A stretch of 37,450 nt of DNA from assembly GCA_002720535.1 (NCBI GenBank), contig PBIU01000005.1, positions 48,385 through 85,834 on the forward strand. The letters are read 5' to 3'. The stretch's first letter is position 1, and the number at the start of each line of letters is the position of its first letter. The notes under the pieces are model-generated. The model saw only the letters and a program-made list of their open reading frames with translations. It had not been told where the DNA came from and ran no database searches. The stretch is from Candidatus Pelagibacterales bacterium. GTDB lineage: Bacteria; Pseudomonadota; Alphaproteobacteria; TMED109. Made by a program: the position numbers and the translations under genes. This document shows positions 1 to 37,450 of this stretch, piece by piece.

Positions 1-102
1 TTATTAAAAACAAAATATGGTAACTTATTATTTCCTACATATAAGGAAGGATTAAAATCCATATACCATAATTATGAAATGCAATCTTGGTATAAAGATT
101 GA
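1..102 (+). CDS. C-terminal fragment of an unidentified CDS running in from the left edge (…LLKTKYGNLLFPTYKEGLKSIYHNYEMQSWYKD*)
   Basis: Open frame 1 from base 1 to TGA at 100-102; overlaps the 3' end of the convergent minus-strand gene. Confidence 0.4.
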   Translation, partial: LLKTKYGNLLFPTYKEGLKSIYHNYEMQSWYKD

Positions 103-830
103 ACTATTATTAAGATTTTTTTTAATTGTTTTTCATTAGAAAGTCTATGATCCCCATTTTTTATAATAATAAGCTCTGAATTTTCATTATTATTTTTTTT
201 GAAGACCTTTAAGCTTTCTTTCCAGCTAACCGATTTATCTTTATCTCCATGAATAAGTTTTAAAGGTAAAGAAAATATATTTTTTTTATTAGTTAATATT
301 AGGTTCTTATTCCCTTGTTCAATATTATTTTTTGTTATTATATAACCATTAGAATCGTACTCTGATGGTATTTTGGTAAATCCTTTTTTAAGAATTTCAT
401 TTTTTTGTGTTTTATTTAATTCTTTTTCCCATAATCTCGCAGTAAAATCTGGAGCTGCAGCAATAGTTACTAACCCTTTAATTTTTGTTGGATTCATTAA
501 ACTTATTTTTAAAGCAATCCATCCTCCCATACTTGAACCTATAATTATTTGAGGCTTTGATGGTATTTTATTTAGTATTTCTAATGCATCCTCAATCCAT
601 TCTTGTATAGAAGTATTTATAAACTTTTCAGAAGATTTTCCATGACCAGAATAATCAAATAAAGTACATTCATATTGATTTTTTTTACACCACTCAAATA
701 TATGTTGAGCTTTACTACCAGTCATATCTGAACAAAAACCACTAAAAAACATAAAGCCAATCTGAGATTTACCTTTATAATATTGGTATGCAATTTTTCT
801 ATTATGGCTTGTATGTAATATTTTATGCAT
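72..830 (-). CDS. alpha/beta hydrolase family protein
   Basis: 252-aa ORF with FDYSGHGKS, nucleophile-elbow-like GSSMGGWIA, and late LIHGDKDKSV and GDHRL motifs. Confidence 0.8.
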   Translation of the reverse strand: MHKILHTSHNRKIAYQYYKGKSQIGFMFFSGFCSDMTGSKAQHIFEWCKKNQYECTLFDYSGHGKSSEKFINTSIQEWIEDALEILNKIPSKPQIIIGSSMGGWIALKISLMNPTKIKGLVTIAAAPDFTARLWEKELNKTQKNEILKKGFTKIPSEYDSNGYIITKNNIEQGNKNLILTNKKNIFSLPLKLIHGDKDKSVSWKESLKVFKKNNNENSELIIIKNGDHRLSNEKQLKKILIIVQSLYQDCIS

Positions 831-891
831 TAAAGTAATCTCATTATTATTAATTTTATAAATTGAAGTGAATATATTTTGAAAGAATTTT

Positions 892-2055
892 ATGACTGTA
901 GATATAAAAAATTATAGAATTTTGCAAGTTTTACCTCATTTAAATAGTGGTGGACTAGTCTCAGGCGCAATAGAAATTTCTAACGCTTTGCAGAAATCAG
1001 GTCATATTTCTTATGTTGCTTCAAATGGTGGAAGAAGAGAACGAGAGATTATTAGAGAAGGCGGTATAGTACTTCTGCTGCCTCTGGCTAGTAAAAACCC
1101 TATTACAATATTTAGAAATATTTATAGACTATCTAAAATAATTCAGAAAAATAAAATAGATATTATTCATGCTAGGAGCAGAGCTCCAGCTTGGAGTGCC
1201 TATTTTGCAGCAAAAAAAATGAATATTCCTTTTATTACTACCTTTCATGGCACATATTCCATAAAAGGAAAATGGAAAAAAAAATATAATAGTGTAATGA
1301 CTAAAGGTGATAAGGTTATAGCTATAAGTAATTTTATTAAAAAACATATTCTAAATAACTATAATATTAACCATCAAAAAGTAGTTACTATCCATCGAGG
1401 AATTAATCTTGATACTTTTAACCATTTAGAAGTTTCTGATGAAAGATTAATTTCTTTTTGTAAAAAGTTTAACATACCTGAAGATAATTTTGTTATTTTA
1501 TTACCTGGAAGAATAACTAGATGGAAGGGGCATAAAACTCTCATTGAAGCGGTTGCTATGCTTGGAAGAGAAGATATTGTTTGTCTATTTGTTGGAGATA
1601 TTCAAGGACGAAATAAGTATTATAATGAATTAAATTCACTTATAGATAAATTAGGCCTGACCAATAATTTTAGAATTATTGAAAATCAAATTGATATGGC
1701 TGCAATATATAAATTAGCAGATGTCGTAATTTCTGCATCGACTGACCCTGAAGCTTTTGGGAGAGTAGTTGCTGAAGCACAGGCAATGGGTAGACCAACA
1801 GTAGCAGTTAATCATGGAGGTGGACCAGAAATTATTATAAATAATGTTACTGGATGGTTATTTAAATCAGGAGATGCAATTGATTTGTCAGACAAAATAC
1901 TTAAAGCGATAGATTTGGATGACTTGGAAAGGAAAAATATGGCCTCTAAAGCTATAGAAAGAACCTCATTAAATTTTAATAATGATACAATGTGTTTTAA
2001 AACATTAGAAATTTATTCAGATTTAATAAATAGAAATATTAAAAATGAAAAATAA
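892..2055 (+). CDS. glycosyltransferase, GT4-like
   Basis: PHLNSGGLVSGAIEIS N-terminus; LLPGRITRWKGHKTLIEA and STDPEAFGRVVAEAQAMGRPTVAVNHGG motifs. Confidence 0.85.
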   Translation: MTVDIKNYRILQVLPHLNSGGLVSGAIEISNALQKSGHISYVASNGGRREREIIREGGIVLLLPLASKNPITIFRNIYRLSKIIQKNKIDIIHARSRAPAWSAYFAAKKMNIPFITTFHGTYSIKGKWKKKYNSVMTKGDKVIAISNFIKKHILNNYNINHQKVVTIHRGINLDTFNHLEVSDERLISFCKKFNIPEDNFVILLPGRITRWKGHKTLIEAVAMLGREDIVCLFVGDIQGRNKYYNELNSLIDKLGLTNNFRIIENQIDMAAIYKLADVVISASTDPEAFGRVVAEAQAMGRPTVAVNHGGGPEIIINNVTGWLFKSGDAIDLSDKILKAIDLDDLERKNMASKAIERTSLNFNNDTMCFKTLEIYSDLINRNIKNEK

Positions 2056-2998
2056 TATTTTAGTTATTAAACATGGAGCCTTAGGCGATATAATTCTTGC
2101 TGGTTCTGCTATGCAAGCTATAAGAAATTATCATAAAAATGATAATATTATTTGTCTTACTACAATTAAATTCGAAGGCTTATTAAAGAGCTCACCTTGG
2201 TTTGACTTGGTTTTGATTGACCCTAAGCCAAAGTGGAGGGATTTAAAAGATTGGAATATATTAAGAAAATTTTTTATAAAATATAAATTTACAAATATTT
2301 ATGATCTTCAAACTTCTCATAGATCTAATTTATATTTTTTCTTATTTTGTTTTTTAAAAAAATCTCATTGGTCCGGAATAGCCTTAGGAAGTAAATATAG
2401 ACATAGTAATAAGAATAGAAAATTTATGCATACAATTGATAGGCAAAAGGATCAATTAAAATTAGCAGGGATTCAATATGATTTTTTGCCAGATTGGAGA
2501 TGGTTAGCAGATAATTATGATAATAGAAGTATATTGCCAAAAGATAAATTCATAATCATTGTGTCTGGTGCTGCTAAACATAGAAAAAATAAGAAATGGT
2601 CTGCAGAAAGTTATGCATATTTAATTGAATATCTATCAAATATTGGAATTAAATCTATTTTAATAGGAGGTAATGAAGAGTTTAAAAATATAAATAATAT
2701 CATTACAAAAGTTAGTCATTCTGTAAAAAACAAACCCTTAAATTATGCGGGAAAAACTTCTTTTAAGGATATAGTTTTTTTGAGCAAATATGCAATGTGC
2801 GCTATTGGAAATGATACGGGCCCTATGCATTTATTAGCTACGTGTCGTTTAAATTTAATAGTTTTATTTGGAGCTGGTTCTAATCCAGATTTATGTGCAC
2901 CATTAGGAAAAAATGTTCATATACTTCATAAAGATATTATTAGCGATATTAAAGCTGAGGAAGTATTTAAAATATTGAAAAATATAGGAATAGATTGA
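2045..2998 (+). CDS. glycosyltransferase family 9 (ADP-heptose:LPS heptosyltransferase-like)
   Basis: ILVIKHGALGDIILAGSAMQAIR N-terminus; GNDTGPMHLLATCRLNLIVLFGAGSNP motif. Confidence 0.8.
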   Translation: MKNNILVIKHGALGDIILAGSAMQAIRNYHKNDNIICLTTIKFEGLLKSSPWFDLVLIDPKPKWRDLKDWNILRKFFIKYKFTNIYDLQTSHRSNLYFFLFCFLKKSHWSGIALGSKYRHSNKNRKFMHTIDRQKDQLKLAGIQYDFLPDWRWLADNYDNRSILPKDKFIIIVSGAAKHRKNKKWSAESYAYLIEYLSNIGIKSILIGGNEEFKNINNIITKVSHSVKNKPLNYAGKTSFKDIVFLSKYAMCAIGNDTGPMHLLATCRLNLIVLFGAGSNPDLCAPLGKNVHILHKDIISDIKAEEVFKILKNIGID

Positions 2999-3121
2999 AA
3001 ATTTTATAAAATAATATATAGATAGATTGAATATAGATATTTTTAATAAATTTTAATTTGTTTTTATTTTATAAATATGTATTTTTTTAATAATATTATA
3101 ATAATATAGAGGAGCAGAAGT

Positions 3122-3718
3122 ATAAATAAAAAAAATAGTAAACAAAATTCCTTTTCTGAAGATTTACACAAAATAAATAATCAAATTACTACAGATCCTA
3201 TAAGAGTTATAGATAGTGAAGGAGCAATGCTAGGTATATTACCTTTAAGAGAAGCAATAGAAAAAGCTGAAGATTTAGGTTTAGACTTAGTAGAAGTATC
3301 TCCTAATGCAAAGCCGCCGGTTTGCAAGATAATTGAATATGGTAAATTTAAGTATGCAGCACAGAAAAAAGCTGCAGAAGCTAGAAAAAAGCAAAAAACC
3401 GTTGAAGTTAAGGAAATAAAATTTAGACCAAATATCGATACAAATGACTATGAAATCAAGATGAGAAGTGTAAGAAAATTTATAAATGCGGGCGATAAGG
3501 TTAAAATTACTATGCGTTTTAGAGGTAGAGAAATGACTCACCAAGATATAGGTGTAAAAGTATTAAGACGCATAAGAGAAGACCTAGATACTATTGTGAA
3601 AATTGAACAATTTCCTAAGTTAGAGGGAAGGCAAATGGTACAAGTTTTCGCTCCTAATATTTCAGAAAAAGTAAATACTAAAAGCGAGAAAAGAATATTA
3701 TCAGATAAAGAACAATAA
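3122..3718 (+). CDS. infC: translation initiation factor IF-3, start re-assigned to ATA at 3122
   Basis: In-frame upstream extension MNKKNSKQNSFSEDLHKINNQITTDPIRVIDSEGAMLGILPLREAIEKAEDLGLDLVEVSPNAKPPVCKI matches the IF3 N-domain; no NTG codon between the upstream stop (TAG 3107) and ATG 3227; GAGGAG at 3109-3114. Confidence 0.88.
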   Translation: MNKKNSKQNSFSEDLHKINNQITTDPIRVIDSEGAMLGILPLREAIEKAEDLGLDLVEVSPNAKPPVCKIIEYGKFKYAAQKKAAEARKKQKTVEVKEIKFRPNIDTNDYEIKMRSVRKFINAGDKVKITMRFRGREMTHQDIGVKVLRRIREDLDTIVKIEQFPKLEGRQMVQVFAPNISEKVNTKSEKRILSDKEQ

Positions 3719-3810
3719 TACTTGTAAATTCTTTTTTTATAACTTGCATATTTTTCTATAGATATATATATAGAACCTCTAAATATTGAGGATTTTATGA
3801 GGAATATATA

Positions 3811-4014
3811 ATGCCTAAGATTAAAACAAAAAGTGGTGCAAAAAAGCGATTTAGTTTAACAAGCTCTGGAAAGGTTAAAATGAATCAAGCTGGAAAAAGG
3901 CATGGTATGATAAAGAGAACAACAAAATTTATTAGAAATGCTAGAGGATCTACTGTTATGGTGGATGCAGATGCTAAAATAGTAAAAAAGAATTTTTTAA
4001 GAAATAGTTTATAA
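3811..4014 (+). CDS. rpmI: 50S ribosomal protein L35
   Basis: [14 protein letters not shown]… typical L35; position between infC and rplT. Confidence 0.97.
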
Positions 4015-4039
4015 GAAATAATTATGAAGAGGAATTACA

Positions 4040-4390
4040 ATGTCTAGAGTTAAACGCGGAGTTACTGCTCACAGTAGACATCTTAAAGTAATAAAAGCTG
4101 CAAAAGGTTCTAGGGGTAGACAAAAAAATACTTTCCGTGCCGCTATACAAAGAGTTGAAAAAAGTGGTCAATATGCTTATAGAGACCGAAAAGCTAAAAA
4201 AAGAACTTTTAGAGGTTTATGGATACAAAGAATCAATGCAGCTGCAAGAGAACTTGGTATGACATATGGTGTATTAATTAATAGATTAAATACTGCAGGT
4301 TTTGATATTAATAGAAAAATGTTAGCTGATCTTGCAGTAAGAGAACCAGATTCTTTTAAATCTATTGTTGAAAAAGTAAAAAACTCTTAA
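4040..4390 (+). CDS. rplT: 50S ribosomal protein L20
   Basis: [30 protein letters not shown]…[26 protein letters not shown]. Confidence 0.97.
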
Positions 4391-4513
4391 TTTTAACTAT
4401 AAAATTTTGGTTTTTTTATAATCTTAAATTATAATAATTTTCATGTTTAAAAGTAAAATAATTTCTTCACTTTGATATGTGTATGTCTATTAAATGAAAG
4501 AGCTTAGGTTGTA

Positions 4514-5596
4514 ATGTCTGATACTAAAGAAATAGAAGATAAAATACTTAGTGAGATATCTAAAATAAAATCATTAAAAGAACTTCAAGAAATTAAAATA
4601 CAAGAATTAGGAAAGAAAGGACGTGTTTCTATCCTAATGAGGTCTTTGTCTGATGTAAGTAGCGAAGAAAAAAAAATTTTGGGCAAGAGCTATAATGAAT
4701 TACGAGTTAATATATTGAAGGCATTTGAATCTAAAGAGCTCGAAATTAGAGATGCAGATATTCTTAATAGAATAGAAATTGAAAAGCTTGATGTTACTCT
4801 TCCAGTAAGACCGGGAAATGATAATGATGAAGGTAAAATTCATCCTATAAGTAGAACAATTGATAATATTATAGATATATTCTCAAATTTTAATTTTACA
4901 GTTGAAACTGGTCCAGATATTGAAAATGATTTTCACAATTTCACAGCATTAAATATTCCAGATGATCACCCTGCTAGACAAGACCATGATACATTTTATA
5001 TTTCTAATCAAGATAATCAAGAGAGAAAACTATTAAGAACACATACTTCTCCAGTGCAAATAAGAACAATGATAAATAAAAAACCTCCAATAAGAATTAT
5101 TGCTCCAGGTAGAACTTTTAGATGTGATGATGATGCAACTCACTCGCCTATGTTTCATCAAATAGAAGGTTTAGTTATTGATAAAAATATTAATATGGGG
5201 CATTTAAAAGGCCTATTAAGGGCTTTTTGTGAAGAATTTTTTGAAGTTAGTAATTTACCAATTAGGTTTAGGCCTTCTTTTTTCCCTTTTACAGAGCCAA
5301 GTGCAGAAATAGATATAGGTTATAATAAAATAGGTAACTCTATTAAGATAGGGCAAGGATCAGATTGGTTAGAAGTAATGGGTTGCGGAATGGTACATCC
5401 TAATGTGTTTGTTAATTGTAATTTAGATCCAGAAGAATGGCAAGGGTTTGCTTTTGGGCTAGGGGTAGAGAGATTTGCTATGTTAAAATATGGAATATCT
5501 GATTTGAGAAACTTTTATGAAGGCGATATTCGATGGTTGAATCATTATGGTTTTAGTACAACAAATAGTCCCAATTTTGATTTTAAGGAGGATTAG
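4514..5596 (+). CDS. pheS: phenylalanyl-tRNA synthetase alpha subunit
   Basis: HPISRTIDNIIDIF, LLRTHTSPVQIRTM, GCGMVHPNVF, GLGVERFAMLKYGI. Confidence 0.96.
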   Translation: MSDTKEIEDKILSEISKIKSLKELQEIKIQELGKKGRVSILMRSLSDVSSEEKKILGKSYNELRVNILKAFESKELEIRDADILNRIEIEKLDVTLPVRPGNDNDEGKIHPISRTIDNIIDIFSNFNFTVETGPDIENDFHNFTALNIPDDHPARQDHDTFYISNQDNQERKLLRTHTSPVQIRTMINKKPPIRIIAPGRTFRCDDDATHSPMFHQIEGLVIDKNINMGHLKGLLRAFCEEFFEVSNLPIRFRPSFFPFTEPSAEIDIGYNKIGNSIKIGQGSDWLEVMGCGMVHPNVFVNCNLDPEEWQGFAFGLGVERFAMLKYGISDLRNFYEGDIRWLNHYGFSTTNSPNFDFKED

Positions 5597-5599
5597 GCA

Positions 5600-8008
5600 T
5601 TGAAGTTTTCTTTATCATGGATTTCTGAGCATATAAAGTTTATCCCTGATATAACTGCTGAGATTATAGGCAATAGTTTAACAAACCTAGGGCTAGAAGT
5701 AGAGTCAATTTATAATCCTGCAGATAAGTTAAAAGATTTTATTATTGCTGAAATTATTGAGGTTAATTCCCATCCTAATGCAGATAAATTAAGTATATGT
5801 AAGGTAGATTTAGGTAAAAAAATAGTTTCAGTAGTCTGCGGTGCGAAAAATGTAAGAAAAAGTCTTAAGGTAGTATTCGCGCCTTTAGGTGTTACTATTC
5901 CATCTAGTGGTTTAGTTTTAAAAAAGAAAGAAATTAGGGGCTATACAGGAGAGGGCATGTTATGTTCTGCTGAAGAATTATGTCTTGAAGAAGATAGTGA
6001 TGGTATAATTGAGCTTTCAAATGATGCTCCAAAAGGACATAGCTATTCAGACTGGTCAGGTATCTCTGATCCAATTTTTGAAATTGGATTAACTCCAAAT
6101 AGAGGAGATTGTACAAGTGTAAAAGGTATTGCAAGAGAACTTGCAGTTATTGGATTAGGTGTACTAAAAGATAGTGGTAAAACTAAAATTAATGGAAGTT
6201 TTAAATCACCAATTAATTGGAATATAAAATTAGATCAAGAAAATGAAAATGCCTGTACTTATGTTACAGGAAGATATTTTAAAGGTTTAAAAAATATTGA
6301 AAGCCCAAATTGGTTAAAAAATCGATTAAATTCAATTGGTTTAAAGCCTATTTCTGCATTAGTAGATTTAACAAATTTTTTGACTTTTGATTTAGGGCGC
6401 CCCCTACATGTTTTTGACGCTAATAAATTAGATGGAAATTTATGTATTAGAATGGCAAATAAAGGGGAGAAAATAAAAGCTCTAGATAATAAGTATTATA
6501 ATTTAAATAATAATATATTAATTATCGCAGATGATTCCTCACCTGTTTCTATTGCTGGAGTTATGGGTGGAGAAGAGAGTTCATGTGATGAAAATACTAC
6601 AGAAGTATTTTTAGAGTCTGCTTATTTTTCTTCACGTAGTGTAGCAGCATCTGGAAGAAGTCTAAATATAATCTCTGATGCAAGGTATCGTTTTGAAAGA
6701 GGAGTGGATCCAAATTTTGTGGATGAAGGAATAAACATTATGACTAATTTAGTTTTAGAAATTTGTGGAGGAGAAGTAAGTCATGAGGTAAGTTCTGGAG
6801 ATAATAAATTTAAGAAAAAACAAATAGAATATGACTGCTCTAAAGTAAATAAAATTGGAGGAGTTAATATAGACAAAATAGATCAAATAAATATTTTAGA
6901 AAAACTAGGCTTTGAAATAGAAGATAAAAATCAAAAATTAAAAGTTAGTATTCCCTCATGGAGGCATGATATTGCACAAGAAGTAGATATAGTTGAAGAA
7001 CAATTGAGAATAAAAGGATATGATCAGCTTCAAGAAAAATCACTAGATAGTAATTACTCATTAAAGAATAAAATATTAAGTTTTGATGAGTATAGGAATA
7101 GAATAACTTCAGAAACTTTGGCAAAAAGAGGTTTGTATGAGTCAGTTACATTTTCTTTTTTATCCATGAAAGATTTCAAAATGTATTCAGAAAATATAAA
7201 ACCCTTAATATTAGATAATCCAATCTCTGAAGATTTGTCAGTAATGAGGCCTTCTTTATTGCCAAATTTAATAAATAATTTTATTAAAAATAATAATAAA
7301 GGACTTAAAAATTATGGTCTTTATGAGGTAGGGGCAGTATATTTAGGAGATCAAGATAGAGATCAAGTTTTATCTTCTGCAGGCATTAGATCTGGAGGAA
7401 TTTTAGAGAGACATTGGGCCGTAAAGCAGAGAGAAGCAGATATATATGATGCTAAAAAAGATTTATATAATGTTTTAGAAGCTAATGGAATAAATTTAAA
7501 TAGTCTTAGCATAGTTGAAGATGTTCCAAAATGGTATCACCCAGGTAGGGCTGGCTCAATTAAATTGGGTAAGACTATATTAGGTTATTTTGGAGAATTA
7601 CATCCTAAGTATTCAGATATATATGGGATGAGGATTGTGTGTTTTGAACTTTTTCAAAATAGAATACCAAGAATAAATAAAAACAAATATAATAAAGAGC
7701 ATATTTCATACAGTTTGATGCCTTTAAAGAGAGATTTTGCTTTTTTAGCTGATATTAATACTTTATCTGAAGATATAATAAGCTCTATTAAAGACTCTTT
7801 AGATTCTTTTACTCATGTTAAATTATTAGAGATAAATTTATTTGATGTATATATGGATAAGGTATCTTCAACAAAACATAAATCTATTGCAGTAGAAATT
7901 ATTATACAACCTCTAGAAAAAACACTAAAAGATATTGAAATTTCAGATATTTCTAATGCTATTATAAATAATGTAAAAAAAGAAACCAATTCGGTATTAA
8001 GAAACTAG
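5600..8008 (+). CDS. pheT: phenylalanyl-tRNA synthetase beta subunit, TTG start
   Basis: [14 protein letters not shown]… N-terminus, tRNA-binding domain, B3/B4/B5 and FDX-ACB-like C-terminus; follows pheS. Confidence 0.95.
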
Positions 8009-8097
8009 GAGGAGTGGCCGAGCGGTCGAAGGCGCACGCTTGGAAAGCGTGTATACAGGAAACTGTATCGTGGGTTCGAATCCCATCTCCTCCGCCA
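8008..8097 (+). tRNA. tRNA-Ser(GGA)
   Basis: GGAGGAG acceptor pairs with CTCCTCC, encoded CCA, anticodon loop TTGGAAA, long variable arm, GGTTCGAATCC T-arm. Confidence 0.96.
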
Positions 8098-8188
8098 GTT
8101 GTACTTTTATATTAAGTATGGTTAAAAATATTTCTTTTATAAATATATTAAAGTATTTGAGAAGTTTACTTATAAATTACAGAAAAAT

Positions 8189-8251
8189 TCAGATTATATT
8201 AATGGTCAAAATTTAGTAGTTGACGGCGGATGGAGCGCTAAAGGCTTATGA
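8189..8251 (+). pseudogene. C-terminal remnant of an SDR-family oxidoreductase
   Basis: Frame reads …SDYINGQNLVVDGGWSAKGL*, the hallmark SDR C-terminus; only about 41 open codons (stop TAA at 8123) and no SDR body upstream. Confidence 0.65.
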
Positions 8252-8850
8252 GTAAATTAGAATTATATAATAATAAAACTTATTTTAATGAAGTTTCAAA
8301 ACAAATTTCACTTTTAACAGAAGAAATTGAAAAGATTGACCAGATTTCAAGATTAATTTTTAATGCCAATAAAGAAAAAAGAAAAATTTTAGTTGCAGGT
8401 AATGGAGGATCTTGTGCAGATGCGGAACATTTTGTAGGGGAATTGGTTTGTACTTTTTTAGATAGAAATAGAAGCGCTATATCTGCAATAAATTTATCCT
8501 CTAATAATGCAGCTATAACAGCTTGGTCTAATGATTTTAATTATGAAAGTTATTTAAAAAGACAGGTAGAAGCTTATGGTAATCTTGGAGATATTCTTAT
8601 ACTTCTATCTACTAGTGGTGGCAGTATAAAAAATAAACAATCTATGAACTTAATTCACGCATGTGATCAAGCAAATCATATGGGAATTAAAACTATTTCC
8701 CTGATTGGTAGAGATGGAGGAATATTAAAAGAGAAGTCTGATGATTATATTCTTATTAAATCTGATCAAACTTCAGTAATACAAGAGTGTCATATGTCTA
8801 TCCTTCATGCTATATGTAATAATTTAGATATTTTGATGAAACAAAACTAA
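8248..8850 (+). CDS. SIS-domain sedoheptulose-7-phosphate isomerase-like protein
   Basis: ILVAGNGGSCADAEHFVGELV and LLSTSGGS motifs typical of the GmhA family. Confidence 0.85.
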   Translation: MSKLELYNNKTYFNEVSKQISLLTEEIEKIDQISRLIFNANKEKRKILVAGNGGSCADAEHFVGELVCTFLDRNRSAISAINLSSNNAAITAWSNDFNYESYLKRQVEAYGNLGDILILLSTSGGSIKNKQSMNLIHACDQANHMGIKTISLIGRDGGILKEKSDDYILIKSDQTSVIQECHMSILHAICNNLDILMKQN

Positions 8851-8861
8851 TTATTAATTTA

Positions 8862-8891
8862 TTGACGTTCATTATATGAACATGATATAAT
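8862..8891 (+). promoter_or_regulatory. sigma70-type promoter: TTGACG, 18-bp spacer, TG-extended TATAAT
   Basis: -35 TTGACG 8862-8867; TGA + TATAAT -10 at 8886-8891; upstream of the NeuB-cupin gene. Confidence 0.75.
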
Positions 8892-8906
8892 GTTCATTAT
8901 GTGAAC
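8867..8906. promoter_or_regulatory. two operator-like palindromes GTTCATTATATGAAC (8867-8881) and GTTCATTATGTGAAC (8892-8906), 25 bp centre to centre
   Basis: Read directly; same architecture recurs at 16356-16395. Confidence 0.75.
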
Positions 8907-8940
8907 ATGTAATAATTATATATTTTACTGGAGCAAATAA

Positions 8941-10425
8941 TTGGAAGATTTTAAAAATTTAGTTATTTTTGAAATGGCTAATAACCACCAGGGTAGTTTA
9001 GATCATGCATTAAATATAATTGATGTCTATTCTAAAATTGTAAAAGATAATAATATAAATGCAGCTATTAAATTACAATTTAGAAATATTTCTACATTTA
9101 TTTCTAAAATACAATTAAAAGAAAAAACTAACAAACATATTGATAGATTTCTTGATACTGAATTAACTCAAAAACAATTTTCAATTATATGTAAAAAAAT
9201 AAAAGATTCTGGCATGAAATTGATTATTACGCCATTTGATGAAGTGTCAGTAGATAATGCATTAAAACAAAATGTTGATATTATAAAAATAGCAAGCTGT
9301 AGTGCGGATGATTGGCCATTAATAGAAAAAATAGCTAAAACCAAAAAGTCTGTTATAGCCTCTACCGGAGGTCAAGATATAAAGGCAATCGATAAAATAC
9401 AGAGGTTTTTGGAGCATCGTGAAATTAATTTTGCTTTAATGCATTGTGTTTCTCTCTACCCAGCTTTGCCAAAAGAGGCCAATGTAGGTTTTATTAAAAG
9501 ATTAAAAAGTAGATATCCTAATACGATAATAGGATACTCAGGTCATGAAGCACCTAGTGATCTTATGACAATTGTTTGTGCTATCGGATGTGGAGCGGTT
9601 TTATTTGAAAGGCATATTGGTTTGCCAACGAATCAAATTACTTTGAATAAATATTCTATGGATCCAGAAGAAACAAAAAAATGGATTGATGTAATTAAAA
9701 ACGCACAGAGTATATGTATGGGTGAGACTGATAAAAATATGACCAAAACTGAGTTAACTTCCATTCAAGAATTAGCAAGAGGTACTTTTTGTAAAATTAA
9801 TATTAAAAAAGGACAAAAAATAAATGATAAGGATGTATATTTTGCTTTTCCACTTGAAAATCAGCAATTGAGCTCTGGTAAATTTTTAGCGGGGATTATT
9901 GCTGAAAAAGATTACTTAAAAGATGATGCAATAACTCAAAAGGTTGAAACTAAACAAGCAAATATTATAAGAGAGCATGTTCATTCATACAAAGGAATGT
10001 TTGAAGAAGCAAGTATTGCAGTAGGAAAATATGAAAGTATGGAGTTATCCCATCACTATGGGTTAGAGAATTTAGCAGAAACAGGTGTAATTCTTATTAC
10101 AATCATTAATGATATTTATTGTAAAAAGTTAGTAGGGTTATTAAAAGGTCAAAAACATCCTACTCATAGACATTATAAAAAAGATGAAACTTTTCATGTT
10201 CTTCAAGGAAAAGTTATAGTTGTAAGGAACGATGTTAAACATATTTTAAATAAAGGTGATAAAATAGATATTAGAGCAGGAGATTGGCATTCGTTTGAGT
10301 CAAAAGAAGGTGCTATTTTTGAGGAAGTATCTACAACTAGTATTGTAGGTGATTCTGAATATAAAGATATTAAAATAAATAATTTAGATCCATATGAAAG
10401 AAAAAGTCAAATATACAAATGGTAA
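8941..10425 (+). CDS. NeuB-family nonulosonate synthase with SAF-like region and C-terminal cupin domain
   Basis: FEMANNHQGSLDHA, STGGQDIKAIDK, GYSGHEAP, ARGTFCKINIKKGQKIND (SAF); C-terminal HPTHRHYKKDETFHVLQGKVIVV…GDWHSFE (cupin). TTG start with GGAG at 8930-8933. Confidence 0.8.
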   Translation: MEDFKNLVIFEMANNHQGSLDHALNIIDVYSKIVKDNNINAAIKLQFRNISTFISKIQLKEKTNKHIDRFLDTELTQKQFSIICKKIKDSGMKLIITPFDEVSVDNALKQNVDIIKIASCSADDWPLIEKIAKTKKSVIASTGGQDIKAIDKIQRFLEHREINFALMHCVSLYPALPKEANVGFIKRLKSRYPNTIIGYSGHEAPSDLMTIVCAIGCGAVLFERHIGLPTNQITLNKYSMDPEETKKWIDVIKNAQSICMGETDKNMTKTELTSIQELARGTFCKINIKKGQKINDKDVYFAFPLENQQLSSGKFLAGIIAEKDYLKDDAITQKVETKQANIIREHVHSYKGMFEEASIAVGKYESMELSHHYGLENLAETGVILITIINDIYCKKLVGLLKGQKHPTHRHYKKDETFHVLQGKVIVVRNDVKHILNKGDKIDIRAGDWHSFESKEGAIFEEVSTTSIVGDSEYKDIKINNLDPYERKSQIYKW

Positions 10426-10462
10426 GTTTTTTGGTCAAACAATTATATTTTAATTTAGTGTT

Positions 10463-10858
10463 TTGGTTGATTATATGCAAAGATTCGAATCTCAAATATT
10501 AGAAGAATATAAAAATAATATTAGAAAAAATAATAAAACTCTTGTAGTAGATATTGATGGAGTAGTTGCAAGTATAGTAGAAGATGGAGATTATTTTAAA
10601 GCTAAGCCAATAAAAAAAAACATATCTATTTTAAATAATCTAAAAGAATGTGGTTTAAAAATAATTTATTATACTGCAAGAGGCTCAGTGTCTGGAATAG
10701 ATTGGGAAGATGTTACTAAGGAACAATTTAAAAGATGGAAAATAAAATTTGATGAGCTTAAATTTGGCAAGCCAGCAGCAGATTTATATATAGATGATAA
10801 GGCAGCGACGCCTCCTATTTTATTGGAGTTAGAAAAAGAGATAAAAAATAAATTTTAA
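10463..10858 (+). CDS. HAD-like phosphatase; possible internal ATG start at 10475
   Basis: TLVVDIDGVVAS motif, IIYYTARG, GKPAADLYIDDKA. Confidence 0.7.
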   Translation: MVDYMQRFESQILEEYKNNIRKNNKTLVVDIDGVVASIVEDGDYFKAKPIKKNISILNNLKECGLKIIYYTARGSVSGIDWEDVTKEQFKRWKIKFDELKFGKPAADLYIDDKAATPPILLELEKEIKNKF

Positions 10859-10958
10859 GTCTTATATTATATTTTGCATATAAAAAAATATATTTAAACG
10901 TATATTAGATAAAATTATTCTGACTTTTTCATTAATTTAAACTAGATAAGGATTATAT

Positions 10959-11600
10959 ATGCTAATAAAATCACTTATTACTGCGAGAGGTGGGTCTAAG
11001 TCAGTACCTAAAAAGAATATAATACCTCTTAAAGGTAAACCATTAATTTCCTATTCTATTTTAGCTAGTTTAGAATCAAATGTTTCTGAAACTTGGGTGT
11101 CTACAGAGGATAAAGAGATTAAAAAAATTTCTATGAAATGGGGTGCAAAAGTAATAGATAGACCTAAAGAGTTCGCTACAGATACTATACTAAATGAACC
11201 TTCTCTAATACAATTTGCGGATCAAGAAAAATTTGATTTATTAGTATTTATTCAGCCAACAGGTCCTTTTATAACTTCAAAATATATAAATGAAGGAATA
11301 AATATGATGATTTCAGGTAATTATGATTCTGTTTTTACCGCTACAAAAAAACATTGGGTTCCAACCTGGGATAAAAATATTAATCCAATTGAATGGGATA
11401 TTTATAGTCGTCCTAGAAGACAAGATAGAGATGAATATTATGAAGAAACAGGAATGTTTTATATTACATCTAAAGAAAGGTTGTTAAATACTGGTATAAG
11501 GTATAGTGGGAAAATAGGAATAGTAAAAATACCTTCATATGATAGCTTGCAAATAGATAGTAGGGAAGACCTTGAACTTATTGAAAAAATTATATCTTGA
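10959..11600 (+). CDS. CMP-sugar cytidylyltransferase (NeuA-like)
   Basis: ITARGGSKSVPKKNIIPLKGKPLISYSI, LVFIQPTGPF, EETGMFYITS. Confidence 0.85.
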   Translation: MLIKSLITARGGSKSVPKKNIIPLKGKPLISYSILASLESNVSETWVSTEDKEIKKISMKWGAKVIDRPKEFATDTILNEPSLIQFADQEKFDLLVFIQPTGPFITSKYINEGINMMISGNYDSVFTATKKHWVPTWDKNINPIEWDIYSRPRRQDRDEYYEETGMFYITSKERLLNTGIRYSGKIGIVKIPSYDSLQIDSREDLELIEKIIS

Positions 11601-12862
11601 AAAGTATATTTAAGAATTTAGGCTTTAGAAGAAGTAAAAGTAAATTTATTTATATTTTCTTAAATAATAAAATTATTTCTTTAGATACAATTGTTCCAAT
11701 AATTTTAGATGTTAAATCAAGAAATGAGACAATTAAGGTCATCTATATAACTTTTGACTATAATACTTATGAATTTATTAAATTAAATAAATTATTATTT
11801 AAGGCTATAAAAGAAGTAGGGGATTTAATACTTTTAGGTAGATACAAAAACTCTAAATATTTTAATAATAAAAATATAGGCAAGTATCATTATAAAAGAT
11901 TAAATTTTATAATTCATTTAGCTAAAATACTGCCGCATTTTCTAGCATTAATTTATAATCTTATTACTACTAAAGTAATATTTATACATTTTCGCGCTTT
12001 AAACACGTGGCCTTTAAAGTTACTATACTATTTTAACAAAAATAATACTATTTTTTCCAGTGCAGATAGCTCTGGTTATTCTGAACAAGCGTATAATGCG
12101 GATCGATCTGTCCATGAACAAAGAACTGATCTTAATAAATTTTTGGGCCCCTCACCTAAAGGAAAGAGTGTTATTGCTTTTTCAAATAATTGGCCATTAC
12201 TGAAACATCCAGCATTATTAAATTCTAAAAAATATATTATTAGATCGTCGCATAGTAGAAAAACATGGATAGATTATTTGAAAAGTAATTTTAATAATCT
12301 AATTAAAGAAGAAACTAATGTTGAGTTAACAAACGATTGTTGTTTATTACTTTTGGGACATATTGGGCAAGAGGCATCAGGAGCGATGTTTTTAAAAAAT
12401 AAAAATAGTTGGACAACTTTAGTGGAAGATATTTTAGATATAATTCATGAAGAATGTCCACAATTTAAAATATTAATAAAACCGCACATAATTACGGATA
12501 TGTCTTTATTACAAAGTATTTTAAACAAAAGAAAAAATTTGAATGTAATAATTACTTCTTTGCATCCAGCATTGTTATCTGTAAAAACAAGATTTTCAAT
12601 AGCTTCGCATTATACTACGGCATTTCAGTCTATTCATGATATTGGAGGAATAACTATTGAATATACAGATCAAAAAGAAAAATATAGAAAAAAATTGAAT
12701 TATAAATCCAAAAGACCAGAATATACTACTTATTTTTTTAATAATGATGAGCAAGGTTTTAGAAGCCTTTTAAAAGATATAAGAAATAATAAAGTAAAAT
12801 CAGAACTGAAACGTGGTTATGACGATGATCCTTCAAATTTATTAAATTATTTATCAGAATAA
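11597..12862 (+). CDS. putative surface-polysaccharide glycosyltransferase (GT-B-like)
   Basis: 421-aa ORF with FKILIKPHII and SLHPALLSVKTRFSIASHYTTAFQS, in a sugar gene context; weak family assignment. Confidence 0.5.
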   Translation: MKSIFKNLGFRRSKSKFIYIFLNNKIISLDTIVPIILDVKSRNETIKVIYITFDYNTYEFIKLNKLLFKAIKEVGDLILLGRYKNSKYFNNKNIGKYHYKRLNFIIHLAKILPHFLALIYNLITTKVIFIHFRALNTWPLKLLYYFNKNNTIFSSADSSGYSEQAYNADRSVHEQRTDLNKFLGPSPKGKSVIAFSNNWPLLKHPALLNSKKYIIRSSHSRKTWIDYLKSNFNNLIKEETNVELTNDCCLLLLGHIGQEASGAMFLKNKNSWTTLVEDILDIIHEECPQFKILIKPHIITDMSLLQSILNKRKNLNVIITSLHPALLSVKTRFSIASHYTTAFQSIHDIGGITIEYTDQKEKYRKKLNYKSKRPEYTTYFFNNDEQGFRSLLKDIRNNKVKSELKRGYDDDPSNLLNYLSE

Positions 12863-12870
12863 TTTGTATA

Positions 12871-13746
12871 TTACCAATTTCTTGGATCCCAATGATCTCC
12901 TGAGAAGGTCTTACATTTTTTTAATACTTCAATAATATCAGTTTTTTTAATTTTAGTATTTTTAATATCTAATATATCTATAAACTGTTTTGAGTTATCA
13001 ATTCCTATAACTAATTTTGCTTTTGGAATTATATAGTTTATACATAATATAGCTAAATGTATTCTACTAATATTTAACTCTTTAGCAATATTTCTGAAGA
13101 ATAATAAACCTGCCCTTGCATCCTGTAAATTTAATGGTAATAATTTTGGATCTATATTTAATAATCCCTGGATTAAAACTGACCTTATTTGGACTTCACC
13201 TTTATTTTCCATAAATTCATTGATTTTGTCAGATAATAGTATTTGTTGATTGAAAATATTTCCTGGAGCCTGTATTACCTTAATTTTAGGATCTATAAAT
13301 ATATGTTTTTCTTCATAAATAGATAGGCCAAATTTATTTATCAGTTTTTTATTTAGAATTGTATTTATAAATTGCTTAACTTCAATTCTATCCCAGTCAT
13401 TAATGTTATGTAAAAATAAATTATTAACTTTTACAACATTCAAATCCTTAACACTTTTATAAAAAATTTTATCAATATCTTTAGATTTGTTTTTAATTAG
13501 ATTGGGTATTTTAGTATTAATAATGGGCTTTACTTTATAATCTTTAACCCATTTTCCTATTATATTATGAGAATTTTTGTATGCATAGGCAGTATCATAG
13601 TTATGTAATCCATGATCATAACATAAGTTGAGAAGATCAATTTTATCTGAGGTTATAATTTCTTGATTTTTATTAGCAATGCCATAGTTACTACCTAATT
13701 GTGCAGTTCCTATTATAATAGTATCTTTTACATTTAATGAACTCAT
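12871..13746 (-). CDS. aldo/keto reductase family protein
   Basis: IIGTAQLGSNYGIANKNQEI, YDTAYAYKNSHNIIGKW, LFLHNINDW, NKFGLSIY. Confidence 0.8.
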   Translation of the reverse strand: MSSLNVKDTIIIGTAQLGSNYGIANKNQEIITSDKIDLLNLCYDHGLHNYDTAYAYKNSHNIIGKWVKDYKVKPIINTKIPNLIKNKSKDIDKIFYKSVKDLNVVKVNNLFLHNINDWDRIEVKQFINTILNKKLINKFGLSIYEEKHIFIDPKIKVIQAPGNIFNQQILLSDKINEFMENKGEVQIRSVLIQGLLNIDPKLLPLNLQDARAGLLFFRNIAKELNISRIHLAILCINYIIPKAKLVIGIDNSKQFIDILDIKNTKIKKTDIIEVLKKCKTFSGDHWDPRNW

Positions 13747-13843
13747 ATTTTATATTTTTTTATTTTATCATTTATAAATTTAATATAGACATATTATTTA
13801 TATAATTGGTATTTTTTTTACTAATTTTTAGTTTGGTGTTTTT

Positions 13844-15646
13844 ATGACTGATAATATTTATATTAGAAATTTTGCTATAATAGCTCATATTGATCATGGA
13901 AAATCAACTTTATCTGACAGATTAATAGAATTCTGTGGAACAGTAAGTAATAGAGAAATGAAAGATCAAATTCTTGATTCTATGGAAATTGAAAGAGAAA
14001 GAGGTATTACTATTAAAGCTCAAACTATTCGTTTAGAGTATAAATCAGAAAATGGTAAGAATTATATTTTTAACTTGATAGACACTCCAGGACACGTTGA
14101 TTTTTCATATGAGGTGTCTAGATCATTAGCAGCCTGTGAGGGGGCCTTACTTCTAGTGGATGCTAGCCAAGGAGTTGAGGCTCAAACTTTAGCTAATACC
14201 TGGCTTGCTTTGGAGGCTAACTTAGAAATTATTCCTGTATTAAATAAAGTGGATTTACCTGCTTCAGAGCCAGAAAGAATTAAAACACAAATAAATGATC
14301 TAATAGGACTTGATACATCAAACGTGTTGAACGTGTCTGGAAAAACAGGAGAGGGAGTAGAAGAATTATTAGAGCTCATAATTAAAACCATACCTTATCC
14401 TATTGGAAATAGTAAGGCACCATTAAAAGTATTATTAATAGATGCTTGGTATGATTCATATCTAGGAGTAATGGTTCTTGTAAGAGTGCACGATGGAGTA
14501 ATAAAAAAAGGTATGAAAGTTAAATTAATGAAATCTAAGAGGGAGTACCAAATTGAACAAGTAGGAATATTAGATCCTAAACCTAGAATAGTTAATAGTC
14601 TAAGTGTTGGAGAGGTAGGCTTTATAACTGCTGCTATTAAATCAGTCTCAGACGCCTGGGTCGGAGATACTATTACTAATTTTAAAGAGCCTGCATTAGA
14701 ATCATTGCCTGGATTTAAAGAAAGTATACCCGTCGTTTTTTGTGGCCTTTATCCCACAGATGCAGGAGAATTTGATAAGTTAAGAGATTCTCTGGCAAAA
14801 CTTAGATTGAATGATACTTCTTTTCATTTTGAAATTGAATCAAGTGCAGCACTAGGACTTGGCTTTAGATGTGGCTTTTTAGGTTTACTTCATTTGGAAA
14901 TAGTTCAAGAACGCTTAGAGCGTGAATTTGATTTGGATTTAGTGACAACAGCTCCAAGTGTAATTTATGAAGTTAAAATGAATGATGGTAATATTACTAA
15001 AATACATAACCCAGCTGATTGGCCCGAATTAATTAAAATAAATGAAATAAGTGAGCCTTGGATAAGAGCTACAATATTTTGCCCAGATGATTTTTTAGGA
15101 AAAATATTAAAACTTTGTAATGAAAAAAGAGGTACGCAAATAGATTTAAGTTATGTTGGTAAAAGAGTTATGCTAGTATACGATCTTCCGCTAAATGAGA
15201 TAATTTTTGATTTTAACGATAATTTAAAGTCTATAAGTAGGGGGTATGCTAGTTTTGATTATGAAATAAAGAATTATAAGCCAGGTAATTTAGTTAAGGT
15301 AGGTATTCTTATTAATTCAGAAAGCGTAGATAGTTTATCATTTATAGTACATAGAGAAAATGCAGACCATAGAGCAAGAGGCATTTGTGAGAAATTAAAA
15401 GGATTAATTCCTAGGCAGTTATTTAAGATTGCCATTCAAGCAACTATTGGTGGAAAAGTTATAGCTAGAGAGACAGTTAGTGCCTTAAGAAAAGATGTAA
15501 CCGCTAAGTGTTATGGAGGCGATATTACAAGAAAGAAAAAGCTATTAGAAAAACAAAAAAAAGGTAAAAAAAGAATGAAGCAAGTAGGTAATGTTGATAT
15601 TCCTCAGGAGGCTTTTTTAGCAGCATTAAAAGTAGATATAGGTTAA
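13844..15646 (+). CDS. lepA: elongation factor 4
   Basis: [22 protein letters not shown]1 motif, [37 protein letters not shown]-terminal [39 protein letters not shown]. Confidence 0.97.
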
Positions 15647-15647
15647 T

Positions 15648-15666
15648 ATTGTTATTTTCTAACAAT
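15648..15666. terminator. possible bidirectional hairpin ATTGTTA-TTTTC-TAACAAT between convergent genes
   Basis: Perfect 7-bp inverted repeat with 5-nt loop at the lepA / minus-ORF junction. Confidence 0.3.
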
Positions 15667-15897
15667 GTATATTAAAAATATAACTTGTATTAAAACTAAA
15701 AAGAATAAAAGCTTTAAATTAAGTATTGGTATAAAAATATTAGCCCAAATACTATAGTGTATAAATTCCACATATTTTTGTAATCCTATTAAAGAATTCA
15801 CATGTAAATTTTTCCAAAACACTCCAATGGAAATGCTATCTATATAAAAAGTAGAGAATAATAATAGTATAGTAATAAAAAAATAAAATATTTTCAT
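15652..15897 (-). CDS. small membrane protein of unknown function
   Basis: 81-aa ORF with two hydrophobic segments; no competing + ORF in the gap. Confidence 0.4.
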   Translation of the reverse strand: MKIFYFFITILLLFSTFYIDSISIGVFWKNLHVNSLIGLQKYVEFIHYSIWANIFIPILNLKLLFFLVLIQVIFLIYIVRK

Positions 15898-15953
15898 AAT
15901 TTTACTATAGATTATTTTTTATTTAGTTTAATACTATATTAATATTTATTTTT

Positions 15954-16346
15954 ATGGAAAAAATTTTGTTAACCTATATTCAAATAGTACAATTAATATC
16001 TTTTACATTTCTTATGTCTCTGGGCCAGGTTCTATTTAAAAAGACGGCAATAACGCTTTCTGTCTCTATGGCTTCACAAAACAACCCTTTGGGTTTAATT
16101 GAAGGAATAATTAGAGCTTTATCAGTTCCATGGCTTTATATGGCTTTATGTGTTTATGCAATGGCTACAGTTTTTTGGTTATATATTTTACAGAGAGTTC
16201 CTTTATCTTTAGCTTATCCTTTTTCTGCTTTAGCAATGGTTATAGTCCCAATAATTGCAATATATTTATTTGGCGAAAAATTATCTTGGTCTTACTGGAT
16301 AGGGGTCTTCTTTATTTTTACTGGAATTATAATAATAGCTCGATAA
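15954..16346 (+). CDS. SMR/EamA-like small multidrug-resistance or lipid-linked sugar flippase family protein
   Basis: SFTFLMSLGQVLFKKTA, LQRVPLSLAYPFSALAMVIVPIIAIYLFGEKLSWSYWIGVFFIFTGIIII. Confidence 0.7.
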   Translation: MEKILLTYIQIVQLISFTFLMSLGQVLFKKTAITLSVSMASQNNPLGLIEGIIRALSVPWLYMALCVYAMATVFWLYILQRVPLSLAYPFSALAMVIVPIIAIYLFGEKLSWSYWIGVFFIFTGIIIIAR

Positions 16347-16350
16347 TTTA

Positions 16351-16380
16351 TTGACGTTCATAATGTGAACATGCTATCTT
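16351..16380 (+). promoter_or_regulatory. sigma70-type promoter: TTGACG, 18-bp spacer, TG-extended TATCTT
   Basis: -35 16351-16356, -10 16375-16380; same layout as 8862-8891. Confidence 0.7.
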
Positions 16381-16395
16381 GTTCAAAAATTGAAC
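16356..16395. promoter_or_regulatory. two operator-like palindromes GTTCATAATGTGAAC (16356-16370) and GTTCAAAAATTGAAC (16381-16395), 25 bp centre to centre
   Basis: Read directly; identical spacing to the pair at 8867-8906. Confidence 0.75.
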
Positions 16396-16412
16396 ATTAT
16401 AAAGTTTTAAAT

Positions 16413-17030
16413 ATGTCGAATAAAGATAATAAACATAATGATATGACGTTAGAATTACTTTCAGCAGTAGAAGCTGATAGTAGAATAACACAGAGAAGCT
16501 TAGCTAACACGCTAGGTATAGCTCTTGGGCTAACAAATTCATATTTAAAAAAATGTATCGAAAAGGGGCTTGTAAAAATAAAACAAGTCCCCGCTAATAG
16601 ATATGCTTATTACCTTACTCCTAGCGGTTTTACTGAAAAATCTCGTTTGACGGCAGAATATTTAAAGGCATCATTTAGCTTTTATAGACGAGCTAAAACT
16701 GATTTAACAAATATTATAGATAATTGCTATAACAATAATAAATTTAGAATAATTTTATCAGATTTCTCAGAATTATCTGAAATAGCAACAATTATATCAC
16801 TTAGTAGAGATATTGAATTGGTTGGAATAATTAGTAATAATGATAATGGTAAGGTTTTAAATAATATTCCTGTAATAAGAAATATTAAGACTTTTAGGAA
16901 ATTTGATGCTGTAATAATTACTGATATTTATAATACTAAGTCTAGATATGAATATTTATCTAAAATAATTTCTCCAAACAAAATAATGGTTCCTAATTTA
17001 ATATCATTTGAAAATAAAGGAGATAATTAA
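16413..17030 (+). CDS. winged-helix transcriptional regulator (EPS-associated type) with C-terminal Rossmann-like domain; start re-assigned from GTG 16365 to ATG 16413
   Basis: ITQRSLANTLGIALGLTNSYLKKCIEKGLVKIKQVPANRYAYYLTPSGFTEKSRLTAEYL wHTH; the listed 16365 start lies inside the promoter/operator. Confidence 0.75.
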   Translation: MSNKDNKHNDMTLELLSAVEADSRITQRSLANTLGIALGLTNSYLKKCIEKGLVKIKQVPANRYAYYLTPSGFTEKSRLTAEYLKASFSFYRRAKTDLTNIIDNCYNNNKFRIILSDFSELSEIATIISLSRDIELVGIISNNDNGKVLNNIPVIRNIKTFRKFDAVIITDIYNTKSRYEYLSKIISPNKIMVPNLISFENKGDN

Positions 17031-17031
17031 T

Positions 17032-17526
17032 ATGAACTGGTATGTTGTAAATACTAAGATAAATAAAGAACAACTGGCTGAAAAACATCTAAATAGGCAA
17101 GGTTTTATTACTTATTTTCCTAAATATAAAAAAATTATAAGTCATGCAAGAAAAGTAACTTCAGTTATTAGACCATTATTTCCTAGGTATATTTTTGTAA
17201 AAATTGATTTATATTCACAAAGATGGGCTTCAATTAATTATACTAATGGAGTTTCCAGATTAGTTTCTATGCATAATATACCAGTAAAAGTATCTAAAGA
17301 GGTAATCAGTAATATAAAATTGCAGGAAGATAATGATGGTTTAATGCATATTTCTTATGCCCAAACTTTTAAAGAAGGTGATGAAGTTAAAATTCATGAC
17401 GGAATATTTTCAGGAGTAACAGGTTTATTTCTAGGTTTGACTGATGATAATAGAGTTAAGGTTTTACTTAATTTATTAGGTAAAGAAATAACTTACTCTT
17501 CAGCAAGTGTTTCAGCTGTTAGATAA
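17032..17526 (+). CDS. NusG paralog (RfaH/UpxY-type specialised elongation factor)
   Basis: MNWYVVNTKINKEQLAEKHLNRQGFITYFPKY…VIRPLFPRYIFVKIDL NGN domain; EGDEVKIHDGIFSGVTGLFLG…RVKVLLNLLGKEITYS KOW-like; AAGGAG Shine-Dalgarno upstream of ATG 17032. Confidence 0.85.
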   Translation: MNWYVVNTKINKEQLAEKHLNRQGFITYFPKYKKIISHARKVTSVIRPLFPRYIFVKIDLYSQRWASINYTNGVSRLVSMHNIPVKVSKEVISNIKLQEDNDGLMHISYAQTFKEGDEVKIHDGIFSGVTGLFLGLTDDNRVKVLLNLLGKEITYSSASVSAVR

Positions 17527-17572
17527 GTTATAAAATTTTAAATTAGATATCTGGATAAGGCTTCACCCAGAG

Positions 17573-17585
17573 TGCGGTAGCTATT
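17573..17585 (+). promoter_or_regulatory. ops-like element (TGCGGTAGCTATT) in the leader after the NusG/RfaH paralog
   Basis: Core GCGGTAGC at 17574-17581 equals the core of E. coli ops (GGCGGTAGCGTG), including the GC-GGTA-GC mini-hairpin. Confidence 0.6.
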
Positions 17586-17624
17586 GTCAAAATTAATTTA
17601 TATTTATTAGTGGAGGATATAGCA

Positions 17625-18320
17625 ATGAAAGTAAAAAATAATAGTAATCAATCAATATTATGTGTAATTGCTCATCCAGATGATGAGGCTTTGGGAGTAG
17701 GCGGCACATTAATTAAGCATATAGATAAAGGTGACGAGGTTAATATTGTTATTTTTTCAATAGGAGAAACTTCTAAAATTAAAAAAAATATTAATCCTGA
17801 TAGAAGACTTGAAAGCGCTGAGAATTGGTCTAAAGAAGTGGGAAGTAATATTTATAGTATTTTGAATTACCCGGATCAAAAACTTGATACAGTTCCAAAA
17901 CTTGAAATTATTCAAACGTTAGAAACGATATTTAAAAAAATAAAACCTGATATAGTTTATACGCATCATGACGGTGACATAAATCATGATCATCAAATAG
18001 TTAGTCATGCGATATTAACTGCTTTGCGACCAATGAATTCTTTTAATTTAAAACCGGAGATAAGAACATTTGAAACAATATCTTCTACGGAACAAGCACC
18101 TAATACTGATAAATATATATTTAAACCTAACTTATATGTAGATATTGAAAATGTATGGGAAAAAAAAATAAAGGCCTTAAAAAATTATAATAATGAATTA
18201 GCTACTTATCCTCATCCTAGGTCTATTAAATCAATAGAAGCGCTCGCTGTTAAAAGAGGCACTGAGTCAGGTTTAAAAAAAGCAGAAGCTTTTTATATTA
18301 TGAGAAAGATTTGGCTATAG
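17625..18320 (+). CDS. PIG-L family deacetylase
   Basis: ILCVIAHPDDEALGVGGTL, YTHHDGDINHDHQIVSHA; GGAGG at 17612-17616 supports ATG 17625. Confidence 0.85.
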   Translation: MKVKNNSNQSILCVIAHPDDEALGVGGTLIKHIDKGDEVNIVIFSIGETSKIKKNINPDRRLESAENWSKEVGSNIYSILNYPDQKLDTVPKLEIIQTLETIFKKIKPDIVYTHHDGDINHDHQIVSHAILTALRPMNSFNLKPEIRTFETISSTEQAPNTDKYIFKPNLYVDIENVWEKKIKALKNYNNELATYPHPRSIKSIEALAVKRGTESGLKKAEAFYIMRKIWL

Positions 18321-18326
18321 CTAATA

Positions 18327-20123
18327 ATGTTTAACTTGCGCAAGATATATTATAAGATATTAGATCTAATATTAATTTATAAGGCCTTAGATGTTGTTTC
18401 TATTAGCAGAACACTATTTTTGATACTTATTATAATATTTGTAATGCTATTTGATGCCTTAAGTATTATGTCTGTAATGCCTTTAGTACAATTTATTCAG
18501 GCAGATCAAAATATTGAGCAGTTTATTGATTCAACAAATTATGGACAATATTTAGTTAACTTTTATAGTTTTTTTACTATTCCTTTAACACTATTAAATT
18601 TATCTATAGTTTTAGTCATATTTGTAATTATGAGACAATTTATGAATATATTTGAAGTTCTGGAGACTGAGAGAACTAGGTTATTAATAGCAAAAGATTT
18701 ATCTATAAATTGTTTTAAAAGTATTATGTTTTCTAAAGCAGAATATATAAGAAGTTTAAAACAAGGACAATTTACAGCATTATGTGAAAGTGAATGTACG
18801 AGGACAAGTTTATTATTTAAAACATTCTTACAATTCATAAGTGCAGGGTTACAAATTTCTGCTTATGCTACAGTTATGTTTTTTGTTGCACCATTTATGA
18901 CTAGTGCTGCTTTATTAATAATAGTATTATTAATTTTTTCATTAATATCTTTTGTTAAGAAAACTCATAAAGCAGGAGAATTAGTGGTTACTCTCAGAAA
19001 AAAATTTTATAATTTTGTAAGTGAAAATTTTTCTTTATGGAGGTTATTTAAATTTGGATCTTTAGTAAATAATGAAATAAATAAGATTAAATATTTGGCA
19101 GAAAATTATGCTGATACTCAACTAAAAATAATCAAATATAGTAATATTTCACGGTTTATTCTAGCTGTTGTTGCAATGTGTCTATGTGTTATATTTTTAA
19201 ATCTATCCGTTAACTATTTTAGTTTTGATTTTGCTAAAATAACCTTATTTTCAATTATATTTATTCGTTTAATACCTTTAGGTACTAGATTAAATGGTTT
19301 AATCAATTCTTTGGTTGCATATGCTCCATCACTTTATGTAATAAATAAAATATTAAATGATTCAATAGAAAATAAAGAAGAATTGATAAAGGGCATTAGA
19401 TTTAAAGGAAATAATACTTCTATAGAGTTTAAAGATGTATGTTTTTCATACTCTAAAAATAAAAATAATAAAATTTTACGTAATATAAATTTGGTGATTC
19501 CTTCTAATAAAGTAACAGCAATAGTTGGTAAATCTGGAGCGGGTAAATCAACATTAATAGATTTATTGCCTAGAATAATTTCTCCTGACTCAGGAGAAAT
19601 TTATATAGGTGGTAAAAATATTAATACTTATTCTTTAGAATCCATTAGAAATAAAATATCTTTTGTCTCTCAAGATACAATCTTATTTGATGGCTCTATA
19701 AAGGCGAATATTAGTTATTACTCTCCTGAATCAAAAAAAGATGATATTATTAAAGCAAGTAAATTATCTGGTGCTCATGAATTTATTAATAAACTACCAA
19801 ATACATATGAATATAATATTGGAGAAAAAGGCCAAAAACTATCAGGAGGTCAAAAGCAAAGATTAATTTTAGCTAGAGCATTTTTATCTAAGTCAAAGAT
19901 TTTAATTTTAGATGAGGCTACTAGTTCTCTTGACCATGTTTCTGAAAAGCACGTGAAGAAAGCTATTAATGAATTTATACATATGAATAATTCAACTATT
20001 ATTATTATAGCTCATAGGCATACAACTATTGAAAATGCAGATTTAATTGTTTATTTGGAAAATGGACAAGTAAAAGATACCGGTAGCCCAAAGACTATAT
20101 TGTCAAAGTATTTAAAAGCATAA
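18327..20123 (+). CDS. ABC exporter, fused TMD-NBD (MsbA/PglK-like)
   Basis: Hydrophobic N-half; Walker A VGKSGAGKST, LSGGQKQRLILARAF signature, Walker B ILILDEATSSLD. Confidence 0.88.
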   Translation: MFNLRKIYYKILDLILIYKALDVVSISRTLFLILIIIFVMLFDALSIMSVMPLVQFIQADQNIEQFIDSTNYGQYLVNFYSFFTIPLTLLNLSIVLVIFVIMRQFMNIFEVLETERTRLLIAKDLSINCFKSIMFSKAEYIRSLKQGQFTALCESECTRTSLLFKTFLQFISAGLQISAYATVMFFVAPFMTSAALLIIVLLIFSLISFVKKTHKAGELVVTLRKKFYNFVSENFSLWRLFKFGSLVNNEINKIKYLAENYADTQLKIIKYSNISRFILAVVAMCLCVIFLNLSVNYFSFDFAKITLFSIIFIRLIPLGTRLNGLINSLVAYAPSLYVINKILNDSIENKEELIKGIRFKGNNTSIEFKDVCFSYSKNKNNKILRNINLVIPSNKVTAIVGKSGAGKSTLIDLLPRIISPDSGEIYIGGKNINTYSLESIRNKISFVSQDTILFDGSIKANISYYSPESKKDDIIKASKLSGAHEFINKLPNTYEYNIGEKGQKLSGGQKQRLILARAFLSKSKILILDEATSSLDHVSEKHVKKAINEFIHMNNSTIIIIAHRHTTIENADLIVYLENGQVKDTGSPKTILSKYLKA

Positions 20124-20153
20124 TGTATTATTAATAAATATATATCTAAAAAA

Positions 20154-21830
20154 GTGAATAATATGGAAAATATATACTATGGGAAATTTATTCCTGGCAA
20201 TATAGAACAATGGAGAATGTATGAAAATGAAGATAATATAATTTGGCTTGCTGGCGATAATCTAGATAAAAAATTTAATCATTTTATTAAATATATTTCT
20301 AAAAATAAAGTTATTAATAATAATATTCTAAAAAAATTTATTCAAGATATTGATGATCACTTTGGATTATTATGTTTTAATAAAAATTGGATATTTGCCT
20401 GTGTAGATTTTACTCGAAGCTATCCTTTATTTTGGAAAAAAATTGAAGGAAAATTTTTATTTTCCCCGCAAGCAATTAATATTTTAGATAAAAATAAGGA
20501 TTTAATAGATGAAGACCAACTTATTGCATTTAGAATGTCTGGTTATACTATTGATAAGGGAAGTCTGTGGAAAAATATTAGGGGTCTTAATGCAGGAGAA
20601 TTTATTTTTATCGAAAATGAAAAAGATTATATAATACAGAATTATTTTTCTTATAGGCCGTGGAAATATGTTAATAAATCATATTCTGAGTTTAAAATTC
20701 AATTAAAATATGAAATAAATAAAATTATAAAAGATACCATAAGTAAGGCTAATGGAAGAACTATAGTAATTCCATTATCTGCAGGTTTAGATTCACGATT
20801 GATAGCATCAGGTTTAAAACATTTTAATTATACTGACGTAAAATGTTTTACTTATGGATTAAAAGATAATTATGAAAGTAAGGCATCTAAAATTATAGCT
20901 AATAAGTTGGGATATGAATGGAAATTTGTAGAAATAAACCAAAAAAAAGCTAAAAATTTTTATTTAAGCCTAAATTATAAAAATTTTATGAATAATAGCC
21001 AAGATGGATGTGCTACATCTACTATCCAAGGTTTATATGCTATAAATAATCTCTTAAAAAATAATTATATAAATATTGATGATGTAGTTATAAATGGAAA
21101 TTCAGGAGATTTTATTTCAGGAGGCCATATACCCAAAAAAAATATTTTAAAAGGTAAAAATATAACTTTATTGTTTGATGAGGTTTTTGAAGAGCACTTC
21201 GAAAAACATTATTCACTTTGGCAAAATTTAAAAAATAAAAAAAATAAAAATATAATTAAGCGCCTACTTTTAAATCAAATTCAAAATAGTATAGAAGAGA
21301 ATGGTATTTATTTAAATACTCATGGAATTGCTGAAACACTAGAATATCAGAATAGACAAACTAAGTATGTTATTAATGCCCAAAGAATTTATGAATTTTA
21401 TAATTTGAAATGGCAACTTCCTTTATGGAATAAATCATTTATAAAATTTTGGGAGAACGTACCTATAGATTTTAAAAAAAATCAAAAGTTGTATAAAGAT
21501 GCTCTTTTAGAATTAAATATGGGAGGAGTTTGGAATGAAGAATATAATGTTAAAAATTATGTATCACCAAAATGGGTAAGAGTATTAAGAGTATTTTTAA
21601 AAGCTTATTTTTTATTTTATGGAAAAAATAAATGGCACAATTTTGAAAAAAAATACTTAGAATATTGGACAGATAATATTTGTGGTCAGAGCATGCTTCC
21701 CTATAAAAATATTATTAAAAGTAAAAATATAAGTAGGCATTATGTTTCTTGGCTTACAATTTTTTCTGAGGATTTAATGTTAAATTCTAATTGGCAACAT
21801 CAAGATAATTATAAAGATTTAGAGATATGA
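20154..21830 (+). CDS. asparagine-synthase-like protein lacking the N-terminal catalytic Cys; possible ATG start at 20163
   Basis: IPLSAGLDSRLIASGL PP-loop; N-terminus MENIYYGKF instead of MCGI…. Confidence 0.75.
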   Translation: MNNMENIYYGKFIPGNIEQWRMYENEDNIIWLAGDNLDKKFNHFIKYISKNKVINNNILKKFIQDIDDHFGLLCFNKNWIFACVDFTRSYPLFWKKIEGKFLFSPQAINILDKNKDLIDEDQLIAFRMSGYTIDKGSLWKNIRGLNAGEFIFIENEKDYIIQNYFSYRPWKYVNKSYSEFKIQLKYEINKIIKDTISKANGRTIVIPLSAGLDSRLIASGLKHFNYTDVKCFTYGLKDNYESKASKIIANKLGYEWKFVEINQKKAKNFYLSLNYKNFMNNSQDGCATSTIQGLYAINNLLKNNYINIDDVVINGNSGDFISGGHIPKKNILKGKNITLLFDEVFEEHFEKHYSLWQNLKNKKNKNIIKRLLLNQIQNSIEENGIYLNTHGIAETLEYQNRQTKYVINAQRIYEFYNLKWQLPLWNKSFIKFWENVPIDFKKNQKLYKDALLELNMGGVWNEEYNVKNYVSPKWVRVLRVFLKAYFLFYGKNKWHNFEKKYLEYWTDNICGQSMLPYKNIIKSKNISRHYVSWLTIFSEDLMLNSNWQHQDNYKDLEI

Positions 21831-23053
21831 ATATTTTATTTGTTACAAGACTCTATTCTGGCTTTGAAAATAGTTTATACAAAAAGCTATGGCAGCCTGA
21901 AGGAGTTCCCACAATCTATAATCTTTTTAATAGATTAAGTATAAATCACAATTTATCTATTATTTTTACGGCAAAAGATTCTGGATCTACATATTCCTCA
22001 AACTGGAAAGAAACTCGGGATAAAAATATTAAATTAAATAACTTTAAAGCTGATATTACAGTACTCTGTGGAACTAAATATTTTTTTAGTTTTATACCTA
22101 GAAAATTAGCAATGGTTATGAGAGATATAAGACAATTATTCCAAATTTTTATGTATGTAAAAAAAATAAAGCCAGATTTAATTTATTGTGATTCAGCTAA
22201 TGTAGTTATTGCATTTGTTTTAACTAAAATTTTTCCTAAAAAACCAATTGTTGTAAGGGTATTAGGGATATGTTCATTTTGGAGATCAATAACTAATAGT
22301 AAGAGAATTGTTCATAGAATATATAAATATGCATTTAAGGGAAAGTTTGCAGCTGTTATAGGGACTCAAGATGGAAGTGGAATAGAATATTGGTTTAAAG
22401 ATACTTTGCATAAAACTATTCCGAGATATGTTTTACTTAATGGAGTGGATAAAGCTCCTAATATAAGGAAATTAAATAAAAAAATTAAGACTATTTTATT
22501 TGTAGGGAGACTAGAAGAATATAAAGGAATTTTTAATTTTTTAAATGCTATTATTCAAATACTTAAAGAAGGTAAACATGAATTAAATATTATTATTATT
22601 GGTGATGGAACTTTGTATGAAAGAGCTATCGGATTATGTCAAGAATCCGGTTTTTTCAATAGCTTTCAATTCTTAAGAAGTATACCTCATAATCAAGTAT
22701 TAAAACATCATACACAATCTGATATATATGTTTCTGCAAATACTGATGGAAATCTTATTAATACTAACCTTGAAGCAATCAGTGCTAATGCATGTATGAT
22801 TATTCCAAAGCCTCAGTATGATAGATTTATAGATATTGAAACATTTAAATTATTAGCTGATGCGGTTAATTATTATGAGGTAAATAATATTAAGGATTTA
22901 AAGTCTAAAATATTATTTTTGTTACAAAATCCAAATAAAATTAATGAGTATAAAAGAAAACTTTCTTCTTATAAATTAAAATTTATTAGAACTTGGAATG
23001 AAAGAATTAATGAGGAAGAAGATATATTAAAAGCAATTGTTATGAAAAAATAG
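21827..23053 (+). CDS. glycosyltransferase, GT4-like
   Basis: TILFVGRLEEYKGIFNFLNAI, YVSANTDGNLINTNLEAISANACMII. Confidence 0.75.
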   Translation: MNILFVTRLYSGFENSLYKKLWQPEGVPTIYNLFNRLSINHNLSIIFTAKDSGSTYSSNWKETRDKNIKLNNFKADITVLCGTKYFFSFIPRKLAMVMRDIRQLFQIFMYVKKIKPDLIYCDSANVVIAFVLTKIFPKKPIVVRVLGICSFWRSITNSKRIVHRIYKYAFKGKFAAVIGTQDGSGIEYWFKDTLHKTIPRYVLLNGVDKAPNIRKLNKKIKTILFVGRLEEYKGIFNFLNAIIQILKEGKHELNIIIIGDGTLYERAIGLCQESGFFNSFQFLRSIPHNQVLKHHTQSDIYVSANTDGNLINTNLEAISANACMIIPKPQYDRFIDIETFKLLADAVNYYEVNNIKDLKSKILFLLQNPNKINEYKRKLSSYKLKFIRTWNERINEEEDILKAIVMKK

Positions 23054-23066
23054 TGAGTAAAATATT

Positions 23067-24896
23067 ATGTGCGGTATATTTGGGTTAATTGGAAATAATA
23101 AAAATAGTTTGGCTGATATTCACAAGCTAGCTAAGTATTCAAAAAGAAGAGGTTCCGACTCTTCTGGAGTATTGCTATTTCAAGATAAGTATTTAGTAGA
23201 GAGGGCTGATTTTAATATATCAAAACTTGTAAAAAAATTAGATATCAATAATCCTGAATTATTTCTTGGAATAGGAAGATTAATTACTAATGATAATGAA
23301 ATGAATCAACCCTTTTTAAGTGATGATATATGTGTTTTCCATAATGGGATTGTAGTAAATGATCATGAAATTTTTGCAGAAGAAAAAATTAAGCGCTTAA
23401 GTTCTCTAGATACAGAAGTTTTCCAAGCGCTGATAAAAAAATATATAAAGAATAACAATTTAAAAGAATTTAAAGAAATATTTTTATCTAAATGTAAGGG
23501 CACATTTTCAGTAGCTATAGCTTTACCAAAATTAGGAAGATTATTACTATTTTCTAATCATGGAAGCTTATATTTAGGGTATAAGGAAAATCTAATAATT
23601 TTTTCTTCAGAAAAACATCATTTATTAAGTCTTCAATGTAAAAATATAATTAACTTAAACAAAAATATTAAGATTATAGATATTCCTAAAGTTAATAATG
23701 AAAAAATTTTATTGAAAGATCATAAAATTAAAAGAAGATTACTTGTTTCTAAAAGAAAATTTTCACATTATAAAGAAAAACTTCTAGATAAAACTAATCC
23801 TCAAGTTCTAAGGTGCAGAAAGTGTGTACTTCCACATACTTTTCCATTTATAAGCTTTAATCAGGAAGGAATATGTAACTATTGCACAAATCATAAAACT
23901 AGGATTGCTTCAAAACCTAAACAGGACTTAGAAAAAATATTAGAGAATTATAGAAAAAAAAGTGGTCCAGATTGTATCGTTCCTTTTTCAGGTGGAAGGG
24001 ATAGTTCATATGCTCTTCATTTAATTGTAAATGAGTTGAATATGAATCCTATTACTTATACATATGATTGGGGTATGACATCGGATATTGGGCGACGAAA
24101 TATTAGTAGAGTATGCTCTCAGCTAGGAGTTGAAAATATTATTGTCTCTGCTGATATAAACAAAAAAAGAAATAATATAAGAAAGAATATTAATGCTTGG
24201 CTAAAAAATCCCCATTTAGGAATGGTAAATATATTTACTGCCGGGGACAAACATTTTTATAAATATATTGAAGATATAAAAAAAGAAACCAACATTAGTC
24301 TTAATTTATGGGGATATAGCCCATTTGAGGTTACACACTTTAAAGCAGGGTTTTTAGGGTATCCTCCAGATTTTCAAACAGCAAGGACCTATACTTATGG
24401 TGCATTAAAACAATTAAGATATCAATTCTTAAGATTAAAAGCTATGTTTAAAAACCCCGCTTATTTTAACCTTTCTTTGTTAGATTCTTTATCAGGGGAA
24501 TATTATCGTAGTTTCAAAAAGAAAGAAGATTATTATTATATATTTGATTATCTTCCATGGGATGAAAAAGTAGTAGATAAAACATTAATCAATGAATATA
24601 AATGGGAGTTAGCTAGAGATACTTCTACTACTTGGAGAATAGGAGATGGTACAGCTGGATTTTATAATTATATATATTATACTATAGCTGGTTTCACGGA
24701 GCATGATACATTTAGAAGTAACCAAGTTAGAGATGGAGTAATATCAAGGGAAGAAGCATTATCATTAGTTGAAATAGAAAATAGGCCTAGATTTGATAAT
24801 ATTGCAGAATACCTAGAAATGTTAGATTTAGATTTTGAAACTGTAATAAATAGAATTAACTCAGTACCAAGGTTATGGTATCAAAATCCTAAATAA
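23067..24896 (+). CDS. class II glutaminase fused to N-acetyl-sugar amidotransferase (PseA/WbpG-like)
   Basis: MCGIFGLIGN (Ntn glutaminase) then LRCRKCVLPHTFPFISFNQEGICNYC…VPFSGGRDSSYALHLI. Confidence 0.8.
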   Translation: MCGIFGLIGNNKNSLADIHKLAKYSKRRGSDSSGVLLFQDKYLVERADFNISKLVKKLDINNPELFLGIGRLITNDNEMNQPFLSDDICVFHNGIVVNDHEIFAEEKIKRLSSLDTEVFQALIKKYIKNNNLKEFKEIFLSKCKGTFSVAIALPKLGRLLLFSNHGSLYLGYKENLIIFSSEKHHLLSLQCKNIINLNKNIKIIDIPKVNNEKILLKDHKIKRRLLVSKRKFSHYKEKLLDKTNPQVLRCRKCVLPHTFPFISFNQEGICNYCTNHKTRIASKPKQDLEKILENYRKKSGPDCIVPFSGGRDSSYALHLIVNELNMNPITYTYDWGMTSDIGRRNISRVCSQLGVENIIVSADINKKRNNIRKNINAWLKNPHLGMVNIFTAGDKHFYKYIEDIKKETNISLNLWGYSPFEVTHFKAGFLGYPPDFQTARTYTYGALKQLRYQFLRLKAMFKNPAYFNLSLLDSLSGEYYRSFKKKEDYYYIFDYLPWDEKVVDKTLINEYKWELARDTSTTWRIGDGTAGFYNYIYYTIAGFTEHDTFRSNQVRDGVISREEALSLVEIENRPRFDNIAEYLEMLDLDFETVINRINSVPRLWYQNPK

Positions 24897-24932
24897 TGCT
24901 AGTTATTGTTAAATTAAAATAGGGAAATAAAT

Positions 24933-25934
24933 TTGGATTTTAATAATAAAAATATATTAATTACCGGAGGAACTGGATCTTTTGGAACTAAATGCGTTGA
25001 AACTCTTTTAAGAGATTATAAACCTAAAAGACTAGTAATCTTTAGTAGAGATGAATTAAAACAATATGAAATGAGTCAAGTCTATTCGGAAGAAAAATTT
25101 TCATGTTTAAGATATTTTTTGGGCGATGTCAGGGATGGGGAAAGAGTAAAAAGAGCATGCGCTAACATTGATATAATTATTCATGCAGCTGCAATGAAAC
25201 ATGTTACTGCATCAGAATATAATCCCACAGAATGTATAGAAACTAATATAAATGGAGCTAAAAATATTATAGATGCATCAATTGAAAATAATATAAAGAA
25301 AGTTATTGCTCTTTCTACAGATAAAGCCGCCAGTCCAATAAATCTGTATGGTGCGACTAAACTGTGTTCAGATAAATTATTTATTGCTGCAAACAATTTG
25401 TCAGGTAAACATAAAACTCGTTTTTCAGTAGTAAGATATGGAAATGTCATAAATTCTAGAGGAAGTGTTATTCCACATTTTAATAAGTTATTGAAAGGTG
25501 GTAAAAAAAAACTGCCATTAACTAATATTAATATGACTCGGTTTGTAATAACCCTGGACCAGGGAGTTCAATTTGTACTAAAGGCATTTACAAATATGAG
25601 CGGAGGTGAAATATTTATTCCTAAAATACCTAGTATGAATATTATAGACTTAGTCACTTGTATGGCAGGAGAAGGGCAGTATAAAGAAGTTGGTATAAGG
25701 CCAGGTGAAAAGTTACATGAGGTTATGATTCCTAGAGAAGAATCTTTGAATTGTATTGAAATGGATGATTATTATATAATCCAACCAATGTTTTCATGGT
25801 GGAACACTGAGCAGTTAAAATTAACAATAGGTAATAATGGAAAAAAGGTTGCCAAATCTTTTGAGTATTCAAGTGACTCAAATACTAATTTCTTAAGTTT
25901 AGATGATATAAAAAGAATTTTAGGTCAAAAATAA
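24933..25934 (+). CDS. pseB: UDP-GlcNAc 4,6-dehydratase (PseB-like), TTG start
   Basis: ILITGGTGSFGTKCVETLL, VIFSRDELKQYEMSQ, AAAMKHVTASEYNPTE, STDKAASPINLYGATK; Pse gene neighbourhood. Confidence 0.8.
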   Translation: MDFNNKNILITGGTGSFGTKCVETLLRDYKPKRLVIFSRDELKQYEMSQVYSEEKFSCLRYFLGDVRDGERVKRACANIDIIIHAAAMKHVTASEYNPTECIETNINGAKNIIDASIENNIKKVIALSTDKAASPINLYGATKLCSDKLFIAANNLSGKHKTRFSVVRYGNVINSRGSVIPHFNKLLKGGKKKLPLTNINMTRFVITLDQGVQFVLKAFTNMSGGEIFIPKIPSMNIIDLVTCMAGEGQYKEVGIRPGEKLHEVMIPREESLNCIEMDDYYIIQPMFSWWNTEQLKLTIGNNGKKVAKSFEYSSDSNTNFLSLDDIKRILGQK

Positions 25935-25967
25935 TATTTTCTTAAATTTTTATCAAAAATTAAATAG

Positions 25968-26948
25968 ATGATGAGATTAGCCATAAGAGTATCTTCTGCG
26001 AGCAGTTCAGGCAGAGGACATTTTGAAAGGTGTTTAGCTATAAGGAGCTATATACCAGAAGGTGTATTTTGGTTTGTAGATTATGAATCAGACTATATAA
26101 AAAATAAAATTTTTAAATCTGATAAAATATTTTATGAAAATGGGAAAAATAAATTTAATATATTAAAAAATAATCTGGAAAAATATTCTATTAATTGTAT
26201 TTTAATTGATAGCTATGCGATTAATAGTAAAGATATTCATAACATAAGTAATAATATACCAATAGTCGTTTTTGATGACCAAAATACTAATACAATAGCT
26301 GACATATTAATATGTCCTCATCCTTTAAATTATAATGATATTCAAGGTAAAAAATATCTTATTGGCCCAAAATATGCACCAATTTCTAATAAATTCAGTT
26401 TTTTTGAAAAAGAAAATAGTAAAGATAAAAAGATTTTAATTTCTTTTGGTGCTTATGATAGTAATGGAATTACATTAAATGTTATTAAGTCAGTTAAAAA
26501 GTTTATTGAAGATAGTAAATATAATTTAAATATAATAATTATTTTAGGAAAGGAATCTCCAATTATTACAAAAGTTCAACATGAAATTCAAAATTTATCT
26601 AATTATAAATTAATACTAGATTGCGATAAAATGGAAAAAATATATAAAAATTGTGATATTGCTATTGGTTCACCAGGTCTATCTTATTTAGAAAGAATGG
26701 CCTCAGGGACACCGAGTATATTGATATCTCAGAATAAATTGCATGATATCTTGATTAATAAATGGGTAGATTTGGGTTGTGGAATAAAAGCTGAAAATTC
26801 TGCTAATTCAATAGAATATACATTAAAAAAATTGATTTTAGATGATAACCTTCACCAGGAATTAATACTTAAGGGTAAAAATACAGTAGATGGCAAAGGT
26901 GCGGAAAGAATTGCAAAAGAAATTATTAATATGGTTAGTATAAAATGA
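25968..26948 (+). CDS. pseG: UDP-sugar hydrolase (PseG-like)
   Basis: RVSSASSSGRGHFERCLAIR, IAIGSPGLSYLERMASGTPSILIS. Confidence 0.78.
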   Translation: MMRLAIRVSSASSSGRGHFERCLAIRSYIPEGVFWFVDYESDYIKNKIFKSDKIFYENGKNKFNILKNNLEKYSINCILIDSYAINSKDIHNISNNIPIVVFDDQNTNTIADILICPHPLNYNDIQGKKYLIGPKYAPISNKFSFFEKENSKDKKILISFGAYDSNGITLNVIKSVKKFIEDSKYNLNIIIILGKESPIITKVQHEIQNLSNYKLILDCDKMEKIYKNCDIAIGSPGLSYLERMASGTPSILISQNKLHDILINKWVDLGCGIKAENSANSIEYTLKKLILDDNLHQELILKGKNTVDGKGAERIAKEIINMVSIK

Positions 26949-28123
26949 TTAAATATCCTTATTCAAAACCTGAGGTAACTAAGTCAGATATTAATGAGGT
27001 AAAAAAGGTATTATTAGGTGGGTATTTGAGCCAAGGAGAAAAAATTCATAAATTTGAATATGAGTTATCAAGATATTTTGATAGTAAAAATGCTATAGTT
27101 TGTAATTCGGGAACAGCAGCATTACATTTAATTTATATGGCTCTAGGAATTGGACCTAAAGCTGGACTCTTAACAACACCTATAACTTTCTTGGCTACTG
27201 CTAATGCAGCAAAAATGTGTAATGCATCAGTATATTTCGCAGATGTAGATCATATATCAGGCCTCTTGACTGCAGATACAATAGAAAAATCTTTAAAAAA
27301 ATATAAAAATAAAATTAAAGTAATTACATTGGTACATTTAGGAGGTAAAATATGCGATTTAGAATCAATATCTAAAGTAGCAAAAAAATATAATTGCTTA
27401 ATTGTAGAAGATGCAAGTCACGCAGCAGGAGCTGAATATTATGATAAAGGTGGAGTTAGTAGTAAGGTAGGAAGTAATAAGTATAGTATTGCAACGGCGT
27501 TTAGTTTTAATGCTATCAAACATGTTGCTATGGGCGAAGGGGGTTGTGTATCAACTAATAATAAAATAATAGCTGATAAAATTAAAAATTTAAGAAGTCA
27601 TGGTATGTTAAGGCAAAAAAATAAATTGCTTTATAAACCTAAAGAACATGCACCTTGGTATTATGAAATGCAAGAGTTAGGTTGGAATTATAGAGCTGAT
27701 GAGACTTCATGTGCATTAGGATTAAGCCAACTTAAAAGATTGCAAAGAGGAATATTTAAAAGGAGAAAAATAGCAAGATATTATTTTAATGAATTAAAAG
27801 ATATAGATTGTATTATTCTACCAGCTAATATTAAAAGTATTAATCAGAGTGTTTGGCATTTATATCCACTACTTATAGATTTTAAAAAAATAGGTATTAG
27901 TCGTAGTCATATGATGAAACAATTATTGAAATATGGAATTCAAACACAAGTTCACTATATACCTTTATTTATGCAACCATATTATAGAAATAGAAATTTT
28001 TTCTTATTTAAAGAATCCATAAAATATTATGATTCTACATTAAGCATCCCTTTATATGTGCAGCTTAATAAAAAAGATATTATTTATATAAGTTCAAAAA
28101 TTAAGAGTGTAATAAATCATTAA
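26945..28123 (+). CDS. pseC: DegT/DnrJ-type aminotransferase (PseC-like)
   Basis: IVCNSGTAALHLIYMAL, VEDASHAAGAEY, ATAFSFNAIKHVAMGEGG. Confidence 0.85.
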   Translation: MIKYPYSKPEVTKSDINEVKKVLLGGYLSQGEKIHKFEYELSRYFDSKNAIVCNSGTAALHLIYMALGIGPKAGLLTTPITFLATANAAKMCNASVYFADVDHISGLLTADTIEKSLKKYKNKIKVITLVHLGGKICDLESISKVAKKYNCLIVEDASHAAGAEYYDKGGVSSKVGSNKYSIATAFSFNAIKHVAMGEGGCVSTNNKIIADKIKNLRSHGMLRQKNKLLYKPKEHAPWYYEMQELGWNYRADETSCALGLSQLKRLQRGIFKRRKIARYYFNELKDIDCIILPANIKSINQSVWHLYPLLIDFKKIGISRSHMMKQLLKYGIQTQVHYIPLFMQPYYRNRNFFLFKESIKYYDSTLSIPLYVQLNKKDIIYISSKIKSVINH

Positions 28124-29921
28124 TCCTAGCGTAGTATTTTGTGATTCATATGAGGCTTTAAATACGCTTTATTCTAGAGGTTTGTCTGAGACTACTAAAA
28201 TAATTACAAAATCCCCACGAATATTAAGCTCTAATAATAATTATGTTCAAGATTTAGAAAAAGATGTAAATAATAAATATAATGAAATTTATAGAAATAA
28301 ATCAAAAGAATATACTTATGAAATTTATAATAGTTTAAAAAAAGAAAAAAATATTTCTGAATATAGCTTGTTATGTTCACAAAAATTTTTGAAATTTTAT
28401 AATCAAATATATTTTGCAAGTTTATTTAGCGATAGTTTTCTAGGAAGAGAATTTTGGGTAATTAAGCCCATTTGTAAAGATAAAAAAATAAATTATGCTA
28501 TTTCTTCTGATATTTATAATATTTTAGAGCTTCACCCAAATTGTAAAATCAAGGAAATTCCAGTCAATTCAACTAATGAAAGATCCGCTCGTGGGGATAG
28601 TAAAGTAAGTCTTTATTCACGCTTACGTATCGTAGGGTATAAAGGCATATTTTGGAATTTTTTGAATTTAATATCTTTTTTATTTAAAAGTAATAAAGTT
28701 AAAATAGCTATAATAAGTAGTAACGAATTAGTGAGAGATATTAGTTTTTATCTTTTATGGAGAAAGAATCTTAATATATTTTACTTTAAGAAATTTTTTA
28801 ATTTTAAAAATAAAATAGTGATTATTAAAAATGAAAATATAATTAAAAATATTAGTGTTATTGTAAATAAAATTTTTCTAAAAGCATTGAGGGACGTACC
28901 ATCAGAAACTATTAGAGAATTATTAATAGCTAAATGGAACATAGAATTAATAGATATTATTAATTCATATAGAACATATAAGCATAATATTAAAAATATT
29001 TTAGATAAAAAAAAGATAGATTTTATTTTAATTGGTTATTTAGATATGCTTAAAGGGCTTGCTCTTCATAATATATGTCAAAATAAAAGTATACCCTTAA
29101 TATCATGCCAACATGGTATTACAAGAGAGATAATATTTGATCCTAACATGAGATCAATATTTTTTGAAACGAGTTTTAGCGACTATTTATTTTGTTATAA
29201 TGATATGTCTAAGAAAGTTACGCAGTCTGCAATGTATTATAATCAAAATAATATTTATAATATCGGTCTTCCTTCTGATTATAGAAACTTTATTTCTAAA
29301 AAAAATAAGAGTAAAGAAATTTGTTATATTTCTACAATTTTATTATCCGGCGGTATTCCAAATTTTATAGCACCTGAAAAGGATATTGAATTAATAAATT
29401 GGGAATTAAAACTGATAAATAAAGTTTTTAAAAAAACTATAAAGACTATAGATTATAAACCTTATCCTGCTATTAGATATGCAGAAAATGACATTAGTAT
29501 TCAGGCTGTTAAGGAAGATAATAATCTAAAATTAGTGGGTACTCATATAGATTTAAGATATATAATTTCAAATTATGGCCTATTAATAACTTCTGGTGCT
29601 ACAAGTACTTTAGGATGGTGTGTTCAATCTAACATTCCTTTAATAATTATAAATAGAAAAGGCTCGCTTTCAATAAAAGAAAGCGTAATTCATGATTTTA
29701 AAAAAGCTTTTTTTATTTTTGATGATTCAGATGAAAATTGGACTAAAAAATTAAAATCATTTTTAGAAAAAGAATATTCAGATATATTAAAGTTATGGAG
29801 AAATAAATTAGATACTAGACCTGCTATTATAAAAAAGTATTTTGGTGATGTTAACTTAAATGCAGGCAAGAATGGTGCAAATATTATTAATAATATAATT
29901 AGAGAACAAAAATTTGGATAA
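28119..29921 (+). CDS. putative surface-carbohydrate transferase (QHG-type GT-B); track start 28182, coding appears to extend to ATT 28119 or ATC 28116
   Basis: LISCQHGITREI, SGATSTLGWCVQSNIPLIII; upstream in-frame INPSVVFCDSYEALNTLYSRGLSETTKIITKSP. Confidence 0.6.
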   Translation: MNPSVVFCDSYEALNTLYSRGLSETTKIITKSPRILSSNNNYVQDLEKDVNNKYNEIYRNKSKEYTYEIYNSLKKEKNISEYSLLCSQKFLKFYNQIYFASLFSDSFLGREFWVIKPICKDKKINYAISSDIYNILELHPNCKIKEIPVNSTNERSARGDSKVSLYSRLRIVGYKGIFWNFLNLISFLFKSNKVKIAIISSNELVRDISFYLLWRKNLNIFYFKKFFNFKNKIVIIKNENIIKNISVIVNKIFLKALRDVPSETIRELLIAKWNIELIDIINSYRTYKHNIKNILDKKKIDFILIGYLDMLKGLALHNICQNKSIPLISCQHGITREIIFDPNMRSIFFETSFSDYLFCYNDMSKKVTQSAMYYNQNNIYNIGLPSDYRNFISKKNKSKEICYISTILLSGGIPNFIAPEKDIELINWELKLINKVFKKTIKTIDYKPYPAIRYAENDISIQAVKEDNNLKLVGTHIDLRYIISNYGLLITSGATSTLGWCVQSNIPLIIINRKGSLSIKESVIHDFKKAFFIFDDSDENWTKKLKSFLEKEYSDILKLWRNKLDTRPAIIKKYFGDVNLNAGKNGANIINNIIREQKFG

Positions 29922-30495
29922 TATTAAAGCTTTAAAAGAAAGTGATATTTATATAAGGCCGTTATTAAGCGAAGATATAACAGTTAGATATCTATCATGG
30001 TTTAAGAACGATATTGTAACTAAGTTTTTAGATGCAAAAAATTTAAAAAAAAATGAAGTTATAAAATACTTAAATTATGGGAAGGAATCAGGTAGTTACT
30101 ATATTTATGCTATATGTCTAAAATCAAATGATATGCATATAGGAAATATTAAAATAGGTCCTATAAAAAGGAAAGATGGAATATCAGATTTAGTTACTGT
30201 TATTGGAGATGATTATTATTGGGGTAAGGGTTTTGCCAAATACGCAATCATTTCTGCAATAGATATTGGTTTTAATCAAGGAGGCATAAGAAAATTTAGT
30301 GCAAGTATTAATTCTTTAAATATTTCATCTTTAAAAGCTTACACATCGGCAGGAATGAAAAAAGAGGCTATTATTCAGAATTATTTTTATAATAATGTAG
30401 AAAATGAAATTATTATTTCGGATAAAATATATGTTGGGTGTGAAAATAAAAAATTTAATATGGATCTTTTGCAGAGTTGGGAGCCTTTTTCCTAG
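29914..30495 (+). CDS. pseH: GNAT N-acetyltransferase (PseH-like)
   Basis: IYIRPLLSEDITVRYLSWFKND, DDYYWGKGFAKYAIISAIDIGF; between pseC and pseI. Confidence 0.75.
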   Translation: MDNIKALKESDIYIRPLLSEDITVRYLSWFKNDIVTKFLDAKNLKKNEVIKYLNYGKESGSYYIYAICLKSNDMHIGNIKIGPIKRKDGISDLVTVIGDDYYWGKGFAKYAIISAIDIGFNQGGIRKFSASINSLNISSLKAYTSAGMKKEAIIQNYFYNNVENEIIISDKIYVGCENKKFNMDLLQSWEPFS

Positions 30496-30519
30496 AGGTT
30501 TTAGGGTATATATCTAATC

Positions 30520-31539
30520 ATGAAAACTAATTTTAAAATATTTAATAAGAATATTTATCAAGACTCGCCTTGTTTAATAATTGCAGAAATTGGAATTAAT
30601 CACCTTGGGGAAGTAAAACTATGTGAAGAAATGATATTATCTGCGTTAGATGCGGGAGCAGATTGTGTTAAATTACAAACTGTAAATGTGGAAGAAAGTT
30701 ATCATCCAAATACGGAATCATATAGAGTTTTTAAAAATGCGGAACTAAATATTGAAGAACTTAAATACCTTATTAAAATAACTGAAAAAAATAATGGTTT
30801 TTTATTTTCTACACCGGGTGATATATCTTCCTTAAATTTATTGAGTCTTTTAAATATACAAGCATATAAAATTTCTTCAGGTCTTTTAGGTAATTTACCA
30901 TTAATACAAGAAATTTCTAAAACTAATATGCCTATAATTTTATCTACTGGCATGGCTTCGGAAATTGACATTGATAGAGCTTTAAGTCAAATCAAGAATT
31001 ACGAAAAAACAAATATAGCCCTATTACACTGTGTATCAATTTATCCAGCTAAAAATGAGTTTTTAAATTTACAGTTTATAAGACATCTATCAGAAAAATA
31101 TAATGTTATATCTGGTTATTCAGATCATAGTATAGGCCCTCTAGCCTGCATTTCTGCAGTTGCAAGCGGAGCAAAAATAATTGAAAAACATTTTACTATA
31201 GATAATAATATTACAGGTGCTGATAATAGTTTATCAATGAATCCAAAAGAATTTAAATCTATGTGTAAAAATATTAGAGAGACTGAAGAAATGTTGTATG
31301 GTTCAACATTTAAACCTCATCCTTTGGAAGAAAGTTTAAAAAAATCTAGATATAGAAAAATAGTTGCTGGAGTAAATATTAATAAAGGGGATGAAATAAA
31401 TTTATCTAATGTAAACTTTATGAGAATAGACGATGATTTAGATTCAATTGATGCGTCTGAATGGAATTTATTTTCCGGTAAAAAAAGTAAAAAAAATATT
31501 CAAAAATTTAGTCCTATTACTTTAAAATGTATTTTGTAA
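30520..31539 (+). CDS. pseI: pseudaminic acid synthase (PseI-like NeuB family)
   Basis: IIAEIGINHLGEVKLCEEMI, ILSTGMAS, SGYSDHSIGPLACI, C-terminal SAF-like KIVAGVNINKGDEIN. Confidence 0.82.
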   Translation: MKTNFKIFNKNIYQDSPCLIIAEIGINHLGEVKLCEEMILSALDAGADCVKLQTVNVEESYHPNTESYRVFKNAELNIEELKYLIKITEKNNGFLFSTPGDISSLNLLSLLNIQAYKISSGLLGNLPLIQEISKTNMPIILSTGMASEIDIDRALSQIKNYEKTNIALLHCVSIYPAKNEFLNLQFIRHLSEKYNVISGYSDHSIGPLACISAVASGAKIIEKHFTIDNNITGADNSLSMNPKEFKSMCKNIRETEEMLYGSTFKPHPLEESLKKSRYRKIVAGVNINKGDEINLSNVNFMRIDDDLDSIDASEWNLFSGKKSKKNIQKFSPITLKCIL

Positions 31540-31603
31540 TACTATGGCTGAAAATTATACATACTTAAAGCATGGTCTATATTTATAAACTTAGGATATC
31601 TTA

Positions 31604-32656
31604 ATGTTTAAACATAGAGTTTTAATAACAGCAGTCTCAGGTGCTTTGGGACCACAAAATATTAATTTTATGAAGAACTCAATTAAAGGAGATGTATGGG
31701 TTTTAGGTGTAGATGTAAAACATAATTATGTTGCAGAAAATAATGCTAATGAATTTGCATTAGTTCCCCTAGGAAATACTAAAAAATATATTTCTAGAAT
31801 TCAGGAATTAATTAACCTTCACAAGATTACAATGGTACTTCCCTGTTCAGATGAGGAAGCTATAAACTTATCAAGAAATAGAGAAGTTATAGAGAGTAAA
31901 AGTACATTATTAGCAACAGCAAAAATATCGACTATTAAAACTATATCTAATAAAATACTTACTTATAATTTTTTTAAAAAAGTTGGTATAACAGTGCCAG
32001 ATTTTAGAGTATGCAATAATGAACTAGAATTAATTAAACATGCCTCAAATTTTTATCAAGAAAGGGGCTCATTTGTTATAAAAGATGCTATTGCTAGGGG
32101 TAATAGAGGAACAATATTGGTAGATAAAACTATTAAAGGTAGGCAAGATTATATGGGCTCCAGAGAATTACATATGGGTTGGGAATATTTTAATGATAAT
32201 TTTAAGAAGTTTGTGGATCAAACTTTTCCGAAATTAATTACTGAGCGCCTTTATGAGCCGTGTTATGATATAGATGTATTATCAAAGGATGGAAAGTTAA
32301 TAAATGCTATTGCTCGGGAAAGAATAAACCCTGCAGGTGTTCCTTATCATGGAAATATTATGAGAAATAATAATAAATTAACTAATTTAGCAAAAAAAGT
32401 GTCTGAGTATCTAGAATTAACTTGGTTATATGACATTGATATAATGACTAGAAAAGATGGAACACCTGTATTATTAGAAGTAAATCCCAGGCCAAGTGGT
32501 AGCTCAGCCGCTTCTATGCAGTGCGGAGTTCCCCTTTATAAAAACTTATTAGAGTTATTTGAGAGAGATGATTTTCAAGAAAAAAATTATTTTGTCGATG
32601 GAACAATTATTAGTCCTAGTTTTATATGTAATGTTATTAAACCGAAAATAAAGTAA
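31604..32656 (+). CDS. ATP-grasp (CarB-like) protein
   Basis: Central FVIKDAIARGNRGTILV; VLLEVNPRPSGSSAASMQCGVPLYKNLLEL. Confidence 0.75.
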   Translation: MFKHRVLITAVSGALGPQNINFMKNSIKGDVWVLGVDVKHNYVAENNANEFALVPLGNTKKYISRIQELINLHKITMVLPCSDEEAINLSRNREVIESKSTLLATAKISTIKTISNKILTYNFFKKVGITVPDFRVCNNELELIKHASNFYQERGSFVIKDAIARGNRGTILVDKTIKGRQDYMGSRELHMGWEYFNDNFKKFVDQTFPKLITERLYEPCYDIDVLSKDGKLINAIARERINPAGVPYHGNIMRNNNKLTNLAKKVSEYLELTWLYDIDIMTRKDGTPVLLEVNPRPSGSSAASMQCGVPLYKNLLELFERDDFQEKNYFVDGTIISPSFICNVIKPKIK

Positions 32657-32657
32657 T

Positions 32658-33812
32658 ATGAAGAATATTAAATTTCAAGATACCTCTTTGAGAGATGGAG
32701 AACAAACTCCAGGTGTTGCATATAACCTCCAAGACAAAATTAGAATTACAGAACAACTAATAAAATTAAATGTTGATAGTATTGAGGTTGGTTTTCCTGC
32801 TGCTTCAAAAGATGAAGCAGCAATTGTAAAAGAAATTTCATTAAAATATAAAAATAATAAAAATATATTTTGCGTTTTTGCAAGGGCTATTAAGGAAGAT
32901 ATAGATATTGCTTATGAAAGTATTAAAGAAGCAAAATTCAAAAGATTACAAATTGTTGCTCCTGCATCTGACATACACATTAAATATTCTACCAGTAAAG
33001 ATAAAAAATCTATACTTAAAGATTTAGAGGCAGCTATTAAATATGCGTCTTCAAAATTTCAAGATATTCAATTTACCGCACAAGACGCTCCTCGAGCAGA
33101 TTTAAAATTTTTAAAAAAACTAATAGACACAGCTATTAAAAATGGAGCAAGAATTGTTTGCTTGCCAGATACTTCTGGTTTTTGCTTGCCAGAAGAATAT
33201 GGAAAATTAATTTCTTCAATAAAAAAACATATAAGCTTAAATGATGTTACAATATCAGCTCATTGCCATAATGATTTAGGGTTAGCAGCAATAAATACTA
33301 TTGCTGCAATAAAAGCAGGTGCTGATCAAGTAGAATGTACTATAAATGGAATAGGAGAAAGAGCTGGTAATACTCCTATGGAAGAAATTGCCGTTATAAT
33401 AAATTTAAAATATAAGGAATTATATACTAATGCTTTAAACTTAAAATATTTTAAAGAAGTTAGTAATATAATGTCTGATATAACAGGTTTACAAGTCCAT
33501 GTTAATAAACCTTTGTTTGGAAAGAATGCATTTCTACATTCTTCCGGCATGCATCAAAAGGCTATTATAAATAATAAAGAAACTTTTGAAGTTATTAATG
33601 CAGAAGATTATGGAATAAAAGGGGGTAAACTATCAATAGGAAAATTATCTGGTAAAGCTGGTGTTGTTAACTACTTAAAACAGATGAATATTATTTTAGA
33701 TGATAAAGAATTAAAAAAAGTTATGGAATTAATAAAAAAAGAAGCAATAAATATTAAAGAGTTTAATAAAGATAAAATTATTAGAATACTTAAAAAACAA
33801 AATATTAATTGA
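32658..33812 (+). CDS. HMGL-like / 2-isopropylmalate-synthase-like protein without a LeuA regulatory domain
   Basis: FQDTSLRDGEQTPGVAYN, ISAHCHNDLGLAAINTIAAIKAGADQVECTINGIGERAGN, FLHSSGMHQ; ends at 384 aa. Confidence 0.8.
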   Translation: MKNIKFQDTSLRDGEQTPGVAYNLQDKIRITEQLIKLNVDSIEVGFPAASKDEAAIVKEISLKYKNNKNIFCVFARAIKEDIDIAYESIKEAKFKRLQIVAPASDIHIKYSTSKDKKSILKDLEAAIKYASSKFQDIQFTAQDAPRADLKFLKKLIDTAIKNGARIVCLPDTSGFCLPEEYGKLISSIKKHISLNDVTISAHCHNDLGLAAINTIAAIKAGADQVECTINGIGERAGNTPMEEIAVIINLKYKELYTNALNLKYFKEVSNIMSDITGLQVHVNKPLFGKNAFLHSSGMHQKAIINNKETFEVINAEDYGIKGGKLSIGKLSGKAGVVNYLKQMNIILDDKELKKVMELIKKEAINIKEFNKDKIIRILKKQNIN

Positions 33813-35870
33813 ATGAAAAATAATAAAAAAATTATAGCTATTATTCAAGCTAGAGTTAATTCTACGAGGTTACCCAATAAGGTATTATTAAAACTTAATA
33901 AAGTCCCGACAATAATAAGAATGATTGATAGACTTAAGATATCTAATCTTATCGACGAAATTTGGGTAGCCACAGGTACGTCTAAAATTAATGATAAGCT
34001 TGTAAGAATTTTAGATTCATCAAAAAATATTAATGTATTTAGAGGAGATGATCTTGATGTATTATCAAGATATATTGAGGTAGCTAAAAAAACTAAAGCA
34101 AATATTATTATAAGATTAACCGGGGATTGTCCGCTAATAGACTCTGAAATAGTTGATAATACTGTTAAATTATTGATTGATAAAAAAGCTGATTATGCTT
34201 CTAATATAATTAAAAGAACATACCCAGATGGATTAGATGTTGAGGCATTTACATATAAGACTTTATTGGAAACAGATAAAAATGCACCTAAAGGTTTTTG
34301 TCGTGAGCATGTTACAACCTATATGCATGGTTTATACAAAAGCAAATATCCAAAGGGTGATTTTAAAAGAGTATCATTAGAGAATTCTGTTGATTTTAGT
34401 AATTTACGTTGGACATTAGATGAAAAAAAAGATTTTGATTTTTTAAACTCTATTTTTTCAAATTTATCTTATAATGCTTCCTGGTTAGAAATTATTTCAT
34501 TTTTATTAGATAATCCCTTATTACAAATGAATAATAGTATAATAGATTCTAACGAAGGGGCAGTAGATAAAACATTATCAAGTTATAGTAGATATAATAA
34601 AAGTAACAAATTTTTTAAAAAAGCAATAAAATATGTTCCGTTAGCAAGTCAAACATTTTCTAAAAGTTATATTCAGTGGCCAAAGGGGGAAGCACCATTA
34701 TTTATCGAACGAGCATACGGTTCCCAAGTAGTGGATATAGATAAAAACCATTATATAGATTATATATTAGGCTTATTGCCGATAACTCTGGGGTATTGTG
34801 ATAGAGATGTGGATAATGCTGTTATCTCTCAAATTATGAAAGGAAGTATATTTTCTCTACCTTCTAAATTAGAAACTATTCTTGCTGAAAAGTTAGTTAA
34901 TTTAATTCCTTCTGCAGAAATGGTAAGATTTGGAAAAAATGGATCTGATGCGACAACTGCGGCTATAAGATTAGCAAGGGCATATACAAATAGAGATATG
35001 ATAGCTGTTTCTGGTTATCACGGCTGGCATGATTGGTATATAGGTAGTTCCACAAGAGATTTAGGAGTGCCTAATACAGTTAAGAAACTTACACATAAGT
35101 TTATTTTTAATGATGCAGAAAGTTTAAAATATTTGTTTAAGAAGCACCCTAATAAATTTGCTGCTGTTATATTGGAACCAGCAGGATTAGTAGAAACAAA
35201 AGTTAGTTTCCTTAAAGAAATAAAAAAGATATGTAAAGAAAATAAAACATTATTAATATTTGACGAAATAATAAGTGGTTTCAGAATAAATATGGGTGGA
35301 GCACAATTAGAATATGGAGTTAAGCCAGATTTATCGTGTTTTGGCAAAGGTATGGCAAATGGATATCCGTTATCAGCATTAGTGGGATCAAAAAAAATTA
35401 TGAAATTAATGGAAGAAATTTTCTTTTCTTCGACTTTTGGAGGGGATACTATCTCACTCGCAGCATCCATTGCAACAATTGAAAAATTACAAAAAAATCA
35501 AGTAGTAAAAAAAACTAGATTATACGGTAAAAAGTTAATACTGGAATTAAATAAAGTTTGTAAAAATGAGAATATAGATTCTTTTATAAAAATATCTGAT
35601 ATAGATTGGTGGCCTCAGATAATAATTGAAGATCCTCCAATAGAAAAATTCTTATTAATAAGTTTATTAAGACAAGAGCTATTAAAGACTGGAATTATGG
35701 TTAATTCAACCTTTAATTTGTGTTATGCACATACTGTTCCAGAAATAATGGAAGCTACTGTTAAAAGATTTAAGCAGGCAGTTACAAACCTAAAGGTATT
35801 TATAGAATCTCCAAATCCAAAAAAATATTTAAAAGGTAATTTAGTTCAAACTACTTTTAAGGTTAGGTAA
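33813..35870 (+). CDS. fusion: SpsF/PseF-like cytidylyltransferase + class III (GSA-type) aminotransferase
   Basis: N-half IAIIQARVNSTRLPNKVLLKLNKVPTI and IIRLTGDCPLID; C-half FDEIISGFR, CFGKGMANGYPLSALVGS. Confidence 0.82.
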   Translation: MKNNKKIIAIIQARVNSTRLPNKVLLKLNKVPTIIRMIDRLKISNLIDEIWVATGTSKINDKLVRILDSSKNINVFRGDDLDVLSRYIEVAKKTKANIIIRLTGDCPLIDSEIVDNTVKLLIDKKADYASNIIKRTYPDGLDVEAFTYKTLLETDKNAPKGFCREHVTTYMHGLYKSKYPKGDFKRVSLENSVDFSNLRWTLDEKKDFDFLNSIFSNLSYNASWLEIISFLLDNPLLQMNNSIIDSNEGAVDKTLSSYSRYNKSNKFFKKAIKYVPLASQTFSKSYIQWPKGEAPLFIERAYGSQVVDIDKNHYIDYILGLLPITLGYCDRDVDNAVISQIMKGSIFSLPSKLETILAEKLVNLIPSAEMVRFGKNGSDATTAAIRLARAYTNRDMIAVSGYHGWHDWYIGSSTRDLGVPNTVKKLTHKFIFNDAESLKYLFKKHPNKFAAVILEPAGLVETKVSFLKEIKKICKENKTLLIFDEIISGFRINMGGAQLEYGVKPDLSCFGKGMANGYPLSALVGSKKIMKLMEEIFFSSTFGGDTISLAASIATIEKLQKNQVVKKTRLYGKKLILELNKVCKNENIDSFIKISDIDWWPQIIIEDPPIEKFLLISLLRQELLKTGIMVNSTFNLCYAHTVPEIMEATVKRFKQAVTNLKVFIESPNPKKYLKGNLVQTTFKVR

Positions 35871-35989
35871 ATTAAATATTTTTAATTTAGATATAGTAAA
35901 ATAAAATAATAAATAATTCAGAAATAGAACATAAAAAAATTTTTAAAGATATTAATTTATATCTTAAAAAATTTAAAATACATGCATGG

Positions 35990-36784
35990 ATGGATGCGGG
36001 ACTTTTGTTAAAATATACCAGAGGTCAAAATATTTTTCCGTCCTCAGATATAGATTTTGGAATTAAATCAGAAGATACTAAAAAATTAGTTTTGTTTTCA
36101 AAATATATAAAAGATCAAGGTTATTTGGTAACTACTATTGGTAATACTAATGTTATTTTTGAAGGCATAACTATAGTAAAAAAATATAATCAAGATCAAT
36201 ACATAACTATAGACATATACATTTATTATGATCTATATAATCATTACTGTAGGCCTAATAGTCATAAACCAATAAAGCAATATTATATTTCTAGGAATTT
36301 ATTTCGTATTTTTAATAAGTTTAATATAATTAATAATCTAAAATATTTTAGAGATATGTATATAATTGGAATAATTTTAAAATACCTTTCTTGTATTTAT
36401 TCAAAAATTTATTTTAGAGTTGCTACAACATCTCAATTTGCAATACCAAAAAATTTACTAGATAGTTTTAAAGAAGTAGAGATTTTTGGTACTATAGTAT
36501 TTATTCCTAAAAATAATATTGAATATATGCGTTGGCGTTATGGAATTAAATGGAAAATCCCTAATAAAAATTGGAGATTAACTGATGGGAAGATGTTGTT
36601 TTTGAATAATCTAAAAAGTTACTGGTCTTTTTATTCTTCAGCACCAGGCTTTACAAATTCTAAATTATCAATGAATAAAAATAAAACTAAAATTAAATCA
36701 ATTTTTGAATTTAATGAAAATGAGATAGAAATTATGAAAAAATCAAAAATTATATCAAAGTCAATTAAGGATAAATTTGAGTAA
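35990..36784 (+). CDS. LicD/fukutin-like nucleotidyltransferase-fold protein; true 5' end uncertain
   Basis: HAWMDAGLLLKYTRGQNIFPSSDIDFGI motif begins upstream of the first ATG. Confidence 0.6.
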   Translation: MDAGLLLKYTRGQNIFPSSDIDFGIKSEDTKKLVLFSKYIKDQGYLVTTIGNTNVIFEGITIVKKYNQDQYITIDIYIYYDLYNHYCRPNSHKPIKQYYISRNLFRIFNKFNIINNLKYFRDMYIIGIILKYLSCIYSKIYFRVATTSQFAIPKNLLDSFKEVEIFGTIVFIPKNNIEYMRWRYGIKWKIPNKNWRLTDGKMLFLNNLKSYWSFYSSAPGFTNSKLSMNKNKTKIKSIFEFNENEIEIMKKSKIISKSIKDKFE

Positions 36785-36797
36785 TTTAGTGAATAAA

Positions 36798-37450
36798 ATG
36801 TATAAGTTTTCTTGGAAGTCAAAAGGACGAACACTTTTATGGTTAGAAGATAAATTACATTATTCTAGTGTTCCTAAATTAATAGTTTTTACCTATAGTG
36901 AATGGAAAAATAATAAAGAAAAAATATTAAACAAAATTAAAGTAAAATTCATAGATAATAAAATTGCTGTTAGATCTTCAAGTATTAATGAGGACTCCCT
37001 ATATTTTTCTAATGCAGGCGCCTTTGAAAGTTATTTAAATATAGATTTTAATGATAGAAAAAAAATCATAGATACAGTAAATGCTGTATTTAAAAGTTAT
37101 GGAAAGTTACTTTCTAATAGTGATGAATTAATTATTCAAAAAATGGTCGATCAAATTTCAGTTTCAGGAGTGATTTTTACTCATGAAATGAAAAATAGAG
37201 CACCTTATTATTCTATAAATTATGATGATATATCAGGCTCTTCTACAACTGTAACATCTGGATCAAGTAGATATAGTAATAAAACTCTTTATATTCATAG
37301 AGACTCATTAGACGGCGTACGTTCAAAAAGGTTTTCAAAACTTTTACCCTCTATCATTGAATTAGAAAATATATTTAATAGCGATGAACTAGATATTGAA
37401 TTTATCATTACAGATAAATTTGAAATTATAATATTACAAGTTAGACCTAT
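36798..37450 (+). CDS. PEP synthase/PPDK N-terminal-like (PEP/pyruvate-binding) protein, truncated by the window end
   Basis: MYKFSWKSKGRTLLWLEDKL…NKIAVRSSSINEDSLYFSNAGAFESYLNI, open to the last base. Confidence 0.65.
   Translation, partial: MYKFSWKSKGRTLLWLEDKLHYSSVPKLIVFTYSEWKNNKEKILNKIKVKFIDNKIAVRSSSINEDSLYFSNAGAFESYLNIDFNDRKKIIDTVNAVFKSYGKLLSNSDELIIQKMVDQISVSGVIFTHEMKNRAPYYSINYDDISGSSTTVTSGSSRYSNKTLYIHRDSLDGVRSKRFSKLLPSIIELENIFNSDELDIEFIITDKFEIIILQVRP

Follow-up and report, generated by a model that had tools for sequence, protein, structure and literature searches.

We found that the GTTCA-N5-TGAAC palindrome is very probably the operator of the regulator encoded at 16413-17030 in the window (the whole analysed stretch of DNA, 37,450 nt), whose dimers would repress two promoters and thereby control glycan genes both directly and via an RfaH-like antiterminator. 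The original prediction described, at 8862-8906, a TTGACG-18-TATAAT promoter with one operator in the spacer and another right past the -10 element. This layout proved exact, and the 25-bp distance between the operator centres and the GTTCA-N5-TGAAC arms were confirmed by sequence and coordinates. The claim of a second such promoter upstream of a regulator gene was also borne out, at a distance of 7,489 bp and with identical geometry, every element being spaced alike in 8862-8906 and 16351-16395. The elements of the two promoters are as follows.

8862..8867, plus strand: -35 element TTGACG of the NeuB-cupin promoter
8867..8881, strandless: operator 1, GTTCATTATATGAAC, within the 18-bp spacer of the NeuB-cupin promoter
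8886..8891, plus strand: -10 element TATAAT of the NeuB-cupin promoter, with TG before the hexamer
8892..8906, strandless: operator 2, GTTCATTATGTGAAC, abutting the -10 element and covering the expected start site of the NeuB-cupin promoter
16351..16356, plus strand: -35 element TTGACG of the regulator promoter
16356..16370, strandless: operator 1, GTTCATAATGTGAAC, of the regulator promoter
16375..16380, plus strand: -10 element TATCTT of the regulator promoter
16381..16395, strandless: operator 2, GTTCAAAAATTGAAC, of the regulator promoter

In the NeuB-cupin promoter, the final base of the -35 hexamer is the opening base of operator 1, and both arms are intact in both operators. This promoter was the top sigma-70 match in the interval 8800-18400 (11 of 12 positions, plus the TG preceding the -10 element). 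The genome scan proposed with the original prediction was run on the assembly (1,677,714 bases in 9 contigs, 88.6% complete) and did not refute it: all four exact copies of GTTCA-N5-TGAAC lay within the two promoters and none in the remaining genome, compared with a single copy of a backwards-read control pattern. Copies with one mismatch were found 37 times genome-wide versus 35 for the control, and the weak copies elsewhere in the genome are thus background. Within the window, six matches with at most one mismatch were observed versus 0.69 expected, a number reached in none of 100 shuffles.

The promoter at 8862-8906 precedes a likely operon (8941-12862), the first gene of which encodes a NeuB-type synthase with a cupin domain fused C-terminally.

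8941..10425, plus strand: NeuB-cupin fusion gene with a TTG start, first in the likely operon
10463..12862, plus strand: remaining genes of the likely operon
10463-10858, plus strand: HAD-like phosphatase gene
10959-11600, plus strand: CMP-sugar-type cytidylyltransferase gene
11597-12862, plus strand: gene for a 421-aa protein without assigned function

Four homologues of the NeuB-cupin fusion (38-51% identity) were found in the same bacterial family. Because the operator was upstream of none of these four, membership of the NeuB-cupin promoter in the regulon seems specific to this lineage, and we infer its regulatory function. The NeuB-cupin leader contained no ops element. A tRNA gene (Rfam RF00005) is located at 8008-8094, its first base being the last base of the pheT frame, the stop codon of which ends at 8008.

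The regulator and the genes that follow it form the second locus of interest in the window.

16413..17030, plus strand: regulator, with a winged helix at residues ~8-70, a long helix at 70-107 and a Rossmann-like C-terminal domain at ~108-198
17032..17526, plus strand: RfaH-like antiterminator, with its ATG at 17032
17550..17571, plus strand: hairpin TCTGG...CCAGA, directly 5' of the ops element
17574..17581, plus strand: ops core GCGGTAGC, glycan-operon leader, between the RfaH-like and LmbE-like genes
17610..35870, plus strand: co-directional glycan genes, presumed RfaH-dependent

The winged helix of the regulator was recognised by Pfam HTH_24 (1.6e-10) and by NCBIfam TIGR04176 (MarR_EPS), the latter at 71.5 bits, which is under the curated cut-off of 88. 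The TIGR04176 match spans regulator residues 8-101 and positions 2-99 of the 105 in the profile; all 56 two-domain homologues matched this profile, and the E value of the regulator (5e-20) was the best among them. The C-terminal domain, modelled alone, gave a Rossmann-like fold with a mean pLDDT of 86.8, and its nearest solved folds were meso-diaminopimelate dehydrogenase and the CoA-binding domain of succinyl-CoA synthetase; fold searches with the regulator models returned no match at E < 1e-3, and a PDB sequence search gave no useful match. The NeuD/PglD family (TIGR03570, positions 2-56) was matched weakly by 6 of the 56 relatives (best E 8e-4), and this match maps to the C-terminal domain of the regulator family. 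By sequence, the links of this domain to established families are weak, and the ligand cannot be named from such weak fold and sequence matches.

The product of 17032-17526 had RfaH as its best NCBIfam match (120.7 bits, below the cut-off of 144.5) and matched Pfam NusG at 7.8e-21. The ops core occurs ten times in the genome; only the copy at 17574 lies in a leader, the other nine being coding or tRNA-like. Downstream genes include those for an LmbE-like protein, an ABC exporter, an AsnB-like protein, a glycosyltransferase and the pseudaminic-type PseB, PseG, PseC, PseH and PseI; the names past 18320 rest on a reading of the translations, and those in 17610-18320 on profile matches too. Homologous loci usually have the operator promoter first, then the regulator, the RfaH-like gene, ops and the glycan genes. 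An ops element followed the regulator-RfaH module in 33 of 69 loci of the reduced set (0-1 for control words), at the same place in 26 and, in 7 loci with RfaH upstream, nearer at the corresponding distance. A hairpin just 5' of ops was frequent, with stems of at least 5 in 56% of cases versus 16% of shuffles. In the JUMPstart sequence of enterobacteria, a hairpin likewise lies just upstream of ops. In related loci, ops takes an extended form that approximates TTTCACCCGGACTGCGGTAGCGTGG and is immediately preceded by a hairpin; no RNA family was recognised by Rfam in the region around 17574 (17550-17583).

Five TTGACG-operator promoters distal to the regulator (L280, L285, L304, L306 and L307) have ops 71-131 bp downstream, and such operator-ops promoters precede glycan genes in genomes G230, G233, G005, G155 and G036, the target in G005 being LmbE-ABC-PseB-PseG-PseC. 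Since these distal promoters carry ops before glycan genes, the regulator appears to gate the operons as well as the antiterminator. Based on these comparisons, the predicted core of the conserved regulon is the regulator-RfaH operon plus the ops-led glycan operons.

We further assessed the operator upstream of regulator homologues. Of the 387 genomes sampled from the class (taken as Alphaproteobacteria), 79 had a homologue, and homologues were also present in gammaproteobacterial records. The upstream set comprised 144 distinct homologue genes, each with at least 200 bp upstream, and sites were counted within ~260 bp; the sampled genomes are mostly metagenome assemblies and mutually related, the homologues are non-independent samples, and the gene calls in the compared loci are simple longest-frame calls. 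An exact site was found upstream of 115 of the 144 homologues (0.07% in shuffled upstream DNA), a site with at most one mismatch upstream of 132 (0.7% in shuffles) and two or more exact sites upstream of 66. After reduction to <60% protein identity, 52 of 72 homologues retained an exact site, and the G+C content of the upstream DNA in this reduced set ranged from 20% to 71%. Among 78 TTGAC[GA]TTCA promoters, TAnnnT was located exactly 18 bp past the -35 element in 58 and at 16-18 bp in 64, versus 1 of 78 for an offset control. Most homologous promoters had operator 1 within the spacer, and most paired sites across homologues were spaced by 21-25, others clustering at 30-35. In several Gammaproteobacteria the gene order is RfaH-regulator, and there the site precedes RfaH.

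The operator also varied with the clade of the regulator. GTTCA-N5-TGAAC was found within 220 bp upstream of 12 of 14 single-domain TIGR04176 members above the cut-off. In six homologues, the recognition helix is of the SxG..NA[LMI] type; these had ATTCA-N5-TGAAT or half-changed sites and no symmetric G...C site. A clade fused to ATP sulfurylase had GTTCA-N4-TGAAC in 8 of 8 cases. This clade-wise change is the strongest comparative evidence that the regulator proteins recognise the sites. The fusion itself (L331-L336 and L338) occurs in one family of the class, where a MarR_EPS-like winged helix forms an in-frame N-terminal extension of bifunctional ATP sulfurylase/APS kinase; the open frames span ~690-705 aa, and Pfam confirmed the fusion in two members. 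In L336, for example, the gene occupies 4-1827 on the minus strand, and GTTCA-N4-TGAAC sites lie upstream of the fusion gene; such an enzyme may regulate its own gene.

Across genomes, the sites follow the regulator. Paired sites were found in 40 of the 387 genomes, and 39 of these 40 encode the regulator, versus 40 of the 347 genomes without pairs (Fisher P ~3e-30, uncorrected for relatedness). The exception, G068 (locus L309), has no regulator, and its site pair precedes a gene with an HxlR-like translation; a similar palindrome may be recognised there by a different family. The form TTGACNTTCA-N5-TGAAC occurred in 44 genomes, of which 3 lack the regulator, all three with C at N, and TTGACGTTCA-N5-TGAAC sites were confined to regulator-bearing genomes. 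The expectation that paired sites always belong to the regulon held only in part: some pairs without TTGACG were located close to genes for Na/H antiporters, a NIPSNAP protein or a Rieske oxygenase (L110, L111, L105 and L128). Because such pairs may belong to other regulators, the regulon claim was built on TTGACG-type sites only. In G399, paired sites precede two Na/H exchanger genes (L110 and L111) and the regulator gene has a single site; the exchanger sites could be further targets or sites of another regulator.

One alternative, chance palindromes in A+T-rich DNA, has a negligible probability and was rejected. It agrees with the background level of one-mismatch sites, but it accounts neither for the excess of exact sites over the reversed control (4 versus 1) nor for two identically spaced pairs, and it is refuted by conservation across species, the operator being kept in G+C-rich genomes. 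Ownership of the sites by LexA or some other regulator (an HxlR-type protein, for instance) is very unlikely. Alphaproteobacterial LexA reads GTTC-N7-GTTC, with the same half-site spacing as GTTCA-N5-TGAAC, the genome encodes a LexA-like protein, and the sole pair-bearing genome without the regulator has its pair before an HxlR-like gene. However, exact copies occur nowhere else in the genome and none precedes lexA, GTTC-N7-GTTC is not enriched (25 versus 28 for the control), and site occurrence follows the presence and the clade of the regulator; the reading of the sites as SOS boxes was rejected.

Two further readings leave the sites with the regulator and are each improbable, although less so than the preceding ones. 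The regulator might act as an activator, remodelling the promoter from the spacer in the style of the MerR family, and the position of operator 1 in most homologous promoters would suit such a role. MerR-type promoters have spacers of 19-20 bp. In contrast, the near-consensus hexamers and 16-18 bp spacers observed here need no remodelling, and operator 2 covers the start region. Alternatively, autocontrol could be the rule and the NeuB-cupin sites a recent copy of the regulator promoter that lacks regulatory importance; the NeuB-cupin homologues of relatives have no sites, and the likeness between the two promoters of the window begins at TTGACG. Yet both NeuB-cupin operators keep both arms, and the recurrence of distal operator-ops promoters in five other genomes makes direct glycan targets a pattern.

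The operators, the promoter geometry, the tie to the regulator family and the regulator-RfaH-ops order are supported by the data. The originally predicted regulon, with the 16413-17030 protein as its regulator, holds on the operators upstream of homologues, the tracking of the regulator by the sites and the clade-wise motif, and direct binding of the regulator to the sites, deduced from these comparisons, is strongly supported. Repression is likely from the promoter geometry, since the core elements are near consensus, the spacers are normal and an operator lies over the start region, although binding within the spacer might equally be used to activate. In the preferred repression model, one regulator dimer would occupy operator 1 in the spacer, overlapping the -35 element, and a second would sit on operator 2, across the edge of the -10 element and the start site, so that bound dimers would block RNA polymerase at both promoters. 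The regulator promoter would make the regulator and the RfaH-like antiterminator, resulting in autorepression, and its transcription probably continues into the ops-led glycan operon; the promoter at 8862-8906 would make the NeuB-cupin/CMP-sugar genes. Release would follow once the C-terminal Rossmann-like domain binds a small molecule, for which a nucleotide sugar or a dinucleotide is plausible. RfaH would then build up and load at ops (17574), and polymerase would traverse the long operon. The sign of control, the read-through and the ligand are what we infer in this circuit. More tentatively, surface glycans may be under a two-level switch throughout the Proteobacteria, in which a repressor senses a glycan precursor with its enzyme-like domain and, by way of one operator, gates both operon initiation and the RfaH supply; if true, the switch would provide a feed-forward, near all-or-none glycan response.

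The results give a testable operator, clade variants included, to a family whose NCBI name reflects just its association with loci for polysaccharides, and tie this MarR_EPS-type family to RfaH control. The operator makes regulons readable in any genome bearing the family, including those of uncultured marine bacteria. A literature search on the family name or the motif, which reached few subscription journals, found no account of the operator or the circuit. The neighbourhood itself is partly known already, as the portion of PMC7593976 consulted notes that RfaH cluster CL4 adjoins an HTH regulator; that portion states the recruitment of RfaH-like proteins apart from the E. coli one as open, and no description of an operator was found in it.

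Compared with known systems, the regulator shares the winged-helix domain of TIGR04176 over nearly the full model and the operator found before single-domain members of that family (the 12 of 14 above, a criterion of this analysis that lies outside the published definition), but it is ~100 residues longer, adds a Rossmann-like C-terminal domain and accompanies RfaH. The domain order, winged helix then Rossmann, is that of Rex-type repressors, and RSP (3wg9) was among the weak whole-model fold matches (E 6e-3, TM 0.34); the regulator differs from Rex in its operator, its targets and the absence of a sequence match, no Rex model being among the Pfam/NCBIfam matches listed for the regulator and its homologues. 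The N-terminal Rossmann-like domain of NeuD/PglD is weakly similar to the C-terminal domain of the regulator family, whereas the regulator has no acetyltransferase part and the similarity is too weak for ligand assignment. As in autorepressing MarR-like and other winged-helix regulators, a palindromic operator overlaps the regulator's own core promoter. As in the RfaH/ops (JUMPstart) system, an ops core with an upstream hairpin lies in the operon leader, and here the RfaH-like gene adjoins the regulator gene. In contrast to that system, the RfaH-like gene is predicted to have an operator promoter dedicated to it and subject to autoregulation, and in some target operons the operator and ops stand in series.

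Follow-up and report, generated by a model that had tools for sequence, protein, structure and literature searches.

Does a winged-helix protein control the promoter from which its own gene is read? This question arises from a locus of Candidatus Pelagibacterales, in which two palindromes are inserted in the promoter of a regulator gene. We analysed a window of 37,450 nucleotides around this locus (contig PBIU01000005.1, positions 48,385 to 85,834), its own genome, and the genomes of related bacteria. The regulator, a protein of 205 amino acids, is called P0001 here. A sequence-only reading of the window had proposed that P0001 binds the palindromes and regulates itself.

Two promoters with paired palindromes

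The promoter at 16351-16395 was described in that reading as the parallel of a twin located upstream. The comparison confirms it, since both present the same -35 element, an 18-bp spacer, and a palindrome pair with a period of 25 bp (16351-16395 and 8862-8906 alike, checked by script). Table 1 collects the coordinates. In the regulator promoter, the final G of the -35 hexamer is at the same time base 1 of palindrome 1. The TG of its extended -10 is at 16372-16373, and operator 2 lies over the expected transcription start. The exact palindrome GTTCAN5TGAAC is found four times in the whole window, always in these two promoters.

Table 1. Promoter elements, putative operators and genes of the window.
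Feature	Position	Strand	Basis
-35 hexamer TTGACG, regulator promoter	16351-16356	+	read directly
Operator 1 (putative), regulator promoter, GTTCATAATGTGAAC, within the -35/-10 spacer	16356-16370	.	kept in orthologs
-10-like hexamer TATCTT, TG-extended, 18-bp spacer, regulator promoter	16375-16380	+	read directly
Operator 2 (putative), regulator promoter, GTTCAAAAATTGAAC, adjoining the -10	16381-16395	.	kept in orthologs
-35 hexamer TTGACG, twin promoter	8862-8867	+	read directly
Operator 1 (putative), twin promoter, GTTCATTATATGAAC	8867-8881	.	
-10 hexamer TATAAT, 18-bp spacer, twin promoter	8886-8891	+	read directly
Operator 2 (putative), twin promoter, GTTCATTATGTGAAC	8892-8906	.	
NeuB-like and cupin protein, first gene under the twin promoter	8941-10425	+	PF03102 (7.8e-40), Cupin_2 (9.5e-10)
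PseF-like CMP-sugar cytidylyltransferase, twin-promoter train	10959-11600	+	TIGR03584, PF02348
P0001 regulator gene, 205 aa	16413-17030	+	HTH_24 winged helix, long helix, C-terminal Rossmann-like domain
RfaH-like NusG paralog, best start ATG 17032	17032-17526	+	TIGR01955, PF02357
Surface-glycan gene train, co-directional	17610-36784	+	NCBIfam and Pfam matches
Train members: PIG-L deacetylase, ABC transporter, WbuX-like	within 17610-36784	+	
Train members: PseB, PseG-like, PseC-like, NeuB/PseI-like	24933, 25968, 26945, 30520	+	

These sites are rare in the genome to which the window belongs (1.68 Mb, 9 contigs, about 89% complete). The extended palindrome TGTTCAN5TGAACA, with one mismatch at most, occurs at four places genome-wide, all of them in the two promoters. 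The combined pattern TTGACGTTCAN5TGAAC has 2 copies, compared with 0 for the reversed-pattern control and about 0.002 expected from base composition. Loose palindromes (up to 2 mismatches) amount to 77 against 56 in the control. These loose counts are near background, so we used the strict sites alone.

The ORF track begins the regulator at GTG 16365, a codon that falls inside palindrome 1. The earlier preference for ATG 16413 is the better choice, because the product from this codon (MSNKDNKHNDM...) aligns with the start of the ortholog from the same genus (MNNHEIKKDDM...).

The genes under both promoters are related to surface glycans. The train after the RfaH-like gene is a glycan cluster of the pseudaminic-acid type, and its PseB scores above the family cut-off. 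This train is the probable target of RfaH-like antitermination, and the arrangement of its genes suggests co-transcription. Under the twin promoter, the NeuB-cupin gene has a TTG start with GGAG upstream. The PseF-like protein of the same train matches TIGR03584 below the cut-off (4e-32), as well as PF02348 (3.1e-17), and a gene for a HAD-type protein is also present there.

Palindromes and regulator genes in other genomes

Orthologs of P0001 were gathered by protein only. A single-protein query against the genome contigs returned no match, and an alignment search succeeded. Enough upstream sequence was available at 79 loci. Within 300 nt upstream, the exact GTTCAN5TGAAC is present in 68 of the 79, or in 74 with one mismatch at most. 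Two or more sites are present in 63. In the remaining five orthologs, rfaH immediately precedes the regulator in the same orientation, and the palindrome lies ahead of rfaH. It was expected from the earlier proposal that orthologs carry the palindromes upstream. They do so in 79/79, if the position ahead of rfaH is counted where rfaH leads. This shows that the operator stands at the operon head and relocates when gene order changes.

As a control, we took 59 other palindromes with permuted half-sites and the same composition; each of them was found in 0/79 orthologs. Likewise, the upstream DNA (24.9 kb) holds 117 exact sites, and the flanking DNA (1.14 Mb) holds 10. The RfaH-like gene adjoins the regulator in 66/79 loci (49 downstream and 17 upstream).

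Another search used only the motif TTGACGTTCAN5TGAAC, in 385 genomes of the same class (Alphaproteobacteria, judging from the matching contigs). It gave 45 sites in 38 genomes, versus a single control site. A regulator match follows 37 of the 45 sites at 30-153 nt. The regulator is present in 38/38 genomes with the motif versus 90/385 overall (Fisher p about 7e-28, a value that overstates independence, the genomes being related). Eight sites are left. One lies at the end of a contig, and its sequence is identical to the regulator promoter of that genome. The other seven, with the window's own twin among them, lie ahead of glycan or nonulosonate genes or operons. More precisely, they precede the NeuB-cupin gene (own genome), a CBS-nucleotidyltransferase with PseB downstream, an RmlD-like gene with PseB, an ABC transporter with a PseF-like gene, an ABC transporter/NeuB-like train, a PseB-like gene, and a PseC-like gene. 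In three of these seven (G035, G153, and G005), the first gene past the site is uncertain or distant. On the best reading, P0001 would be an autoregulator with a tiny regulon of glycan genes.

The layout of the promoter varies among the orthologs. Of 74 ortholog promoters, 47 have TTGAC directly adjoining a site, and a -10 beginning with TA usually adjoins site 2. The period of the palindromes is mostly 21-25 bp, with a mode of 23; some Gammaproteobacteria, among others, have about 30-33. The 25-bp operator spacing, given in the sequence-only reading as common to the two promoters, is exact at both. However, it is not conserved, being just one of the periods in this range. Conservation lies instead in the contacts of the sites with the promoter elements: site 1 adjoins the -35, and site 2 the -10. 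Many Gammaproteobacteria have site 2 alone.

Relatives of the gammaproteobacterial type present the start codon inside the right half-site of the operator (ATGAAC, Met-Asn), about 9 nt past a TATAGT-like -10. They are L049, L052, L056-L060, L064, L066, L074, L079, L081, L082, L086, L088, L094, L097, L111, L113, and L115. This position suggests a near-leaderless regulator mRNA. In other loci (L037-L044, L053, L062, and L069), three or four consecutive palindromes are placed ahead of the regulator, suggesting cooperative binding across a longer stretch.

The palindrome extends to short TIGR04176-type genes, which have no C-terminal domain. The exact GTTCAN5TGAAC is upstream of their start or overlaps it in 12 of L159-L171 plus L179. 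A diverged clade (L173-L178 and L180) has GTTCAN4TGAAC in 7/7 loci and the form with a 5-bp spacer in none. This change fits operator and protein changing together, as a direct protein-operator pair would show. The genes of this clade join a MarR_EPS-like winged helix, in frame and with no stop, to ATP-sulfurylase and APS kinase domains (Pfam check on L173 and L174). The more distant relatives L030, L031, and L170 have no clear GTTCAN5TGAAC nearby. L030 carries another inverted repeat, TGACATG...CATGTCA.

Domains of P0001 and known regulators

P0001 matches the Pfam family HTH_24 (PF13412) with 1.6e-10 and 40.8 bits, over the gathering score of 21.9. Its match to MarR_2 has 17.6 bits, under the gathering score of 27. 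The closest named family is TIGR04176 (MarR_EPS, the MarR family EPS-associated transcriptional regulator), whose winged helix is homologous. Against this family P0001 obtains 71.5 bits (E 5e-20), under the cut-off of 88 bits, and it is longer by a C-terminal Rossmann-like domain of some 100 amino acids. On the other hand, its location agrees with that family, which is tied to polysaccharide genes: PseB, PseG-, PseC-, NeuB-, and RfaH-like genes are downstream. True TIGR04176 members also share the palindrome of P0001, a criterion that comes from the present analysis and not from the family definition. An open-access literature search, of incomplete coverage, found no study of the TIGR04176-type family, its operator or its regulon.

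The AlphaFold model of P0001 has a mean pLDDT of 72. The C-terminal domain reaches about 90, and the winged helix is low, about 40-60. With VIA-align, residues 103-203 superpose on the CoA-binding domain of the succinyl-CoA synthetase alpha subunit (Z 10-11). The C-terminal domain also superposes on Rex repressors (Z 9-9.9, about 89 residues, rmsd 2.2-2.8) and on a UDP-sugar dehydrogenase domain (3nkl, Z 9.9). A Foldseek search with the model gave no match below E 0.001, and the family profile, searched against PDB sequences, had no significant match. The superpositions of the modelled domain would indicate only a common CoA-binding/Rex-type Rossmann fold, not a function.

Rex redox-sensing repressors resemble P0001 in having an N-terminal winged helix, a C-terminal Rossmann-type domain, and palindromic operators. 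However, P0001 has no match to the Rex DNA-binding domain in Pfam and does not keep the glycine-rich NAD-binding loop. The Rex operator differs from GTTCAN5TGAAC. The likeness is one of common fold only, and the succinyl-CoA synthetase alpha subunit fits the C-terminal domain equally well. The Rossmann loop of P0001 reads SDFSELSE, and that of most orthologs GxSDLAE. Column 117 of this loop is a near-invariant Gly that P0001 lacks. Therefore NAD binding is doubtful, and bacteria of its genus may use another ligand. In the loci examined, a profile built on the C-terminal domain matched no further homologous protein, not even the suspected sugar-enzyme neighbours. For this reason, a nucleotide-sugar ligand is still a guess.

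The gene at 17032-17526 is like the specialised NusG paralogs RfaH, UpxY, and LoaP, in that it heads a long glycan train. Its product matches PF02357 (7.8e-21) and TIGR01955 (5.5e-35), the latter with 120.7 bits, under the RfaH equivalog cut-off of 144.5. It is the probable partner of P0001, not the palindrome binder. P0001 itself would best be read as an autoregulated winged-helix regulator, a known kind.

Probable repression of the two promoters, and other readings

We consider it very probable that P0001 binds the palindromes and controls its own and the neuB-like promoters, likely as a repressor relieved by a ligand. Three points weigh against this reading: the low-confidence model of the winged helix, the loop Gly missing from P0001, and the lone site 2 of many Gammaproteobacteria. 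The co-occurrence of palindrome and regulator, in orthologs and in the motif-only search alike, favours the earlier idea that the adjacent winged-helix protein is the binder of the pair and regulates itself. Dimers of P0001 would occupy GTTCAN5TGAAC at two places, one between the -35 and the -10 and one over the -10 and the transcription start. From its own promoter, the control by P0001 would extend to the RfaH-like gene and, probably, to the glycan cluster. P0001 would also control the neuB-like promoter, located 7.5 kb upstream. The placement of the sites suggests that bound P0001 would exclude RNA polymerase at both promoters, which means repression. The C-terminal Rossmann-like domain would be the likely sensor, and its ligand, perhaps a nucleotide or a nucleotide-sugar, would relieve the repression. 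We infer that the RfaH-like protein, expressed at the same time, helps transcription through the long cluster as an antiterminator.

The sign of the control is read from geometry, and a repressor is the most likely form. P0001 could also bind the sites as an activator, or activate one promoter and repress the other. Some winged-helix regulators do activate, and neither the TATCTT -10 nor the 18-bp spacer of the regulator promoter is optimal. Nevertheless, we judge this reading unlikely. Site 1 takes up the -35/-10 spacer and site 2 lies across the start region, and a good -10 (TATAGT or TATAAT) is present in many relatives. The spacers of 16-18 bp also differ from the long ones of MerR-type activation, which was set aside on this ground.

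It is very improbable that a different conserved regulator, such as a LexA-like or global factor, binds the palindromes while the P0001 gene is merely adjacent. The half-sites GTTC/GAAC are indeed shared with the LexA boxes of Alphaproteobacteria. However, the LexA box is the direct repeat GTTCN7GTTC of SOS genes, and we rejected it: the sites here are inverted, number 1-2 per genome with no SOS-like set, and stand at regulator or glycan genes. Among the 385 genomes, every one with the strict pattern also has the regulator, and the spacing of the site shifts in the diverged regulator clade. We give the least credence of all to the palindrome being an RNA hairpin in the leader instead of a DNA operator. 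Its overlap with the start codon in Gammaproteobacteria would agree with a hairpin. In Alphaproteobacteria, however, site 1 is upstream of the -10, so it is untranscribed from that promoter, and site spacing is tied to the promoter elements.

Returning to repression by P0001, a broader proposal has about the same chance of being right as of being wrong. TIGR04176 and its two-domain relatives would form a proteobacteria-wide and previously undescribed autoregulated switch. A ligand-sensing winged-helix repressor and an RfaH-type antiterminator would together gate nonulosonate and surface-glycan operons. In Gammaproteobacteria, the operator would hold the start codon of a near-leaderless mRNA. 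To a family named from genome neighbourhood alone, the analysis assigns a defined operator, a promoter architecture, and a regulon of few genes. For many uncultured Proteobacteria, the sequence now allows one to predict how pseudaminic-acid-type and exopolysaccharide clusters are controlled. A clear ligand question is raised for the regulator family, and the control circuit is now directly testable.

Two observations concern the glycan genes of the window. Besides the NeuB-cupin fusion at 8941-10425, a separate NeuB/PseI-like gene is present at 30520-31539. At 33813-35870, another fusion joins an N-terminal half that appears nucleotidyltransferase-like from its sequence to a half similar to glutamate-1-semialdehyde aminomutase.
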